64,000 nucleotides of DNA, taken from a virus. A program made the position numbers and the translations under genes. Where the stretch lies: positions 1 through 64,000 of IMG/VR virus record IMGVR_UViG_3300007276_000039. One strand, 5' to 3'. Below are positions 1 to 64,000 of this stretch, piece by piece; position 1 is the stretch's first letter; every line of letters starts with the position of its first letter. The notes under the pieces were generated by a model that ran no database searches, was not told the origin of the DNA, and saw nothing but the letters and a program-made list of their open reading frames with translations.

Positions 1-7
1 AGAAGAA

Positions 8-421
8 ATGGGCGTGACGGCTGAGGGTATTGCTCTCGCCATCCACCTCAAAGACAAGGGTACCTTTACGGCTTCGGACTTTGAGGAAGCGCAACACGAA
101 GTTGACATGGAGAACTACTTGGTTCTCACAGACGAGCAAGCAGACGAGTGGTGTAAAGAAGAGATTGAAGAGATGGTGTGGGCGTTCTCCCCATCGTTCC
201 TGCAAGCATACACAGGAGTTGATGCTGATGCAATCACGAAAATACAGGAGATGTGTGAGGGTGCAAACGAACCACTCAAGGCGATGATAAAGGATTTTGA
301 TTACTTCGTTAAAGACGCAATGAGTTGCGACGGGCGAGGGCAATTCCTCGCTGGCTACGACCATGAGGAGAATTATGTCACTTACAATGACACGATTTAC
401 TACATCTATCGGAGGAACTGA
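8..421 (+). CDS. Hypothetical phage-type protein, 137 aa (possibly cut at left edge)
   Basis: I do not recognise a named family with certainty. The protein is acidic and soluble, with no membrane segment. Its C-terminal part (FLAGYDHEE followed by a Tyr-rich end) resembles small uncharacterised early proteins of tailed viruses. The ATG at 8 is the first in frame, but the frame is open to base 2, so the true start may lie outside the window. The gene ends 1 base before the ATG of the next, within a run of overlapping small + strand genes, which suggests co-translation in one early operon. Confidence 0.65.
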   Translation: MGVTAEGIALAIHLKDKGTFTASDFEEAQHEVDMENYLVLTDEQADEWCKEEIEEMVWAFSPSFLQAYTGVDADAITKIQEMCEGANEPLKAMIKDFDYFVKDAMSCDGRGQFLAGYDHEENYVTYNDTIYYIYRRN

Positions 422-422
422 C

Positions 423-722
423 ATGACACGAGAAGAACAAATTGCTGATGAATTGAAACAAGAGATGGCCGCTCTCAACCGTCGTATTGCACGGTTGAAT
501 GCGTGGAAAGAAAGTGGGTACGAAGAACCGTGCCAAGAACACGATTGGTTTTACACTGAGATGCGTGAAGAGGTTGGTAGCGACCCCACGACTTGGTACA
601 TTATACGATACAAGTGCCATCGTTGCGGTATGACGATGGAACAACATGCTGTTGTTAAGCAGGAAATCCTGTTTGACGAATGGCAAGAATACCGAGAAAA
701 CAAAGGAGATGAAGAAGAATGA
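423..722 (+). CDS. Small putative zinc-ribbon protein, 99 aa
   Basis: The N-terminal half is charged and predicted helical. The C-terminal half has a CxxC-type pair (CHRC near residue 65, plus an earlier C-x-E-H) that could bind zinc. I chose the ATG at 423 because a GGAGG Shine-Dalgarno sits just upstream, although the frame is open further back to 363. The stop overlaps the next ATG (ATGA), so translation is probably coupled. Function unknown; an accessory early protein is the fair description. Confidence 0.7.
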   Translation: MTREEQIADELKQEMAALNRRIARLNAWKESGYEEPCQEHDWFYTEMREEVGSDPTTWYIIRYKCHRCGMTMEQHAVVKQEILFDEWQEYRENKGDEEE

Positions 723-817
723 AGACACAACGGCAACGGAAAGCAGGATTGGCAAGACAACGAGCCAAGTACAAGAAAGCGAAAATGAAGAACGCACTAC
801 GAGGTGAAGAAGAATGA
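719..817 (+). CDS. Tiny basic protein, 32 aa
   Basis: A 32-residue ORF rich in Lys, Arg and Gln sits exactly between two genes and shares ATGA overlaps with both (start on the previous stop, stop on the next start). GGAGATGAAGAAGA-type purine-rich sequence precedes the ATG. The perfect nesting in the operon is the main evidence that it is translated. The composition suggests a nucleic-acid-binding peptide, but no family is recognisable. Confidence 0.5.
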   Translation: MKTQRQRKAGLARQRAKYKKAKMKNALRGEEE

Positions 818-981
818 AGACATATAGCGTAGAGGTCACCTACCAAGGTGAGATTGAGGCGAAGAGCAAAGAAGAATTGGAAGAGGCGTTGTTTGTGGTT
901 ATTGCCCTGTTTGGTAAGCCGTTCACAAATGACACCTTTGAGGCTGTGGACTGGACGATTGAAGGAGATGAAGAAGAATGA
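814..981 (+). CDS. Small acidic hypothetical protein, 55 aa
   Basis: The ATG at 814 overlaps the stop of the preceding mini-gene, and the stop overlaps the next ATG at 978. The sequence starts MKTYSVEVTY and continues with a charged helix, like small beta-alpha single-domain viral proteins (for example DpnD/PcfM-like folds), but that similarity is weak. It ends in an acidic EGDEEE tail; the same tail style recurs in neighbouring gene ends because it also encodes the purine-rich ribosome-binding site of the next gene. Confidence 0.6.
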   Translation: MKTYSVEVTYQGEIEAKSKEELEEALFVVIALFGKPFTNDTFEAVDWTIEGDEEE

Positions 982-1145
982 GTGATTATACTGAAGAAGA
1001 AGTGCAACAGATGATTGAAGAAATCCGTGAATCGTACAATGTGCGAGAAGTTGTTTGTTTGAAAACGATGCGACGATTCCGTGTGAAGACATGGGCATAC
1101 GCTACAGGAGTTGTCACGATTGATACGACGGAGGGAGTTGAATGA
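978..1145 (+). CDS. Small hypothetical protein, 55 aa
   Basis: An ATGA-overlapping small gene: an acidic N-terminal helix (residues 2-20) followed by a basic beta-rich stretch with RRFRVKTW. No known motif is visible. Its reality is supported by the continuous chain of coupled starts and stops on both sides rather than by homology. Confidence 0.6.
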   Translation: MSDYTEEEVQQMIEEIRESYNVREVVCLKTMRRFRVKTWAYATGVVTIDTTEGVE

Positions 1146-1441
1146 AACTGGCACTGACAATGGAGAAGTTTACCTTTTGGGGTAACGATACGGACGACTT
1201 GGCTGACAGCATCAAGGAACTGCTGTTCAAAGAACATTTCGTGAAACTACGAATGACGACCAGCACAGCACTTGCGAATGACTTGTACACGCTTGATTGC
1301 ATGGCGCAAATGTGGAAAGTGCAAATGCAAATTGGCTACGAGATTGACGAGAGTTACAGCAACAAACCTGCACGGGTAGTTGTCCACCTCAATCCCAACT
1401 TTGGCTACAGCGGCAAGAGCAAATCGGAGAGTGATGAGTGA
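1142..1441 (+). CDS. Hypothetical protein, 99 aa
   Basis: A soluble protein with mixed alpha/beta character and no recognisable motif. It starts at an ATG that overlaps the stop of the upstream gene, and its own stop overlaps the ATG at 1441 by one base (TGATG). GAGGGAG lies upstream as a Shine-Dalgarno. Part of the accessory early operon; function unknown. Confidence 0.65.
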   Translation: MKLALTMEKFTFWGNDTDDLADSIKELLFKEHFVKLRMTTSTALANDLYTLDCMAQMWKVQMQIGYEIDESYSNKPARVVVHLNPNFGYSGKSKSESDE

Positions 1442-1767
1442 TGTGGATTGCACTGACAGAAGGATGGTTGAGCATCGTTGCTCACCGTGACAAGCCCGAC
1501 CACCTACTGGTGCGGGCACGCAACCCTAAGCACATTCGTCGCACATTCGGAGAGCAGGTCATGTACACTGACGCTAACGCTGACTATCCGTTCCGTGCTG
1601 ATGTGCCACGGGGTGCCGTCATTGATTTCCTCATCAATCGTTTGGAGCGCATGACCTATGACAACTTCAAGAACACGATTGATGAAGGGCGATACCACGA
1701 TGTGGCACTGGATATATGGCGGGTTATGTACCGATACGGAGAGAACTACCGAGGTGATGCAGAATGA
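1441..1767 (+). CDS. Hypothetical protein, 108 aa
   Basis: The protein has three Trp/Tyr-rich segments and a helical C-terminus (LDIWRVMYRYGENY). No catalytic motif is visible. A GTG at 1438 could be used instead and would give one more residue; I prefer the ATG at 1441, which overlaps the upstream TGA. The 3' end overlaps the phosphatase start (ATGA), implying coupled translation with it. Confidence 0.65.
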   Translation: MWIALTEGWLSIVAHRDKPDHLLVRARNPKHIRRTFGEQVMYTDANADYPFRADVPRGAVIDFLINRLERMTYDNFKNTIDEGRYHDVALDIWRVMYRYGENYRGDAE

Positions 1768-2216
1768 ACACACCAATCAAACTGGGCGAAGGCTCGCTGA
1801 CGATGTGTGGTATTGACGACTTCCGTGACACACTTCGCAAGGAGCATACGGTAGTCACGCTGTGCCGCTACACTCCCAAGTGGAGCATGGTGGACAAGAA
1901 CGAGCGACACCACTACTACTTCCGGGCGCACAACAAAGACCCCGCCATTTGGACACACGCTATTCAAATCGTCATGGACGCTATCGCTGAGGGCAAGGAT
2001 GTTCTCTTGCACTGCGTCCATGGCCGTGACCGCACGGGTGGCGTAGGCTACGCCGTGCTACGACTCCACGATTATGAACACGACCAAGCGCACTTTGCCA
2101 TGGCGGAGGCTCGCCCCTGCATGGCATCAATGTGGGACAACATTATCCCGCAACGCCGTGAAATGTACGAGGAAATAATTGAGGAGTATATAAATCAGCA
2201 AAGAGAGAGGAGATGA
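1764..2216 (+). CDS. Dual-specificity/tyrosine-type protein phosphatase
   Basis: At 150 aa it is the usual size of a single-domain dual-specificity phosphatase. The signature HCVHGRDRTG (residues 83-92) is the cysteine-phosphatase P-loop HCx5R[ST]: Cys84 is the expected nucleophile and Arg90 the phosphate-binding residue. A preceding hydrophobic strand (KDVLLHC) and a following helix fit the fold. An Asp near residue 59 could be the general acid, but that is less certain. The substrate is unknown: it could be a host phosphoprotein, RNA 5' phosphate or a phosphoinositide. The gene lies in the early accessory operon. Its last codons carry a TATA-type promoter for the next gene, so the C-terminal EEYINQQ residues may be constrained by that DNA signal. 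Confidence 0.85.
   Translation: MNTPIKLGEGSLTMCGIDDFRDTLRKEHTVVTLCRYTPKWSMVDKNERHHYYFRAHNKDPAIWTHAIQIVMDAIAEGKDVLLHCVHGRDRTGGVGYAVLRLHDYEHDQAHFAMAEARPCMASMWDNIIPQRREMYEEIIEEYINQQRERR
2184..2210 (+). promoter_or_regulatory. TATA-type promoter element, copy 1
   Basis: GAG-TATATAAATC (TATA at 2187-2196) is followed by AGCAAAGAGAGAGG. Nearly the same 27-29 bp occurs at 7836 and 18361. In archaea transcription starts about 25 bp downstream of the TATA box, which here would be just before the ATG at 2222, giving a very short leader. The distance from the first T to the chosen ATG is 35 bp, as in the other copies (36 and 35 bp). Confidence 0.75.
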
Positions 2217-2221
2217 GAAAC

Positions 2222-2425
2222 ATGACCAACAACAGGAGAAAAAGTATCACACGAGGCTACAGCCTCATGGTGAATCAAATTGACGAACACTTCAGCATGA
2301 CCAGTGACCCATTGACAGAACTGCAATTCCGTGAAATTGAATTGATGGCATACGAGAATGTAGAGTGTATGAAAGACTACTGCGAAATGCTGAGGAAAGA
2401 AACTATACCACTATTGGAGGAATGA
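2222..2425 (+). CDS. Small hypothetical protein, 67 aa
   Basis: A helical, charged protein with no known motif. An in-frame ATG at 2213 would add three residues; I chose 2222 because its spacing from the TATA element matches the other two promoters. It is the first gene after promoter copy 1 and overlaps the next gene by 4 bases. Confidence 0.6.
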   Translation: MTNNRRKSITRGYSLMVNQIDEHFSMTSDPLTELQFREIELMAYENVECMKDYCEMLRKETIPLLEE

Positions 2426-2571
2426 ACATGGCAGTACAGATTACGATAACGATTGAGAAAGAATTTGAAGTTGAAATGGAAGAACTGAAGTGCATGACAC
2501 TCTTTGAGTATATCAAAGAACATGTGCTTGACGACATACAAGAAGAAGAAATAAACATAACGGGGGAATGA
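2422..2571 (+). CDS. Small acidic hypothetical protein, 49 aa
   Basis: It starts at the ATG overlapping the upstream TGA (ATGA); a second in-frame ATG at 2428 is possible. GGAGGA lies just upstream. The first part is a hydrophobic/charged beta segment, followed by an acidic helix. No family recognised. It ends overlapping the DUF932 gene. Confidence 0.6.
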   Translation: MNMAVQITITIEKEFEVEMEELKCMTLFEYIKEHVLDDIQEEEINITGE

Positions 2572-3590
2572 ATATGGCGCACAATTTAGCACAGACAAGA
2601 AACGGACAATACATGACGGCTTGGGCAGGGGATACACCTTGGCACGGGCTTGGGACACAAGCAGAAGCACTGATGACGGCTACCGAGGCGTTGAAACTCG
2701 GCAACCTTGATTGGACTGTAGAGAAGCGACCACTGTACAACCGCACCGAACTCGGTGAGGTTGAGGTGGTGGAGAACACCTTTGGTGTGTTCCGTAAGCA
2801 AATCAACGAAGACGGTTCACACTCGTGGATTGCACTCAACCGTGGCACAGCCGTGGGCCGAGTGTGGAAGCCCTTCCAAAACATTGAGGCGATGGACTTC
2901 CTTGATGAGTTGGTGCAAACCCAAGAGGCCAAGATTGAGGTCGTGGGTGCATTGGGTAAGGGTGAGAAAGTATGGGTGCTTGCGAAGTTGCCCGACAGCA
3001 TTCTCATCAACGGCGTGGACAAGGTTGACCAGTACATCCTCATCGTGAACAGCCACGATGGTAGCGGCTCACTCAAAATTTTCCTCACACCCATTCGTGT
3101 GGTGTGCAACAACACGCTCACCATGGCACTACAAGGACGAAAGGGTGGCTACAACATCCGACACACCGGCAAACTGCATGACCGCTTGGAGCAAGCACGA
3201 GAAGTCTTGGGCTTGGTGAACACAGACTTCATGGCGTGGGGTGAGATGGCACAGTCGTTGGTTGAGGTCAAACTCACCGAAGACGAGATGGAGTCCTACT
3301 TCATTGACGCACTCAACCTCACCTTCAACGACGAAGGTGACCTTACGACCCGCTCATCTAACATGCTCAAGACCGTGAAGGGCTTGCTCGGCAACGAGAA
3401 GAACACCCTCAACGGTATGGAAGGCACGGCATGGGCGGCATACAACGCACTCACCGAAGCGGTTGACCACAACTTCACTCGCCTCGCCAACGGCAAGGTA
3501 AGTTCCAAGCGCATGGAGTCGGCACTCTTCGGTACCTACTCCCGCACCAAGCAGAAGGCATTCGTGAAGGCATTGGAGTTGACGGTATAA
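2568..3590 (+). CDS. DUF932 / TIGR03299-type phage-plasmid protein
   Basis: At 340 aa it matches the family's usual length. The N-terminal TPWHGLGT, the following FGVFRKQ region, and the central HDGSGSLKIFLTPIRVVCNN are hallmarks of the DUF932 family, found in phages and plasmids of bacteria and archaea. Family function is not firmly known; a role in DNA metabolism or host takeover has been assumed from its frequent early-operon location. GGGGG-A lies upstream of the ATG and the stop overlaps the next start (TAATG). No membrane segments. Recognition is by motif only. Confidence 0.85.
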   Translation: MNMAHNLAQTRNGQYMTAWAGDTPWHGLGTQAEALMTATEALKLGNLDWTVEKRPLYNRTELGEVEVVENTFGVFRKQINEDGSHSWIALNRGTAVGRVWKPFQNIEAMDFLDELVQTQEAKIEVVGALGKGEKVWVLAKLPDSILINGVDKVDQYILIVNSHDGSGSLKIFLTPIRVVCNNTLTMALQGRKGGYNIRHTGKLHDRLEQAREVLGLVNTDFMAWGEMAQSLVEVKLTEDEMESYFIDALNLTFNDEGDLTTRSSNMLKTVKGLLGNEKNTLNGMEGTAWAAYNALTEAVDHNFTRLANGKVSSKRMESALFGTYSRTKQKAFVKALELTV

Positions 3591-4099
3591 TGAACATCTT
3601 CGTACTTGACAACGACCCCGTGAAAGCGGCGCAGTACATGGACGACCAGCGAGTGAGCAAGATGATAATTGAGTCCGGCCAAATGATGCGAGCGGCTCTC
3701 GGTCGTCACGGTATGACTGAGGATGACTGTCGGCAGTTTGGCATCCTCACCAAGAGCGGAACGCCGTGGCGCATCACACACAAGAACCATCCTTGCACAC
3801 TGTGGGCTGGCGAGTCACGCATGAACTTCATGTGGCTGGCGACCCACGCTCTTGCATTGTGTCGGGAGTTTGAGCAACGCTACCTCAAGGAACATGCTTG
3901 TCGGCAACCCATCATGCACATGATTGAGTACATGGAGCAGTACATCCCCGAAGGAGACTACACCCCATTCGCTCAAGCGATGCCTGTGGAGTACAAGCAC
4001 GACAACGCAGTGACGGCCTACCGTCGCTACTACCAAAGCAAAGACAACATCCGGTACAGGAAGACGGATGTACCCACATGGTGGGGGGTGACGGCGTGA
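3590..4099 (+). CDS. Phage protein with MNIFVLDxDP N-terminus (pyrimidine-dimer glycosylase-like candidate)
   Basis: The N-terminus (MNIFVLDNDPVKAAQYM, then RVSKMIIESGQMM) is typical of a widespread small family in cyanophages and other marine viruses. That family is often annotated as hypothetical or as related to pyrimidine dimer DNA glycosylase (T4 endonuclease V type). Later HP-C-LWAGES and a C-terminal WW fit the same family. If the relation holds, it would act in repair of UV damage, which suits a surface-ocean virus. The catalytic N-terminal residue cannot be judged here. It follows DUF932 with a one-base overlap. Confidence 0.6.
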   Translation: MNIFVLDNDPVKAAQYMDDQRVSKMIIESGQMMRAALGRHGMTEDDCRQFGILTKSGTPWRITHKNHPCTLWAGESRMNFMWLATHALALCREFEQRYLKEHACRQPIMHMIEYMEQYIPEGDYTPFAQAMPVEYKHDNAVTAYRRYYQSKDNIRYRKTDVPTWWGVTA

Positions 4100-4230
4100 T
4101 ACAAGTACAATGTACAAAGTGCGATAGAATCAGCGAAGTACCACACACCAACTTCACTGCCATATTGTGTCAAACATGTATCACTGATGGTGACATCGGT
4201 TTCATGAAAGTCGTGGAGGTGAAAGCATGA
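4096..4230 (+). CDS. GTG-started zinc-finger miniprotein, 44 aa
   Basis: This gene fills the gap between 4099 and 4227. GTG at 4096 overlaps the upstream TGA, with a GGGGGGTG Shine-Dalgarno before it, and the stop overlaps the methyltransferase ATG. The product has CTKC near the N-terminus and CQTC near residue 30, a classic two-knuckle treble-clef/zinc-ribbon spacing. It may bind DNA, RNA or a partner protein. No hydrophobic segment. Confidence 0.65.
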   Translation: MIQVQCTKCDRISEVPHTNFTAILCQTCITDGDIGFMKVVEVKA

Positions 4231-4808
4231 GCCTGCACGAGAACTTCGGCAGTGGCAACGCTGATGCCAACCCCGACCTCAAGCCCAATGACATGGTGAT
4301 GACCCCACGGCACATCGCCAAGCAGATGATTTCTTTCTACACACATGACTTGGTGAGATTATGGGGGCCAACAGTGGGCGGTATCTCGCAAACCAAACAT
4401 GATGTTGTACTTGACCCATGCCGTGGTGATGGTGCATTCTACGACCAATACCCCGAATACTGTACGAAAGACTGGTGCGAAATTACTGAGGGCCGTGACT
4501 TCTTTGACTGGCCCTACAAGGTGGACTGGATTATCACCAACCCACCCTACAGCATTTTCCCTCAGTTCTTGGAGAAGTGCTTTGAGGTGGCTGACAATGT
4601 GGCCTTGCTGATACCACTTGCGAAGTTGGTGTCAAGCCTCAAGCGCATAAATATGGTCATGGACTACGGAGGCATTGTGTCAATGCGAGTTATTGGAGCA
4701 AGCAAGTGCGGGTTCCCCTTCGGGTTCCCTGCCGCCGCCATCCACATGAAGCGAGGCTTCAACGGCAAAACGCTGATTGAGATGTGGCCAACAGACGAGG
4801 AGGAATGA
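4227..4808 (+). CDS. DNA N6-adenine methyltransferase-like protein
   Basis: At 193 aa it carries the two core motifs of class I amino-methyltransferases: DPCRGDGAF (residues 63-71, the SAM-binding motif I) and NPPY (105-108, the catalytic motif IV for N6-adenine or N4-cytosine). The order motif I then NPPY is the gamma-type arrangement of adenine methyltransferases. There is no separate target-recognition domain and no cognate endonuclease nearby, so it is probably an orphan enzyme protecting viral DNA or marking it. GGAGGTG precedes the ATG. The target sequence cannot be inferred. Confidence 0.8.
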   Translation: MSLHENFGSGNADANPDLKPNDMVMTPRHIAKQMISFYTHDLVRLWGPTVGGISQTKHDVVLDPCRGDGAFYDQYPEYCTKDWCEITEGRDFFDWPYKVDWIITNPPYSIFPQFLEKCFEVADNVALLIPLAKLVSSLKRINMVMDYGGIVSMRVIGASKCGFPFGFPAAAIHMKRGFNGKTLIEMWPTDEEE

Positions 4809-4957
4809 ACATGGGACAAATGACTGATGGAACCGAATGCTTACTGTGCGAACTGTGGCAAGACCTTGACAGCACTGACGACTTGGACAAGTGCTGTGCT
4901 GAATGCCGAGGCGAGATTGAATGGATGCTCGCACGACGAAGGGCAGGTGATGAATGA
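4805..4957 (+). CDS. Zinc-finger miniprotein, 50 aa
   Basis: The ATG at 4805 overlaps the methyltransferase stop (ATGA), and GGAGGA is upstream. The 50-residue product has CLLC near residues 12-15 and CCAEC near 30-34, followed by a basic C-terminal helix with RRR. The pattern fits a small zinc-binding domain. An ATG at 4811 is an alternative start. Confidence 0.65.
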   Translation: MNMGQMTDGTECLLCELWQDLDSTDDLDKCCAECRGEIEWMLARRRAGDE

Positions 4958-5223
4958 TGGCAGGTACTTACACAGGCTACAAATGTAAATGCGGTCACGG
5001 TATCCATACCACTTTTGATGGTTCGGGAATCGTACCGTGTAAAAAATGTGGAAACACTTCAGGAACGATGAAGCGACAAATGCACAAGTGGGTGCTTTCG
5101 GGATGGGAGGATAGGGGGCGAAAGCCCCGTGCTGATGAATGGGAATGCGTTCATTGTGGACTTGTAGTTGATGATGGCGAGCGTGCCCCTTCACGCTACT
5201 GCGAGGAAGGTGAGCAAGAATGA
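4954..5223 (+). CDS. Double zinc-ribbon protein, 89 aa
   Basis: Two Cys clusters are visible: CKCG and CKKCG at residues 11-33, forming one zinc ribbon, and CVHCG plus a late Cys at 65-83, possibly a second. Such small zinc ribbons in viral early regions often modulate transcription or translation, but nothing here shows a target. Two adjacent ATG codons (4954, 4957) are both possible. It overlaps genes on both sides by 4 bases. Confidence 0.65.
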   Translation: MMAGTYTGYKCKCGHGIHTTFDGSGIVPCKKCGNTSGTMKRQMHKWVLSGWEDRGRKPRADEWECVHCGLVVDDGERAPSRYCEEGEQE

Positions 5224-5411
5224 CTGAAGTGCTTGACGCTGAGATGAAGGACGAGTGCCACATCATGCTCCTCGTGCGACGAGACAGCGGTGATGTGTGG
5301 GAGGACTACGGTTCCATCCTGCGAGTTCAATGCAACATATACGACAGACTCCTTGTTTGGGTAGGCGATGAAGAGCCACCCACATGGTGGGAGGGAAAGA
5401 AGAATGGATGA
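5220..5411 (+). CDS. Small hypothetical protein, 63 aa
   Basis: A mostly beta-type small protein, with hydrophobic strand segments (IMLLVRR, RLLVWVG) separated by acidic loops and a WW near the end. No known motif. The ATG overlaps the stop of the previous gene. About 35 bases separate it from the next probable start; a 20-codon reading frame at 5404 in that interval was judged too weak to annotate. Confidence 0.6.
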   Translation: MTEVLDAEMKDECHIMLLVRRDSGDVWEDYGSILRVQCNIYDRLLVWVGDEEPPTWWEGKKNG

Positions 5412-5446
5412 ACAACTTGATAACGGAAAGGTAAGTGGTGAGGACA

Positions 5447-6166
5447 ATGGAATGGCAACCGAGTGAAGAATTGATTGCATGGGGGAACGAACACTTTCAC
5501 GGTATGCCTGTGGACAGTGTATGGTCGCCCGACGACAGCGGTGTGCAGTATCGCAAGATGAGTGAGACAAGTTACGCACTCATCTTCATGCTCAACCACC
5601 CGCTGGCACAGGAACACCACGAGAAGTTCACGCTCCTCATGGAAGCGTGTGGCTACACCGTGGAGAAGCCCGATGGGTTGGAGATGGTGACACCACCGAT
5701 TGACCCGGCGGCACAGGCTGAGATGAACTTCCGTGCGAAGCGGGAGGTTGCTCAGTCATGGACTTGTGAGTGCGGTTTCCCGTTGGCGAACAACGACTTC
5801 TCCAAGTCGGTGTACGAGTATGTGGAAACGATTGATGCTGAAACAAGCAACGGCGGCACGACCCCCATTGACCTGTGGCGTGTCGTGTTGAGTTGCGATA
5901 ACTGCGGCAAGGATAACACGATTGACCCCGATGACTTTCACCTGCTGGCTGGCGACGACGAGTTCATGCGCTGGCGCAACGGAGACAAGGAGTACATTGC
6001 TCTCACACGAGAACAACTCAAGGACTTCGCTGACAGCGGTATGTTTGATGAAGGCTACAGCAACCGCACCGTGACCGTCATGGGTAAGTTCCGTGGCGAG
6101 GACAGGGTACCACCTTGGTTGTGGGGTATCACTTGCCTCATCAAGAGCAACACCGAAGAGGAGTGA
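5447..6166 (+). CDS. Hypothetical protein with zinc-ribbon insert, 239 aa
   Basis: The N-terminal 90 residues are helical and acidic. A central segment holds CECG and CDNCG about 45 residues apart, a zinc-ribbon arrangement, and the C-terminal part is mixed. I chose ATG 5447 with GGTGAGG just upstream; GTG codons at 5435 and 5438 are in frame and possible. No enzyme motif is visible. Its size and early position suggest a regulatory or nucleic-acid-interacting protein, but the function is unknown. Confidence 0.65.
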   Translation: MEWQPSEELIAWGNEHFHGMPVDSVWSPDDSGVQYRKMSETSYALIFMLNHPLAQEHHEKFTLLMEACGYTVEKPDGLEMVTPPIDPAAQAEMNFRAKREVAQSWTCECGFPLANNDFSKSVYEYVETIDAETSNGGTTPIDLWRVVLSCDNCGKDNTIDPDDFHLLAGDDEFMRWRNGDKEYIALTREQLKDFADSGMFDEGYSNRTVTVMGKFRGEDRVPPWLWGITCLIKSNTEEE

Positions 6167-6170
6167 GCAC

Positions 6171-7418
6171 ATGCTTACACTGGCGAGGGCCAGTGATTTG
6201 TTCGCTCGGATGCCAAACAAATTACTGGTGAAAGAAATTAGCAAGCGTGAGTGTGAGGAACTTTGGGAGTTCGTCAATACCAATGACAAACTCTCAATCT
6301 CACAACACAAACTCAAGACAGCCATGGCTGATGAGTGCGGTGTGATGCTTGAGCGTTTGCTTGAGGTGTTAGGTGATAGTCCCTTTGTAGATGGGCTGGT
6401 CATGGAGGCTGGCGAGGAGGAGAGTGATTACACACTCAAAGAGGCAGTACAACTCATGCGCTCCGCTCACCTTGTGGACAACTGGATTCTACCCTTCTGT
6501 CATTCAATCAGTAAGGAAGAGGCCACAGTCATTTGGCGGTGGGCGATTGGCTATTACTGGACAGCCTACCGGAACCGCTTCCTCAAGTGGATTAAAATCA
6601 TGAGTAAATTAAATGGAGATTTTTCTTTTGATGTTCATTTGGCTGTCATTTATGATGGCCTTCAAATCTCGGACGACATCAAGCCGTTCAAGCGGTTAGA
6701 GCCATGGGAGGGCGGAGTACCCGACAAGTGGTGGTTCGTGCCCGACTGTGGTACGCTGAAACATGTGGGTGATGGAGTGGTTAGGAACCGAAACGGCACA
6801 CTGAACACCAAGTTCACACCGTTGCTGGATAGTGACGCTGAGTGTTGGATGTGGGAAAACCCACTTGGCACGGGCTACCATCACTCAACAAACGACAAAC
6901 TACCTTTTTCATCGTACAAGAACGCTATGGCAGATAAGTTTCACTGGAATGAATCACAGGTACTACTGGATTCATATGCCAAGGGTGGATTTTTAATTGC
7001 TCATGAAACGACAGGTGGATATAAAGAACCCAAAAATTTGACCTACTATTTACTGAGTAAAGGAAGCAATACACTGTACGGACAAGTCATGACTGTACGC
7101 AACATGAACAAAGGAGGGTATGAGATTGTTATCGGTTTTAGCGATGCTGGCGAAGTTGTGGAGACAACGACACATAGAATGAATGAACTGCCGCTTCAAT
7201 TGAATGAAGCACTACTAAGGCGTGGGGTGAGTGCAAGTGTTCGCTACGCCTTTCAACATGTAGAGGATTGCTTGGTTGCCAAGTTCATGTACACTTGGAG
7301 TCCTAACGAAGAGTGGCACTTGAAGTTCATAGAAGTAGAGAACAACAAAGGTGAGAGCGATGTGGATGACATACTGGATTACTTCGCAGTGGTAGGTGGC
7401 GAGGATGAATCATCTTGA
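6171..7418 (+). CDS. Hypothetical protein, 415 aa
   Basis: A large soluble protein I cannot place. The N-terminal third is helical. The middle is Trp-rich (for example KWWFVPDC and CWMWENP). The C-terminal third is beta-rich. I looked for nucleotidyltransferase, nuclease and P-loop signatures and found none that hold. The chosen ATG at 6171 follows GAGGAGTGAGC; the frame is open further upstream, inside the previous gene. It overlaps the next gene by 14 bases. Confidence 0.65.
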   Translation: MLTLARASDLFARMPNKLLVKEISKRECEELWEFVNTNDKLSISQHKLKTAMADECGVMLERLLEVLGDSPFVDGLVMEAGEEESDYTLKEAVQLMRSAHLVDNWILPFCHSISKEEATVIWRWAIGYYWTAYRNRFLKWIKIMSKLNGDFSFDVHLAVIYDGLQISDDIKPFKRLEPWEGGVPDKWWFVPDCGTLKHVGDGVVRNRNGTLNTKFTPLLDSDAECWMWENPLGTGYHHSTNDKLPFSSYKNAMADKFHWNESQVLLDSYAKGGFLIAHETTGGYKEPKNLTYYLLSKGSNTLYGQVMTVRNMNKGGYEIVIGFSDAGEVVETTTHRMNELPLQLNEALLRRGVSASVRYAFQHVEDCLVAKFMYTWSPNEEWHLKFIEVENNKGESDVDDILDYFAVVGGEDESS

Positions 7419-7845
7419 ATCAATTGGCCTCGGTCTTGCTCTCACCAAACTACAGTTCGTGGTACAGGTAAAGCGGCATCCATTTGCATACGGCTTCAAG
7501 ACCGTGACTCATATTCGTTTCAAGCGTTCAAGCACGGAAGAACAGAAGAAGTGCATTGAGGTGTGGCTACAATCGCACGGGCTTTCCTTGTTAGGTAGAT
7601 TCCAATTGGGTGGTGAAGACATGTGGCGGGTACTGGAACTGCTTGAACCGTATCACTCACTGATGGGGAAGTCCGACATTATCAACATCAAGAAGATGAA
7701 CTGGCTCAAAGAGAACCCCATCCCCAAGGTATCGTTCAAGGATGATGGTACACGACGCAGTAAGAAAATTGGGAAGGACTGGAAGAAGTTCATGTATTGG
7801 GCTGAGGCTTGGGACGCATACGGCGATTCCTTGAAGAGTATATAA
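7405..7845 (+). CDS. Hypothetical basic protein, 146 aa
   Basis: A basic protein with two halves of similar length, each beginning with a beta segment and ending in a helix; the C-terminal half is Lys-rich. There is faint resemblance to a homing-endonuclease-like half domain, but no convincing LAGLIDADG motif. A GTG at 7396 is in frame. The last codons include the second TATA-type promoter, so this gene ends the first early unit just before the replication genes. Confidence 0.6.
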   Translation: MNHLESIGLGLALTKLQFVVQVKRHPFAYGFKTVTHIRFKRSSTEEQKKCIEVWLQSHGLSLLGRFQLGGEDMWRVLELLEPYHSLMGKSDIINIKKMNWLKENPIPKVSFKDDGTRRSKKIGKDWKKFMYWAEAWDAYGDSLKSI

Positions 7846-7864
7846 ATCAGCAAAGAAAGAGAGG
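7836..7864 (+). promoter_or_regulatory. TATA-type promoter element, copy 2
   Basis: TATATAAATC at 7839-7848 sits inside a 29 bp block (GAG before it, AGCAAAGAAAGAGAGG after it) almost identical to the copies at 2184 and 18361. It lies 36 bp before the ATG of the clamp-loader gene, the expected distance for an archaeal promoter with a short leader. It probably starts transcription of the replication operon. Confidence 0.78.
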
Positions 7865-7874
7865 TTGAGAAGAA

Positions 7875-8816
7875 ATGACTTGGAACGAAGTATTACGACC
7901 TGTTCACCCATCCGAAGTGGTGGGCAACCAGCAGTTCGTAGAGGATGCCGCTGAATGGGAGAAGACGGGGGATTACCCCTCGGCCCTTCTGTTCATCGGG
8001 GAGCCGGGTACTGGCAAGACCAGTGCCGCCAATGCAATTTCTCGCACCATGCTCAGTGGTGCCTACAATGACATGAATGTAATGTGGACGAATGCCAGCG
8101 ACGACCGAGGTATCTCTCACATCCGAGAGGAAGTGAAGAACTTCGCACGACTCAGCGGTGTTGGAGCAAAGAGGAAAGTGGTGGTACTTGATGAGGCCGA
8201 TGGCCTTACCAATCAAGCCCAAGATGCCATGCGTGGTATCATGGAGAAATATGCCGCCAAGGTTCTCTTCATCCTCACCGCCAACTATGCTGACAAAATC
8301 CGCCCTGCAATCAAGAGTAGATGCACGGTGTACACCTTTCGCCGTGTCTCCGCTGAGCATGGTGCATCTCACCTTACACGGCTCACCGAGTCGTGCGGTG
8401 TCCCTACTGACTGGGAACCGTTCTACGGTGATGTCGTGGAGTATCACGGTGGCGACTTGCGAGCGGCTGTCGCCTCCCTTGAGCGCATCCCCAAGACGGC
8501 TGATGCAATCAAACAATTCACGGTCAAACAAAGTGATGATGATTGGTGGGACTTTACCATCAGCAACAAGTGGAACGAGTTGCGAGAACATCTCATTGAG
8601 GTATTACATTCATCGGGCGATAAGTTGTCATTCATGAACAACTTCCATCGTGCCATTCGGAAGCATTTTGATAACGATGCTGACACCACATTTGCCATCA
8701 TGGTAGTGTGGGGAGACATGATGAAGTATGTCTATGAATGGGGCGGGTCGGGGGAATCCTATGTGGATGTCCTTGTCGCACGATTGAAGAAACAAATAGA
8801 GGTGAAAGAAACATGA
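7875..8816 (+). CDS. rfcS: Replication factor C small subunit (clamp loader)
   Basis: An AAA+ clamp-loader ATPase of 313 aa, close to archaeal RFC-S length. Walker A GEPGTGKT is at residues 42-49, Walker B VVLDEAD at 103-109, sensor 1 Asn near 137, and the RFC-specific SRC motif with arginine finger at 148-150. The C-terminal 100 residues should form the collar domain. It would load the viral PCNA (11294-12046) for the viral PolB. No large RFC subunit is seen in the window, so it either forms a homo-pentamer, uses the host RFC-L, or RFC-L lies outside. It is the first gene after promoter copy 2. Confidence 0.95.
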   Translation: MTWNEVLRPVHPSEVVGNQQFVEDAAEWEKTGDYPSALLFIGEPGTGKTSAANAISRTMLSGAYNDMNVMWTNASDDRGISHIREEVKNFARLSGVGAKRKVVVLDEADGLTNQAQDAMRGIMEKYAAKVLFILTANYADKIRPAIKSRCTVYTFRRVSAEHGASHLTRLTESCGVPTDWEPFYGDVVEYHGGDLRAAVASLERIPKTADAIKQFTVKQSDDDWWDFTISNKWNELREHLIEVLHSSGDKLSFMNNFHRAIRKHFDNDADTTFAIMVVWGDMMKYVYEWGGSGESYVDVLVARLKKQIEVKET

Positions 8817-10150
8817 GTACATGGAAAGACACAGATGAATACGAAGACATTGATGATAACACAAGTAACGGTTTTGGGGCGGCTTCCGAAAGCAACGCCA
8901 ACGCTGGACTACCAAGCGGTGTCATTGACAGATTGAAAGCATACGCTGAGCGGGTGAGCCTACCATTGGCTGACATCACAAAGCAGTTCGTTGAGAACAT
9001 TGCTACCGAATACGGTTGCGCTGACCCAAGCACAGAAGACGAAGACCTACTGGTTGATTGGGCTGAACAACTTGTTGTTGAGACACGCCGCTCAAGCGGT
9101 GGCGGCAACAGCCGACTACAAACATGGGTTGGATGCTTCCTCGGTGTGGCTGACAAGAAGCGTGACAGGCTCGCCAACATTGTGCGTTCCAATCTCAAAC
9201 TGTTCAAGGACGACCCCGAACAGGCCATCAGCAGTGGTCGCCTTGGTGTATATTCCAAGAACGATGGTGTGTGGCACTTGACCAACAAAGAAGGGCAAGT
9301 CTCCACCGAGATTCCTGTGGAGGGTAATCCCACTCCACCATACGCAATCAAGCATGAGAACATGTTTGTGTGTCTCACGACATGGGACGGCAAGGCCGCT
9401 CCATCCAAGAAGATGGGTCGCTACGCTTACTTCCTCGGTGGCGAGGAAGAAGACTTCGTGAAGAACGGCAACATTGGTATGTGGCGCATTGACCTCACTG
9501 GTGCCAATGTGTACGCTAATCTCACCGTTGGTCGCCCATGCAAGGTGCCGGTCATCCCACCCCGTGAGGGTGGGAGTGAGGCATTCAAGGATGTGCTGAC
9601 CACCTACGACGATTTCTCCGTGAACTACACTGATGAGTTCGTGAACGACGACCTGCGCCCTCTCCTTACACCATCACGATTTTGGACGAACCCCGACTTC
9701 CATGAGTTGTTTGTCCCTGTTGACTCGTTGGAGGAAGCATACGAAGAGCGCAAGCAGTTCTACGATGCTGGCGGAGAACGCCGTTCCTTCGGGCCACTGG
9801 TCATCACCAAGGGCACGGTCACTCGCATGAGTACCGAGCCTCGTGAGAGCGAGTACGACGAGGAAGGCCACAACTACAACATGACGCTTTCAAGCAGTAT
9901 CAGTGGAGACATTGACTGTTGGGTGCCCGGTGCCGTTGGTAAGTGTACCCAACCGTTCACCTCCCACTGGGGCGAAGACTCCTTCCCCTACGCTGAGCGT
10001 TCCACCGTCTTCGTGTTTGGTCGCATTGGACTCAAGACACGAGATGGACTCACTACTCCAAAACTAACGGTGTTCGGTGTCTATGCAGACCCACGCCGTT
10101 CTCGCCGCCGAATGACCGGCGGAGACACTGGTACGGAGCAATTCAACTGA
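8813..10150 (+). CDS. Probable OB-fold ssDNA-binding protein (RPA-like candidate)
   Basis: This is a 445-aa soluble protein with an acidic N-terminus, a helical stretch (residues 40-110) and a long beta-rich C-terminal half. Residues ~330-430 have the alternating strand pattern of an OB fold (ITKGTVTRM, then VFVFGRIGLKTRDG and LTVFGVYAD). Its position between the clamp loader and a RecA-like ATPase suggests an ssDNA-binding role, analogous to RPA or phage gp32-type proteins. No Cys zinc motif typical of RPA is present. The call is inferred from context and strand pattern, not from a clear motif. It overlaps RFC-S by 4 bases. Confidence 0.5.
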   Translation: MSTWKDTDEYEDIDDNTSNGFGAASESNANAGLPSGVIDRLKAYAERVSLPLADITKQFVENIATEYGCADPSTEDEDLLVDWAEQLVVETRRSSGGGNSRLQTWVGCFLGVADKKRDRLANIVRSNLKLFKDDPEQAISSGRLGVYSKNDGVWHLTNKEGQVSTEIPVEGNPTPPYAIKHENMFVCLTTWDGKAAPSKKMGRYAYFLGGEEEDFVKNGNIGMWRIDLTGANVYANLTVGRPCKVPVIPPREGGSEAFKDVLTTYDDFSVNYTDEFVNDDLRPLLTPSRFWTNPDFHELFVPVDSLEEAYEERKQFYDAGGERRSFGPLVITKGTVTRMSTEPRESEYDEEGHNYNMTLSSSISGDIDCWVPGAVGKCTQPFTSHWGEDSFPYAERSTVFVFGRIGLKTRDGLTTPKLTVFGVYADPRRSRRRMTGGDTGTEQFN

Positions 10151-10161
10151 GGTGAAGAAAC

Positions 10162-11136
10162 ATGGCAGGATTTGGACAAACAGCAAACGCACAAAAAGAA
10201 ATCAAGAAAGAAGAGAAGGCTCAGCCGCCTATGGCTGTCACCACCATGACAGGTGGAGACATGTTCGCTGACATGCGAGCAGAAGAGGCGAAGATGACTG
10301 AACAAGACATTCAGCACATGTTCATTGGATTGGCTGGTTTTGATGGTACCTGTAAATCGGGTGTCGTCACTCACGCTTTTGGAGAATACCTCAAGAAGCA
10401 TCCCGACGCTATCATGCCTGCGATTGATTTTGACATGGGAGTTGCCATGCTTAATTCAGCAGTGAACAACAACCCCAACATTAAGTCATGGAAGCCATGG
10501 CAGATGGGGGTCAATGACCGCACGGCTTACGACTACCCCGGTACGCATGACCGAGTGATGAAAATCATGCGCTACATTCTCCAACAAGTGGAGAGTGGAG
10601 AGGCACATGTTTGGGGTGTACTCGTGAGTGGCCTTGATTCATGGTTGGAGATTTGTACCAACAACATGCGTATCATTGACTTGGGACTGGCCAAGGACGG
10701 CATTGAGTCGGCTGACATCCGTGGTGCTGGTGAGGCCAAGCGTGTGGAGCGACAGTCCGATTGGGCGATTCGCAACACTCGGTTCCACCAACTCACGGCT
10801 CTTTCTCGTAGCCTTGTGCGTGCTGGTGTTCGTGTCTTTTGGGAGACTCACCTTCGTGCTACGAACTTCTCCTACGGCAAGGAGAGCGACAAGACAACGC
10901 TCGCCCCGGAGTGGGAGAAGAAGACCAACAACTACCTTCCTACCATCATTTGGATGGAGCAGGAACAACACTACAACGACGAGAACGAATTGGTCAAGAC
11001 GGAGTACAAGGCTCGCTTCAAGAAATGCAAGACGAACCCGGAACTTCAAGACCAAACACGCACTGTGTTTGTGACTCGTCCTAATGGTGAACCCGAATGG
11101 TTTGGCTTGCCCGAACTGTATGATGGGAGTTTGTGA
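10162..11136 (+). CDS. RecA-superfamily (Sak4-like) recombination ATPase
   Basis: A 324-aa P-loop protein. The Walker A candidate is GFDGTCKS (residues 59-66), with Cys in place of the usual Gly before Lys65. A Walker B-like strand GVLVSGLDSW lies near residues 152-161. The phage family of short RecA-like single-strand-annealing ATPases (Sak4, AAA_24) has the same layout and is usually next to an ssDNA-binding protein, as here. It probably promotes strand annealing or recombination during replication. The N-terminal 45 residues are Lys/Glu-rich and disordered-looking. GGTGA precedes the ATG. Confidence 0.75.
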   Translation: MAGFGQTANAQKEIKKEEKAQPPMAVTTMTGGDMFADMRAEEAKMTEQDIQHMFIGLAGFDGTCKSGVVTHAFGEYLKKHPDAIMPAIDFDMGVAMLNSAVNNNPNIKSWKPWQMGVNDRTAYDYPGTHDRVMKIMRYILQQVESGEAHVWGVLVSGLDSWLEICTNNMRIIDLGLAKDGIESADIRGAGEAKRVERQSDWAIRNTRFHQLTALSRSLVRAGVRVFWETHLRATNFSYGKESDKTTLAPEWEKKTNNYLPTIIWMEQEQHYNDENELVKTEYKARFKKCKTNPELQDQTRTVFVTRPNGEPEWFGLPELYDGSL

Positions 11137-11293
11137 TACTCGTTGCATCCCGGTAATTGAGAGAGGTTTTAGCAGGTAATGAATGGACAATGTTTCATGG
11201 CTTGTGCAATTTAGGTTGCACGCTAAGGGGGCTTTGTATCTTGGTTCGGTGTTTCCCCTCCTTCCATTCCCCTCTCTTACAAGGTGATTTGAT
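11137..11293 (+). other. Intergenic region before PCNA, longest non-coding gap
   Basis: This 157-base gap is the only sizeable one in the window. It contains a perfect 6-bp hairpin, GTGCAA-(TTTAGG)-TTGCAC at 11204-11221, followed by a pyrimidine-rich tract (about 11256-11280) and then AAGGTGAT, the ribosome-binding site for PCNA. No copy of the TATA element is present. The hairpin plus pyrimidine tract might end the upstream transcript or regulate PCNA; no tRNA-like fold is seen. Confidence 0.45.
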
Positions 11294-12046
11294 ATGACGA
11301 AAGTAGTAATTGACAGAAAGAGTTTGCTGGACTTCCTTACCTCGTTTGGTAAGGGCGTGACTGATGTACGCATGAGTTGTGCTGGCAACCGCTTGACGGT
11401 TGAGGTGGGCTTCGCAACCTACTACCTGCGTAAGCAACTCGTTGGTGTCACCATTGAGGATGAGGGCATCATCCACATTGCTTTACTGGAAAAAGCAATT
11501 GCTTTCCTCAAGGCCAGCAAGCAGGATAGCGTGACGCTACGGCAGACGGCTGAGACAAAGCCACTTCACTTGGAGGCTGGTGGGAACAAACTGCAACTAC
11601 CAAGCACTGACGACATTACCTCAGCGGCCAAGACCGTGGTAGTGCGTGCCCTACTTGAGAAGGCATCGGCACAGGGATGGAGCAAGTTCGCTGATGATGA
11701 ACTGTCCGTACACGCTACGCTCAAGACGAAGGACTTGATTTCACTGGCTGGTATGAAAGGATTGCTGGCCAAAGACTCCATGTACAAGATGCGTATCCAC
11801 TGCGGCGAGGGTGAGTTTGGTATCGTGGCTGGCAAGGCGGCTACTGGTCGCCTGTTTACCACTCTACCTGCCCTTGACACGGACGGCCCGAATGCTACCG
11901 TACAGACACACTTCGGTGAATGGCTACCCACTTGTTTGCAGTATCTTGACGATGGTGAGGCCCGCCTCTACATGGGTGATGATACACTGGTCATCTTTGA
12001 GCAACAGAATACTTTACTGATGATTGTAAACGAGAGTGATGTTTGA
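11294..12046 (+). CDS. pcn: PCNA-type sliding clamp
   Basis: At 250 aa it is the standard length of archaeal PCNA. It has two similar halves with the alternating strand-helix pattern of the clamp fold (helix after VIDRKSLLDFL in domain 1, and after LKTKDLISLAG in domain 2). Motif identity to cellular PCNA is low, so the call leans on length, pattern and position directly before PolB and near RFC-S. It should form a trimeric ring that tethers the viral polymerase. The strong ribosome-binding site AAGGTGAT precedes the ATG. The stop overlaps the polymerase start (TGATG). Confidence 0.8.
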   Translation: MTKVVIDRKSLLDFLTSFGKGVTDVRMSCAGNRLTVEVGFATYYLRKQLVGVTIEDEGIIHIALLEKAIAFLKASKQDSVTLRQTAETKPLHLEAGGNKLQLPSTDDITSAAKTVVVRALLEKASAQGWSKFADDELSVHATLKTKDLISLAGMKGLLAKDSMYKMRIHCGEGEFGIVAGKAATGRLFTTLPALDTDGPNATVQTHFGEWLPTCLQYLDDGEARLYMGDDTLVIFEQQNTLLMIVNESDV

Positions 12047-14442
12047 TGATTATTGACTTCATCTCCGATGACCCCTACGAACCGCTCACCATTTACGAGC
12101 GTACTCGTAGGGCTGACGGGGTGTTGAAGGAACGCTACATCACCCACGAAGACAGGGGGTATGTGTATCCATTCTGTTGGGTACGACAAGGTGCACCGAA
12201 CTGGGTGTTTAATCGCTTACGCAACATCCATGCCCGTGTACTCAAGGACGAGGTTGGTGTAGGACTTGACGGTGGAAAGTTGTGGAAGGTGCAGGTGAAC
12301 CACCCCAATCAATTGTGGGAAATCAAAGACTTGGTAGGCAAGTGGACATACGAAGCCGATTTGAATTACCTTGACCAAATCCTTCTTACCAACTATCCCG
12401 ATGAGTTGCCGGAGTTTCACCCACGCAAGTGGTACTACGACTTGGAGTGGGAAACATCGGGCGACGGTGCCATCACGGTCATGGCTGTGGCTGACACACA
12501 CGCTGAACACAATGTGGTGTTCGCTTGGAGTCAAGAGTCCATTCGTGATACCATCACCAAGACCGAGTGGATTGACCGCTACGAAGGGTACGAGTTGCGT
12601 ACCTACCCCAATGAGGACAAGATGCTCATGGGTTTCCTTGAACACCTCAAGGAGTGCGACCCCGACATGCTGATTGCTCACGCTGGTGGATGGGCTGACC
12701 TACCCAAGTTGCACGAGCGTATGGGTGCCCTGCGTCACGACATGTCTCCCATTGGTTACTTCCTCCCACCGAAGAAGGACGGGTCGGGATACAAGTCCAC
12801 GGCTCAACCCATCAAAGGGCGGCTGGTGTTTGACACAGCGGCTCAAGCGGCTGAGGGTAGTGGCTTTGAGGGTGTGTGGCAGAAGAGCGGGCGTGGGCAA
12901 GCACAGCAACGCAAGTTGAATTGGTTCGCCACCGAACTCGGACTTGGTCACAAACTTACTGATGAAATAGAAGGCATGACCGTACACAACGGTTGGGCTG
13001 AATACTATGATGACTTCGTGGATTACTGTTTGGTGGATACTACACTGCTTCGTGACATTGACAAGAAACTCAACTGCACTGATTTCCACCTCGCACTACA
13101 GCAAGTTGCTGGTGTACAGTTCGGTAGCACGCACAATGTGAGCCGATACTTCCGTGGTTTAATTGGTCGTAAAACAAATCTCAAGGCACCAACCTCCTAC
13201 ATTGAGGAACGGCCCGAACTACAGGCCGCATGGGTAATGCCTCCTGTACCGGGTCGTCACATGAATGTGGCGTTGAAGGATTTCGCATCCCTATACCCGA
13301 ACATCATTCTCTCCGCCAACTTGTGTCACACAACACTTACTGACCAACCCGGCCCCAATGTTCTCACACTTGACATCCCACCTAAGTTGGGTGATGATGG
13401 TAACTACATTCCCGGCACGGGTGGTGTATTCCATTGGAAGCAAGACAAGGAAGGTTTGCTTCCGAAGGTTGTCAAAGACCTACTCGCTCTTCGTAAGCAC
13501 TACAAAGGTATGATGAAAGAGGCTACCGACCCCGATGAGAAGTTGGGATACAACATGCTACAGATGGCTGTCAAGGTTTCAGTGAATGCCATCTACGGTA
13601 TGGTGGGTAGTCGCAAGGTTCGTGGGCAGTGGAGCAGTTATGAGATTGCTCAGTCCATCACTTACCTTGGGCGACAATCCATCGCCATGCTGGTAGAGCG
13701 TAGCGAAGAGATGGGGTACCGTGCGTTGGCTGGCCACACTGATTCATGCTACATCCAAGTACCCTTTGAGGAGGCTGAAGAAGTAGCACAGAAACTCACC
13801 ACCATCGCACAAGAAGAGATGGGGCTGAAGTACCTTGATGTGGAGTTGGAGGCGTTCTTCCCGTACTGGTTTACTGGTAATGTGAAGAACCGTAACTTCG
13901 GTGTCAAGTCATGGCCACCCGAAGAAGAGGGTGGTATGAAAGTGACTGGCTTCTCCATCAAAGCCTCAAGTGCGCCACCGCTGACAAAAGAATTACTGGG
14001 TAAAGTATTCCGAATGGTTTCCACTGGAAGTGAGGAAGAGGAAATCTTTGATGAGATTCGTCCCGCTATCCGTGAGGTGTACTTGGGTGAGCGGCCCGCT
14101 ACTGATGCCTCTTCGTATGGGCGTGTCAATAAGAACTTGGACGACTACGACAAGGTGGTACCCAACCCCGCTAAGGCGGCACGATATTCCAACGAGCATC
14201 TTGGTACAGGCTACAAGAAGAACGACAGCGTAAGGTGGGTGTTTGTAGATGATGTACCCGAAGGACAACCATACTGCAATGTGGTGGCCTACGAGGATGA
14301 GCGACAACTCAGTGAGTACGGCATTGACTGGACAACCATCGTTGACAAATGGATTCATCGTAAATTAAAATTGGTGTATGAAACACTTGATTGGGATTTG
14401 GAAAGGCTGACGGCACGCCGAGTGCCGAGAAAACTGTGGTGA
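12046..14442 (+). CDS. polB: Family B DNA polymerase with 3'-5' exonuclease
   Basis: A 798-aa replicative polymerase. Exonuclease motifs: Exo I with Asp132 and Glu134 (YDLEWE), Exo II with Asp218 (GGWADLP), Exo III YxxxD with Tyr327 and Asp331. Polymerase motifs: A DFASLYPNII with Asp about 412, B KVSVNAIYG from about 510, and C HTDS with Asp566. All expected catalytic acids are therefore present, although motif C reads GHTDS instead of YGDTDS. Length and order match archaeal-type PolB without an intein. With the primase, clamp and loader it forms the viral replisome. A TTG at 12043 is not needed; ATG 12046 overlaps the clamp stop. Confidence 0.96.
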   Translation: MIIDFISDDPYEPLTIYERTRRADGVLKERYITHEDRGYVYPFCWVRQGAPNWVFNRLRNIHARVLKDEVGVGLDGGKLWKVQVNHPNQLWEIKDLVGKWTYEADLNYLDQILLTNYPDELPEFHPRKWYYDLEWETSGDGAITVMAVADTHAEHNVVFAWSQESIRDTITKTEWIDRYEGYELRTYPNEDKMLMGFLEHLKECDPDMLIAHAGGWADLPKLHERMGALRHDMSPIGYFLPPKKDGSGYKSTAQPIKGRLVFDTAAQAAEGSGFEGVWQKSGRGQAQQRKLNWFATELGLGHKLTDEIEGMTVHNGWAEYYDDFVDYCLVDTTLLRDIDKKLNCTDFHLALQQVAGVQFGSTHNVSRYFRGLIGRKTNLKAPTSYIEERPELQAAWVMPPVPGRHMNVALKDFASLYPNIILSANLCHTTLTDQPGPNVLTLDIPPKLGDDGNYIPGTGGVFHWKQDKEGLLPKVVKDLLALRKHYKGMMKEATDPDEKLGYNMLQMAVKVSVNAIYGMVGSRKVRGQWSSYEIAQSITYLGRQSIAMLVERSEEMGYRALAGHTDSCYIQVPFEEAEEVAQKLTTIAQEEMGLKYLDVELEAFFPYWFTGNVKNRNFGVKSWPPEEEGGMKVTGFSIKASSAPPLTKELLGKVFRMVSTGSEEEEIFDEIRPAIREVYLGERPATDASSYGRVNKNLDDYDKVVPNPAKAARYSNEHLGTGYKKNDSVRWVFVDDVPEGQPYCNVVAYEDERQLSEYGIDWTTIVDKWIHRKLKLVYETLDWDLERLTARRVPRKLW

Positions 14443-14443
14443 T

Positions 14444-15049
14444 ATGATGAGCAGAATTGAAGACGAAGTGTGTAAGAAGATTGCACAGCGAGCGGAAGTA
14501 GGCAAGAACAAGTACGGGGTGACTATGGAGACAGCCCCGTTGTCTCGCCTTGAATGGCTCATTCATGCACAGGAAGAGGCCATGGACTTGGCCGTGTACT
14601 TGCAGAAGTTGATTGAGATGGAAACACCTGTAGAAGAAAAATTCTTTCCTGTTAAAGAAGCATACGAAGAACTCACCGACGATAATTCCCCTGTTCCTTT
14701 ACACAAAGTAGTGTCGCAGATAATTGAAACTCAAAAAATTCCTTATGGTGAGGCTATCAAGTTGTTGGAACAAGAAAAGAGAGAATATATTTTTAATTTC
14801 AAAGAGGGTATCAGCATGATTCAAATGGCACCTCATCCAAACAAAGAAGAGATATACTCACAAGACCAGCACAATACACATCCTAAACGATGTGAGGCAA
14901 TTACTGTACATGGCACACGATGTCAAGTTCCCGTTCACCACGACAGACCTCACTACAACAACCCACACAACCCTTGTAAGAAGGAAAAGTTGCTTTGCTG
15001 GCAACATTGTGATTGTGGTGGCTCTCATTTCAATGAGGTGGAAGAATGA
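14444..15049 (+). CDS. MazG-like NTP pyrophosphohydrolase domain fused to a Cys/His-rich tail
   Basis: Residues 1-60 carry the short MazG-like pattern common in phages: R-x-GKNKYG, then WLIHAQEEAMDLAVYL, where the EExxD cluster binds metal. Enzymes of this kind hydrolyse nucleoside triphosphates and may adjust nucleotide pools. Residues 65-130 are helical. Residues 145-200 are rich in Cys and His (CEAI, CQVPVHHD, CWQHCDCGG) and look like a zinc-binding domain. The DNA of the middle part (about 14640-14880) is visibly richer in A+T than its surroundings, suggesting a later-acquired segment. The gene overlaps the next by 4 bases. Confidence 0.7.
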   Translation: MMSRIEDEVCKKIAQRAEVGKNKYGVTMETAPLSRLEWLIHAQEEAMDLAVYLQKLIEMETPVEEKFFPVKEAYEELTDDNSPVPLHKVVSQIIETQKIPYGEAIKLLEQEKREYIFNFKEGISMIQMAPHPNKEEIYSQDQHNTHPKRCEAITVHGTRCQVPVHHDRPHYNNPHNPCKKEKLLCWQHCDCGGSHFNEVEE

Positions 15050-16074
15050 GATGGAACCCCAACGGTGATGATAGTCGTCCACTCATTGAGGACTACCTCG
15101 CTGAGACAGGCCACGAGGAGGAGGCCGAGTCCTACCGCATGAGTACCTATGCGTGGAGTCCACTGCTCACGCCCGACAAGAAACTGCGGGTCACCAAGTC
15201 AAGCCTCGGTACCTTCGGTTGGTGTCGCCAGCAATACTACCTTGAGAAGTTCAAGGGCTTGCGTGGAGAGACAGTCGCTCACCACATTCGTGGGTTGAAT
15301 GTCCACGACATGATGGAATGGTTTTGGGCAAACTTCACTACTGAACAAGAGGTTGAGGTATTGGCACTGGCTGATGATGTACCCAAGGCTCGCCAATTGT
15401 TTTACGCCGCTATCCCTACACCACCCGAACCTTACATTCATGGTGAGGATGAGCAGATTGCTCAGTGGACTGAGTGGCAGTTCCAACGCCTCCTGCACAC
15501 TGGTGGTAAGCAATGGCGACCTACGGGAGTTGAGGCCAATGTCCACGCTACACGGTTTGTAGAAGTGGACGGCGAGGCTATTCCTATTCACATCAATGGA
15601 TTCATTGATACGCTGTTTGCTGATGATGACGGCTTTGCTCTCATGGAATTGAAGACGGGTAAGTACAAAGCCCGTAGCAAAGTCCCATCCATGCGAAAAG
15701 AAATGGCGTTTTACAAAATGATGCTGGAACACAGCAAGCACGCTGAGTTCCTACCCATCACCCATTGGGGGTGGGAGTTTCCGGGTGGGGGCATCAATGG
15801 GGGCGAAGGCCCAACGATTTACTACGAGCCTACTGAGAAGAAGTGGGCGGCGATGAAGTCTGTGGAGAAGGCACTTGAAAAACTGGTGAAGGCTCACATA
15901 GACATGGACTTCCCTCCCGACCCGTGGATGGGTAGGAAGCGAGAAGATGAAACACTTGAGGACTTGTTGGAACGCAACGGCATGAAATGTTCGTGGTGCG
16001 ACCACAGGGAACACTGTTCCTTTTGGTCACTAACTGATGAGTTCCTTGACGATATAATGGAGGAAAAACAATGA
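15046..16074 (+). CDS. Cas4/RecB-family Fe-S PD-(D/E)XK exonuclease
   Basis: A 342-aa nuclease. The PD-(D/E)XK core is seen as GFIDTL with Asp188 and MELKTGK with Glu201 and Lys203, plus a following QxxxY-like helix with Tyr223. Cys60 near the N-terminus and Cys315, Cys318 and Cys324 near the C-terminus form the four-cysteine pattern of Cas4/AddB-type [4Fe-4S] nucleases. Such proteins resect DNA ends. No Cas1, Cas2 or repeat array is nearby, so CRISPR adaptation is not implied. It probably acts in viral recombination or replication with the Sak4-like ATPase. It overlaps neighbours by 4 bases on both sides. Confidence 0.85.
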   Translation: MRWNPNGDDSRPLIEDYLAETGHEEEAESYRMSTYAWSPLLTPDKKLRVTKSSLGTFGWCRQQYYLEKFKGLRGETVAHHIRGLNVHDMMEWFWANFTTEQEVEVLALADDVPKARQLFYAAIPTPPEPYIHGEDEQIAQWTEWQFQRLLHTGGKQWRPTGVEANVHATRFVEVDGEAIPIHINGFIDTLFADDDGFALMELKTGKYKARSKVPSMRKEMAFYKMMLEHSKHAEFLPITHWGWEFPGGGINGGEGPTIYYEPTEKKWAAMKSVEKALEKLVKAHIDMDFPPDPWMGRKREDETLEDLLERNGMKCSWCDHREHCSFWSLTDEFLDDIMEEKQ

Positions 16075-16379
16075 GAAATGCAGTGATGCTATTGGAAAAA
16101 GTGTTGAACGACACAGTGAACGAAGAGAAGTACAGGGTGCGAGTCCAAGTGACGAAGCAAGGCAATTTGCCAAACCGTGCGGCTTTCATCCGAAAGTCGT
16201 ACAGGCAAACAACTTTGCATCAATTCATGGACAGCGGTATTGGTGAAACACCACACACCGTTGGCCCACTGGACATCATCTACACCGTGCAAGCATGGTA
16301 CATGAAGAGTGAAAACATTTCCGATACGCAAGATAGTTTGAAGAAAGATTTGAACGAATACCTGTTTAGCCTACGGTGA
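16071..16379 (+). CDS. Hypothetical protein between nuclease and primase, 102 aa
   Basis: A small alpha/beta protein with a basic middle (residues 20-45) and acidic C-terminus. No motif recognised. The strict operon context (4-base overlaps with the nuclease and the GTG of the primase) suggests an accessory factor in DNA replication, but that is only positional. Confidence 0.6.
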   Translation: MRNAVMLLEKVLNDTVNEEKYRVRVQVTKQGNLPNRAAFIRKSYRQTTLHQFMDSGIGETPHTVGPLDIIYTVQAWYMKSENISDTQDSLKKDLNEYLFSLR

Positions 16380-17473
16380 TTGTAGTGCCCTTCGTGCCCA
16401 TTGATTATCCTCGTGAGGTGCTTGAGTTATCAAGCACTGGGGATAAGGGCTGGCGGCGCATGGTAAAAAACGCTGAGGAATTAGAATCCTATTGGCGAGG
16501 CAAGAGTGGTAGCGGTAATGTGTACTTCACTGCCTACGGCTACACAGCGACACAGGCACCAAAGCACCACCGTGTGGACTACAACACACCACTCATTCAT
16601 CACTTTGTGATGGACTTTGATTGCAAGGACTTTAACAACAAAGGTGCTGATGTAGCGTTTGATGTACCACAGGAAGAGGTACGCCGCCTGCATCAATATC
16701 TTATGAGTAGCAACACCCTACACTACATTTGGTTTAGCGGTGGTGGATTCCATGTATGGATTCCGTTGGCTGAAACACTCGTACCGAAAAGTGGTAGCGA
16801 GGTTTCTCGCATCAAACAGTCGGGGCGGGTGTTGATTAAATCATGGGAAAAAGAAATTGGGCCGTTAAACTGTAACGACCCAACTGTGATGTTTGATACC
16901 AGTGGTATGATTCGCATACCCAACTCGTACAACGCCAAGCGCGGTGCGTGGTCTGTACCACTCACCAGTGAAGAGGTGATGACCCTCTCGTTTGACGGTT
17001 TGATGGACAAGGGTATGGAAGCACACAGTGGGTACATCGCCCACGGCGAAAATAAATTACTGATGAATTTAATTGAAAATAAGTTTGCTGTCAATTATGA
17101 CCTCAAGCCGGTGGACTTGCCTACCGTATCACTCAACGACATTCACATCCTCCCTTGTTTATCTCAAGCGGCCATGGGTGGGGGCAACCCACCGCACCGG
17201 GCAAGGTATCATTTCGCATCGTACTTGGCTGACCGTTTCCGTATGTTCTTCCCTGCTTGGCGTGTAGGAAACGAAGAGAAGGAAGAACACATAAGGAACA
17301 TCGTGAGTATCTGTGAACAACAGGAATGGGTGGACTACCGATACGAGAAGACTGAGGAACAAGTGAGGAGCATTGTCATGACAGGATACTCTCATGCCAC
17401 CTGTTCAACATTATATACTGAAGGCTTCTGTATGGGAAAGTGCAAGTATTACGATGGTACGGGTGTGAATTAA
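16376..17473 (+). CDS. Fused archaeal primase: PriS catalytic domain plus PriL-type Fe-S domain
   Basis: A 365-aa protein with two parts. Residues ~1-215 are the archaeo-eukaryotic primase fold: DFD (Asp80, Asp82) are the metal ligands, SGGGFHVW (121-128) is the nucleotide-binding loop with His126, and Asp174 and Arg180 complete the site. Residues ~255-360 match the PriL C-terminal Fe-S domain: Cys261, Cys343, Cys352 and Cys356 as likely cluster ligands, with CSTLYTEGFC spacing. In cells these are separate subunits. It starts at a GTG overlapping the upstream TGA. It should make RNA or DNA primers for the viral PolB. Confidence 0.88.
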   Translation: MIVVPFVPIDYPREVLELSSTGDKGWRRMVKNAEELESYWRGKSGSGNVYFTAYGYTATQAPKHHRVDYNTPLIHHFVMDFDCKDFNNKGADVAFDVPQEEVRRLHQYLMSSNTLHYIWFSGGGFHVWIPLAETLVPKSGSEVSRIKQSGRVLIKSWEKEIGPLNCNDPTVMFDTSGMIRIPNSYNAKRGAWSVPLTSEEVMTLSFDGLMDKGMEAHSGYIAHGENKLLMNLIENKFAVNYDLKPVDLPTVSLNDIHILPCLSQAAMGGGNPPHRARYHFASYLADRFRMFFPAWRVGNEEKEEHIRNIVSICEQQEWVDYRYEKTEEQVRSIVMTGYSHATCSTLYTEGFCMGKCKYYDGTGVN

Positions 17474-17686
17474 ATGAGGAATAAATGGGTTATCAAGAGA
17501 TTAACTAAAATGCTCTACGAAACAAATGGTGCTGTTTCAATTGAAACACTGTACGATGGGTGTCTCAGTTTGAAACAATCACCAACAAGACAGCACATAG
17601 GCACAATCCTCTCATCCATGAAGAATGTAGAGTTTGTAGAAGAAGGTGTATGGAGGTTAAAGGATGAAACCCCAACTGATAATTGA
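17474..17686 (+). CDS. Small winged-helix-like DNA-binding protein, 70 aa
   Basis: A basic N-terminal helix, a central helix-turn-helix-like stretch (IETLYDGCLSL, then RQHIGTILSSM) and a terminal beta-hairpin (VEFVEEGVWRLKD) match a minimal winged helix. It directly abuts the primase stop and overlaps the XPF gene by 23 bases. It might be a transcription factor or replication accessory; no specific family is recognised. Confidence 0.6.
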   Translation: MRNKWVIKRLTKMLYETNGAVSIETLYDGCLSLKQSPTRQHIGTILSSMKNVEFVEEGVWRLKDETPTDN

Positions 17687-18362
17687 CAGCAATGAGCGTG
17701 GCTTGCTTTGCGAATCCGTAGAGCGCAAGGCCACTAAAGCAGGATTAACCGTGGCACGCCAAGTGTTGGTGGTTGGAGACTACCAACTTGGTGGGGCGTG
17801 CGTTGAAGCCAAGAGCATAGGTGATTTGTTTCAGTCAAGCCACAGTGGACACCTGTGGCGACAACTGGATAACATGGATGCCAACTACGAGCGTTTCTTC
17901 CTTGTCGTACACGGCGACATCGCCAAATACATCGCCATGGCGAAAAGGAATGGGCGAACAAAAATTTCATATTCAAAAGTGCAAAATGAATTGATAGGCA
18001 CAATGGCTCGGTTGATGGCTGATTTTGATTGCCAAGTGTTTTACTGCAACAATGTGAGTGAAGCCGCATCGTTCATTGTGCGTTTGCATGGTAAACTACA
18101 CAAGCCAGCGAGCAAGCACGGAGCGCAGGCGATACGCCGTGTAGCCTCCAATGACTTACGCCTTGACATGCTGATGACTGTACCGGGTATCGGACAGGAG
18201 ACAGCCGAGAAGTTGCTTGAGAAGTGTGGGAACATTGAGGAGATGTGCTTCCCCGAATCCATCAAGCAGGTGAAAGGGCTTGGAGAAGTGAGAAGAAAGA
18301 TGCTTGTTGATGTACTAACGAGTGAGGAGCCTGTGCGTCAAGAGCGCAGGGTTCGTCGTTGA
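17664..18362 (+). CDS. XPF/ERCC4-type structure-specific nuclease
   Basis: At 232 aa it consists of a nuclease domain followed by tandem helix-hairpin-helix. The ERCC4 core is seen as IIDSNERG (residues 6-13), GDY at 38-40 and VEAKSIGD at 47-54. The usual GDxnERKx3D therefore reads EAK, with Ala for Arg. HhH motifs are VPGIGQ (173-178) and VKGLGE (203-208). This short form lacks the helicase of Hef and resembles archaeal short XPF, which works with PCNA to cut flaps and branched DNA; a PCNA-binding peptide is not obvious. The last codons run into the third TATA element. Confidence 0.9.
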   Translation: MKPQLIIDSNERGLLCESVERKATKAGLTVARQVLVVGDYQLGGACVEAKSIGDLFQSSHSGHLWRQLDNMDANYERFFLVVHGDIAKYIAMAKRNGRTKISYSKVQNELIGTMARLMADFDCQVFYCNNVSEAASFIVRLHGKLHKPASKHGAQAIRRVASNDLRLDMLMTVPGIGQETAEKLLEKCGNIEEMCFPESIKQVKGLGEVRRKMLVDVLTSEEPVRQERRVRR

Positions 18363-18389
18363 GTATATAAATCGGCAAAGAAAGAGGGG
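18361..18389 (+). promoter_or_regulatory. TATA-type promoter element, copy 3
   Basis: TATATAAATC at 18364-18373 with flanks GAG and GGCAAAGAAAGAGGGG. It differs from copy 2 by two or three bases. It lies 35 bp before the ATG at 18399 (26 bp before the alternative ATG at 18390). It probably drives the helicase-exonuclease-thermosome unit. Confidence 0.78.
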
Positions 18390-18398
18390 ATGAAGAAC

Positions 18399-19796
18399 AT
18401 GTTACTCAAAGAATACCGTGCCGTTGAACGATTCCCCATTTTGAAGGCTTACCTTCATCACTTTTCACAGACCTCAATGAAGAATGAGATGCCGGGTTTG
18501 CTGTCATTCTTTTTCATTCAAGGACAAACTACACTACCATACCTCCGGTTACCTACTGGTGATACTCACCTTGACTTGCGAGTGCATGTCTTTTGGATTC
18601 AACCGTCCCGTACAGGGAAATCAATCGCTTGGAACTTTATCAGTGACATTATGGAGCAGGCTGAGATTCCCTTTGAGTTGTTTGCATCGGGTACTGATGC
18701 AGGTTTGATTGGCTCAACCAACGCTATTCTTGATGACAAAGGAAAACCTACTGGTGATGTAGAAACTGTAGAGGGTCTTCTTGCGGGGCGTAAGGGTATC
18801 AATTTTGACGAAGGTTCCATCCTTCTTACACCCAACAAGCACAGCCAAGAGACAGTATTGTACCTACAGACGGCGTGCAACCCTGTGGGTAGCGGCAACA
18901 ACACACTCGTGAAGCACATGAAGGGAAACAAAATTGAGTGTCCCTCAATGGTGTCGTTGTGGATTACCACTTACCCACCAAAGGGTGTCAAAGATTATGT
19001 TCTCACGAAGGGTATCTTTCAGCGTGTGCTGTTGTACTATCGCCACTGGGACATGGATGAGCGACAGGAGGTAAGCAATCGCCGTCTTGGTACATTCTTT
19101 GGCCGACCGCCCAAGAATGAAATCACCAAGGATGATTTGTATGCGTACTTCAAGGATACAGACAAGCGTATTCGTGACCGCCTACTTGACATGGGTGAAC
19201 TCACCTTCACACAGTGGTCGGAGATGAGCGGTGATGACAAAGAGATAGTTGTACAGGAGCACATGTGGGAGATGTTTACCCCATCCGACGATTATCAAAC
19301 GGCTTTGTATCAAGCGTCCGATGAGTTGTACGACCTGTTGCGAAACATGAGTCCATCCATGTCCGAGATTGTGGCATCGTTTACTCCCGCCATTGAGAAC
19401 TACTTGGGTATCTTCTCAGTACACATGGCTATCCTTGATGAGAAGTGGGAGGTCACTGCGGAGCATGTGGACTTGGCTCACGAGATTTTGATTGACTTAT
19501 TCCAAAACCTCATCGCATGGCTTGAGGATTCAGTTGAGGTTGGTGGCAACAAGCAGAAAGAGTCTAAGGCTCATGAGGGTATGATTGCCGCTTACAATGA
19601 ATGTCAAGCCTACGAGATTGATGGGCATGGCGACGGGTGGCGATTACGCTCCATGTTCTTCAACATCTACATGGAGAAAGCCAAGGTGTCCAAGAGCACC
19701 GCCGAAAGACACTTCAAGGATTACGGTGGCTCCCTGTTTAAGAGCAAGAAGAGCGGTGGGCGTGTGTTCATTCGCAAGGTAGGCGATGCACAATGA
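18399..19796 (+). CDS. MCM-like AAA+ ATPase, probable replicative helicase
   Basis: At 465 aa. A Walker A candidate (PSRTGKS) is followed by SGTDAGLIGS, like the MCM SGxGSSxAGLT segment. Walker B candidate GINFDEGSIL, a sensor-1-like strand (SLWITTYPP) and a GIFQRVLLYY segment placed like the MCM arginine finger follow in the right order. The last ~60 residues look like a winged helix, as at the MCM C-terminus. The MCM N-terminal zinc domain is absent. A DUF3987-type primase-helicase is the main alternative. The gene follows promoter copy 3; ATG 18390 is also possible. Confidence 0.7.
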   Translation: MLLKEYRAVERFPILKAYLHHFSQTSMKNEMPGLLSFFFIQGQTTLPYLRLPTGDTHLDLRVHVFWIQPSRTGKSIAWNFISDIMEQAEIPFELFASGTDAGLIGSTNAILDDKGKPTGDVETVEGLLAGRKGINFDEGSILLTPNKHSQETVLYLQTACNPVGSGNNTLVKHMKGNKIECPSMVSLWITTYPPKGVKDYVLTKGIFQRVLLYYRHWDMDERQEVSNRRLGTFFGRPPKNEITKDDLYAYFKDTDKRIRDRLLDMGELTFTQWSEMSGDDKEIVVQEHMWEMFTPSDDYQTALYQASDELYDLLRNMSPSMSEIVASFTPAIENYLGIFSVHMAILDEKWEVTAEHVDLAHEILIDLFQNLIAWLEDSVEVGGNKQKESKAHEGMIAAYNECQAYEIDGHGDGWRLRSMFFNIYMEKAKVSKSTAERHFKDYGGSLFKSKKSGGRVFIRKVGDAQ

Positions 19797-20395
19797 GCGA
19801 CATACTGGCACTGGATATTGAAACTGCGAACTTTTCTCATGAAATAGGTGGGTGGCACAACACTCACTTGTTTGAGCCATCGGTGGTCGCTACATGGGAC
19901 GGGCACGATGGAACGATTTACTGCAACGAGGGATTGGATGTGGACAACAAGGTGAAAGCCTTGCACCCACGCACCCTCGGTGACGATTTAGCCAACCATG
20001 TGGAGAAGGGTGGTAAAATCCTTGGACACAACATAAAGGCATTTGACTTACCAGTGCTGAGGGATGCACTGGATTGCTGGACAGCCAGCGACTTGATGAA
20101 GTCGGATGCTGTCGTTGATACTCGCAACTTGGTACGCAGTGCCGCATTAAGTGTTGGGAGGGTGGATACATCGCTTGGTATGCTTACCAAGCACACCTTC
20201 AACACCAATAAGTTGATGAACAGTGCGGATGCACCCGTGGCTTGGAGAGAAGGCCGGTATGATGAGGTGGCGAAGTATTGCTTAAGCGATGCTCAACTTA
20301 CCTACGACTTGTATCAGTTTGGAAAAGCCGAGGGACATGTCCTCTCAAGGAGCCTTGAGTCGGGAGAAGTTGTAGAAATAGAAGTGGAATGGTGA
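19793..20395 (+). CDS. DnaQ/RNase H-fold DEDDy 3'-5' exonuclease
   Basis: At 200 aa. Exo I LALDIET supplies Asp8 and Glu10. Exo II GHNIKAFDLPVL supplies Asp85. The Exo III region KYCLSDAQLTYDL supplies Tyr162 and Asp166, making it the DEDDy type. It is separate from the PolB proofreading domain and could degrade DNA or RNA ends, process recombination intermediates or recycle nucleotides. It overlaps the helicase gene by 4 bases and runs into the chaperonin leader. Confidence 0.85.
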   Translation: MSDILALDIETANFSHEIGGWHNTHLFEPSVVATWDGHDGTIYCNEGLDVDNKVKALHPRTLGDDLANHVEKGGKILGHNIKAFDLPVLRDALDCWTASDLMKSDAVVDTRNLVRSAALSVGRVDTSLGMLTKHTFNTNKLMNSADAPVAWREGRYDEVAKYCLSDAQLTYDLYQFGKAEGHVLSRSLESGEVVEIEVEW

Positions 20396-20400
20396 AGAAC

Positions 20401-21906
20401 ATGACAGAAAAAGATAGCGCAAAAGGCGGAAAAGCACAGATACACAACATTCGGGCGGCGAAGACGGTTGCAGAAACCGTCAAGACAACGCTTGGCCCGA
20501 TGGGTATGGACAAAATGATGGTTGATGGTGGCGGTAATGTCATCGTCACGAATGACGGAGCAACAATCCTGCGAGAGTTGGATGTCTCCCACCCCGGTGG
20601 GAAGATGATTGCAGAAGTCGCTCGTACCCAAGAGTCGCTGTGTTACGATGGAACAACAAGTACGGTCGTCCTTTCGGGACAACTGCTCGGCAACAGCGAG
20701 ATGCTGTTTGAGAAGGGGTTGCACCCCAATGTGATTTGCCGTGGTTATCACGAAGCCGCTCAAATGGCGGTGAAGTATCTCGTTAATGAGGTAGCCCAAG
20801 ACAGCGATGACCGTGACAGGCTCGTGCATGTAGCCAAGACCGCCATCACTGGTAAGACCCTTGAAACGGCTCTTGATGCCGTGGCGGAACTGTGCGTGAG
20901 CGCAGTGGAGAAGGCTGGCGATGCTGAAAGTGTCAAGGTTGTTTCGTTCCCCGGTGGCTCACTTGAGGACTCATACCTGTACAACGGTGTGATTGTCAAC
21001 AAGGACTTCGTGCTTGAAGGTGACAACGATTACCAAAGCATGTTGCTCATCAACACGGGTCTTGAGACTGAGAAGGCTGAGGACAATGTGCAGGTGCAAC
21101 TTGATGCTAAGTCGTATCAGTCCTTCAAGGGTGCAAGTAAAGCCGACTTGGTGGCCAGTGCAAAGCACATCGTAGATGCCATGCCCAAGGGCGGTGTCGT
21201 GTTCGTGCGTGATGGTGTGAGCGACATGGTGTGTTCGTACCTCAAGAAGAACGGTATCATGGTCGTGCGTCGTATGCCTGAATCATCCATGCGTGCCTTG
21301 GGTCGCATGTCCGGTCTTGACATCGTGCAGGTGCCCGAAGAGATTGAAGGTGCCGCCGATGTTTCAATTACTCGTGAAAGAAAAAATGATATTTGGTATT
21401 TATTTGTTGGTAGCGAACAAGAGAATGAAGAGGCCACGCTGGTCTTGCACGGTGCTACCTCGCACACGCTGGAAGAAGTTGAGCGTGGGTTTGATGACGC
21501 ACTGGGTGTTGTCTCGCTGGTCATGAAGAGTGGGCAGTTCGTCGTTGGTGGAGGCAACGCCTATGTGCGTATGGCCACGCACCTGCGCCAACATGCCGCC
21601 TCAGTGGGTGGACGGGCACAGATGGCCATTGAGTCGTTTGCTGATGCCTTGGAGGTCATTCCTGCCACCATCGCTGAGAATGCTGGTCATGACCCACTGG
21701 ACACGATTCTCGCTATGCGCCACGAAATCCTACAGGGTAGGGTGTCGGTTGGCCCGGATGTCACCGAAGGTGGTGTGCGGGACTTGCTGGCTGATGGTGT
21801 GATTGAACCTGTAGCATTGGTGCGTCAAGCCGTGCTGAGTGCTGGTGAGGTCACTAACGCTATTCTACGCATTGATGACATCGTGGCTCGTCGCCCTACG
21901 CAGTGA
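20401..21906 (+). CDS. Group II chaperonin (thermosome subunit)
   Basis: At 501 aa, slightly shorter than cellular thermosomes (about 540). Characteristic segments: TLGPMGMDKMMVD (residues 30-42), TNDGATIL (50-57), the ATP-site YDGTTS (82-87, Tyr replacing the usual Gly of GDGTT), the catalytic-type Asp in FDDAL (365-366), VVGGGNAY near 383 and the C-terminal ILRIDD. The key Asp residues are kept, so ATPase activity is likely. It should form a double-ring folding chamber with a built-in lid. The start at 20401 has GGTGA upstream; 20389 is an in-frame alternative. It is the last large early gene. Confidence 0.95.
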   Translation: MTEKDSAKGGKAQIHNIRAAKTVAETVKTTLGPMGMDKMMVDGGGNVIVTNDGATILRELDVSHPGGKMIAEVARTQESLCYDGTTSTVVLSGQLLGNSEMLFEKGLHPNVICRGYHEAAQMAVKYLVNEVAQDSDDRDRLVHVAKTAITGKTLETALDAVAELCVSAVEKAGDAESVKVVSFPGGSLEDSYLYNGVIVNKDFVLEGDNDYQSMLLINTGLETEKAEDNVQVQLDAKSYQSFKGASKADLVASAKHIVDAMPKGGVVFVRDGVSDMVCSYLKKNGIMVVRRMPESSMRALGRMSGLDIVQVPEEIEGAADVSITRERKNDIWYLFVGSEQENEEATLVLHGATSHTLEEVERGFDDALGVVSLVMKSGQFVVGGGNAYVRMATHLRQHAASVGGRAQMAIESFADALEVIPATIAENAGHDPLDTILAMRHEILQGRVSVGPDVTEGGVRDLLADGVIEPVALVRQAVLSAGEVTNAILRIDDIVARRPTQ

Positions 21907-21910
21907 TACC

Positions 21911-22135
21911 ATGGGAAAACTGATGGACAAGTTGAGGCAGAAGTGCCCTGTGTGCAAAGCGTATGAGATACCTCGCCGCCTTCGTGGTCGCTTCATTGAC
22001 TACGGTAGTGAGCGTGTGTATCTCTTGCACTGTCGCAAGTGTGGCTTCTTTTGGCTTGACCCATCAGTGAAGAAACTCAAGCCGTATCGTTTGAAGGGTA
22101 TTTATTTGCACCCGTCAATGGACGAAGAGGAGTAA
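21911..22135 (+). CDS. Basic zinc-ribbon protein, 74 aa
   Basis: The product has CPVC near residue 11 and CRKCG near residue 46, about 35 residues apart, with a basic segment between, which is a typical zinc ribbon. It starts at ATG 21911, 5 bases after the thermosome stop. Its TAA ends exactly where the convergent - strand gene begins (22136), so the two transcripts must overlap beyond this point. It could be a late transcription regulator by position, but there is no direct evidence. Confidence 0.7.
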   Translation: MGKLMDKLRQKCPVCKAYEIPRRLRGRFIDYGSERVYLLHCRKCGFFWLDPSVKKLKPYRLKGIYLHPSMDEEE

Positions 22136-23326
22136 TCACTGCAACCGCACAAAAGTCGGGTCGGTGGCGTGGCTCACCGTACATACAAAGCGTGCATACC
22201 CACCGTCAGCGTCAGCGGTATCACCAATGGCTGATGTGGTAGAGTTGGTCAGTGCGAAGGTGCCGGTATTTGAACCATGAGTGTTTTTTATCTCAATGAT
22301 GTAACCAGCAGGGAATGGGCCACTTGTAGTAACTGCAAACGACCCACCGGGTGTTAGCACGAGGATGTTTGCATCAGCCGAGGTGATGTCAATGCTCGTG
22401 GCTGTGCTGGTCAACACACGGTCAAACACGGAACGGGTAAAGCGGGCGGCGTGGGTGCCGCTGTAGTACAGTACATCTTTCGCACTATCGCCAGCAGTTG
22501 TGCTTCCAATTTGAGAGCCGAATGATTGCCACAACGCACCAAAGCGGCTTGCGGTGAAATTACCTGTATCTTGGTTGTAAGCATCAAGTTCAGTGTGTAT
22601 GTCCACAGGGGTTGTAGCACCTACGGCCCCACTGGTCACTGGTGAAAGGTACATTGGGGTAGGGCGCACAAACACTCGCTTGTCATTGCTTTCACTGATG
22701 GACAACTTAAGGTCGCCACCCGATGCAGAATAAACAACACGAAGAACTGCAAGCACAACACTTTGCTTTACATCAAGACTTGCTAAAGGAGTGCTAAGAA
22801 ATGCCGAAGGTGTAGTGGGATAGGTGTTAGATGATGTAGCCACAGGTGTGCCCAATTCCCATGTGATGCACTCTTCCGCAGTGTTGGTGCTTACATACAC
22901 GACAATCAAGGCTTCCTGTCCACTGGTCAGTGCACTGTAATTTGAAGTGCTGGTATGGCTCCCTTGACGAGCATGATGGCTACTTGTTTGCAACTCCACA
23001 TCTTGGGAAGAACCCGGCCCACCTGCAAACTTGTACAACACTCCATCAAGCACTGCGTGACCACCCGCTACCCGCACAGTGTATGTGTTCGTGACTTGTT
23101 CACAAACACCCGGTAGGTCTTCGGGATTATCACGAATGCTTGCCGTACCTGCTGTGTCTTCTTCAAGGATGATACCGTTCCCATGCACACCCTCAAGCAT
23201 GTTTGTGAGGGAGGGGCTGGTGATATGTTCACCGTCTTCTAAACTGTCTGTAAAGACCCCGCTACCAGTCATTGCTGATGCGTGGTTTGCCGCTGTATGT
23301 CCCGATAATGGATTGCCTGTCATCAT
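22136..23326 (-). CDS. Putative tail-tip/baseplate fibre protein, 396 aa
   Basis: A Ser/Thr/Gly-rich beta protein with no enzyme motif. The middle holds YSALTSGQEALIVVYV-like strands seen in baseplate and fibre proteins of tailed viruses. The C-terminal 90 residues (SFAVTTSGPFPAGYIIEIKN onward) look like a small trimeric fibre or head-binding beta domain. It is the last gene of the structural cluster, a common place for host-contact proteins. ATG 23326 overlaps the stop of the preceding gene (ATGA). The function is inferred from composition and place. Confidence 0.55.
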   Translation of the reverse strand: MMTGNPLSGHTAANHASAMTGSGVFTDSLEDGEHITSPSLTNMLEGVHGNGIILEEDTAGTASIRDNPEDLPGVCEQVTNTYTVRVAGGHAVLDGVLYKFAGGPGSSQDVELQTSSHHARQGSHTSTSNYSALTSGQEALIVVYVSTNTAEECITWELGTPVATSSNTYPTTPSAFLSTPLASLDVKQSVVLAVLRVVYSASGGDLKLSISESNDKRVFVRPTPMYLSPVTSGAVGATTPVDIHTELDAYNQDTGNFTASRFGALWQSFGSQIGSTTAGDSAKDVLYYSGTHAARFTRSVFDRVLTSTATSIDITSADANILVLTPGGSFAVTTSGPFPAGYIIEIKNTHGSNTGTFALTNSTTSAIGDTADADGGYARFVCTVSHATDPTFVRLQ

Positions 23327-23667
23327 GCCACCTCAATTGCGATTTGGATTTTTAATTCATTTGCTGATGATTTAGTTATAGGGGAAATTGTGTACCGAGC
23401 CACGGGCGTGAAATCGCTTGTATCACGGAACTGGATGTACACCTCCTTTATTTGGTCAGCAAATGTAGTGTCATAGGGTAGTTTGGCCTCAACGAGTAGA
23501 GAGGTGTCGTCCACGATGGTGATGGTGGGGGTAAGGGTGATAGCAGGGCGACCCGCCGAGCCATCGTCAGTGGTGGCTGGTGTGCCGTCAAAGCCCAAAA
23601 TCACCTCGTTGATGTTGCTGGCGAGTGTGTCAAGCAACAACCTTCGCATGTAATCGCTAATCGGCAT
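23323..23667 (-). CDS. Putative tail/baseplate component, 114 aa
   Basis: A short beta-rich protein with an N-terminal helix (MRRLLLDTLASNINEVILG) followed by immunoglobulin-like strands (QIKEVYIQFRDTSD). The pattern resembles small baseplate wedge-type or fibre-connector proteins of marine tailed viruses. It overlaps the upstream gene by 11 bases and the downstream gene by 4. No catalytic residues stand out. Confidence 0.55.
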   Translation of the reverse strand: MPISDYMRRLLLDTLASNINEVILGFDGTPATTDDGSAGRPAITLTPTITIVDDTSLLVEAKLPYDTTFADQIKEVYIQFRDTSDFTPVARYTISPITKSSANELKIQIAIEVA

Positions 23668-25072
23668 AGATGTTCCTCCTTTCCACTGTCTTGTTTACTC
23701 CAATAGGCAAGCCATTTCCGCCTATCAGTCCACGATTATGTGTTCCCTTCACACCACCGATAAGGTATGCTGTGTTAAATACTCCTCTTTCCTTAACGAC
23801 CGATACGATACGCAACTCCACCTTGCCAAACAAGGCCAAGTTCTGTTCCACCACCTGCACATAGGTGGCGGGGTTGCTGTCGTTTGCGCCCACGCTACTG
23901 CCCTCGGCCACGCCCTGTAGGATGCCCTCAATACCCGTATCTAAGTTCATCATTGTGAGGTCGCTCATGTTCTTCATTGGCATGTGTTTAACCTCAGTAA
24001 CTACTTTGTTACCACCGTCATACTTGACAGTCATACCGGGACGCAGATTGAGTAGGTTGAGGTGGCCAGCACTGGATATAGAGCCACGGATGAGCGAGCG
24101 TGATTTGAGTACCTGCCGTGCTACACGACGGGCGGCGTTGGTGGTGCGGGCGGTGTTGTCCACGATAGGTGCGCTGTCCTCTCGCACTTCCTCTACCTGT
24201 CCTTCTACATCGTCCACCGTGACAATCACCAAGTCATTGAGAGCCAACGGCTGGCCTTGCACAGTGACACGGTTAGCGATGTTCTCAATCGGGTTATCGG
24301 TCTTGGCACCGAATCGCAGGTTCTTGTCCACGAACACGCTTGCCTCGCTGAATGTGATGGGAATGTACAACAGGTTGCCGAAGCGGTCAAGCAGGAGCAT
24401 ACGGCTGTCGTGACGGCCAAGGAAGCGCAGAGCGGTCATGAGGTTCATGTTGTTGAAGTCTTGACCCACGAAGCGTGTGCTATGCTTGCGTGCTGATGAT
24501 GCGGTGACATTCTGTGGGCGTGAGATGTTCACGCTGGTTGCACCGCTGTTGATGGACTCACCAAGGCGCACAGCCAAGTCTGTGGTACGCAGGCCCACAT
24601 CCACAGGCTGGCCGAGTTTGACAGTGCGACCAGTGAACCCGATACCATCCAGCGTCTTACCCTTCATGTTGCGTAGGTTTACCAACACACCAAACGATGA
24701 TGATTCAACCGTGTGCGGCAACAGGCGTTGCGCTGATGCGTCAGCGTTGTAGATGAGCATGGGGCTGTTGGTGCTGGAAATTAAATCATCAGCAAAGAAA
24801 GGGGCAGTATTGAGTGAATGACCGGGGGTATTGTTATGCGACAACTGGATGTACGATTCACCCTCAAGGATGCGGTAATTGCGTTGCGGCATCACTTGTA
24901 AATTACGAGTGTTTTTCTTTTCTACCGTGACCTTAGCCTTGTTTGCCTTCTGCACGCTGATGCGACCGTGATGAATGGCGTTGTCCACGAACACGGGCTT
25001 ACGCACATGCGTCATGACCTCATCTGCATCAGTGCTGTACCGACCAGTCCTTGTGTTCTTGAGGACGGTCAT
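23657..25072 (-). CDS. Putative tail hub / baseplate protein, 471 aa
   Basis: A beta-rich soluble protein. Residues ~215-330 (RDSRMLLLDRFGNLLYIP, then a conserved-looking ENIANRVTVQGQPLAL segment) resemble the gp27/gpD-type tail hub region, where viruses join tail tube and tail tip. The segment after it mentions residues such as VARQVLKSRSLIRGSI, also common in hub proteins. No lysozyme or peptidase domain is seen. It lies downstream of the giant gene among tail-tip candidates. Moderate-to-low certainty. Confidence 0.5.
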   Translation of the reverse strand: MTVLKNTRTGRYSTDADEVMTHVRKPVFVDNAIHHGRISVQKANKAKVTVEKKNTRNLQVMPQRNYRILEGESYIQLSHNNTPGHSLNTAPFFADDLISSTNSPMLIYNADASAQRLLPHTVESSSFGVLVNLRNMKGKTLDGIGFTGRTVKLGQPVDVGLRTTDLAVRLGESINSGATSVNISRPQNVTASSARKHSTRFVGQDFNNMNLMTALRFLGRHDSRMLLLDRFGNLLYIPITFSEASVFVDKNLRFGAKTDNPIENIANRVTVQGQPLALNDLVIVTVDDVEGQVEEVREDSAPIVDNTARTTNAARRVARQVLKSRSLIRGSISSAGHLNLLNLRPGMTVKYDGGNKVVTEVKHMPMKNMSDLTMMNLDTGIEGILQGVAEGSSVGANDSNPATYVQVVEQNLALFGKVELRIVSVVKERGVFNTAYLIGGVKGTHNRGLIGGNGLPIGVNKTVERRNIYAD

Positions 25073-25081
25073 GGCTTAACC

Positions 25082-25414
25082 TCAGCAGTTCCATCGCTTC
25101 AAGGATGCTCCCTTTGGTGTGAGTTTACCACCTTTACTGGTCGGGCCTTTGACACCCGACATGCGAGCGCAAAACGATTTACGACGCTTTGCCTTCTTTG
25201 AGCCGGGTTTGAGTTTGCTTGGTTTGGTTGTCACGGGAGGTTTGAGGTTTGCACCACTCTTACGCTTGGCGGCGGCACGACCTTTAGCGTTCAGTCCACC
25301 TTTCTTACTGTGCTTATTTGGGTTATAACCATGAAATGGCTTACTTTTTTTGGCCTTCATTACAGCAAAGGCTAATTCAGCAGGCGAACAACAATCACAA
25401 AAATCGTAATCCAT
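25082..25414 (-). CDS. DUF6321 basic protein, 110 aa
   Basis: The segment KKGGLNAKGRAAAKRKSG, followed by NLKPPVTTKPSKLKPGS, KAKRRKSFCARMSG and the terminal RWNC, is the hallmark of DUF6321. That family is widespread in marine phage genomes and is known without a function. The protein is very basic (Lys/Arg-rich), so nucleic-acid binding is likely. The Cys-rich N-terminus (FCDCCSP) may bind metal. ATG 25414 overlaps the giant gene stop; an in-frame GTG at 25417 is possible. Confidence 0.85.
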   Translation of the reverse strand: MDYDFCDCCSPAELAFAVMKAKKSKPFHGYNPNKHSKKGGLNAKGRAAAKRKSGANLKPPVTTKPSKLKPGSKKAKRRKSFCARMSGVKGPTSKGGKLTPKGASLKRWNC

Positions 25415-28400
25415 CACGAAGCATCACCACTATGGTCATTTGAATTGTAGGAGACATCTCCTTTATGTCCTTTGGGATGCAGGGATTGGGAGAAACGAGG
25501 CTGGACGGTGTAATCCATGCGCTCTTCCTTGCTCTCGCCCTCTTGATGGGTGCGGCGGCGAGCGGCATCTGCACGGTAGTGTTGCAGGGTGTTTTCACTC
25601 ATCACGACACGAGTAATCTCGTTGTCCAATAACGATGAATCAAAGCCCGTGGCGGCGGTGCCGATGATTTTCGGGCCTTGACTCATTGGCACAGTGTCAC
25701 TTGTACTGATGTCCATGTAGTATGCGGGCGCATAAGGTGGGTTGGTGTCGGGGTTGGTGCTACGAATGTAGGAGCCTGCCGATGCTTGACCGTTGGTTGT
25801 CTCGTACACATATAGCCCGTACTTACCACCAGCGGTGGCACCGAAGTAGTTGCTACCATACTGTGGGCTTGATGAGTGCAAGTTGAGGTTGGAGCGGAAC
25901 ATCTCGGCATGTTGTTTGTCCAGTAAACGAACTGGGCGCAACATGTAGGAAATGCGCTTGTCGGTGAGGTTGGTACGCTGGTGCCCGTTGGTGTCGGTTT
26001 GATATGGGTTGCTGGACTTCCATTGTGAAACATTGTTTGTGAATCCGTATTTTTCCGCAAGGTAGCCTTCTACTTGTTGTCTTTCTGTTGTACTCATAGC
26101 CCGATTATACTGAATGATTTCTGCAATTTTACCTTTTAATTCAAACGAACCTACATGGCCGATACCATATGGGTCTTCATCAGCCACATACCAAGCACCA
26201 GTGCTACTTCCTACACTAACACCTTGTAAAAATAGTTCAAAGTTAGCGTTGCTACCTGCGCCATCTCCACCTGCTATGGTTCCAGTAACCAATTCTGCTT
26301 GATTAACGACTACAGCATTACTTGGGGAGTTTACAACAGTGTAAGTAGTGTCAGCACCACCTCTCCACTGCCACTTGTCGCTTGAATCCCACCGAATAAA
26401 CAACGAATGACCAGCACGGGTTACTGGGCTGTTTGCGAATGTTTCCAAAACCCCTTGAGCATTTCCATCGTCGTCATCCGACCAAGCAACGACAAAGAGT
26501 GTTACATCGGTAGTGTTTAAGCGAGCATCAAATGGTGTACTCATAATGTCTGTTCCATCACAATCTACAACTGGCATGTTGTTCACATTGGATGATGACG
26601 CAATATAGACTGGTTGTTTGGATGCAGTAGATTGTGTGAACTCAAAGCCATGCGGCCCGCTGTCTTTCCATGATGTTACAGCCGCCCCGTCTGCCAAATC
26701 AAGGCTATCGGCTTTGAGCCACAACGCCATGCCGGATGTGGGAATGCCGCCCCATTCAGTATCGTCAATAGGTGATACGAAGTTGCGGGCTTCTGCAATG
26801 TAGGTACCGCCGAGTGGGTTGAAGTTGGAGGTATGGGAGAGTCGCATAGCACCACCCTGCGGCTGGCCGCTGAAGTCAAGGGCGGTGAGGTCGTAATGGC
26901 CAATCGTCTGCGAGCCTGCTTGCATACCACCATGCACGATAACACGCTGGCCTACACCACGGTCGGAGTGTAGGCTGTGAGCCTCGGTGTTGATGGCAAT
27001 GAGGTTATCATCCACACCCTCTACATTCTCAGTGTCAAGTCCAATGCGGGGTGCACTGCGGCTTACAGCGTCTTTGTGTGGAGAGTCACCGCTCACGGTT
27101 TCTACACGGTCGCTTACCACGGCTTCCGGCTTGAGCAAGCCGTCTTCTGCGATGTCAAGGCGTGCGCTGATACCACGAGGCACCTCGTCAGCCTGCAACA
27201 CATCGTTGCGAGCACGGATGTAGCCGTCGTTCATGTTCGGCTCAGCGGTGTGATGAGACAACACAACACCCGATGCGTGATACGGCTCGTCAAGGGCTGT
27301 CAACACATCCTCGTTAAAGGCAGTAGGGTATCGCAAACCACGCCCGTGCCCGTCGTCGCCAACACGGTGAGCGTTGGTGGGGAAGTACACATCCACAAGT
27401 TCAGTAGCGTCGTTAGAGTTTACATTGTTAAGCCGTCCAGCAAAGCGTGGTATAGTAAAGCCCGTCGTGACACTGATGTTGCCCGAAGCATCTATCAACG
27501 CTTTCGTATTCATGATTGGGAAGCCACCGTTGTAGATTCTGTCAAACGGTGTTTTGTTGCCGGTGCGGTCATATTCGTACACATCACCAGCATCCCACGC
27601 AGGGCGAATACCGAAACCACGAACAGGGTGACGGCGTACTTCTTCACCACGGGTGTTACCCCACCAGTCCACCAAATAGTACGCTACAGCCTCATCCAAC
27701 TTGTAGATGCCCTTTCCTTCTCCATCTCCCCACCAATCTCGTAGCACGCCGCTTGCGTTGCGTAGTGTGCGTACAGGACAACCGAAAGCACGAGCCATAC
27801 GCATTCCATCACTGTAGCGCACCTGCCATTCGGGTTTATCCACACCGAGCATACCGGAGAAGTTGGTCTGCCGTTCCATAATACCGAGTTGAGTGTTGGG
27901 GTATGTGCCATTGGAAAGACCGCTACCACCTGCGTATGTCCATGTTTCAGTCTCGCCTTGCACAAGTGGGCCGTGTGGATAACCCACGCTGGTGTTTGTC
28001 CCAGTTACAGCGGCTTCTCGGAATGCACGCATACCATACAACGACCATTGTGGTTTGTTGTAGGGTTGGCGTAGGCCAATACGATAACCGAATGGTCGGG
28101 TGCGTGTTTGTACAGGAGTGAATGTGAGCGTGCCATTCGTCACAGACCCACCCGTGGTGGACGCACTCAACTCAAAGGTCGTAGCGTTGGTGATGGATGA
28201 AACCGTGGCACTTCCCGGTATGCCTGTGCCACTTACTCCCATACCGACTACAAGTTTTGCCGTAGAATCCATGGTGATGGTCGGGTCATTGTTGTAGTCG
28301 CATGTTGCATCGGTAAACGCATCGTATGTGGATTTGACCACACCGTTGGTGACAACATACGAACCGTCATCGTCTTGGTCAGCCCACACCGGGCCGTCAA

Positions 28401-31400
28401 AGGTGTATTCTCGTGGGAAGTCCCATGAGGTAGAAACATACCCATACCCGTCAAGTCGGCTGATGAGTGGGCCACCACGACTACCACACGGCCAGTAGTG
28501 GTTGAGATTGGTTTTGGTTGCGGCATCGGAAGCATCGGCCTGCCCACCCTGTGGGTCAAAGTTACCAGCAATTATCGGACTACCAAAGGTGGTGTCAAGT
28601 ACATCGGCTGTTAGCATACTTCCGATAGCGTGTGCCATTATGGTAGAACCAATTGGTATGGTAGCGACTATTGGTTCAATAACAGGCATAACACCAAGTA
28701 CATGATTGTCAAATACACTACCACCGTCGTCTTGTACCGTGTAAGCGATACCATCAATCATTATTTTTGTTCCACCGACAAGTTTTGCAGTTCTGCGAGT
28801 TGTGGTGATGAGTTTATTGGGAATATCTACCGATACTACAGTAGATGGCACATTAGTTCCAACTGAGGCGTGAGCAATGATTTCGTATGGAGGGGCCGGC
28901 GTTTTGCGGTCAAACGCAAACGGGCCGAGGCTGGCGTAGTATGCCGCATCATGGTAGTGTACAGTCTCAAAGTGTTCGGGCATACTGTTCAATGGTTTTT
29001 GGGCAACAGCACGGTCAGTCAACGGGTTGAGCCATGTACGGCTGGAATCCGAGTAGAAGGTGTGTGGTCGGCCAAGGTTGGGGTGCCATAGACACAGGAA
29101 GGCATCGGCCACATGTAGGCTGTTGGTATCTCGGCTACCCTGTAGCATCTGCGGTAAAATGCGTGTCACCATGCTGGTCTTGGAGTCTGTAAAGATGGCA
29201 CCAGCAGGGCGGAAGTCGTAGGCACGGGTAAGGCGCAATTTTGTGCCAGCGGTCAGATTGCTGGTGAAAGAAGACTTGGCTGTGATGGTAAACTGCTTTG
29301 GTTTGTTCATGTTGCTTGAATCGTACCCGCTACGCTCAGTGTAAGTGTGTGTGCGTCGTACACCGTTTACATCCGTGTATTCCAACTTGTTGCCGTAATA
29401 CGGTTTCTGTGGGAAGCCACGAGCATCATCAACAGTGATTTGAGTTGTAGAATCAACGCTTACTACAGTACACACAGGATTGAGGCTGATGTTTTCAAGC
29501 ACCTCGTGGTAGATGTCGGGGTAAATGCTTGGATAACCTGCGAGTGTGATTTGACACGCTATGCTTCCTGTGCTTGCACGAAGGAACTCGTAGTAGTTGT
29601 CAAGTCGGTGATGGTTGAGATGGCGGAACCCTGTAGCGTCAGCGTGGTCGGGGCCGTCTTTATGGACAATACTCCACCATGGTATGTTGGTCGTCATACC
29701 CGGTGTAGCGTTATCAAACATTTGTGGTTGATATGGAAGTGAACGCTTGACAAAGGCGGGGCTTTCGGTTGCCTGTACACCCAATGCGTTGTACAGCATC
29801 AACGGTGGGATGTTGGTGAATTGGCTACCGTGGTCGGGGTCATGGTCAAGAATCAACTCATTGACAAACACCTCACAGCCTCGTACATCGGCCATCGTAG
29901 CCTCAGCCAACACAAGACCAACAGCACCCGTGGCACTGTCGGGTTCTCGTAGGCCAATAACCAGTGCAACCTGCTGGCTGGTCAATTCATTAACCGAACC
30001 ATCGGGTAGTGCTGTTGCTCCACCATTGGCGTGATAACCCATGAGTTGTGATTTGTGGATGTTAGGTTGAATGACGATTTGGTATGCTCCCACTTCACTT
30101 GGGTCGGGGAAGTGATGACGCAGGGTGTAGGTAGCGGCGGCTTCCAACACGATGGTGTGTCCACCAGCGGCATTGATGACACCAGCCTGTCCTTCGGATG
30201 CCAGCACACCGTATCCGTCGCTACGAATCTTGGACTCAAACATCAGCGTGAAAGCCCCACCGTGTATGTCGCTTGGCCCACTGGGTGTGGCCGTGAGCGC
30301 ACCGAAAGTATGCAGGGTATCGTAACCGTGTAAATTGTTTGTGAGTGTTGTTGAGATGTCAGTCTTCAAATTGCTCATGGTTTGCTCTTCCATCAACAAG
30401 GTTTCGTGCGGTTTAACCGTAGCAGAACGGATTGCTCGGTGTTTGTTGTACAACCCTTGGTATGCAGGATGAGCGAAATGGCCGGGGAGCATGGCCATTG
30501 TAGGGTTGACAAAGTGATGCCCCATTCTTGGTAATGCCATTGGTGTCATTTTCGGCCTTGAATAAACCGTATGACACAACAAAGCGTTGAGGGTTAATCC
30601 TGTGATATAGGTGCTGTGTACAATGTCGGGACTGTTGCCACTCACTTCCGCATGGTCACGCAAGCGGCGTGATGCAAAGAAGCGAGTGCTACCAGCAGGG
30701 ATGTAATACGAAGGTACGACCTTGAGCGTTGTGATAGATGACTTGACCAATTCGGCAAAGTCGGCATCACCTACACAACCTGTGAAAGTAGAACTGCTGA
30801 TACCCGTGAACGATGCAACTCCACCTTTATCGGTTGTGGGGTCATACAACCGTAGGAATTTGCGGCCATCACGAATAGATTCGTTAAACAGCGAAGCGTT
30901 AGGAGCAGTGTTGACAGTGAGAGTGGTGCCGCTAAACGATACAGCCGTCAATTCAGCGTTGACTACACCACCCGCATGTGTGTAGAAAGTTGGGTGGCGG
31001 TGGCTGTGCGTGTTGCCGTTCTTCGTGATGTGGAAGAACAGTGTGCGGTCGTGCAATTCGTAGGATGTTTCAAGTGGTGCGTTGCCCGTGGCTGTTTCCC
31101 ATCCTGCGTATGTCGGGTCGGGGAACGAACCTTGGCTGATGTGTTCCCAGTTGTGGTCGCTGAATGTACCACCAAGGCGTGGCCCCTTTGTATCATCAGT
31201 AAACAAATGCTTGATGCTACTGCTTGACATTGGGCGCATCATACCGCCAGTGCCCATGCTTTCGTTTTGGTAGGCTTGCAGGCGGTCAAATCCAGCACGA
31301 ATGAGAAGGTTGCCGGGGATGCTATCGGGATGGGGCAGACGCACTTTGAGGTTAGGCTCTACACCACTACCTGCGGTTGCAGGCGCAAACCCTTCTGCGC

Positions 31401-34400
31401 TACGGTCGGACACGGCGTTGAAGGTGCGAATAATCGTACCGAATGGCGAGCCGCCCTCAATGATGTGGATTTGGCCCGTGTCGTCTTCAACTTGCATCTC
31501 TTCAAACTGCAATTCCTCATTGGGGATGGCCAATACATTTCGCAACTCATCGGGATGTGCGGCGGCGATTTGTGGGTGTGCCAACTCTTGCGCCTGTATG
31601 ATGGGGAACATGGCACTGTTGGTTGTTTCAAACGAGAATCGGTTGATACCGTACAATTTCTCTCCCATCGTATGCGGTGTGTTACTCAAGACACGAGTGA
31701 CAAATGGAACAGCACCAAGACCACGAGCATTGACGGCTGGTAACGATAGATTACCTCCATCCATACGCTTCCACACAACATGCTCAACGGAGAAGTTCTT
31801 GGCGGGTGAGCGTTGATTCATCTTGAAAGCGTTGGTGTCGCCAAGCCAGTAGTTGGCATCGTCGCCATATCGGTCAAGTTCAGCACTGGTACTCGTTTTG
31901 AGGTCTGTAATGAGGTTGCGCTCTACACTGGTAGCGTCTTCCAAAAAGAAACTACCGGGGCTTTCATCAAGGTCAAAGAATAAATCACCAGTCTTTGCAT
32001 AGCATGGTTCAGCGTTAAACAGTTCAATATCAGCGGCAAGAGGCGCATTGAACAAAAATGGGTCTGCTGGTATATCATCAGCAGGTAGAGACAAATTGGT
32101 CACAAGAGCCTCAATGTTTGGCCCACCGTGAGCAGGTGCAACGAACCTGTCAACACTGTGGATTCGCTCGTCCCACTGTGCAGTACCAGCAAAGGTGATG
32201 GCTGTAGCGGCGGCTACACCACCAGCAGTTTTGTTGACAACAGCCAACCAATCACCCATAGCAGTCACACCGTCACGGTCACGCTTTGCTACAAGACCCA
32301 ATTCACCCTCATACGATATGACAAGGAAGGCACGACCAAAGACACCTTGTGGGTGATGAAGAGCACGAGGCACTGCATCTGCATCACCGATGTGTACGGG
32401 ATTAGCGAAGTAGTCCGAGTGTTCCGCATCTGTTTTATCAGTATTATATGCAGGATTTGTATTTGTAGAAGCGTAAGTCCATGAGTAGGGTGTAGTGAGC
32501 ATGGTTTCATCGTTATCTGTTCCACTTATTGGCCCACTGGCTTCGGGTGAGTTTCGCATTGGTGCGTAGTGTGGTAAATGGCTGTATGTACTCATTACAC
32601 TTGATGCTGGCCCGTAAGGTGAGAAGCCCAATTTAGCGTGCCATGCACCCAAGCCCGCACCGTACAGGTTCGTGGTGAAGGTAAGCGTACCGTTTGTCAC
32701 AGCCCCACCAGTTGTGCTTGCTGATAATTCAAAGGTCGTAGCATTGGTGATTGAAACCACAAACGCACCCGCTGGTATGCCTGTTCCGCTCACCAGCATG
32801 TTTTTCTTGAGTAAAGCAGTTGAGTCCATTGTAATGGTCGTAGCGTTGTTGTAATCACAAGTCGCATCGGTAAATGATGAAGTTGTAACTTTCAACGAAT
32901 TAAGGTATGAGTATCGCTCACCCGACCAGCCCATTGCACCTACGGGTCGTGTGCGGTCTATGGCATCCACAAGGCCACTAAAGTGAGAACGAGTCATGTG
33001 GTCACGAGGTGTGTCGTAAGCGTTGTTGTGGTAATGTACGCCCGACTTGCTCCACACATACAATTTAGTTGGAAGGTTTGGTGGCACAGCCGTGAGGTCA
33101 AAGTCGGGCACAGTTATACCCGCACTTTCACACCTATTGTGCCAAGTTGTCATGTCCTCAAACTGTGCTTTACCAGTAATTTTGTTTGGTGCCAACCAAA
33201 ATCGCACAGTCAGCACACCAGCCTTTTCATAAATTTCACGAGAATGATATGGAGCAAATGCAGGACAGGAATTATTTGGCGCAGTGGACGGGTGGCTTCT
33301 TCCACCCGTATCGGTACGAATCCAACCACATGCTGGTATTTGCTCTAAAACATCTCTTGTTGAACCCGCAATTGAACCTTCAATGTATGATTGTGAACTG
33401 CCACCAGTGGTAGCATTTTGATAAGAATTTGATGGGTCACCATAGTCCATTTCAATCCAACCGTAGCGGTCTTGGCGTTGAGCGTTGCTCATGCTTGGCA
33501 TAAAGGTACCACCCATGGCTTTGAGTGCGCCCTTGCCGGGATTTTCGTTAATGGCTTGGCCGATGATAGTCGCTAACTCTTCACCGTTTTGACAGCGTGT
33601 GCCATCTACGACAATTATTTCACGGTCAAAGTCTGTCGCTGTTTCACCCAATGAACCAGCAAGCACGCTTTTGGCAATCACACCCGACACACGGTAAGCC
33701 GTAGGTTGTACAGCGTTTGCAAACAGTTTACTGATTTGCAAGTCGTCCTTTTCCATGGGTGGGTTGAATGCCATTTGGTTGTCCATCCATGAACCACCGG
33801 GGTGGTAGCCACCGTCCATGTGGAAAGTCATGTCAGCACTCATAGCAATGCCGTAGTATGCCATGGCGCAATGTTGGTAGGGATGTGCTTTCTTGTAATC
33901 AGCCTCGTTGTTTGCTACCACTCTACCACTTACGGGATTCATGAAATGCTCACCGTAATGGTAGCCGTGTTCGGGTCGTTGTTTCAACCCATAACCACTC
34001 GCTCCTGTGTCGCCAATGTTTGGTGTCCCTTGTGCTGGCGACCAATTCAATGTTGTTTGCCAGTGGAAACGATTCCGTCTTGATTGGTAATTAGCATCGG
34101 GTGGGCCGTAATCGTTGTCGTTGTTGGTAATCTCGTTGGGTAGGTTCTTGCTGTGAGGTACCTTACTCCATGAGTTTCCTGTTGTGACAACATATCCGGG
34201 GTGAGGCTCTACAACACCGAGGTTGCTTGCTGTTTCATTGAATGGGAAGGCTTGACCGGGGCCGTAGATGAGGTAAGTCGTGAAATACGGCGTGGCGGTC
34301 TTGTGGTCGGTATAGCGTGCCGTTTGATGAGGCATACGCATGATGAGTGGGATTGGACGCTGGCGTACAATTCCCGCAGTGTAGCGTGCTGTGACATGCG

Positions 34401-37400
34401 AAGGTTGACCCGATGCCAAATTGGGTAGAGTTCCACTGTCAATATCGGCAGATAGCACATTGTTTTGATTGTAGGCTGGTGGGTTGATGCTACCACGATG
34501 TTGATTGAGATATGGGGTACCGGGGAAGAAAGCAAGCAGGGCGTTGCAATCCATCAACGCATACGCTGTGCTGATTTCGTTAGCGTTCTGTATGCCTGCT
34601 GTACCAGTCGGGCCGTTGGAGTATGGATGTGTGTAGAATGACGAGTAATCGTTTTGCGAACCGTCGTTGACATCCAACACCACACCGCTAAATCCACCAC
34701 CAAAGTAGAGTGGAACGCTGTGGTCGTTGCTGTCACGCCCGTTCTTGAAGTAAGTAACTGGTTCACTCTCAATGCTTCCATACAAACGATAACCGCTGAA
34801 ATCCTTGTCAGCATGAAGCATCAACAAAACATCGGCCCTATCAGCACTTGCTCCGTACAATGTATTCCATTCTTCGTTGTAATTTATTGCAACAACTTTC
34901 AGTTTGGTTGCAGAATTAGCACCTTGAACAGAAGTCACAGTAGCGAACCTGTTGCTTCCCGACCAAATGACCTTTGCATCACCGAAAGAAACCAACTTGG
35001 TAAGGCTGTCAAATGTAGCCGCTTCTTCCCCTGCCGGAACAAGTATATGTGTCGTTGTTTCACCGGAATTTGTAGTAAAAACATCATCACTGTGGGTAAA
35101 GTCTGTAGTCACCAAGGCGTTGTCAAGAGCGGGTAAAATGTGGTCGCCGCTACGAGAAGTGTAAGTCAATCCTTTGAGGTTATTCGCCCAAGTCTTGGTA
35201 GGCACAGGGTCGTTATAGGAGTCAACAAGAATGGGTGTGGGTGTGTTGGTGTGATAACCACGGGCTTTTGTGCGAATCTGTAAGACAGTGTGGGGTAAGT
35301 AGCCGCAATCTACTTTGCGGTGATTGTCTTCAATATCAGCATCCGATACAGGTTTGTTGAAAGCCGCCGGTGCCGTGACCGTCCATTGACTGTTTGATGA
35401 CTGGTCAAGTTTTTCGTACTCACCAAATTCAAGATGTGGTGCCTCAATACCCAAGTCTCGGTGCAGTGATGCCTCAAACATTGTGGACAGTGGGCGTGCG
35501 CCACGCTGTGGGTTGTGGGCACGGATTCGGATGGCATCAGCGGCCACACCCCACTCTCCAAAGGTACGCCCGTCAACCGCATACATGTGTCGGCAATCAA
35601 ACGGAATGCCTTCGGGTGTGTTTGGGTCGGCCATGTTGATAGCCTCGGCAGTGACAGCCGCCATCAACTCATCAGTCATCAGCGTTGTCCAATTGATTCG
35701 TGGTGAAATAAGTGCTTTGATGATGCGGTCTGTAGATGCGTTAAACATTGACACCGCAGTATTGGTGAGAGAAGTTGCCGTAAGACCGGTCAATGAGTGA
35801 GATGCTGTAAACTCACTTCCTCTCACACCGTAGAATGTGTGAACTCCCGAATCACCAGCACTGTTCAGTTGTGTACGGCTTTCGTAAGAGATGACATTCC
35901 CCACAGTTCCCTTATCCGTTGTACCAGTCATCGGGTCAGTGATTTGAATGACACCGTTTTGACGAGGGAAACCGAGATAACCAAGAATGTCGGGGTGGTT
36001 GCCAAGTTCTTGCCCGCTATCAAACGGCGCACCAAGTTGTACCGTAAGCGTGGTTGCACTTGCATCCCAAGAAATAGCACAATCAATTCCAGCCGAAGGA
36101 GCATACACCCCTCGCCATTGATTCCCTCGCCAACTGTTCATCGTGACAGTAGTGACATCCAATCGCCCTGTAGCATCACCAAAGCCAAGCATGTGCTGTC
36201 CAATGGTAAAACCACCCTTAGCCACATCCCCATCGTTAAAGTAAACGCAAATCTCATCATCAAGTGTAGAGGGTATGGTTGTCAAATCGTTGGCAAACGC
36301 TTCATCCATTTTGCGATAAATGAAACGCACACCGTAACCTTGTCCTCGGTGGTCGTTAAAGCGGAAACCGTACAATGGTGTGTCTCCTACCGCATCGTCT
36401 GTTATTTCAGCAGTGTTTACATGTCCACTGTATGAAGTGATGGCTGTAGGGGATGTGCCCGCTTTGGGTAAGCCTTCGTTGTACAACTTGTCAAACTCGT
36501 CATCACCCTTGCGCCCAAGCCCATGCTTACCAGCGATAGGTGAAAATCCCGGTACCCCCGACGCTACAAGCCCACCGAAGTTGATACGACCAGTTGCTTG
36601 TTTGCCCATTCGCAATCCCTTAACCAACGCAGTGGACGGGCTTTGTGTTTCAAACGATTCGTCGTTTACGCTGTTATGTGCGATACCACCAAGATGAGCG
36701 GAAATGTTTCGTCCCTTGGGGTTAGCCGTTTCATTACGGCGTGGGGTAATATCGTGATTACTGGTGAAAGCCTCATCCGGTTCTTCTTGTGCTACGAACT
36801 CACGCAAAGTAGAGACTGGTGCAAATGGCCTTCCATCCTTGTTAAGCGGCATAGGGGCAGGGTGCATGTTTTCACTCAGTATTTCATCGGGTTGTGCCCA
36901 AAAATTGCGGAAACGACCACCATGACCGATGAGGAATTGCGGTTGATAGGAAGATTGCCCTTTGCTGTTGTCAAGCCACACACAGAAGTTGCGACCCGAT
37001 GCACCGGGAATAGTAGAGTGAATAACAATGCTATAGCCCTCGTTGCCGTTGATGTCTTCAACAACCCGACCCATGTGCGCCCGAACATAACCCATGTGTG
37101 AACCACGGTCATGTGAGTCAAAGGCGATGTCTCCATACCAAAAGGGAGCAGGGTCATAGGTAGAGCCTGTAGCCGCAAAATCAGCGTTGATGTGAGCGGA
37201 GGTTGGGTCTTTGTTCGGGTCTGCTGTGTCTTGTCGCACACCAATACGAGTGAGGTCAAGCCGCTCACTTTCACCGGGGTATTGTTGTGATGGACGACGA
37301 GCATGTGTGCGACCGTTAAGCGCACCCCCTTGATTGATGAGGCGCACCATTTCTCGTGCCGCCGCCTCAATATCCGTGACACCTTCCTTCACACCAACTT

Positions 37401-40400
37401 CACCCAAATCAAGTGTCATGCGGCGTACAAAGTCCATCTGTGTCCAATGTTTGAGGTGTTGCAAGCGAGACTCTTCATGGCTGGCAAGTTCAAGTGTAGT
37501 GTTTCTTTTCCCCTTCAAACAAAGGAATGCTGAGATAACACGAGTACCATCGGGTGTGTCAAAGAGCGTGCTTGCATCTTTCAAAGAGTGCGTAGCGGGG
37601 TTTTGAGTTGCACGGTGTAATTTTAGTTCACGCAACAACAAATCTCCTTCTTTTGCTTTGCGAATCAACTTGTGAATTTCATTTGCGTAATACACTGATG
37701 CCACAGCAGGTTGTACACGAGGAAGCACGCTATCACCCACAGTATGTGTGTTCCCTGTTTCTTCGTGATATAATCCAGTATGTACAAAGTGTCCGTGTCC
37801 CTTACCTCGCAACAACGGATTGTTCCCAAGGCTACTTGGGTCTTGTAGGGTGTATTTGGTATCGGAGCCGGGTGTGCCGTCCACGAGGTCTTGTGATGCT
37901 GTATTGGGCACATTGTGTGCGTAGGCACTCTCAATGAATTTTGATTGTTGCGTAGAGCGCACATACTTGTTCTCCGATGGGAACCCATTGGCTACATCTA
38001 TCTGCGTAGTGAAGTAATGGGGAGCACCGCCGTTGACACTGATAAGATGCTTGTCAAGTTTGATGGTGCCACCTTCGTATGCGATGTTGCGAGTAAAACC
38101 AATTGTTGGTGTATCGGCACTGGATTGCACTTGCATGTGAAGGTCGTGAAAGGCAATGAACTCACGGTCATGTCCCACATCAAACAAAAGGACACGAGCA
38201 TTACCGTCAGTAGAAAGGTATGGGTCAATGTAGGCCACGGTGGGAGCCTGCGTTGCGTCCAGCCCCATAGCCTCGTAATTCATCTCCACTGTCTTGTTTA
38301 CATGCTGAGCAAAGTTTTGCGCTGTTTCAAGACACGAGTTGCCAATCAAGAAGTTTTCAAGCGGAATAGAATCTCTTGGACGATTTGCCAGTGCCCCTTC
38401 GCCACCGTTAAATCCACTCCAAACAAAAGCCTCATTCATTACACCTCTACTTTTGGCGAACAACCCTTCCACAGCATGTGGATTATTGATGGTCATGTTC
38501 ATCCAAACGGTATCTCCATCTCGTAGTCCACCTTGAGCGAATGGATAGACCCAACTTCGGTTGAGAATGGCATCAGCGTCATTCTGCACAACGGTGCCTA
38601 CACCTATACGCACATCGTCGCCATTTGCTACAGCAACAGCATTTGCGGCCACAAGCGTGACAACTGTGTGTGCCCCGCTTGTCAAATTGGACTTTACATC
38701 TGCAACTTCACCCACATATTTTATGACATTGCTTGAATCTTCAAGGAATAACAAATCACCAGTACGAATGTTCGTACCGATGGTGTTAGCATGAGCAAAG
38801 CGATTATTTCCGTTTGTGATGTTTAGCGTTGTGGATGCACCTGCTGATGTGGCACCTACAAATGTCCACTGCTCGGCTGATGTAGATGGATGGAAAGTAG
38901 CCGTTTGCAACTCTTGGTTTTGCATGTTTGCGGGATTCACTATGGATTGGAAGGCGTTTCCTGCTTTTACAAGTTTAAACTCAGCCCCAACGAAGTCTCC
39001 AACAGTCAGCGAAACATTTTTTGGTGTTGTTACCAATACAGAATTTGCACCTGCTATTGAATCCAACTTGCCTAAATAGTACACTTCAAGCGGAGTGTCT
39101 GTGCCAATTTCAGCAATGTAGGTTAAATCGCCTTGTTCAGCGATGCTGTTATTATTGCTGTCCCTTGAGTATGGAACATCGGGAAAAAGTGAAGCATCAT
39201 CAAGAATGATGTTGAATTGAAAGCCATCGGTTGCATTACCACTTATTTCTTGTACTTGCATGATGGTTGATTTTGCTCGTTTTGATATGGTGCGAGGTGC
39301 GTGTGGGTTGGCCAATGGGCCAGCCTTGAACTCCACGGCTGAAACATACTGGCGCAGGCCGTAATCAAGGTTCCCACCTTGCGTTTTCATGTTTGCCGCA
39401 TCGTAATAAAATGGTGAGCGGCCTTCCAAATCCGACGATGGTAACTCAGCATCGGAGTCAATCGGCATGAGCGTTTCATTTCGGAAGCCGCCACCTGTAT
39501 GGATTTTTGCCCCAACAATGGCGTTTTGGAAGAATGTCTCGGAATACCCATCAAAATAACCTCCTGTAGCATTGATTGGAATTGACAAAAACCCATCCAA
39601 CGCTGGATTATTGTCATACACAGCCCATTCTCCGCTGGTGAGAAATACCCTGCGTAGGCGGTTAATTCCCTTGAGATTACCCACTTCATCAGCCGCTACA
39701 ATTGTAGGCGTAGCATCGGAAGAGTTTGTGGCATCGGGGAACATGTTTGGATGAGATACAAAAATGTGGAAGTGGTTGGTGTAAGTCGTGCCTCCTGTGC
39801 CTGTGCCTGTGCTTGTGTGTTTGTGGCTTGCAGTAGCATCTTCAATACGAAGAATGGTAGCCGACTCAATGTAATTTTGATTATTGATAGTGTACGAATA
39901 CGCTGATTTTGCGCTCTTATCCGCTGTGGCAACATCGTTTGCTCTTCTACCCACTGGTGTTGGGTTCCATGTGTGAGCGGTGTAGGTAGCATCTACATGC
40001 ACTTTCATGCTGTTATCGGGGCCGGGGAAAATACCAAGGTCGGTGTGGTCAAAGAATTGCTGAGGAAATATCGGTATCTCAACCATGGCACGGGTACTGG
40101 CATATTGAGTGCCCAACTGATAGTCGTGCGTTACATCGTCAAGCGATTGGAACAAGCGGTCATTGACGGTGCTACCGTCCTGTGTCAATGAGTCGTTGTC
40201 AAAGTCTCCATCGTTGAAGATGTAAACCGAGGTCAAATAAGTGCCTGCTGAGCCTTGACTGATGATACCTGTGGCGTTACACCACTCGTGGAAAGTCGCA
40301 TACGCCGTACCTGCACCATCCAAAAATGTTCTACTGGCCACTGCATTGCTTTCACTGAAATAGAATCCTGCGCCCGTTTTTTCTGTGTATGCCGCACTTG

Positions 40401-43400
40401 CACCGTCTTCAAGGAATATGCGCCCTACCTGTGGGAAACAAATAGTTCCCCATGATTTAAGGTCGGGGGAGTCGTTGTTGAGCGGTGTGACGCTCATGCT
40501 AAAGGCACCAGTGGTGGTGACTATTCGTGCCTGTGTAGCGCAACTGCGACGAGTAGAACCCGGAAGTCGCATCAGCGGGCTTGGGTCAAAGGTAGGCTTG
40601 GTGTTCACACCGCCCTGCCCCGGCCCACCAAGCGTGACCGTGACCACGGGTGCGTTGGGTTCAATCTCCTTTACCACATGCGAGTCGGGCGAGCCACTAC
40701 CAACAGCAGAGACATTCTCATTCACGAAGGAGTCAGCGATGCCCGAAGCAGTGATAACCACCGTGGTCATGTTGGTTTCGGGGCTTTCTTGCTTGGATAC
40801 TCCACGCACACGACAGCGGCTCATGAGGAACATGATGCTGGCGATGTTGGGTGAATCACCTGCGCCAAGGGAACGCACCAGCGACAATTGATTTACTCGT
40901 GATTTAACAGACGGCTGAACGAAAATCTTCGCCATGATGCCCGCTTCATCAGTAATCAAAACATTGTCAATGATGTTAAACATCTCAAAGACACGACTTG
41001 AATGTGTGGTGGGGCCGAGGTCAAACACACCTGTGCCCGACTTGTCGGTGGTGGGCTGGCGTGTGCGTTTGCCTGCGCCTTCGTCGGTGATGGTGTCGCT
41101 TTGACTGGACGACATCGCTTCAATGGCAAGACGGTGGTACACGGATTCGTGCGTGCCTCCGTTGTGGGAACGAGCGACGGCCTTTGGTGGGCCTGCTGGT
41201 TCAGCATTGACATCGTTTGGTGGTGTGTACAATGCAGGTGTACGGCTAAGGTCAAGTTCAGTGTCGCTGTCCTGCCCGCCCGTGTTGTCACCAATCAGCG
41301 TGTGTGACTCCTGCATGAGTGAACCGTAGCCACTGATGGCGTTTGACAGGTAAATCACACCACCGGGCGAATAGAGTGTGGTGTTGGCAAGGTCGGAGGT
41401 GATGACATCCAACACCCGTGTTGTGCCAGTGAGAATGTGAGAACCTGCTGGTACGGTCTTGGTGACCATGAGCATGGGGGTGGATTGTCCCATGCTTGCT
41501 CCTGTGAGGTCTATGGCGTTGTAATGCACCTCAACATACGGGGCAAGGTCATGCGAAGTCCTCAAGGCAGGGACATGCAGAAGGGCCACACGGCTTTCGC
41601 TTTCGGGTGTAAGGTGGAAGAGGCGGTTGTTCTCGTCAATGTCGCCTGCTTCGGGCACCGGGCCTTTGAGCATAAACGGAGCATACTTGAAGCCGCTACC
41701 GCCAATGGCGATGAGTTCCTTCTTGCTGGCAGGCATACCGTTGTTGACGATGGTAGCAACGCTGGACGAGTTCTCAATGCGAGCGATGGGTGCTTCCAGT
41801 GTTTCGCTGTAGAAGTCAAGAAGTGAGTTCATTGGGAACATCTCGTCAATGTCACGAGTGTTGGAGTCATACGCCATCTGCACGATGTCAGCGGAGCCGT
41901 CAGCCTGCTGGTCAATGATGAGTTCACTGGGCTTGGGATAGCGGCGCATGTACTCGTGGCCGATGATGTGCGAGAAAGTGTGCCGCCCACTGTGTCCTAC
42001 TTGGAACAGGGTGTCAAGAGTGGCTGGCCATGTCACGGCGTAAGGGTTGTTGGTGGTGTCAGTGGCCATCTGCGAAGAGTACACCAGCCCGTGATTACTG
42101 GCATTACCTTCGTCAAGCACCATCTGTCCCGTCTTGTCAAAGATTTGAGTGCCGTAGTGCGGAGGTTGGTATGGCTTACCCGTGCCGTTGTCAATGAGCA
42201 GGTCGGCCCCGATGACCACGAAATAATTGTCCACATTGGCTGTACGGCTGTGCAAAGCACCTCGCAGACCACTTGTACCGTTGATGAAATCTACATGAAT
42301 GCTGTTGAATGTCACAACACCCGTGTTTCCATTGATGCTTTCCAGTCGTACCCTTTCGGGTGGGGATTGGTTGGGCTTCTGCGTGTTGCGATTGATGGCA
42401 CCGGGGTTGATGAGTAGGTTGTAAGGTGTGTGCGCTACGCTTAGGGTAGCGGCTGTGCCACTGTTAGTGTAGTAGTCCACGACCTTGTAGTTGCCCATGC
42501 TATACGGTGTGCTTGTGAATGTGGTTGTTGGTGAAGTAGCGTCGTATGCCTTGCCGGTCAAGCGAGCGATAAGCGTCTGTGCATCAGCCGCCGTCATGGT
42601 TAGCGTTTTTGTTGTTCCATCGCTGGCCGCTGTAAATGCAGAAAACTCGTAAGTTCCCTCTACGATGTCTATTGGCTCTTCAAATCGGAAGAGTGCCGAA
42701 GTTGTATTACCCTTGATGGCCATAGATGGTTGAAGCATATTCTCATCAAATTCGTTTGAGAAGTGAATGGCTTCAATTGCACCACGGAACTCACCACCTT
42801 TACCACCGAGGTACACATGCTCAGTAGAGCGTGCAAGGCGTGTTTCGGGCGGAATGTCTTGTTGAGACACAATTTCACCGTTGACAGCCAAGAACACACG
42901 GTTCTTTTGAATACCAGCCACGACATGATATAGCGGTCGGTTGTTGAAGTTGAGGTTGGTGGCATCACCGTAGTTGCTCTTGTCGTAGCGATTGTACGAG
43001 TCGTGGATGCCGCCGTGTTCTTGCTGTGGGTACACGATACCGTCCCATCGTGTACTGGCATCGTAGGCAGTAGCCAAGCGGAAATACGATGGGCCAGCGA
43101 TAGATTCAACATTAACGCTGAACACAGCGGGGCCGGGAGTATCCACGGTACCCATTTCAAGTGTAAACTGCCCCTCTCGGTGAGCAATCACACCGCCACA
43201 GTCGGGTACAACCCATGCCTCAATTACGAAGTCTCCCGCCGCCTTATCGTTGATTGTGGCAGAATCTCCAACTCCTTGCAGTGTCTTGGTCATGACCTTA
43301 GTACCACTACTGTCCTTTACACCCGTCTTGGTGAAGCGTCCTTGAGGGATAATCACTGAATCGCTCACGCCATCAAAGAAGAAGGCGTGACTACTGCGAC

Positions 43401-43413
43401 CGATTGCAACCAT
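25414..43413 (-). CDS. Giant virion protein, 5,999 aa, with terminal laminin-G-like domains
   Basis: One uninterrupted reading frame of 18 kb (predicted mass above 600 kDa) with GAGGTGA before the ATG. Residues ~10-225 look like a LamG/concanavalin domain (FFFDGVSDSVIIP, later VNGEIVSQQ and a GxxEAIHFSNE end). Residues ~5555-5785 are a second one (MALWLKADSLDL, SWKDSG, AEIIQYNRAMS). Between them are two copies of a ~67-residue Ig-like module at ~3511-3580 and ~5029-5097, and FTGCVG-type tail motifs. The long central part is Gly/Asn/His/Tyr-rich and matches nothing I know. No membrane segments or signal peptide. Located after the tape measure region, it is most likely the tail-tip or fibre protein that meets the host. 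It could instead decorate the whole virion. Confidence 0.85.
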   Translation of the reverse strand: MVAIGRSSHAFFFDGVSDSVIIPQGRFTKTGVKDSSGTKVMTKTLQGVGDSATINDKAAGDFVIEAWVVPDCGGVIAHREGQFTLEMGTVDTPGPAVFSVNVESIAGPSYFRLATAYDASTRWDGIVYPQQEHGGIHDSYNRYDKSNYGDATNLNFNNRPLYHVVAGIQKNRVFLAVNGEIVSQQDIPPETRLARSTEHVYLGGKGGEFRGAIEAIHFSNEFDENMLQPSMAIKGNTTSALFRFEEPIDIVEGTYEFSAFTAASDGTTKTLTMTAADAQTLIARLTGKAYDATSPTTTFTSTPYSMGNYKVVDYYTNSGTAATLSVAHTPYNLLINPGAINRNTQKPNQSPPERVRLESINGNTGVVTFNSIHVDFINGTSGLRGALHSRTANVDNYFVVIGADLLIDNGTGKPYQPPHYGTQIFDKTGQMVLDEGNASNHGLVYSSQMATDTTNNPYAVTWPATLDTLFQVGHSGRHTFSHIIGHEYMRRYPKPSELIIDQQADGSADIVQMAYDSNTRDIDEMFPMNSLLDFYSETLEAPIARIENSSSVATIVNNGMPASKKELIAIGGSGFKYAPFMLKGPVPEAGDIDENNRLFHLTPESESRVALLHVPALRTSHDLAPYVEVHYNAIDLTGASMGQSTPMLMVTKTVPAGSHILTGTTRVLDVITSDLANTTLYSPGGVIYLSNAISGYGSLMQESHTLIGDNTGGQDSDTELDLSRTPALYTPPNDVNAEPAGPPKAVARSHNGGTHESVYHRLAIEAMSSSQSDTITDEGAGKRTRQPTTDKSGTGVFDLGPTTHSSRVFEMFNIIDNVLITDEAGIMAKIFVQPSVKSRVNQLSLVRSLGAGDSPNIASIMFLMSRCRVRGVSKQESPETNMTTVVITASGIADSFVNENVSAVGSGSPDSHVVKEIEPNAPVVTVTLGGPGQGGVNTKPTFDPSPLMRLPGSTRRSCATQARIVTTTGAFSMSVTPLNNDSPDLKSWGTICFPQVGRIFLEDGASAAYTEKTGAGFYFSESNAVASRTFLDGAGTAYATFHEWCNATGIISQGSAGTYLTSVYIFNDGDFDNDSLTQDGSTVNDRLFQSLDDVTHDYQLGTQYASTRAMVEIPIFPQQFFDHTDLGIFPGPDNSMKVHVDATYTAHTWNPTPVGRRANDVATADKSAKSAYSYTINNQNYIESATILRIEDATASHKHTSTGTGTGGTTYTNHFHIFVSHPNMFPDATNSSDATPTIVAADEVGNLKGINRLRRVFLTSGEWAVYDNNPALDGFLSIPINATGGYFDGYSETFFQNAIVGAKIHTGGGFRNETLMPIDSDAELPSSDLEGRSPFYYDAANMKTQGGNLDYGLRQYVSAVEFKAGPLANPHAPRTISKRAKSTIMQVQEISGNATDGFQFNIILDDASLFPDVPYSRDSNNNSIAEQGDLTYIAEIGTDTPLEVYYLGKLDSIAGANSVLVTTPKNVSLTVGDFVGAEFKLVKAGNAFQSIVNPANMQNQELQTATFHPSTSAEQWTFVGATSAGASTTLNITNGNNRFAHANTIGTNIRTGDLLFLEDSSNVIKYVGEVADVKSNLTSGAHTVVTLVAANAVAVANGDDVRIGVGTVVQNDADAILNRSWVYPFAQGGLRDGDTVWMNMTINNPHAVEGLFAKSRGVMNEAFVWSGFNGGEGALANRPRDSIPLENFLIGNSCLETAQNFAQHVNKTVEMNYEAMGLDATQAPTVAYIDPYLSTDGNARVLLFDVGHDREFIAFHDLHMQVQSSADTPTIGFTRNIAYEGGTIKLDKHLISVNGGAPHYFTTQIDVANGFPSENKYVRSTQQSKFIESAYAHNVPNTASQDLVDGTPGSDTKYTLQDPSSLGNNPLLRGKGHGHFVHTGLYHEETGNTHTVGDSVLPRVQPAVASVYYANEIHKLIRKAKEGDLLLRELKLHRATQNPATHSLKDASTLFDTPDGTRVISAFLCLKGKRNTTLELASHEESRLQHLKHWTQMDFVRRMTLDLGEVGVKEGVTDIEAAAREMVRLINQGGALNGRTHARRPSQQYPGESERLDLTRIGVRQDTADPNKDPTSAHINADFAATGSTYDPAPFWYGDIAFDSHDRGSHMGYVRAHMGRVVEDINGNEGYSIVIHSTIPGASGRNFCVWLDNSKGQSSYQPQFLIGHGGRFRNFWAQPDEILSENMHPAPMPLNKDGRPFAPVSTLREFVAQEEPDEAFTSNHDITPRRNETANPKGRNISAHLGGIAHNSVNDESFETQSPSTALVKGLRMGKQATGRINFGGLVASGVPGFSPIAGKHGLGRKGDDEFDKLYNEGLPKAGTSPTAITSYSGHVNTAEITDDAVGDTPLYGFRFNDHRGQGYGVRFIYRKMDEAFANDLTTIPSTLDDEICVYFNDGDVAKGGFTIGQHMLGFGDATGRLDVTTVTMNSWRGNQWRGVYAPSAGIDCAISWDASATTLTVQLGAPFDSGQELGNHPDILGYLGFPRQNGVIQITDPMTGTTDKGTVGNVISYESRTQLNSAGDSGVHTFYGVRGSEFTASHSLTGLTATSLTNTAVSMFNASTDRIIKALISPRINWTTLMTDELMAAVTAEAINMADPNTPEGIPFDCRHMYAVDGRTFGEWGVAADAIRIRAHNPQRGARPLSTMFEASLHRDLGIEAPHLEFGEYEKLDQSSNSQWTVTAPAAFNKPVSDADIEDNHRKVDCGYLPHTVLQIRTKARGYHTNTPTPILVDSYNDPVPTKTWANNLKGLTYTSRSGDHILPALDNALVTTDFTHSDDVFTTNSGETTTHILVPAGEEAATFDSLTKLVSFGDAKVIWSGSNRFATVTSVQGANSATKLKVVAINYNEEWNTLYGASADRADVLLMLHADKDFSGYRLYGSIESEPVTYFKNGRDSNDHSVPLYFGGGFSGVVLDVNDGSQNDYSSFYTHPYSNGPTGTAGIQNANEISTAYALMDCNALLAFFPGTPYLNQHRGSINPPAYNQNNVLSADIDSGTLPNLASGQPSHVTARYTAGIVRQRPIPLIMRMPHQTARYTDHKTATPYFTTYLIYGPGQAFPFNETASNLGVVEPHPGYVVTTGNSWSKVPHSKNLPNEITNNDNDYGPPDANYQSRRNRFHWQTTLNWSPAQGTPNIGDTGASGYGLKQRPEHGYHYGEHFMNPVSGRVVANNEADYKKAHPYQHCAMAYYGIAMSADMTFHMDGGYHPGGSWMDNQMAFNPPMEKDDLQISKLFANAVQPTAYRVSGVIAKSVLAGSLGETATDFDREIIVVDGTRCQNGEELATIIGQAINENPGKGALKAMGGTFMPSMSNAQRQDRYGWIEMDYGDPSNSYQNATTGGSSQSYIEGSIAGSTRDVLEQIPACGWIRTDTGGRSHPSTAPNNSCPAFAPYHSREIYEKAGVLTVRFWLAPNKITGKAQFEDMTTWHNRCESAGITVPDFDLTAVPPNLPTKLYVWSKSGVHYHNNAYDTPRDHMTRSHFSGLVDAIDRTRPVGAMGWSGERYSYLNSLKVTTSSFTDATCDYNNATTITMDSTALLKKNMLVSGTGIPAGAFVVSITNATTFELSASTTGGAVTNGTLTFTTNLYGAGLGAWHAKLGFSPYGPASSVMSTYSHLPHYAPMRNSPEASGPISGTDNDETMLTTPYSWTYASTNTNPAYNTDKTDAEHSDYFANPVHIGDADAVPRALHHPQGVFGRAFLVISYEGELGLVAKRDRDGVTAMGDWLAVVNKTAGGVAAATAITFAGTAQWDERIHSVDRFVAPAHGGPNIEALVTNLSLPADDIPADPFLFNAPLAADIELFNAEPCYAKTGDLFFDLDESPGSFFLEDATSVERNLITDLKTSTSAELDRYGDDANYWLGDTNAFKMNQRSPAKNFSVEHVVWKRMDGGNLSLPAVNARGLGAVPFVTRVLSNTPHTMGEKLYGINRFSFETTNSAMFPIIQAQELAHPQIAAAHPDELRNVLAIPNEELQFEEMQVEDDTGQIHIIEGGSPFGTIIRTFNAVSDRSAEGFAPATAGSGVEPNLKVRLPHPDSIPGNLLIRAGFDRLQAYQNESMGTGGMMRPMSSSSIKHLFTDDTKGPRLGGTFSDHNWEHISQGSFPDPTYAGWETATGNAPLETSYELHDRTLFFHITKNGNTHSHRHPTFYTHAGGVVNAELTAVSFSGTTLTVNTAPNASLFNESIRDGRKFLRLYDPTTDKGGVASFTGISSSTFTGCVGDADFAELVKSSITTLKVVPSYYIPAGSTRFFASRRLRDHAEVSGNSPDIVHSTYITGLTLNALLCHTVYSRPKMTPMALPRMGHHFVNPTMAMLPGHFAHPAYQGLYNKHRAIRSATVKPHETLLMEEQTMSNLKTDISTTLTNNLHGYDTLHTFGALTATPSGPSDIHGGAFTLMFESKIRSDGYGVLASEGQAGVINAAGGHTIVLEAAATYTLRHHFPDPSEVGAYQIVIQPNIHKSQLMGYHANGGATALPDGSVNELTSQQVALVIGLREPDSATGAVGLVLAEATMADVRGCEVFVNELILDHDPDHGSQFTNIPPLMLYNALGVQATESPAFVKRSLPYQPQMFDNATPGMTTNIPWWSIVHKDGPDHADATGFRHLNHHRLDNYYEFLRASTGSIACQITLAGYPSIYPDIYHEVLENISLNPVCTVVSVDSTTQITVDDARGFPQKPYYGNKLEYTDVNGVRRTHTYTERSGYDSSNMNKPKQFTITAKSSFTSNLTAGTKLRLTRAYDFRPAGAIFTDSKTSMVTRILPQMLQGSRDTNSLHVADAFLCLWHPNLGRPHTFYSDSSRTWLNPLTDRAVAQKPLNSMPEHFETVHYHDAAYYASLGPFAFDRKTPAPPYEIIAHASVGTNVPSTVVSVDIPNKLITTTRRTAKLVGGTKIMIDGIAYTVQDDGGSVFDNHVLGVMPVIEPIVATIPIGSTIMAHAIGSMLTADVLDTTFGSPIIAGNFDPQGGQADASDAATKTNLNHYWPCGSRGGPLISRLDGYGYVSTSWDFPREYTFDGPVWADQDDDGSYVVTNGVVKSTYDAFTDATCDYNNDPTITMDSTAKLVVGMGVSGTGIPGSATVSSITNATTFELSASTTGGSVTNGTLTFTPVQTRTRPFGYRIGLRQPYNKPQWSLYGMRAFREAAVTGTNTSVGYPHGPLVQGETETWTYAGGSGLSNGTYPNTQLGIMERQTNFSGMLGVDKPEWQVRYSDGMRMARAFGCPVRTLRNASGVLRDWWGDGEGKGIYKLDEAVAYYLVDWWGNTRGEEVRRHPVRGFGIRPAWDAGDVYEYDRTGNKTPFDRIYNGGFPIMNTKALIDASGNISVTTGFTIPRFAGRLNNVNSNDATELVDVYFPTNAHRVGDDGHGRGLRYPTAFNEDVLTALDEPYHASGVVLSHHTAEPNMNDGYIRARNDVLQADEVPRGISARLDIAEDGLLKPEAVVSDRVETVSGDSPHKDAVSRSAPRIGLDTENVEGVDDNLIAINTEAHSLHSDRGVGQRVIVHGGMQAGSQTIGHYDLTALDFSGQPQGGAMRLSHTSNFNPLGGTYIAEARNFVSPIDDTEWGGIPTSGMALWLKADSLDLADGAAVTSWKDSGPHGFEFTQSTASKQPVYIASSSNVNNMPVVDCDGTDIMSTPFDARLNTTDVTLFVVAWSDDDDGNAQGVLETFANSPVTRAGHSLFIRWDSSDKWQWRGGADTTYTVVNSPSNAVVVNQAELVTGTIAGGDGAGSNANFELFLQGVSVGSSTGAWYVADEDPYGIGHVGSFELKGKIAEIIQYNRAMSTTERQQVEGYLAEKYGFTNNVSQWKSSNPYQTDTNGHQRTNLTDKRISYMLRPVRLLDKQHAEMFRSNLNLHSSSPQYGSNYFGATAGGKYGLYVYETTNGQASAGSYIRSTNPDTNPPYAPAYYMDISTSDTVPMSQGPKIIGTAATGFDSSLLDNEITRVVMSENTLQHYRADAARRRTHQEGESKEERMDYTVQPRFSQSLHPKGHKGDVSYNSNDHSGDAS
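28121..28325 (-). repeat. Ig-like module, copy 2 in giant protein
   Basis: Encodes about 67 residues of the giant protein (around 5029-5097) running from FTDATCDYNN through GMGVSGTGIP and ITNATTFELSAS to GTLTF. It is nearly identical to the module at 32672-32880 and related to the one in the tail tube gene at 48667-48872. The three copies imply duplication or module exchange between tail genes. Confidence 0.85.
32672..32880 (-). repeat. Ig-like module, copy 1 in giant protein
   Basis: Encodes giant-protein residues of about 3511-3580, starting FTDATCDYNN and ending GTLTF, with LVSGTGIPAG in the middle. It is about 1,520 residues from the second copy. At the DNA level long stretches (for example the part encoding ATTFELSAS) are shared, which suggests fairly recent duplication or conversion. 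Confidence 0.85.
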
Positions 43414-43422
43414 CCATTCACC

Positions 43423-44598
43423 TCAAAATATCCAATCAATCGGTGCAAAGTTGATGGTGTAAGAATAAATCGGCTCACCACCAAGTTGAACGAATGTAGC
43501 GTTGGCTACAGTACCTTTGATTGCTGTGTATTCATCCCCTGTACCAGTGTATTCCGAACCTGCAACTACAGCGTTATCTGCTGTTTTATCATCTGTTTTC
43601 ATAAAACCACCAGTTGGCATATAAAACAAAGATTCGTTGCTATTAACATTTGAAGAAAATGGGATTTGAATTGCGATGATATAATCACCGTATTTACTGT
43701 TTTGTAAAGCCAAAGCCGCCGCTAATCCAGCACCGCCACCTTGCACTGCTAACGCTCCACCGCTTGCGGCACCTGCTAACAATGCACCGCCGCCCACTAA
43801 AGCCGCTCCTCCTACAAAGGCTCCTCCTCCACCGTTGTTGCTGTTGTTAAGCACAGCATACAATTCAGCCACTTTGTCGCCAGCACTTTTGTTGGTGGTA
43901 GATGATGAATCACGACCTCCCGAATACTGAGTGTGATATGGTTTGAAAACATCCACCCCTGCATCATAATTTGGAAATGAAATGGTTTCATTATTTCCTG
44001 CTTTTCCTTTGTTTACATTTGTCAAAGTCACCGCAGTGTTAGTAGCACCGCTAATTGGTGAGTTAATTCGGGTTGCTGTTAATTCAAATGTACTACTGTA
44101 TGTAGTCACGAGGGCAACAAGGCTGGCCGCAATATCCGATGCGCTTCTTGCAGAAGTATTGTTGTGAACGGCAATGTAATACCTCCCCGAAGAAAGTCCT
44201 TCGGTGGTACCGGAAGAAGTTTTTACCAAATAAACCTCATAAGAATTGTTGATTTTGATGGCATAATCGGCATCTGCTATAGCACCATTTCCATGACCAC
44301 TTACCAAAGCGTCTATTTTTGTAGGCCAGTCCACTGTTGTTGAATTAAAAGCCTGTGAAAAATCAATTGTAGCACTTGCTTCTTGTTGGGAACTCGTATT
44401 TACCAATTGGTCATCAGTCATCACTCCCTCAATGGTGATGAGGGATTTGGGGAGGTTGAGGTCAAAGGCAAAGCGAGAGCCACCAGCAAAGGGCATAGGA
44501 AGGGGTGTAACGCCCCTGTCCACATTCATGGTCATCGTGGTAGCCATCAACTCAATGATGCCGCCATCGTTGCGTACAAGACGAATTGGCGTGCCCAT
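43423..44598 (-). CDS. Putative tail protein with Gly/Ala-rich segment, 391 aa
   Basis: The N-terminal 70 residues (MGTPIRLVRNDGGIIEL, later SLITIEGVMTDD) look like the start of a distal tail or tube-initiator-type protein. Residues ~95-215 are beta-rich, with TRINSPISGATNTAVTLTN. Residues ~250-295 are a strongly Gly/Ala-rich stretch (GGAALVGGGALLAGAASGG) that is hydrophobic enough to insert in a membrane or to form a packed helix. The C-terminus is beta. It lies between tape measure and giant protein, the usual place for the distal tail protein. The start overlaps the tape measure stop (TGATG). Confidence 0.6.
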   Translation of the reverse strand: MGTPIRLVRNDGGIIELMATTMTMNVDRGVTPLPMPFAGGSRFAFDLNLPKSLITIEGVMTDDQLVNTSSQQEASATIDFSQAFNSTTVDWPTKIDALVSGHGNGAIADADYAIKINNSYEVYLVKTSSGTTEGLSSGRYYIAVHNNTSARSASDIAASLVALVTTYSSTFELTATRINSPISGATNTAVTLTNVNKGKAGNNETISFPNYDAGVDVFKPYHTQYSGGRDSSSTTNKSAGDKVAELYAVLNNSNNGGGGAFVGGAALVGGGALLAGAASGGALAVQGGGAGLAAALALQNSKYGDYIIAIQIPFSSNVNSNESLFYMPTGGFMKTDDKTADNAVVAGSEYTGTGDEYTAIKGTVANATFVQLGGEPIYSYTINFAPIDWIF

Positions 44599-45851
44599 CA
44601 GTACCGCCCCCTCATGGTGGTGCCGCCGATGTTGCGGGCCATCTCTTGTTGAATCATGTTACCAATTTCACGAGCAAGTGTGCGTTTGTCCGTGCGGTCG
44701 GTAATGCCGCTGGCGTTGACGGTGACATTGACCGTTCCACCACCCATGCCTACACCACCGGGGTTGTTACGCTGTGAAAGCGGGACAACGGCTTCCGGGC
44801 CGTCTTCACCAATCATAGCGAGTGTGGGCTTGTTCACGATACCACCCTTAGCAAGTTCGGGTATTTTCCAATCGGAAAGGTCAAAACTGTATTTTTCACC
44901 ACCGATTAAAGGCACCCAATCGGGAATATCAATACTGAAATTAACAGCACTAAACGCCGCATTGATACCGGAAATCAACAAGTTGAAAGGTGCTTTAACG
45001 ATGTCTCCAAGAGTCAAACCTTCAAACAATTCAGTGATTCCCTTCCCTACATCTGCAAAGGTGCCGAGTGGGTCATCAACCAATTTCTTGATAAAGTCCC
45101 ACGCATCACCAACAAGGTCAATACCGAAGTCAATGTAGTCTCCAATGGAGATACCAAATACCCCTTGGAACAGGTCAGCGATGAACTTGAATGGCTGAGG
45201 CAACGCCCCAATAGCCAAATCCAATCGGTCGCCAATGCTGAATCCAGCAAACGGCCCATCTCCCGTCAAGAAGTCAATGGTGGTGAGAAGCCAGTCGGGG
45301 AGGTTAAAGGCGAAGTCAAGCCTGTCGGACAGGGAGAAGCCTGCAAACGCACCGTTTCCAAGAATGAAATCAACGGAGGTTTGCAACCAGTCGGGAAGTT
45401 CAAAAGAGAACATAGCACCCCAATCGGGGCTTTCAAAAGTGAACAAATCAATCCAGTATTGTGCCGTTAAAAAGTCGGGCAATTCGGGTAACATGTCCCA
45501 TATCGCACCAGCCCATCCATTGACAGTTTCACCTATACTCTCAAACAACCCTGTCCAAAATTCAAGTGTAAACACTGCTGGTAATTCTTGTAGCAAGTCC
45601 CACAGTGTGCCAAGAACACCAAGCGCAGTTTCTCCTATACTTGTAAAAACCGCACCAACCATCTCTTTGAGTGCATCCCATTTTTCTCCTACACTATCAA
45701 CTGCATCACGAATGGGTTGAATGACGGTATCGTTGAACCAAGACGCTAAGCCTTTGAGAGCATCCATCGCCATCGTTCCAGCCGCTTTAAAGCCGGGGCC
45801 AATTTGTGACACCATGCTGGACATGGACGAAATCATGGAAATTAGCGACAT
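44598..45851 (-). CDS. Tail tape measure protein (short)
   Basis: At 417 aa. The C-terminal motif LAKGGIVNKPTLAMIGEDGP, followed by EAVVPLS, is the standard end of tape measure proteins of siphoviruses. The last 60 residues are typical as well (VNVTVNASGITD). The N-terminal 350 residues are amphipathic and hydrophobic, with tandem repeats at 45214-45411. Position just after two small assembly-chaperone-like genes is canonical. If about 1.5 angstrom of tail per residue applies, the tail would be about 60 nm. It could act during DNA entry through its hydrophobic parts. This is short compared with many long-tailed viruses. Confidence 0.88.
   Translation of the reverse strand: MSLISMISSMSSMVSQIGPGFKAAGTMAMDALKGLASWFNDTVIQPIRDAVDSVGEKWDALKEMVGAVFTSIGETALGVLGTLWDLLQELPAVFTLEFWTGLFESIGETVNGWAGAIWDMLPELPDFLTAQYWIDLFTFESPDWGAMFSFELPDWLQTSVDFILGNGAFAGFSLSDRLDFAFNLPDWLLTTIDFLTGDGPFAGFSIGDRLDLAIGALPQPFKFIADLFQGVFGISIGDYIDFGIDLVGDAWDFIKKLVDDPLGTFADVGKGITELFEGLTLGDIVKAPFNLLISGINAAFSAVNFSIDIPDWVPLIGGEKYSFDLSDWKIPELAKGGIVNKPTLAMIGEDGPEAVVPLSQRNNPGGVGMGGGTVNVTVNASGITDRTDKRTLAREIGNMIQQEMARNIGGTTMRGRY
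45214..45411 (-). repeat. Tandem repeat inside tape measure gene
   Basis: Two neighbouring ~33-residue units of the tape measure protein share the pattern F-x-LPDWLxTxxDFxxGxGxFAGFS followed by xxDRLDxA. A third, more degraded unit precedes them (LPDFL and SPDWG). Repeats of this kind change tail length when gained or lost. Confidence 0.8.
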
Positions 45852-45855
45852 TCTT

Positions 45856-46131
45856 TCACTCCCAGTCTAAAAACGAATAATCCAATGGTACGACTTCCCT
45901 ATCTCCGGCTTTGGCCTGTTGCTTCTTACGCTCAATCTCCTTATTGTTCTCTTCGGTTGATACCATAGCCCAAACAAGCGATTGCTTGAACAAGTGAGGG
46001 GGCATTGAGTAAACTTCCATCAGTGAAATACCAAAGTGTTTTGCGATGATGTAAGCCCACAGTTCAATCTGTGTGCTTATGTCCTCCACCGAATTGTACT
46101 TGTCTTTCTTGAGGAAACTCTCTACCCTCAC
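45856..46131 (-). CDS. Tail assembly chaperone, T-like second frame, 91 aa
   Basis: A small helical protein whose AKHFGISLMEVYSMPP segment resembles the second (T) part of phage tail assembly chaperones. It starts with GTG overlapping the upstream stop (GTGA), or is made by a -1 frameshift from the preceding gene: the upstream gene has a run of six G 25 bases before its stop, and the frame is open there. It sits directly before the tape measure gene, as T does in lambda-like viruses. Confidence 0.65.
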   Translation of the reverse strand: MRVESFLKKDKYNSVEDISTQIELWAYIIAKHFGISLMEVYSMPPHLFKQSLVWAMVSTEENNKEIERKKQQAKAGDREVVPLDYSFLDWE

Positions 46132-46499
46132 TCGGTCGGCTTGGTAAACCCCCCTTGCAGTGCCTCCGCCAACTCCTGTGGCTGTGGGAGCACCTTGCAG
46201 ACCTGTTCTCCGACATGTCCTTTGAGGGAAAGTAATTCATCAGTGGTTAAACTGGGGTTGGTCTTGGTAATCCAATTGGAGAAGGCAAATGTCCAGTAGC
46301 CTGCCAAGTCAAGTGTCACATCGCCCTTTTCAACACGAAGCATGTGTTGTGCGGCGGCTTGTATGTCAAGGAAGGATATGTCTCGTATCCATACCTCAAT
46401 GACCTGTGATTCATCGTCGGGGTCAATCCCAATCACATGCTTGGTCGTATCGTCATTCTTCAATAACAGGCTCTTGTTTGTCACTACTGTCTTTTTCAT
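46128..46499 (-). CDS. Tail assembly chaperone, G-like first frame, 123 aa
   Basis: A soluble, mostly helical protein with an N-terminal beta part (KHVIGIDPDDESQVIEVWIR) and central helices. The position (tail tube, SAP protein, this gene, T-like gene, tape measure) matches the lambda G gene, whose product coats the tape measure protein during tail assembly. I chose ATG 46499 because GGAGAGG lies before it; an ATG at 46514 is in frame. It overlaps the SAP gene by 47 bases. The call rests on gene order. Confidence 0.65.
   Translation of the reverse strand: MKKTVVTNKSLLLKNDDTTKHVIGIDPDDESQVIEVWIRDISFLDIQAAAQHMLRVEKGDVTLDLAGYWTFAFSNWITKTNPSLTTDELLSLKGHVGEQVCKVLPQPQELAEALQGGFTKPTE
46144..46159 (-). 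promoter_or_regulatory. Possible -1 ribosomal frameshift site
   Basis: On the coding strand the codons read CAA GGG GGG TTT ACC, with a G6 run at 46149-46154, 19-24 bases before the stop of the first chaperone frame. A -1 slip would move ribosomes into the open T-like frame. It is not a perfect X-XXY-YYZ heptamer, so this is a candidate only. Confidence 0.4.
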
Positions 46500-46941
46500 T
46501 TGTTTCCTCTCCATTGGATGCGGCTACCTCATCGGTAGGGGCTTCCGAATCGCCTTCAAGGGCCGCTTCTTCAGCAGGGCTTTCGGGGTCTTCTTCGGGA
46601 ATAACGCCTCCGTCATTCTGCTTAAGGCGCAGGATGATTTCGGCCTTCGTACCGTACACAGGTAGGCCACGCTCTTTGCAAAGCGCACGCAGTTCTGCGA
46701 CGGTCAATGAATCGTATTCTTGGATGTCAGTAGGGAAAGGGTTCACGACATCCTCTTCCACCAGCGGTGCTGGCTCGTTAGCAGGAGCAGGGGAAGATTT
46801 CTCAATCACCCATCGTTCAATGGAATGCCTATCCATGAGGTCAATCATTTCTTCGCTAAACTCCACTCCATTGTTTTCACACAACCAGCGGGCATAACCG
46901 AGCGCACCCATTCGTCGGTATTGTTGAAATGATGTTTTCAT
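46453..46941 (-). CDS. SAP-domain protein, 162 aa
   Basis: Residues ~78-112 (LTVAELRALCKERGLPVYG, then TKAEIILRL) are a clear SAP motif, a small helix-turn-helix-like module that binds DNA in many proteins and is frequent in phage structural genes. The N-terminal 50 residues are helical. The C-terminal 45 residues are very acidic and disordered-looking. It lies between tail tube and tail chaperones, where a DNA-binding function is unexpected. Protein-protein contact is therefore equally possible. Confidence 0.8.
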   Translation of the reverse strand: MKTSFQQYRRMGALGYARWLCENNGVEFSEEMIDLMDRHSIERWVIEKSSPAPANEPAPLVEEDVVNPFPTDIQEYDSLTVAELRALCKERGLPVYGTKAEIILRLKQNDGGVIPEEDPESPAEEAALEGDSEAPTDEVAASNGEETNEKDSSDKQEPVIEE

Positions 46942-46950
46942 GTTAATCCC

Positions 46951-49053
46951 TCAGTATTTAACGATGGTATCTCGTGAAATTACCTTGATGGTCTTTGGCA
47001 TGATTTTAAGTTGCGATTTGACCATACCTTTGTCTTCGGGGATTTGCAGTGGTGCCTCAATGATGTAGTAGTCATCAATGATAAGCATCATACGCTCAGT
47101 GGTTCCCGAAGTGGTTGTCTTTTCAAAATTGATGCGTATTTGGTTGGTAGTAGTTCCGTCTTCACTTGAACTGAACTCAGTAGTGGAACGCATTTTGTGG
47201 TAAAAGAGCGGGTCATCCACACCAATTTCCATGGTCATCTCGTAGGAAGTCTGCCCTTCAACCATAAGAGAGGTGTTGCGAGAGCCACCAAATGGAACTT
47301 GACTTGTAGCACTGGTTTGACTGTTTTCACCGTTGATAACATGGAATGCCTGCATACCTGTTTGGCCAGTGAGGGAGAAATTAAGCACCTGTGCGACTTG
47401 CACACCAGCCATGTTGATTGTACCGTTGTAAAACATGAATGGTTTTTGGGTCTTTGGCCCAATACCGCTTTGAAACCTTTTGATGTCCGTGTTAGCGGTA
47501 TCATTGAACATACGATGGGAAGCATACCTTGAGGTGCTACCTTCCAAACGGGCAGTGTCCGTATAGCACAAAGCGGCGTTGAAGTTCACAGCCAAGCGAA
47601 GAGCGGCATCGTTGTCGGTCGTGAGGGTAAAGTCGGTGACCTTACATCCACGGAACACACGAGTCAACTCTTTGGAGTCTGTTGCAGTACCATCTACTGC
47701 TCCATCGTCTGTATCAACATCACGACGGCGTTGCGACACCTCAAGAGCAAAGGAGGGTTGGTGAGTATGTGTGAAAAGTAAGTGTGTTTGTGCATCTGCA
47801 ATAACACCAGTGGATGAGACTGTGGGCGGGTTTGTATTGGGAGCATCATTAAAGTCAATGAATTGTACAGCCATGTTATCCCCGTGAGGGAAAAGAAGGG
47901 GTTCATCCAAGTAAACTTTGGTGCCATCCATACCGATGACACGACGGACTTCACTACGCAATGCGGTGTCAAAACGAGTGTCCGTAAATGACCCATCCCA
48001 TTGTAAAGCGGCATCCGATATATCTGCCTCGTGTGTTGTGGTCACAGGGACATAAGTTGTGTCCACAATGAGTACATAATGGTTAGCGGCCAAATTACCA
48101 TGGTCGTCAGTGAGAGTGATAAACGACTGTCCTGCTTTTGTTGCACCGTCAAGCGTCGTGAAGTGATTTGCTTCGGGGTTTGCCACTGGGTGAGCCAATT
48201 CACCACCAAGGCAGTATTTGAGCCAACGAGCAGAGTGCATTGCTACTTCAAAAGAGCCACCTTCCGTAATCAGTTTACCGGGCACTTGCACGCTGGTGTC
48301 TCGTCCAAGACCAACAACATGGAACCGCTTCAAATCTACCTTGGTTTCGGGAACGGTAAGAGCGTTAGCGATACCAAGAAACTGGTCAGTCAATACTGAT
48401 TCTTCCGCTACTCCACCCGTTTTAGACTCATTCATAGTTGTGTCAAATGGTGGAGTTTTGTAAGGTAGAATGTGAAGGTCAATAGCGGCGGCACTAAGAG
48501 TTGCACCTCCTGTTTTCATTGCTGGTGAAATTTTGAGAGTTCGCCCATCGTTCTCCACGATAGTAAAAACACCAGCAGTGTCGTTTGCATCAATAGTTGA
48601 GCCAGTATCAGTCCACTTGACTTGAGAACCCACAAGCATGTTTTTTGGGTAACGAAGTGCATTACTTAAGAAAGTCAATGTAGCACCCGAAACAGCACCA
48701 CCTGTTGTGGAAGCGGATAATTCAAATTCTGTAGCCGAGGTTATGCTGGCTACCGTAGAAGAGGCTGGAATACCAGCACCACTTGATGTGACTGTCATCC
48801 CTACTCGGATTTGGGTACTGGCATCGGAAGCGTGTGTGATAGTTGGGTCATCGTTGTAAGCACCGCTTCCAAGAGTAAAAGAAGGTTTGAAGAGTACGGC
48901 GTTAGATTGTGCGGAAAATGTGATGGTGGTAAAATCGTTGCCTGCAACTGTGGCAATGGTCATGTTTGCATCGGTATTTGCGTTAATTGAAACACCTACT
49001 TCGGGAGCGAAAGAAACCTCCGCCAAATCGCCCTTGTACACTGTTGATGGCAT
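46951..49053 (-). CDS. Major tail tube protein, extended, 700 aa
   Basis: The region ~residues 255-300 (SFEVAMHSARWLKYCLGG) and the C-terminal half (VTDFTLTTDNDAALRLAVNF, YNGTINMAGVQVAQVLNFSL, MTMEIGV) fit the tube-protein fold of siphoviruses. Usual tube proteins are 150-350 aa, so this one has long additions. One is a ~67-residue Ig-like module at residues ~60-129, shared with the giant protein. These additions probably project from the tail surface. It is preceded by a tail-terminator candidate and followed by chaperones and tape measure, as expected. Confidence 0.75.
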   Translation of the reverse strand: MPSTVYKGDLAEVSFAPEVGVSINANTDANMTIATVAGNDFTTITFSAQSNAVLFKPSFTLGSGAYNDDPTITHASDASTQIRVGMTVTSSGAGIPASSTVASITSATEFELSASTTGGAVSGATLTFLSNALRYPKNMLVGSQVKWTDTGSTIDANDTAGVFTIVENDGRTLKISPAMKTGGATLSAAAIDLHILPYKTPPFDTTMNESKTGGVAEESVLTDQFLGIANALTVPETKVDLKRFHVVGLGRDTSVQVPGKLITEGGSFEVAMHSARWLKYCLGGELAHPVANPEANHFTTLDGATKAGQSFITLTDDHGNLAANHYVLIVDTTYVPVTTTHEADISDAALQWDGSFTDTRFDTALRSEVRRVIGMDGTKVYLDEPLLFPHGDNMAVQFIDFNDAPNTNPPTVSSTGVIADAQTHLLFTHTHQPSFALEVSQRRRDVDTDDGAVDGTATDSKELTRVFRGCKVTDFTLTTDNDAALRLAVNFNAALCYTDTARLEGSTSRYASHRMFNDTANTDIKRFQSGIGPKTQKPFMFYNGTINMAGVQVAQVLNFSLTGQTGMQAFHVINGENSQTSATSQVPFGGSRNTSLMVEGQTSYEMTMEIGVDDPLFYHKMRSTTEFSSSEDGTTTNQIRINFEKTTTSGTTERMMLIIDDYYIIEAPLQIPEDKGMVKSQLKIMPKTIKVISRDTIVKY
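48667..48872 (-). repeat. Ig-like module, copy in tail tube gene
   Basis: Encodes tube-protein residues ~60-129 with AYNDDPTIT, GMTVTSSGAGIP, ITSATEFELSASTTGG and ATLTF. It is the third member of the module family found twice in the giant protein, and the most divergent of the three. Confidence 0.8.
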
Positions 49054-49063
49054 TCTTGTTCAC

Positions 49064-49513
49064 CTATGGTATCAGTTCCGCTAAAATTACGACTTCAATT
49101 TGGAATGTCATACGGAAAAGGAATTTGCTTCGGTCGCTTAAATCGGTGCGGGTTTTGAACACGAGTCGGTCAAAGTTTGTACCGTCGCCTTTCCTCTTGG
49201 TATGTATCACCCTCCGAATTTCATTCTCAAGAGCCTGTAAATGCTTACGCCCCTTAACTGTACGGACATCAACCGTGATATTTATGCGTGTCGTTACAAA
49301 GTCGTAAAACAGTTCGGGTGCTTCTTCGTTGTGGGCTGTTTCATACAGCAGGACATAATCGTGTTTGTCCAAGTCAAGACGCTTTCCTTTCTCGGCTGAT
49401 GTATCAGCGATGTCAAGCACGACAGGGCGGTAGTTGCTGGTGTTTCCACGGTTCCAATCGGACTGAAAGAGGTTGATGAGAGCGTCCAGCCCTTCTGTCC
49501 ATGTGGCTACCAT
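49064..49513 (-). CDS. Putative tail terminator/completion protein, 149 aa
   Basis: An alpha/beta protein with an N-terminal helix, strands with DKHDYVLLYET and RINITVDVRT, and a C-terminal strand FRMTFQIEVVI. This matches the size, fold pattern and place (just before the tube gene) of tail terminator proteins that cap the tail tube. ATG 49513 overlaps the upstream stop (TGATG); a GTG at 49516 is also in frame. The role is inferred from order and pattern. Confidence 0.6.
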   Translation of the reverse strand: MVATWTEGLDALINLFQSDWNRGNTSNYRPVVLDIADTSAEKGKRLDLDKHDYVLLYETAHNEEAPELFYDFVTTRINITVDVRTVKGRKHLQALENEIRRVIHTKRKGDGTNFDRLVFKTRTDLSDRSKFLFRMTFQIEVVILAELIP

Positions 49514-49881
49514 CACAGCCCCTCCTTCTCAATGATTTTCTTAAAGTCAATAGGGATGATAAAACCGTTGTCATGACGCATGTTGTACCGCTCAAGGTCG
49601 GGGTTTTGGCGTAGCATGGCCTTGTCCGTAGCGTCTTGAATGAGTTTGTGTTCTATCTCACTGGCTGGCTCTCCGGTCTTGTTGTTGATAGCCACACCGT
49701 CTTGCATGGCGAAGCCCTTAGCACCAGCCTCAATGCGCTCCATTTGCTCACGAAAAGCGGCAGGTTGAGTTGTGAATTGCTCACGAAACTGCGCCTGCAT
49801 TTGCTTGTCTTTCTTGAATATCTCTTCAATCATACGCTGATGAATTGTTTCACCCTGCTTGTTGAAGTCACGCTGATTCAC
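49513..49881 (-). CDS. Putative head-tail joining protein, 122 aa
   Basis: A charged, largely helical protein (many Gln, Lys, Glu), with a GTG start overlapping the stop of the previous gene. In viruses of this type the slot between connector and tail terminator usually encodes a small neck protein. No sequence motif confirms it. Confidence 0.5.
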   Translation of the reverse strand: MNQRDFNKQGETIHQRMIEEIFKKDKQMQAQFREQFTTQPAAFREQMERIEAGAKGFAMQDGVAINNKTGEPASEIEHKLIQDATDKAMLRQNPDLERYNMRHDNGFIIPIDFKKIIEKEGL

Positions 49882-51479
49882 TCAAACACCACCATCTCAA
49901 TGTACTTTGGTAGTGTTCGCTCAATCTCGGCTTGGTACAGTTGTACCTTGCTGGCGAGGTCAATGTTCTGTGTGCCTTCGGGAATCAGCACGCTACGGTC
50001 GTCAGCCATCAGCAATTCAATGGCCACCATCTTCGTACAGATGTCCTCAATGGCTTTCTCCACATACCGCTCACCGTAGATGTAGGCTACCTTGATGGCG
50101 TTCCACTCAAAGAACGGATAGGAGTTGTTGAAGTAAACGATACCCATTTCATGGTCAATCCACCAGTCTCGCAAACGACCTACATCGCCGCTACCACTGC
50201 CACCTTGCAAATCCACAAGGAAGGATTTCTGTGTAATCGTACCAGTGATTGCACCCAAACTACCAGTGACAGCCACGCATCCTGTAAAAGAGGTAGCCGT
50301 TTTTCCTGTGTACCGGAATACATCACCACTTGCATCTATGGCTACACCAGCGTTCACAAAACCTGTGGTGGAGACTACATTGATGGTGGTACTATCAAGG
50401 CTTGAGAATGTCGTGCTGTTGTTTTGTACTTGGTCAAGTTCAATGTCGCTTGATGTGGTGACAATGCTACACACCTCACCAGCCTTGACAGGACGCATGG
50501 AAGTGACTTTCACCACTCCCGTACCATAGTCGCTGTTGGCTGATGCCAAGAACTCGTTGTGAACCGCTACGGCGTTTGTGCTACCCTCCAAGGTAAATGT
50601 GGTGGTTGCATCAGTTGGAGTAAAGAGAAAGTTCACAGCCGTCTTGTCCACCCTGTCCTCTTTGTTGATGAGGTCAGCGAGGTTTTGGGCTACGGTGGTA
50701 GCGTCAAAATCGTCACGCCACTGGCCCGTGCCTGTGCCTTGAGCGAGTGTTGCTACACTGCCGTTGCCGGGTGATAGGTAGATGGCGGCTGATGAAAGGC
50801 TTGACACATCGTTGAACTTGATGCGTGCCTCAGCCCCGCAAATCTCACGGTAGTCATCACCTTGCCACAATTCTATGCGTAGCATTTGCTGGACATTGCG
50901 GAATAGAAGGGGACTGGTACCGACATAATCCGTATAATAACGGCGGCGATATGGCTTGTAAGTGTCAAAGTTGATGTATTCAGCCGACACCAAATACGGT
51001 CGCCATGCGTTGCGTGTCATGTTGTCAATACGGTCTTGCATTTTAAGAATAACATGCTCCACTTTTGCCTTGGTCACGCCACGAACACGCCCGTTGGTGA
51101 ACGAGGCTTTGTTCTGCACATACCCGTTGTCAGCCACTTGATAGTCCGATGCTGTCAGCGTTGCTCCACTAAAGGTGATTTTGACATGTCCAGCCTTGCT
51201 ACTCGTGCCTTTACCGATGGCAGTGATGGTCAACTCCTCTTCACCCAGTGGGTCAGCATCACTGTACACACGGATTTTGTCGCCTACGCTAAAGCCTACT
51301 TGACGGTACTCGTTGCCTGTGACATATACTGCGTCCGTGTCAGCGTCAGCACTCATGAGGATAGCGTCTTGTGGGCCGATGTCCAGTAGGTCAGCGACTT
51401 GTTGAGCGGTGCAGTACACAACAGCAGTGGGGTCAAGAGGCCGGGTTTCCGGCTCACCGGGACTGAACACTACTGGCAC
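49878..51479 (-). CDS. Putative head-tail connector with inserted domains, 533 aa
   Basis: The N-terminus (CTAQQVADLLDIG) and C-terminus (EKAIEDICTKMVAIELLMAD) carry the helical pattern of head-completion adaptor proteins (gp6/gp15-like), which are normally about 100-200 aa. In between is a long beta-rich insertion, including a tail-type segment (TTINVVSTTGFVNAGVAI, RYTGKTATSFTGC). The same FTGC-type motif appears in the giant protein. It starts with GTG. The likely role is to join portal and tail. Confidence 0.6.
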   Translation of the reverse strand: MPVVFSPGEPETRPLDPTAVVYCTAQQVADLLDIGPQDAILMSADADTDAVYVTGNEYRQVGFSVGDKIRVYSDADPLGEEELTITAIGKGTSSKAGHVKITFSGATLTASDYQVADNGYVQNKASFTNGRVRGVTKAKVEHVILKMQDRIDNMTRNAWRPYLVSAEYINFDTYKPYRRRYYTDYVGTSPLLFRNVQQMLRIELWQGDDYREICGAEARIKFNDVSSLSSAAIYLSPGNGSVATLAQGTGTGQWRDDFDATTVAQNLADLINKEDRVDKTAVNFLFTPTDATTTFTLEGSTNAVAVHNEFLASANSDYGTGVVKVTSMRPVKAGEVCSIVTTSSDIELDQVQNNSTTFSSLDSTTINVVSTTGFVNAGVAIDASGDVFRYTGKTATSFTGCVAVTGSLGAITGTITQKSFLVDLQGGSGSGDVGRLRDWWIDHEMGIVYFNNSYPFFEWNAIKVAYIYGERYVEKAIEDICTKMVAIELLMADDRSVLIPEGTQNIDLASKVQLYQAEIERTLPKYIEMVVFE

Positions 51480-51492
51480 TCATATTCCTCCC

Positions 51493-52167
51493 TCAAGACT
51501 TCATAGCACAATCGGTACACATACCCATTTCATGAATGAATAACAAATCGTCTTCATCTTCCCGATAAATACCTTTGCGGCATCTTGGACAATGTGTATA
51601 GTATTCTTGCCCCTGCCAATCATACGGGTCATTTTTCAACACACTCCAAGCATCACGAATAGCGACATCACGAGAAGTCATGATACGACGGAGGTGTTCA
51701 GCCTCAGCATCGGGGTTGAACTCTTCTTCGGGCGATTTACCTGCTTGCCATCGTTGCACTTTTGGGTCGCCATCATCCACTTTAGGGTCATCCGGTATAT
51801 CATCACGGAGTTTACCTTGCTCATCAAAAATGTCGGGTATTTCGGGCTTTTCCGGGGCAAACTCTTGGTCAACAGCGGCTTGCTCGCCCTCAACATCGGG
51901 TTCACTCAACGACTCTTCCAAGGTTTGACCCTCAAAGGGCACACGCTCGCCCATGAACTTGAGTCCATGCTCGTCGGGATTGGCTACAGCCTCACGCATG
52001 AGAGCGTCACGAGCCTGTGTGAATTGTTCACCACCGGCCTCTCCGCCAGCACCACGAAGAGCGGCTGATGCTGTTTTGTTTGCCCACTGTTGCAGGCGCA
52101 TCTCTTGTCCGTCTTCAGTCAACACCTTTTGTCGGTGCGGTCGCATTGCTTTGATAAGTACCTTCAT
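51493..52167 (-). CDS. Acidic protein with C-terminal zinc ribbon, 224 aa
   Basis: The N-terminal ~50 residues are basic. The middle (residues ~70-150) is acidic and Pro-rich, probably disordered. The C-terminus has CPRC and CTDC about 25 residues apart, a zinc ribbon. I chose ATG 52167 because GAGG lies at good spacing; a GTG at 52173 overlaps the upstream stop. It could be a head-tail assembly factor. No family recognised. Confidence 0.65.
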   Translation of the reverse strand: MKVLIKAMRPHRQKVLTEDGQEMRLQQWANKTASAALRGAGGEAGGEQFTQARDALMREAVANPDEHGLKFMGERVPFEGQTLEESLSEPDVEGEQAAVDQEFAPEKPEIPDIFDEQGKLRDDIPDDPKVDDGDPKVQRWQAGKSPEEEFNPDAEAEHLRRIMTSRDVAIRDAWSVLKNDPYDWQGQEYYTHCPRCRKGIYREDEDDLLFIHEMGMCTDCAMKS

Positions 52168-52169
52168 GT

Positions 52170-52469
52170 TCACAGCCTCTTCTTTTCATCACGGTGCGCT
52201 AAGTTGTATTCCATTGGTTTACCGCAAGTAGCACATGTGGCTCTCCATAAGAAATGAAGAAATCCACAATGTACACAGCGTGTACCCGAACCAATGTTAA
52301 GGATGTCTCCTATTTCTTGATTACGGTTGCGCTGAGATTGAGTCACACCTGCAAGTGGGTGGTCTGTGTTGGATACGACCTCACTACCGTATTGATAGTC
52401 GGCTTTGCGACCTTGCTTACCAGCACGGTTAATGTCGCTCAAGTCTATGTTTCGGACATCAAACCCCAT
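52170..52469 (-). CDS. Small zinc-ribbon protein, 99 aa
   Basis: The N-terminal half is polar and basic. The C-terminal half has CVHCG and CATCG about 15 residues apart, a compact zinc ribbon, with Trp between. It precedes another zinc-ribbon protein in the head-completion region. Such doubles may arise by duplication, but sequence outside the Cys residues is not similar. Confidence 0.65.
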   Translation of the reverse strand: MGFDVRNIDLSDINRAGKQGRKADYQYGSEVVSNTDHPLAGVTQSQRNRNQEIGDILNIGSGTRCVHCGFLHFLWRATCATCGKPMEYNLAHRDEKKRL

Positions 52470-52484
52470 GCTAACCCCTCAACA

Positions 52485-52688
52485 TCATGCGAGTTGATAG
52501 GTCACCATGACGAAAAAATTGCCTAAAACAGGGAAGACCTCAGTATCAATCACCGAACTGGTGCTATTCGCATCAGCAATCGCTTGGATGTCTGCTTGAA
52601 TAGCCGCTTGAAGGGTACCTGTGGCACTGAACTCCTTTGGGGAGAACGGGCCAAAGACCTTCACGCCAATCTTAGTCAGTGCCGCCAC
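52485..52688 (-). CDS. Small head-region protein, 67 aa
   Basis: It starts at GTG with GAGGTGA upstream. A short alpha/beta protein (helix with LQAAIQADIQAIADA, then strands ending NFFVMVTYQL). No motif. The place among capsid and connector genes suggests a minor structural component. Confidence 0.55.
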   Translation of the reverse strand: MAALTKIGVKVFGPFSPKEFSATGTLQAAIQADIQAIADANSTSSVIDTEVFPVLGNFFVMVTYQLA

Positions 52689-52699
52689 GAGGAATCACC

Positions 52700-53239
52700 T
52701 CATCTCTTTCCAAGAATCCACCAGCGTCCATCGGATGTTGATGTAGTAGCGGTTGCGCTCACTTTACCAACTTCAAACAACACCAAGTTGTTGGTTTCAT
52801 CAACAGAAACATCAACACCAACCGATTTAAGAGTGATTGATGGCTTGTGGCCACCAAGAACTGCTATTTCAGTGTCATCCAAAAGCGGTTGCTCAGTGCC
52901 CCCACCAACGGTAATGCTCGTATCGCTACCGATTGCGGTTAGAACACCAATTTTAAAACCTGTATCAGCAGCGTAAAGCGTCTGTCCGACTGTAAGTGCC
53001 GCTCGTGCGGCAACAGTATCTACAGTCATTGCGCCTGTTTCTCCGGGGTTGTACCCCGGCCCGTTGTTAATGAGAACACCAGTTCCAGTCACACTGGTCA
53101 AATGTCCACCTGCCGCAAAGACTTCGGTGAGTTGGTCAGTAAAATCGTACTGCGTACCACCATCAGTAAATGTGCCTGTAATCAACACCATGTCGCCAAG
53201 AACATGGAGCCTTGAGTCGTCTGTATTTCCGTATGCCAT
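52700..53239 (-). CDS. Putative minor capsid/decoration protein, 179 aa
   Basis: A beta-rich, Gly/Thr-rich protein with no Cys and no enzymatic motif. GAGGTGA precedes the ATG. The composition and location a few genes after the major capsid gene fit a decoration or head-surface protein. A tail-fibre-type domain is an alternative. Confidence 0.5.
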   Translation of the reverse strand: MAYGNTDDSRLHVLGDMVLITGTFTDGGTQYDFTDQLTEVFAAGGHLTSVTGTGVLINNGPGYNPGETGAMTVDTVAARAALTVGQTLYAADTGFKIGVLTAIGSDTSITVGGGTEQPLLDDTEIAVLGGHKPSITLKSVGVDVSVDETNNLVLFEVGKVSATATTSTSDGRWWILGKR

Positions 53240-53250
53240 ATTTTTTCACC

Positions 53251-53574
53251 TCATTCTGTGGGATTCAAATGCCCTTCTACAAGAGCGAGAGCGGCGGTTT
53301 TCGTAAGATACCCGCTACCCTTGCTAACTCCGTTGTCGGTCAACCACTTAAGGATGTCCTTTCGTGACCAACCTTCATCGGGGATGCCGTCATCGCCACC
53401 ATCAACGGTGACTCCTTCATCTCCTTCAATGGAGAAATGTTTAGCGGGTAGCGTATGTCGCCATTCGTTTAACCACTCTTGCGTGACCTCTACTGTATCA
53501 CCACGAATCCAAGAGGTAGGCGTATCACGCCTACGCCTCTCAAAGAAGGGGCCAGTGTAAGTCACATTGGGCAT
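53251..53574 (-). CDS. Small protein with SAP/HeH-like C-terminus, 107 aa
   Basis: The N-terminal part (Pro/Arg-rich) is followed by an acidic linker. Residues ~68-102 (WSRKDILKWLTDNGV, then TKTAALALVEGHL) have the helix-extended loop-helix pattern of SAP or HeH modules. Similar small proteins follow the capsid gene in many siphoviruses. The function is unproven. Confidence 0.6.
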   Translation of the reverse strand: MPNVTYTGPFFERRRRDTPTSWIRGDTVEVTQEWLNEWRHTLPAKHFSIEGDEGVTVDGGDDGIPDEGWSRKDILKWLTDNGVSKGSGYLTKTAALALVEGHLNPTE

Positions 53575-53584
53575 TCAATCACAC

Positions 53585-54049
53585 TCAGTTAAGCATCATT
53601 ACGGTTACCGTTCCAGCACCGCCAGCCTTGCCGTGAAGGACGATTGCTGGAAGGAGCGCACCAGTCTTTGCGGCAGGTGCGGCACCAGTGTTGGTGAAAG
53701 TTGCAGATAGAGTCTTGTCGGCCACTGCGAAAGTAGTACCGAGCACACCGATAATCTTTGATGCACCTGCGGTAATAACCAGCACTTGCTCATTGGCATC
53801 CGCCAAGGTAAAACCAATGGTCACCATTCGCATACTGCCCACTGCGTTCCCGTCAGTGTTTTGAGCGGTGAAACCAGTAAGGGTGCCGGGGTATGAACCA
53901 CCAGCGTTACCGTCCAACCAACCCGTTTCATCAACAGGGGTACCAGTTCGCATATCCAAGTCCAAAAGAACTGATACAGTTCCAGTGGAGAAATCACCAT
54001 CGTCAAATGAAATCGTCAAGCCTTTTTGTGTCTTCGTTTCTGTCGTCAT
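53585..54049 (-). CDS. Putative decoration/capsid-stabilising protein, 154 aa
   Basis: A beta-rich, Ala/Thr/Gly-rich protein that directly follows the major capsid gene, the standard position of a decoration protein. It has no Cys and no charged patches. The homologous family cannot be named from sequence reading alone. Confidence 0.5.
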   Translation of the reverse strand: MTTETKTQKGLTISFDDGDFSTGTVSVLLDLDMRTGTPVDETGWLDGNAGGSYPGTLTGFTAQNTDGNAVGSMRMVTIGFTLADANEQVLVITAGASKIIGVLGTTFAVADKTLSATFTNTGAAPAAKTGALLPAIVLHGKAGGAGTVTVMMLN

Positions 54050-54083
54050 AATTTACACATCCATGTTTTTTTGTTTTCAACCC

Positions 54084-55184
54084 TCACTTGAGGTCACGGA
54101 TTGAGCCGTGTCCACCGAAGAAAGTCGTCCATAGTTCTCCCATGGTGCGGTACATTCCTTCTTGTCCGAGGCGGTTGATAGCGAATGGGTCGCCAGTTTC
54201 AATACCGCTCTCAAAGTATTGGGTTGGAATTGCAGTGCTGAAGTACAAGTAATCCGTGTCAAGGAAGTACATACGGCTCAAAGTGTCCGTTTGAATGTCC
54301 TTGGATGGGATGATTGGGACACCGTTGTAGGTGGCCACAATGAAACCTGCTTCAATACCGGGAACACCTTTCACACCGTTGTAGGTAGGGGTGACACGCT
54401 TCTCTTCCATAAACCGCTGTTGGCTTTGGAGGAGTTGTTGTAGGCGCATCAAGGTGTCGTATCCAGTAAGAATAACCTTGGGGTTTCCACCACGAGTCCA
54501 AATCTTTTGGAACAGGTCATCCAACTGGTCAAGGGACAAGTTGCGGTCAGTACCACTGTTTTCATTGTGCTCAGCGAGCGACCACGAGTTTGCACTGCGG
54601 TCAATGGAGTACATGTCTTCAGTTGAACCTGCGGAAGCACCAACGGTCACACGGTCAAGGGATTCAAAGTCGTTCCCTGCAACGGTGGCTTTGTCGGTCG
54701 TAAGCATCTTGTTCACATGCTCAGCGTGGTGCTTACCCATTTCTTCCTTGAGAATTGCACGAATGTCGCCCAATCCATCGTCCTTGTCGGACAGGAACAT
54801 TGCGGTTTCGCTCATGTCAAAGGTGTGAACCACAGTCTTTGGCTTGGCGGCAATGTGCTGGAAGGTTGGTTTGGTGGTGTCGGGGAGCGTAGCGTTTTCT
54901 GCAACACCGCCGCCAACCGTGAAGGAAGGACGCTCGGTGATGACTCGCCAACCACTGCGTTCCCAAGGTCGCTTGGGAAGGATGGAGAAGGCGTTGAACT
55001 CTTGGTTCAACTGGCTCCAAACCTTGCGTCCATAGATGGCTTGGTAAGTACCAGCCGTGGTGGACAGCATTGGAGCGTCAGCCTTGAGCAACTCGCTACC
55101 GGAGTAGGAGTATCCCATTGCGTTGCCTGCGCCGTAGTAGTATCGTTCCATGTCAGTAATGTTTCGGATGTAGTCTCTTGCCAT
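54084..55184 (-). CDS. Major capsid protein, HK97 fold
   Basis: A 366-aa protein directly downstream of the prohead protease/scaffold gene. The segment order fits an HK97-type shell protein: N-terminal arm (residues ~1-50), E-loop region near 70-110, the spine-helix stretch with DGLGDIRAILKEEMGKH near 135, and P-domain strands up to LWTTFFGGHG near the end. GAGGTGA precedes the ATG. Cleavage of the N-terminal arm by the viral protease is expected but no site can be named. No cross-link motif is evident. Confidence 0.8.
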   Translation of the reverse strand: MARDYIRNITDMERYYYGAGNAMGYSYSGSELLKADAPMLSTTAGTYQAIYGRKVWSQLNQEFNAFSILPKRPWERSGWRVITERPSFTVGGGVAENATLPDTTKPTFQHIAAKPKTVVHTFDMSETAMFLSDKDDGLGDIRAILKEEMGKHHAEHVNKMLTTDKATVAGNDFESLDRVTVGASAGSTEDMYSIDRSANSWSLAEHNENSGTDRNLSLDQLDDLFQKIWTRGGNPKVILTGYDTLMRLQQLLQSQQRFMEEKRVTPTYNGVKGVPGIEAGFIVATYNGVPIIPSKDIQTDTLSRMYFLDTDYLYFSTAIPTQYFESGIETGDPFAINRLGQEGMYRTMGELWTTFFGGHGSIRDLK

Positions 55185-55211
55185 ATCATTTCACCTCATT
55201 TATTTGTGTGT

Positions 55212-56591
55212 TCATTCCCCTCGCAGGGTGCGATGTGCAAGGGCGTGAACTTCGTCCCACCCCATGTTCGCCATGTCTTGCGTTGAGGGAATGTCAATGG
55301 ATGCAACCGACTTTTGAATGGTCGTGCCTGCTCCTGCACCGATGTTGTCAATGCGCTCGGAAAGAGCCTCAATGGACTTCACGATTTCCGTAAGTGGTGC
55401 TCGTGCGTCAAAGGCGGCTTTATCAGCCTCGGATTTAGCAACTTCCATCTCGTTGTTGAAGCGAGCGGCAAAGTTGCCTTCAAGGTTGTTTCGGAAGTCT
55501 TGTTCCAAAGCGGCGGCTTTGTAAACTTCGTAAGCGGCTTCAAGGTCTGCATCACTCACATTTTCGGAGTTGAGGTAGCCCTTGGACAATGAGGCTGGCC
55601 CCATTGCTCCGGCAGGAGTTTTACCACCGGAAGCGGTGATAGCGTTGATTGCACCAGTGGAGGGAGAACCGTTCTCCTGTCCTCGGCCACGGACTTGACC
55701 ACCGAAGTAGTCAGCACCGTCAACAGCGTCGGGGTTGTCAAAGCCACCAAGTTGGGCTTTCTCAAGTTGGTCAAAGTGGAGGCGAGCACCATCAGTGTCA
55801 ACGCCAGCCGACTTGAGGGTGTTTTCCATCCAAGAAAGGTATTCGGAGGAAATAACATCGGAGTATTCTCCTTTGTCCATGTACATCTTGTCATCGTCTT
55901 TCTTTTCGTCTTTCATTTCGTCACCTTCTTCTTTTTCGGGCTTTTTTTCTTCATCACTACCCTTACCCTTCATGTGTTCACGGAGTTGAGGAGGTAGTTC
56001 TCCCTTTTCCATGGCATCCAGTCGGCTTTCAAGTCGTGACATAATTTCTGTCAAATCACTGTTTTCGTTTGTCATAGTGTTGTCCTCCTTCAAAATGCGG
56101 AACTGTGCTTCGGGGTTGATACCCTTTTCACAAATCGTCACCTCATGCAACTCCATTTTTGAAATCTCTTGGTAGTCGCCTTTTTCCATGTCGGACTTTC
56201 GCACTCGCTTGAATGCTTGCCCTCCAATAGAAAATCCACGAAGGTTGCCCTTGCGGATTTCAGCGGCTACTTCACGAGCCTTCTCTATATCGTTGCGGAG
56301 TTTAACAACAACGAACAGCCCTGTGTCATCCGTTTCGGATTTCCACATGCGTCCGTTGGAATCAATGTACGAGTCAATGACTTCGCCAACTTGAATGTTG
56401 GAGTGAGCCAACTGTACATTGCGGTACTTTTCACCCTTCATGAAGCCATCAAAGGCATCCTTTAGGGCGGAGCGAGTAATGAGGTCGCCTTGCTTATCTA
56501 CAAGTTCAACTGATGCGTAGCCAGCAACAACCAAATCGTTACCACTCTTGAGGAGAGTGATACCGTCAGTAGGTCGTTGAATGCTCAGCAT
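55212..56591 (-). CDS. Prohead maturation protease fused to scaffold-like domain
   Basis: At 459 aa. Residues ~15-170 are the HK97-type (S78/U35) protease: AGYASVELVDKQGD, LAHS with His63, GFSIGG with Ser121, and ELHEVTICEKGINPEA at the end of the domain. These supply the catalytic His and Ser. Residues ~175-459 are Lys/Glu-rich and helical, probably a scaffold (delta-domain-like) part that is removed during maturation. The last residues carry a DMANMGWDEVHALA motif shared with the protein at 63088-63429. It lies just before the capsid gene, as in the HK97 order. Confidence 0.88.
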   Translation of the reverse strand: MLSIQRPTDGITLLKSGNDLVVAGYASVELVDKQGDLITRSALKDAFDGFMKGEKYRNVQLAHSNIQVGEVIDSYIDSNGRMWKSETDDTGLFVVVKLRNDIEKAREVAAEIRKGNLRGFSIGGQAFKRVRKSDMEKGDYQEISKMELHEVTICEKGINPEAQFRILKEDNTMTNENSDLTEIMSRLESRLDAMEKGELPPQLREHMKGKGSDEEKKPEKEEGDEMKDEKKDDDKMYMDKGEYSDVISSEYLSWMENTLKSAGVDTDGARLHFDQLEKAQLGGFDNPDAVDGADYFGGQVRGRGQENGSPSTGAINAITASGGKTPAGAMGPASLSKGYLNSENVSDADLEAAYEVYKAAALEQDFRNNLEGNFAARFNNEMEVAKSEADKAAFDARAPLTEIVKSIEALSERIDNIGAGAGTTIQKSVASIDIPSTQDMANMGWDEVHALAHRTLRGE

Positions 56592-56630
56592 TGAACTTCC
56601 GACTCCCTGTTATGGTATAAGAATGGTTCG

Positions 56631-59600
56631 TCAAGTCCGAGACACCAACGGCTGGTCATTGTCGTAGTCTATAGAGAGTCTTTCACCCTCGTCAGTTTCT
56701 ACTTGAATGTGATTCAGTCGCTCGGTTTTCTTCTCTTTCTTTTCATCAGTAATTTTTTTCTCACCGTCAAAATCCGGTAAGGTTGACTCGTGACGAAGTT
56801 GGGTTGGGCCACGGGGCGATTCCTGCGGTGTACCAACATCAATACCCAGTCCCTTTGGCCCAGTCCATGTCATGCGCTCTTTGCTGATTTTATCCAAGGC
56901 TCGTACAATAACTTCCAATGCTTTCTTTGTTTGATTGGGTTTGAGAAGGCGATTTTCATCATCTTCTTCAAGAATACCCACGCTTTGCTCTTCAGTTCGT
57001 TTATCGCTCGGCTTCTTCGGCATTACATCACTTTCAGTTTGTTTACTGAGTAATCCTTTTACCATTAGTGGAGCAACCGACGACCAAAACGGCATAAGAC
57101 TTTCAGCCAGCACCACAGGGTAATCGGTCTTGGTCAAATCACCCATCGTGCTTTTTGGTGAATGCACACACCACACATCGCCTATTTCTTCCATGTTGTA
57201 CACTACTGTGTCAACTCCCTTCAACACGATTTGAATCTGTGAGTCCGAGATTTCAATATCGTGAGGAATAAGAATTGGTGCGAATGCTTTGGTCATGAGG
57301 TCAAGAGATTCTGTGCTGGCCGCACCCTCTCCTTCACCCTCCCCTTCCAACTCCTTGACTTGTACATTGTACACAGGGCGGTTTTTGCGGTTTTTCTTGG
57401 AAATACCCGTGATGGATGCACGAACAATGTCGCCAACCTTGAACACCATACGCTGGTTATGAGCCGTACCCACATCCATGTAATGTTCACCATCATGCTC
57501 CACAGCCCTGTTTCCAAGCCCCTCAATCTCAAGGATAGGGCCAGCACCCAACTGATAGGTGTACGGGCCTTTGCCACGACGGTCAAGGATGATGAAGTTG
57601 AAGTCTCGGCTGTCACGGTAAACAATCCACTTTGGATGTCGTCGCTCTCCACGCATGTAGGTGGATTTGTTGTCTCGCAACAAAATGTTGTCGTGGTCGT
57701 CTTTGAGGTTCTTTACAGCGTCGGCCAGTCCCTCATCGTCTGTCATACGAGTATCGTGTGGGCCGGGTACAATCACAGGCTCTTGACTGTCAAACTGTGA
57801 GCGTAGAATTTTCAACCGCTCAAACAACTGCATTTCACCCACATTGGTATCGTCGTAATTGATAATGTCAATGATGTTCAACTCTTCTTCACCAAGAATA
57901 GCGTCCAGCGTATAGTTCTTGTCGTTCATTTTTTCAAGAGCCTCTTTCGTGGCTTTGCGTAGCCCCTTCTTACGACCGTTTTCATCATACGCCGTAATCT
58001 CGTCATCACTGCGTACAATGATAATTCGCTTCCCATCATACCACTTACTTACAACCCACGAGCCGCTGAAACCACGAAGGTGTTCAAGGTCGGCCAAATC
58101 AAAAATGCGGTGCATAGGGCGAACAGCAGGACTCCATTTCGCATCGTCGCTCTTGCTCAACAACACATCCGGGTCAAGTAGAGAGGTGATGAGTTCGGTC
58201 ATCTCACTTGCCGCTACCGTAGTTGGAATCTCGCTTGCTGTTTCTGCTGTCTCCATGTTCATGCTTTGGTGAGGATTGTCGGGGTACTGAGGTGGTGGTG
58301 CATTTGCATAGACTTGTTGCGCTACTTCTTTTCCGTGAATCATAGCGGTCAAATCCTCCGGCACAGAATGATACAACCCTGTGCCTACATTTGAACCGAT
58401 GTGAATTGTACCGTCGTCGCCAAACTCAGCACCAAGTGTAGGTGTTGCTTCATACCCATGGTGCCACGCACCGCTGTCAAAGTTATCCGTCAACCCTGCG
58501 TGTGCGGGCGAAGGAATACCCAGTGGATACTGAGACATGCCTGCTGTTTCAGGAATTTCCAAGTCGGGTGTGAAGACACCTTCCTCTTCTTCAAGTACAC
58601 GAGGGTCAAAGTGAATAATCGTGTCAAGGTGATTCTTGGTGTCGTTTGTTTTACGGGATTTTGATTGACTACCAAAGCCCTTTGCACCGTGAATATCACC
58701 TTTGACGGCACCAATACCAGCGGCTTTCATTGAGTCTTTGAATTGCTGTGGGTTAAGTTTCATACCCATGGCTCGTGGAATACCGTGAGAAAGATGTCCA
58801 CCCCATGCTTTTATGTCAGTTTGTTGTGCAAAGTGGTTAATGGCTTGATGATACCCGTTTTCTCGTGCGTGGCGATAGAACGCCTCATGGTCGTCCAACT
58901 CCTCTTCGGGCTTGTTCATCATCTCTTCGTCGGTGAAATGATTGAGGTCAAGCCCGTCAATGTTCGGGATTTTACCACTGAGAAGAATGTTCTTAATTGT
59001 AGAAACTTGTAACGGCGCACCTCTTTCACCCACCATATCAATGAGTTCTTGGGCTTTCACTTTTGCAACAGGAGTTCGTTGGATTCCAAGTTTGTCCAAC
59101 AGTTTGTCAGCATTTTCATCACCCTCAACCATTATACCGTCTGTGGACAAATGATTAGCGATAGTAGCGTGGAATGGATTTTGTGCCGCAGGGTCGGTGT
59201 CTCGTACAGAAGCCTGTAATCCATAATTGGTTGAAGAAACACCGTGTACACTGTGAGGAACAGACACAATGTAGCGTTGAGCGTCACGCATCAGTTGATG
59301 GGTGTTTGCGATAAACTTCTCCGGCTCGTCGGGATTGAAAGCATCGGGGTCATGCTCAAGGTATTTTGGTAGAAGAACATCTCGTGCAACCTCAGCAATG
59401 GTTTGTCGGTGGCCACCAAACAATTGCTCCATACGAGTGGCATCAAGTTTCCACATTGTGTTTTTACTCTTCTTTTGTGTGCTTTGCTGTACCTTTTCCA
59501 ATTGTTGAGTCGTATCGTTGATTTCAGCCATCAACGGTTGCAATTCTTCAATGGGTGCGCCAGTGGTTTGCTTTTCAGTCAACTCTTGATTTAATTCTTC

Positions 59601-62417
59601 AAGCATTGTTGTGAGTTCGGATTCTTGTTGCGAAGCGGGTAACATACCGCCGAATTGAAGCAAACGAGAAACGGCATCCTTTTCGTCAGCCGCCATTGTG
59701 GTTTTTGTTTTCTGTGTCTTTTTCTTCGCTTGCAGTTCCTCAGTCATGGTTTCCGTCATGCTTTGAAGAGAAGAAAGCAACTTCTGTTCATCAAACTCAC
59801 CAAGACCTCGGCCCAACAAAGCAGTGTTTAATTCGGGATGCTTATCTGTAACGACACCGGGTGCCATCGGGAGAGTGTTTCTACCGTGCATAAGGTACTC
59901 AAGAATCTCCTTTGGGTCTTGTGTACCCAGTATTTTTGACGCTTGAGTAATGGCCGTCATAGCGTGATTCATATCGGGATTGGTCAACACTTGATTCTTC
60001 AACGCATTGAACGAAAAGCCACTACCACCGCCCCATCGCATAAAATCAATGAAGTGTTCTTTGCTCTCCCCACCACTGAATGCCTCATCTCCACGAAGGA
60101 AGTCTTGAACTTTCATCAGTGATTTTTGTGCTGGTTGATGAGGGTGATTCATACGCCCGCCAAGCGTTTCAAGGAAGTGAGCCAGTTGTGCGTTCTTGTG
60201 CATATTGCTGTCCGAAGGAGATGCGCCGTAGGATGTGAAGGCACCCACATGATAGGTGGGAATAATTGTGTGTGGATATGTCAACGGTTTGAGATGGGTG
60301 CCAAACCTGTCCTTACGCTCTTTGTCCGTCATGTGGCGAATCGTGTATTCGTAATCGGGGTTGAGTGTCGTTTTGTGTTCTGTGTAGTTGTTCTTGCCGG
60401 TTGAACCGTCCCGGTACGCTCGTTTTTTGGAATGCCCTACGGGAGAAAGCAAGTTTTGTAGCAACTCTTTTTGGTTGAAGTATGAAAAGCCCTTACCAGT
60501 AGAAACAAATTGCTGTGTGCTTGTGTTTACCTTTTTCATTTTTTCGCCAAACTCACCAATCAACTTTGTTTTTAATGGCATGAAGTGATGAGCGAGCGTT
60601 GTGTTATCGGGATTGGCATTGATGTAATTTGCACCAGCATCGCTTAGTTCTGTGAATGGCGAAAGACCGTCCTCATCAGCATGTGTGGCGTGAAGGATGT
60701 CATGGTAAGTTGCAAGCGTTATACCTGCTCCGCCCGTTTTTGCAAAGGCTGAGTCCCAAAAGCGACCGGGGCCGTAAGTGAAACCGTCACTGTGGTTTCG
60801 CCAGTAATTCGGTTTTTCCTCTGTTGGATGAGGGCCGTGTGGGGAAGTAAAAAAGGCCCGATGATTGCGAGCATCCTTGATACCAGCATGAAGTGAAGAG
60901 TTCGCCTTAGCCATGGATTCAATGTCGTCAATCAAGTCAGCGTTGACAATTGGTTCTTCCAATTTACCGTGAATTGGATGGTCGGTCATCAACTCCCGTG
61001 TCTTAGGGTCGTAGCCAGCCAAATAAAGCAAATCAGCCTTGCTCATTCGCACATCGTCAAGACTTCGCTTTCTTCCCTTTACTTTGAAGTGGCTTGCCAT
61101 TGCATCTTTCATTTCGTCTTGGTCAAGTTCTCTCATTGGGTTCTTGTCCACATAAAGGCGTGGTAGAAACTTGTGATGCCCCGATATACCGTAGTTGTCT
61201 CGGATGCGTTCAAGAATAATTTCTGAGAGTGAATGACCATCAAATTCATCCATAGGCTCGTGAGCAAATCTACCCATAGCCTGTTGCAAAAACATGTTGC
61301 TTTCACCAGCAATGTAGTCGTTGTCATTGTTTTCTTGATGGTAGTGTGCATTTCGCCCCATATGTGTCATTGGACGCATAGCCCAATTCATTTCGGGAGT
61401 CATACGCATGAGGGCGTTGTATTTGAGGCGAGCAGAAGGAAACTTTTGTCCGTTAGGTAGCGAAATCAAATCATGGTCGTCAAGACCCTTTTCACCGATA
61501 TGCTCCATGATGGCTGTGCGTTCTTCGGGGTCAAACCATTCAAGGCCAAGCATGTAGCCAAGGTGCCCAAGCCGTGTTGGGTGTTCTTCATACTTGTCGC
61601 TGAGCATCATGTTGCTATCGTCATCAGCCTCCCACATGGCCGCTCGGTCAGCAAAGTGTTCTTTGCGAAGTTGCTCTTTCATCTCAGCGTTGTCCATACC
61701 TTCAGCCAGTAATTCCTCTTGACGATTCTTGTTCCGCTTTAACCAACGGAAATAATCTCGCTCGTAGAGGTCATGCTGGTGATGAAGAAGTGTGCCGTTT
61801 GGACGGGTATCACCAAGAATGTTTACCTTCTTTCCTCCTTTTTGCTGAAACCCACCGACAAGAGGATGGTCTTTACCGAGAGTATCAAAGAATTGCTTTT
61901 CCATTTCCTTCTCGGCTTCACCATGCCCACCCAGTGCCCAACTTCGTAGCATCTCTACATAGGCAGGCATCCCCGACACTGCGTTGGTACGAAGAAGCGG
62001 GTGGTTGACTTCGTGAAACGGGAAGTGGTGCCGCTGGTATGGATGTGTGCCGTCCTTTGGTTGGTAGTACGGCCACATTGCATGGCCGTGCTTTTTGTTT
62101 ACAGGTGATTGAAGCCCGTCTTTCCATACATGGTTGGTCGGCTCGCCATGTGAGTGTTGAAGAGCGAACAAGTAGCCCATACCTTCGGGATATTTGTAAT
62201 CGGTTTCACCGACTTTTACTGCATCTTTTTCTGCTTGTTCTTTATTCTTGTAAATCATCTCAGCCGTGGCTTTGAGAGATTTGAACAACGGTTCGCTTGG
62301 AGTCGTGTCAAGTGCTTCGTAGGCAAGAATGTATTCAGCCGCCGAATAAACAAGGTCAAGACCATCATCCAGTGATTTAAGCAGTTGGTTGCTACACACA
62401 AAGAAATGGTCGTTCAC
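56631..62417 (-). CDS. 1,928-aa head-region protein with C-terminal ATP-dependent DNA ligase-like domain
   Basis: The first ~1,400 residues match nothing I recognise: they are His/Met-rich, soluble, with helical Gln-rich coiled parts (~950-1020). From ~1435 to ~1690 there is a ligase-type nucleotidyltransferase: motif I KWYDGKR (candidate Lys1458), the motif III region LDAILGEEEL (~1504), ERLKILRSQF, then a YMRGERRHPKWIVYRD stretch and an OB-like FKVGDIVRASITG (~1655). The motif IV Glu and the lysines of motif V look replaced (ILLRD, VYR). The enzyme may be divergent or inactive. The GTG start follows GGTGAT. It lies between head genes and protease, so it could be packaged. Confidence 0.8.
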   Translation of the reverse strand: MNDHFFVCSNQLLKSLDDGLDLVYSAAEYILAYEALDTTPSEPLFKSLKATAEMIYKNKEQAEKDAVKVGETDYKYPEGMGYLFALQHSHGEPTNHVWKDGLQSPVNKKHGHAMWPYYQPKDGTHPYQRHHFPFHEVNHPLLRTNAVSGMPAYVEMLRSWALGGHGEAEKEMEKQFFDTLGKDHPLVGGFQQKGGKKVNILGDTRPNGTLLHHQHDLYERDYFRWLKRNKNRQEELLAEGMDNAEMKEQLRKEHFADRAAMWEADDDSNMMLSDKYEEHPTRLGHLGYMLGLEWFDPEERTAIMEHIGEKGLDDHDLISLPNGQKFPSARLKYNALMRMTPEMNWAMRPMTHMGRNAHYHQENNDNDYIAGESNMFLQQAMGRFAHEPMDEFDGHSLSEIILERIRDNYGISGHHKFLPRLYVDKNPMRELDQDEMKDAMASHFKVKGRKRSLDDVRMSKADLLYLAGYDPKTRELMTDHPIHGKLEEPIVNADLIDDIESMAKANSSLHAGIKDARNHRAFFTSPHGPHPTEEKPNYWRNHSDGFTYGPGRFWDSAFAKTGGAGITLATYHDILHATHADEDGLSPFTELSDAGANYINANPDNTTLAHHFMPLKTKLIGEFGEKMKKVNTSTQQFVSTGKGFSYFNQKELLQNLLSPVGHSKKRAYRDGSTGKNNYTEHKTTLNPDYEYTIRHMTDKERKDRFGTHLKPLTYPHTIIPTYHVGAFTSYGASPSDSNMHKNAQLAHFLETLGGRMNHPHQPAQKSLMKVQDFLRGDEAFSGGESKEHFIDFMRWGGGSGFSFNALKNQVLTNPDMNHAMTAITQASKILGTQDPKEILEYLMHGRNTLPMAPGVVTDKHPELNTALLGRGLGEFDEQKLLSSLQSMTETMTEELQAKKKTQKTKTTMAADEKDAVSRLLQFGGMLPASQQESELTTMLEELNQELTEKQTTGAPIEELQPLMAEINDTTQQLEKVQQSTQKKSKNTMWKLDATRMEQLFGGHRQTIAEVARDVLLPKYLEHDPDAFNPDEPEKFIANTHQLMRDAQRYIVSVPHSVHGVSSTNYGLQASVRDTDPAAQNPFHATIANHLSTDGIMVEGDENADKLLDKLGIQRTPVAKVKAQELIDMVGERGAPLQVSTIKNILLSGKIPNIDGLDLNHFTDEEMMNKPEEELDDHEAFYRHARENGYHQAINHFAQQTDIKAWGGHLSHGIPRAMGMKLNPQQFKDSMKAAGIGAVKGDIHGAKGFGSQSKSRKTNDTKNHLDTIIHFDPRVLEEEEGVFTPDLEIPETAGMSQYPLGIPSPAHAGLTDNFDSGAWHHGYEATPTLGAEFGDDGTIHIGSNVGTGLYHSVPEDLTAMIHGKEVAQQVYANAPPPQYPDNPHQSMNMETAETASEIPTTVAASEMTELITSLLDPDVLLSKSDDAKWSPAVRPMHRIFDLADLEHLRGFSGSWVVSKWYDGKRIIIVRSDDEITAYDENGRKKGLRKATKEALEKMNDKNYTLDAILGEEELNIIDIINYDDTNVGEMQLFERLKILRSQFDSQEPVIVPGPHDTRMTDDEGLADAVKNLKDDHDNILLRDNKSTYMRGERRHPKWIVYRDSRDFNFIILDRRGKGPYTYQLGAGPILEIEGLGNRAVEHDGEHYMDVGTAHNQRMVFKVGDIVRASITGISKKNRKNRPVYNVQVKELEGEGEGEGAASTESLDLMTKAFAPILIPHDIEISDSQIQIVLKGVDTVVYNMEEIGDVWCVHSPKSTMGDLTKTDYPVVLAESLMPFWSSVAPLMVKGLLSKQTESDVMPKKPSDKRTEEQSVGILEEDDENRLLKPNQTKKALEVIVRALDKISKERMTWTGPKGLGIDVGTPQESPRGPTQLRHESTLPDFDGEKKITDEKKEKKTERLNHIQVETDEGERLSIDYDNDQPLVSRT

Positions 62418-62429
62418 GCTATCACCGCC

Positions 62430-62576
62430 CTATTGGAGCGGTACAAATTGTGGACAAGCGTGCAAATCCATTCCGCCATGTTGCGGCAATTGACATCCTG
62501 TGCGTTCAACGCCTCCACACAGACCACAAATAACTGGTGCACCGCTTTCACGCATTGCCGCTTTTGGGTTAGGCAT
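62430..62576 (-). CDS. Zinc-finger miniprotein, 48 aa
   Basis: This gene lies in the gap between two larger ones. ATG 62576 overlaps the upstream TGA (TGATG). The product has CGLCGG, a second Cys about 12 residues on and another near the end, a likely zinc knuckle. The fit between neighbouring stop and start supports it. Confidence 0.6.
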   Translation of the reverse strand: MPNPKAAMRESGAPVICGLCGGVERTGCQLPQHGGMDLHACPQFVPLQ

Positions 62577-63091
62577 CAACGCCCACCCGCCGTGTCTTCT
62601 CGCTCAGCCCCTCGTCCCTCATGAGGATTCATACGAGAGCCGAGGCGTTGAGTGTCAATGGCTTCTTTGGGCTTCTTTTTCTTGGGAGCATCCTCAGTCT
62701 CAATGGTGCGTCCGTTAGTGGTAAAGTAACCACTTTTGGTTTGTCCACCCGATTCAGCGTGGAAAGAAGGATTGACATCGGTGATTTTCTCAGCCTTGAA
62801 GCCCGGTTCGGCTTTGGCCATTTTACCATGAGACTTGTTGCATTGTGCCTTTTGCTTTTCCGAGCATTCCGAATACTTCTTACCGAAGTTCTTCATACAG
62901 TATTTATCTTTGGTAGCCATGTCAGCCTTAGCCATTTTGCCACCGCAACCCATTTTCATACATTGGCCCATTTTGTTGAGTTTACCACCTTTACACTTTG
63001 GACAATCTTCACCTTTTAGCAATTCGTCAATTCGTTGTTCAAGTTCAATGGCCTTTGTCAAATATCCGTTTTCTACTGGTCGTGGTTTCAT
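62576..63091 (-). CDS. Cys-rich protein, 171 aa
   Basis: Residues ~28-85 contain at least eight Cys (CPKCKGG, CMKMGCGGK, YCMKNFG, CSEKQKAQCNK), suggesting one or two metal-binding domains. The flanks are Lys-rich and disordered-looking. I chose ATG 63091 because GGAGGGTG lies upstream; the frame is open further back. It may be a scaffold- or portal-associated protein. No enzyme family recognised. Confidence 0.7.
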   Translation of the reverse strand: MKPRPVENGYLTKAIELEQRIDELLKGEDCPKCKGGKLNKMGQCMKMGCGGKMAKADMATKDKYCMKNFGKKYSECSEKQKAQCNKSHGKMAKAEPGFKAEKITDVNPSFHAESGGQTKSGYFTTNGRTIETEDAPKKKKPKEAIDTQRLGSRMNPHEGRGAEREDTAGGR

Positions 63092-63429
63092 TGTACACCC
63101 TCCTTTGCACCTAAAGCCAATTCGTGAATGTCTTCCCACGACATGGCATGAATGTCCTCATTACTCATTGTGCCTATTTCGGGTGAACTCTTGAGAAGAG
63201 CACCACCTTCAAGAGCCATATCTCCCCGGAAAGGGTCAACTTGTAAGTCATTTGTGAAAGGAGTAGAGACATTGACAAGTCCCATTTTACGAAGAAGTTG
63301 TTGTGGGTTGTTGATGAGTCTTTTGAGAGCATCATTTTCAGCCTTAAGAATTGAAAGATTGGAATCCATAGACTCCATCTTATTGATGAGAACACCAATC
63401 AATTGTTCAGCATCGGATGATTCACTCAT
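63088..63429 (-). CDS. Small coiled-coil head-assembly protein, 113 aa
   Basis: The N-terminal half is an amphipathic helix (LIGVLINKMESMDSNLSILK) likely to form a coiled coil. The C-terminal end carries DIHAMSWEDIHELA, similar to the last residues of the protease/scaffold protein. Both features suggest an assembly or scaffold partner. It overlaps the next gene by 4 bases. Confidence 0.65.
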   Translation of the reverse strand: MSESSDAEQLIGVLINKMESMDSNLSILKAENDALKRLINNPQQLLRKMGLVNVSTPFTNDLQVDPFRGDMALEGGALLKSSPEIGTMSNEDIHAMSWEDIHELALGAKEGVQ

Positions 63430-63438
63430 TTAATCACC

Positions 63439-63789
63439 TCAAAGACGACGACCGTAGGAACCTGCGCTTCGTTTGTACTGTGGGCTGTGGCGGGAGGAAG
63501 ACATAAAGCCGAGTCGCTGTCCTTCAATGGCGGGCTTAGATGCTTCTTGTGGTTGCATTTTCAACACAGGGACACCGCCAGCAAAAATATCCCGTGGGCC
63601 TTGTGGGGTCACCACATCGGATTTAGCAATCTCTTGGTGCAAATCATCAGCCAAAAAATCGCTGAGTTTTTGTACTTCACTAAGGTGTTGCTTGGCCATT
63701 TGACCATCTCCACTTTCAAGAGCAGAAATAAATGATTTCTGTGCTTGTTCCATTTTTCGGGCCATCGGGTGCATTTTCAATAAGTCCAT
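63439..63789 (-). CDS. Putative portal-associated protein, 116 aa
   Basis: A helical protein with Gln/Lys-rich middle and basic Ser/Arg-rich C-terminus. ATG 63789 with AGGGAT upstream is preferred; the frame is open further to 63873. It belongs to the head operon. No motif seen. Confidence 0.55.
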   Translation of the reverse strand: MDLLKMHPMARKMEQAQKSFISALESGDGQMAKQHLSEVQKLSDFLADDLHQEIAKSDVVTPQGPRDIFAGGVPVLKMQPQEASKPAIEGQRLGFMSSSRHSPQYKRSAGSYGRRL

Positions 63790-63835
63790 GTTAATCCCTG
63801 CTATGTTCGCCTCATGCCTTTCGTCTTTAAGAGCA

Positions 63836-64000
63836 TTACTGTCCACGGGGGCGACGAGCATCCAAAAGTGCATTACTCAAGTTTTGTTGCATAGATGGTG
63901 CTGGCCCTCTTTGTTGTACATTCGTAAATGGTGCACCGCTACCCATACTTCCTCGTCGTTGAGGAGTCGCTGGCCCACGGTTTCGTAATCCCACGCCTTG
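63836..64000 (-). CDS. C-terminal end of a gene cut by the window edge (portal candidate)
   Basis: 54 codons of an open frame run in from the right edge and stop at TAA (63838-63836). The residues are Gly/Arg/Gln/Pro-rich and disordered-looking, a common style for the C-terminal tail of portal or minor head proteins. The position upstream of all other head genes makes portal the natural guess, but nothing in these residues proves it. Confidence 0.5.
   Translation of the reverse strand, partial: QGVGLRNRGPATPQRRGSMGSGAPFTNVQQRGPAPSMQQNLSNALLDARRPRGQ

What the first reader, a model, noticed from the sequence alone, without database searches (positions are those of the whole stretch)
56631..62417. 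ATP-dependent DNA ligase-like domain embedded in a 1,928-residue protein of the head gene cluster
Ligases of viruses normally sit in replication operons as stand-alone enzymes of 300-600 aa. Here a motif I lysine (KWYDGKR), a motif III-like GEEEL, ERLKIL and an OB-like segment follow ~1,400 unrecognised residues, in the late operon between small head genes and the prohead protease. No separate ligase was recognised in the early half. The protein could be packaged and seal nicks in virion DNA on entry, or be made late for genome finishing. The motif IV and V residues look changed, so activity is an open question.
Basis: partly seen in the sequence, partly recalled or inferred. Interest (0 to 1): 0.85.

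Follow-up and report, generated by a model that had tools for sequence, protein, structure and literature searches.

The report
Dead ligase domain in giant head-cluster protein
A very large protein encoded among the head genes of marine archaeal viruses ends in a domain folded like a DNA-joining enzyme whose key catalytic residues are missing, so the 'DNA ligase' credited to these viruses is probably a retired enzyme reused as a non-catalytic part.

Summary
Window 62417-56631 (-) is one unbroken 1,928-aa frame between small head genes and the prohead protease of a magrovirus-like record. Residues 1425-1716 have the adenylation + OB fold of archaeal ATP-dependent DNA ligases by prediction (mean pLDDT 87; Z 22.1 to Pyrococcus furiosus ligase over 269 residues). 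By sequence it is not a working ligase. In 166 distinct relatives the catalytic-lysine position is never lysine (W/Y/L/F/I), the first motif V lysine is never present, and KxDGxR occurs nowhere in the domain. The nearby K1458 is one residue out of register and absent in 88 of 166. Yet the domain is the most conserved part of the protein (dN/dS 0.00-0.06), and 279 of 281 uncut frames holding it are 1,800-2,562 aa. In 51 records, all PF01068 matches lie in this giant gene. Papers credit magroviruses with an ATP-dependent DNA ligase; one passage places it beside the prohead protease gene, so probably this gene. Best reading: a catalytically dead ligase fold reused as a binding module of a late head-operon protein. 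What it binds, and whether it is packaged, is untested.

The parts
56631..62417 (-). Giant late head-operon protein, 1,928 aa, single ORF (GTG start)
   Evidence: full-length relatives; 279 of 281 uncut frames 1,800-2,562 aa
58152..62417 (-). N-terminal about 1,422 residues, His-rich, no recognised domain; less conserved than the ligase-like part
   Evidence: No other Pfam match in 25 relatives, no PDB match with the full-length profile; block identities; composition
57603..58151 (-). Adenylation (nucleotidyltransferase)-like domain, residues 1423-1605, key catalytic residues lost
   Evidence: AF2 mean pLDDT 87; Foldseek and VIA matches to DNA ligases; PF01068
58026..58046 (-). Degenerate motif I, KWYDGKR (residues 1458-1464); W1459 sits in the catalytic-lysine slot
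   Evidence: HMMER alignments to 4eq5, 3rr5, 9dfa and a separate MAFFT alignment with intact ligases; slot W/Y/L/F/I in 166 of 166
57672..57698 (-). Degenerate motif IV, DHDNILLRD (residues 1574-1582), in place of a ligase 'HEGLMAKR' segment
   Evidence: slot is Glu in 21 and Asp in 35 of 166
57615..57635 (-). Degenerate motif V, PKWIVYR (residues 1595-1601), in place of 'KWLKIK'
   Evidence: first Lys in 0 of 166
57333..57602 (-). OB-like domain, residues 1606-1695; no RxDK (motif VI) string in the window
   Evidence: AF2 strands and VIA alignment up to about residue 1716; RxDK string in 8 of 166 relatives
56634..57332 (-). C-terminal tail, residues 1696-1928, with an SPxGPT motif (residues 1867-1872) conserved in the 25-member alignment
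55212..56591 (-). Prohead protease (S78) gene next downstream
   Evidence: PF04586 2.8e-10
54084..55184 (-). Major capsid protein (SU10 / Druskaviridae type)
   Evidence: PF17236 1.3e-12; 34-36% identity to MCPs of eight Haloarcula virus records
62576..63139 (-). Small gene (187 aa) next upstream; portal and TerL lie further upstream

Best explanation
The gene encodes a giant (about 1,900 aa) late protein of the magrovirus head operon. Part of its C-terminal third is descended from an archaeal-type ATP-dependent DNA ligase core (adenylation + OB domain) that has lost key residues for self-adenylation and nick sealing, probably before the sampled family diverged, and has since been kept under strong purifying selection as a non-catalytic module. 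Most likely it is a minor head or internal protein that uses the ligase-shaped clamp to hold something, DNA being the first candidate, during packaging or in the capsid. Shown: single ORF, ligase fold by prediction and profile, loss of catalytic residues, conservation, operon position, no other PF01068 match in 51 records. Inferred: incorporation into the head, and that the loss happened once. Only a guess: that it binds DNA.
For: Fold: AF2 mean pLDDT 87.0, pTM 0.70 from 57 sequences; VIA Z 22.1 to 2cfm, 269 residues, 3.5 A, model 3-294; Foldseek 3.4e-14 to 4eq5. Sequence: 4eq5 at 3.9e-6 and 1.4e-6; 8 of 11 PDB rows at E <= 1 are DNA ligases, 3 are NarL; the only four phage records (of 50,697) that the single domain matches, weakly (E 0.3-2), are matched in genes annotated as DNA ligase (two of the four are similar Hafnia phages). 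Dead: catalytic-Lys slot W102 Y31 L13 F12 I8, motif V K1 slot L138 V21 M7; KxDGxR 0 of 166; in a separate alignment with intact ligases the Lys column is W37 Y11 I5 L5 F3 in 61 representatives. PMC4609770 (passages) states that the KxDGxR lysine carries the AMP, that Lys238 and Lys240 of T7 ligase (motif V, as I recall) are essential, and that motif VI RxDK acts in adenylation. Kept: dN/dS 0.018-0.057 (adenylation) and 0.000-0.044 (OB), five of six pairs each, against 0.043-0.134 for residues 1-1400. Context: of 111 distinct giant ORFs, MCP within 3.5 kb downstream in 83 of 83 with enough flank, portal within 3.5 kb upstream in 79 of 80, window-type protease next in 87 of 102. No other ligase: PF01068 matches in 43 of 51 records, all in a frame of 1,800-2,400 aa; PF01653 in 0 of 37. 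Control: the same search finds T7 and HGTV-1 ligase at 4e-39 and 1e-27.
Against: No biochemistry and no virion proteomics. The HMMER stretch that covers motif I is weak on its own (5.2, 2.5 and 2.1 bits), and in the separate alignment T7 ligase did not align at motif I, so the register there rests on four related HGTV-1-type ligases. The motif IV slot is acidic (Glu or Asp) in 56 of 166, including Asp in the window, and an RxDK string occurs in 8 of 166, six of them in one common loop, so losses at IV and VI are not uniform. K1458, YDG and R1464 stay conserved in the window's wide clade. The adenylation-like domain is net acidic (-7) and the OB-like domain about neutral (+1), which does not favour a DNA clamp. 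dS is near or above 1 in many cells. 15 of 102 loci lacked a detected protease next door (single-sequence search). The 51 records are mostly partial and not independent (some are near-identical viruses), so a real ligase elsewhere in some genomes is not excluded.
Confidence: 0.62

Rival explanations
1. An active but unusual ligase or nucleotidyltransferase: a one-residue bulge in KWYDGKR brings K1458 to the catalytic place, and arginines (R1581, R1601) stand in for the motif IV and V lysines. It could seal nicks in packaged or finishing genomes.
For: K1458 is conserved in 78 of 166 and in 26 of the first 35 representatives; motif I Asp in 80 of 166, Gly in 160, Arg in 132; motif IV slot acidic in 56 of 166 and RxDK string in 8 of 166; no other ligase match in 51 records.
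Against: The other 88 relatives have lysine at neither place (one has Arg at the K1458 place); motif I Asp is N, S, E, Q, K and others elsewhere; motif V first Lys 0 of 166; the Ia Arg slot holds no Arg. HMMER aligns W1459, not K1458, to the ligase lysine in three solved ligases, and MAFFT does so with HGTV-1-type ligases.
Confidence: 0.06
2. A purely structural or assembly role: the dead ligase fold is a protein-protein module of a head-completion or internal-scaffold protein and never touches DNA.
For: Net acidic to neutral domain; many of the invariant positions lie in segments such as MHRI, LxGFxxxW and TYMxGExRHPKW; head-operon position.
Against: No partner known; the conserved TYM-RHPKW segment derives from the ligase stretch between motifs IV and V (alignments), which in ligases lies by the active site (recalled).
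Confidence: 0.27
3. An injected multi-domain 'polyvalent'-type protein packaged near the portal and delivered with the DNA to act early in the cell.
For: Size and position; HVTV-1, related by its capsid protein, has a 1,313-aa gene annotated zeta toxin at a comparable place, between a head-assembly gene and the prohead protease with three small genes between; polyvalent proteins are multidomain proteins of viruses and plasmids (PMC5512222, passages).
Against: Only one recognisable domain, and that one degenerate; no similarity to HVTV-1 gp115; that paper reports a paucity of polyvalent proteins in archaea.
Confidence: 0.15
4. An ordinary replication ligase made as a precursor and released by the prohead protease.
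For: Magroviruses are published as having an ATP-dependent DNA ligase among their replication genes (PMC10768690, PMC12999244; PMC10160649, passage).
Against: Catalytic residues missing; late operon; no PF01068 match outside a giant frame in 51 records.
Confidence: 0.02

Closest known systems
Archaeal replicative ATP-dependent DNA ligase (P. furiosus 2cfm, Thermococcus sibiricus 4eq5)
   Same: Adenylation + OB fold, Z 20-22 over about 270 residues; shared PIxPM, LN-xx-DIL, ER-K-L, STY-xx-G-xR-xx-KW segments
   Different: Catalytic lysine, Ia arginine and first motif V lysine lost; motifs IV and VI not uniformly kept; about 1,420 unrelated residues in front; about 15% identity
'ATP-dependent DNA ligase' annotated in magroviruses (Aoguangviridae, Apasviridae; group A contig_156409)
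   Different: In print it is counted as a replication enzyme; here it is a degenerate domain of a giant head-operon protein. Identity with those accessions was not checked; the full protein matched no record of the phage collection (near records may be left out)
HVTV-1 gp115 ('zeta toxin', Druskaviridae)
   Same: Giant gene between head-assembly gene and prohead protease
   Different: No detectable sequence similarity, different annotated domain, three small genes between it and the protease
Stand-alone viral ligases (T7 gene 1.3, HGTV-1)
   Same: Same superfamily
   Different: Intact KxDGxR and EGxxxK motifs, frames of about 360-478 aa

Membership tests
ATP-dependent DNA ligase (enzyme) | Adenylation + OB core fold | tested here: met
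   Predicted model only:
ATP-dependent DNA ligase (enzyme) | Motif I KxDGxR with catalytic lysine | tested here: not met
   Slot is W/Y/L/F/I in 166 of 166; KxDGxR 0 of 166; T7 and HGTV-1-type controls keep it
ATP-dependent DNA ligase (enzyme) | Motif III acidic residue | tested here: inconclusive
   HMMER alignments do not cover motif III; the candidate GEEEL region is variable
ATP-dependent DNA ligase (enzyme) | Motif IV glutamate | tested here: not met
   Glu 21, Asp 35 of 166, window Asp; alignment gappy here
ATP-dependent DNA ligase (enzyme) | Motif V KxK | tested here: not met
   First Lys 0 of 166; second slot R 107, S 34, T 22, D 2, V 1
ATP-dependent DNA ligase (enzyme) | Motif VI RxDK | tested here: inconclusive
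   String search only: RxDK in the OB region in 8 of 166, not in the window; whether that loop corresponds to motif VI was not established
ATP-dependent DNA ligase (enzyme) | Nick sealing activity | not testable with these tools
   needs assay
Order Magrovirales (marine archaeal tailed viruses) | PolB, clamp-loader-like ATPase, chaperonin, S78 protease, HK97-type MCP related to Druskaviridae, two opposed gene clusters | tested here: met
Order Magrovirales (marine archaeal tailed viruses) | Placement by phylogeny with named members | not tested
   No tree built; no named magrovirus genome came up in the phage collection
Polyvalent proteins | Several effector domains in one polypeptide | tested here: inconclusive
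   One domain recognised in 25 relatives; N-terminal 1,400 residues unread
Virion protein | Present in particles | not testable with these tools
   position only

The most novel reading that the evidence does not exclude
A whole group of marine archaeal viruses packages a catalytically dead DNA ligase as a structural clamp on its genome (at DNA ends, nicks or the portal), a ligase-derived virion protein that binds DNA without joining it, while replication ligation is left to the host.
Probability: 0.22. Interest if true: 0.78.

Novelty: new variant of a known kind. Interest (0 to 1): 0.58.

Why it matters
Magroviruses are cited as carrying an extensive replication set that includes an ATP-dependent DNA ligase, used to argue that they need little or only part of the host replication machinery (PMC10768690, PMC12999244, both read whole). 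If that ligase is this gene, the argument loses one component and host ligase becomes a predicted dependency. It also gives a deeply conserved, testable case of a degenerate ligase fold reused inside a giant head-operon protein.

Tried and rejected
Two genes or a frameshift: rejected. Stand-alone ligase elsewhere: no PF01068 match outside the giant frame in 51 records; no PF01653 match in 37; PF09414 was tested on the window's record alone (none). A relative with an intact active site: none among 166; two partial rows (L060, L306) were dropped from that count, and L060 from the earlier count of 97. At most the best 80 of 273, 330, 378 and 422 relatives per scan were returned, so some relatives were not read. 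Cellular homologue: one scan of genome contigs matched 86 stretches, none a relative. Named phage records: none at E <= 1e-3 with the full protein (very near records may be left out). Homology to HVTV-1 gp115: none. The first structure job (14 sequences, 544 residues) failed, pLDDT 38.6, and was not used. hhalign of the domain profile against single T7 or HGTV-1 ligase sequences was uninformative, so residue mapping rests on HMMER alignments to solved ligases and a MAFFT alignment with five intact ligases, in which T7 did not align at motif I. The full-length profile found nothing in the PDB at E <= 1, although the domain profiles did. An SPxGPT tail motif as a shared virion signal: found in a second ORF of the record and in the HVTV-1 protease but in 0 of 977 other ORFs of the loci then held, so dropped. 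Philosof et al. 2017 and Prabhu et al. 2025 were not held and were not seen. No paper describing a dead ligase domain in a virus was found by the searches (one unrelated paper; none); magrovirus ligase papers came. Seen of papers: PMC10768690 and PMC12999244 whole; PMC10160649, PMC7318539, PMC8651126, PMC5332604, PMC5512222, PMC4609770, PMC11494293, PMC4284463, PMC11705971 passages only.

Full report
What was claimed and what is there. The frame is real and unbroken. On the minus strand the order is TerL, a 438-aa ORF, portal, three small genes, the giant gene, prohead protease (PF04586, 2.8e-10), major capsid protein (SU10 type, 1.3e-12). The other half of the window carries a family B polymerase, an RFC-like AAA ATPase, a PD-(D/E)XK nuclease and a Cpn60/TCP1 chaperonin. 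The capsid protein is 34-36% identical to that of eight Haloarcula virus records of the HVTV-1 group. This fits the published description of magroviruses (PMC10768690, PMC12999244); I did not build a tree.

Relatives. Seven scans of IMG/VR were made, six of them for relatives of this protein (sought intact ligases). They reported up to 422 stretches encoding a relative in one scan, of which at most 80 per scan were returned. Of 350 loci held, 21 were left aside (pieces of the window's record, comparison viruses, loci from the genome search, intact ligases); all other 329 contain the domain. Many are repeat fetches of one contig. They collapse to 166 distinct domain sequences after two partial ones were dropped, 61 at 85% identity, down to 31% identity to the window. 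Of 281 frames not cut by a contig end, 279 are 1,800-2,562 aa; L007 (in-frame stops) and L060 (frame break) are broken. No stand-alone copy was seen.

Fold. With 57 sequences AlphaFold2 gave mean pLDDT 87.0 and pTM 0.70 for residues 1423-1792. Foldseek's best solved match is the Thermococcus sibiricus DNA ligase (3.4e-14). VIA-align gives Z 22.1 to the Pyrococcus furiosus ligase over 269 residues at 3.5 A, model 3-294, that is protein residues 1425-1716. The last 75 or so residues of the model were hardly tested. In the library of viral models the best match is an unnamed 827-aa protein, A0A516LT18 (7.6e-26, 24% identity), followed mostly by viral DNA ligases and some mRNA capping enzymes. Profiles find archaeal ligases by sequence too: 4eq5 at 3.9e-6 and 1.4e-6. 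In 50,697 phage records the single domain has four weak matches (E 0.3-2), all in genes annotated as DNA ligase.

Chemistry. PMC4609770 (passages) states that the KxDGxR lysine of motif I carries AMP, that Lys238 and Lys240 of T7 ligase (motif V, as I recall) are essential, and that motif VI (RxDK) acts in adenylation. Aligned to three solved ligases without a gap, the ligase lysine falls on W1459 of the window, not on K1458; that stretch is weak on its own (2.1-5.2 bits), but in two relatives the motif I half matches PF01068 separately (E 0.0069 and 0.0015), and a separate alignment with four HGTV-1-type ligases gives the same register (W37 Y11 I5 L5 F3 in 61 representatives; T7 ligase did not align there). 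Over 166 distinct relatives the slot is W 102, Y 31, L 13, F 12, I 8, never K. K1458 is kept in 78 and is L, S, A, H, I and others elsewhere. The Asp of motif I is kept in 80, Gly in 160, Arg in 132. The Ia arginine slot holds no arginine. The motif IV Glu slot holds Glu in 21 and Asp in 35, and its Lys slot Arg in 161. The first motif V lysine is L, V or M in all 166; the second is R 107, S 34, T 22, D 2, V 1. KxDGxR occurs nowhere in the domain (0 of 166). An RxDK string occurs in the OB region of 8 of 166, six of them in one common loop, not in the window (2 of 97 in the earlier set); whether that loop is motif VI was not established. T7 ligase and four HGTV-1-type ligases keep KxDGxR and EGxxxK. 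Motif III could not be judged. A one-residue bulge that puts K1458 in the pocket is possible only in the part of the family that has it, and the motif V and Ia losses remain.

Selection. Between the window and a relative 66% identical over the whole protein (L011), identity is 87-89 per 100 residues in 1401-1700 but 38-69 matches per block of 88-100 aligned residues over 1-1400. In six pairs dN/dS was 0.018-0.057 for the adenylation part and 0.000-0.044 for the OB part, five estimates each, the sixth saturated; residues 1-1400 gave 0.043-0.134 where an estimate was possible. dS is near or above 1 in many cells, so these values are rough. The degenerate domain is not decaying.

Context and other ligases. 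Of 111 distinct giant ORFs in the first 177 loci, the capsid gene lies within 3.5 kb downstream in 83 of 83 with enough flank, the portal within 3.5 kb upstream in 79 of 80, and a protease like the window's starts within 300 bases in 87 of 102 (single-sequence search, so the 15 misses may be divergence). In 51 records (own, 21, 14, 15; twenty of them over 80 kb; not all independent viruses) a PF01068 match was found in 43, always inside a frame of 1,800-2,400 aa; the other eight hold the giant gene of the most diverged clade, which PF01068 does not reach (shown for one of them). No NAD-ligase match occurred in 37 records. The same search finds T7 and HGTV-1 ligase at 4e-39 and 1e-27, and none in HVTV-1, vir519 or vir335. 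Most records are incomplete, so this is not proof of absence.

What is in print. PMC10160649 (passage) says almost all magrovirus vOTUs encode DNA ligase; PMC10768690 and PMC12999244 list ATP-dependent DNA ligase among replication genes. [quoted passage not shown] That is this gene's position, so the gene was very likely already annotated, as an enzyme. I could not open the original paper or check the accessions.

Mechanism. Best reading: a ligase core was captured by a late head-operon gene, lost its chemistry, probably before the family spread, and was kept as a non-catalytic clamp or docking module of a head or internal protein. Loss of key catalytic residues is shown (confidence about 0.9 that it does not seal nicks); head association is inferred from position (about 0.7); DNA binding is a guess (about 0.35), and the acidic to neutral charge does not help it. 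HVTV-1 has another giant gene, annotated zeta toxin, at a comparable place, unrelated in sequence, so the position may favour large delivered or internal proteins.

Verdict. Observation confirmed; nick-sealing interpretation not supported; a new variant of a known fold with a probable correction to published gene lists.

Noticed in passing
window 25414-43413 (-): A 5,999-aa ORF fills 18 kb of the structural arm; only a weak Laminin_G_3 match near its C-terminus (1.3e-3), none in its first half.
   Followed up: partly
window 63088-63429 (-) and 55212-56591 (-): A small head-cluster protein and the prohead protease end in a similar C-terminal peptide (MSWEDIHELA / MGWDEVHALA), perhaps a shared assembly signal.
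   Followed up: no
window 51493-52173 (-); record 67526-67756 (-), 78855-79955 (-), 81174-83033 (+), 84317-85681 (-): Several ORFs share a short motif like EPMDxAWxxLK, twice in one of them.
   Followed up: no
L023:3005-3847 (-), record about 83.0-83.8 kb, outside the window: HMGL-like gene (PF00682, 3.9e-22); an HMG-CoA lyase is published for Aoguangviridae (PMC10768690).
   Followed up: no
L024:10539-14480 (HVTV-1 gp115): 1,313-aa gene annotated zeta toxin at a comparable operon position; it holds a repeated sequence block and shows no similarity to the magrovirus protein.
   Followed up: partly
L007:534-6353: In this contig the giant gene is interrupted by two in-frame stops; real variant or assembly error unknown.
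   Followed up: no
residues 1856-1872 of the giant protein; record 72362-74143 (-): The GLGID...ESPRGPT tail stretch is conserved in the 25-member alignment; a similar DPQGPTEN string lies near the end of another ORF of the record and SPSGPT near the end of the HVTV-1 protease.
   Followed up: partly
L021, L027, L029, L030, L031, L033 (N-terminal edge of the domain); also L011, L050, L070, L096, L132: KxDG strings occur in 11 of 97 domains away from the motif I site; in one divergent clade KxDG[RK]P lies about 30 residues before it, a trap for motif-based annotation.
   Followed up: no
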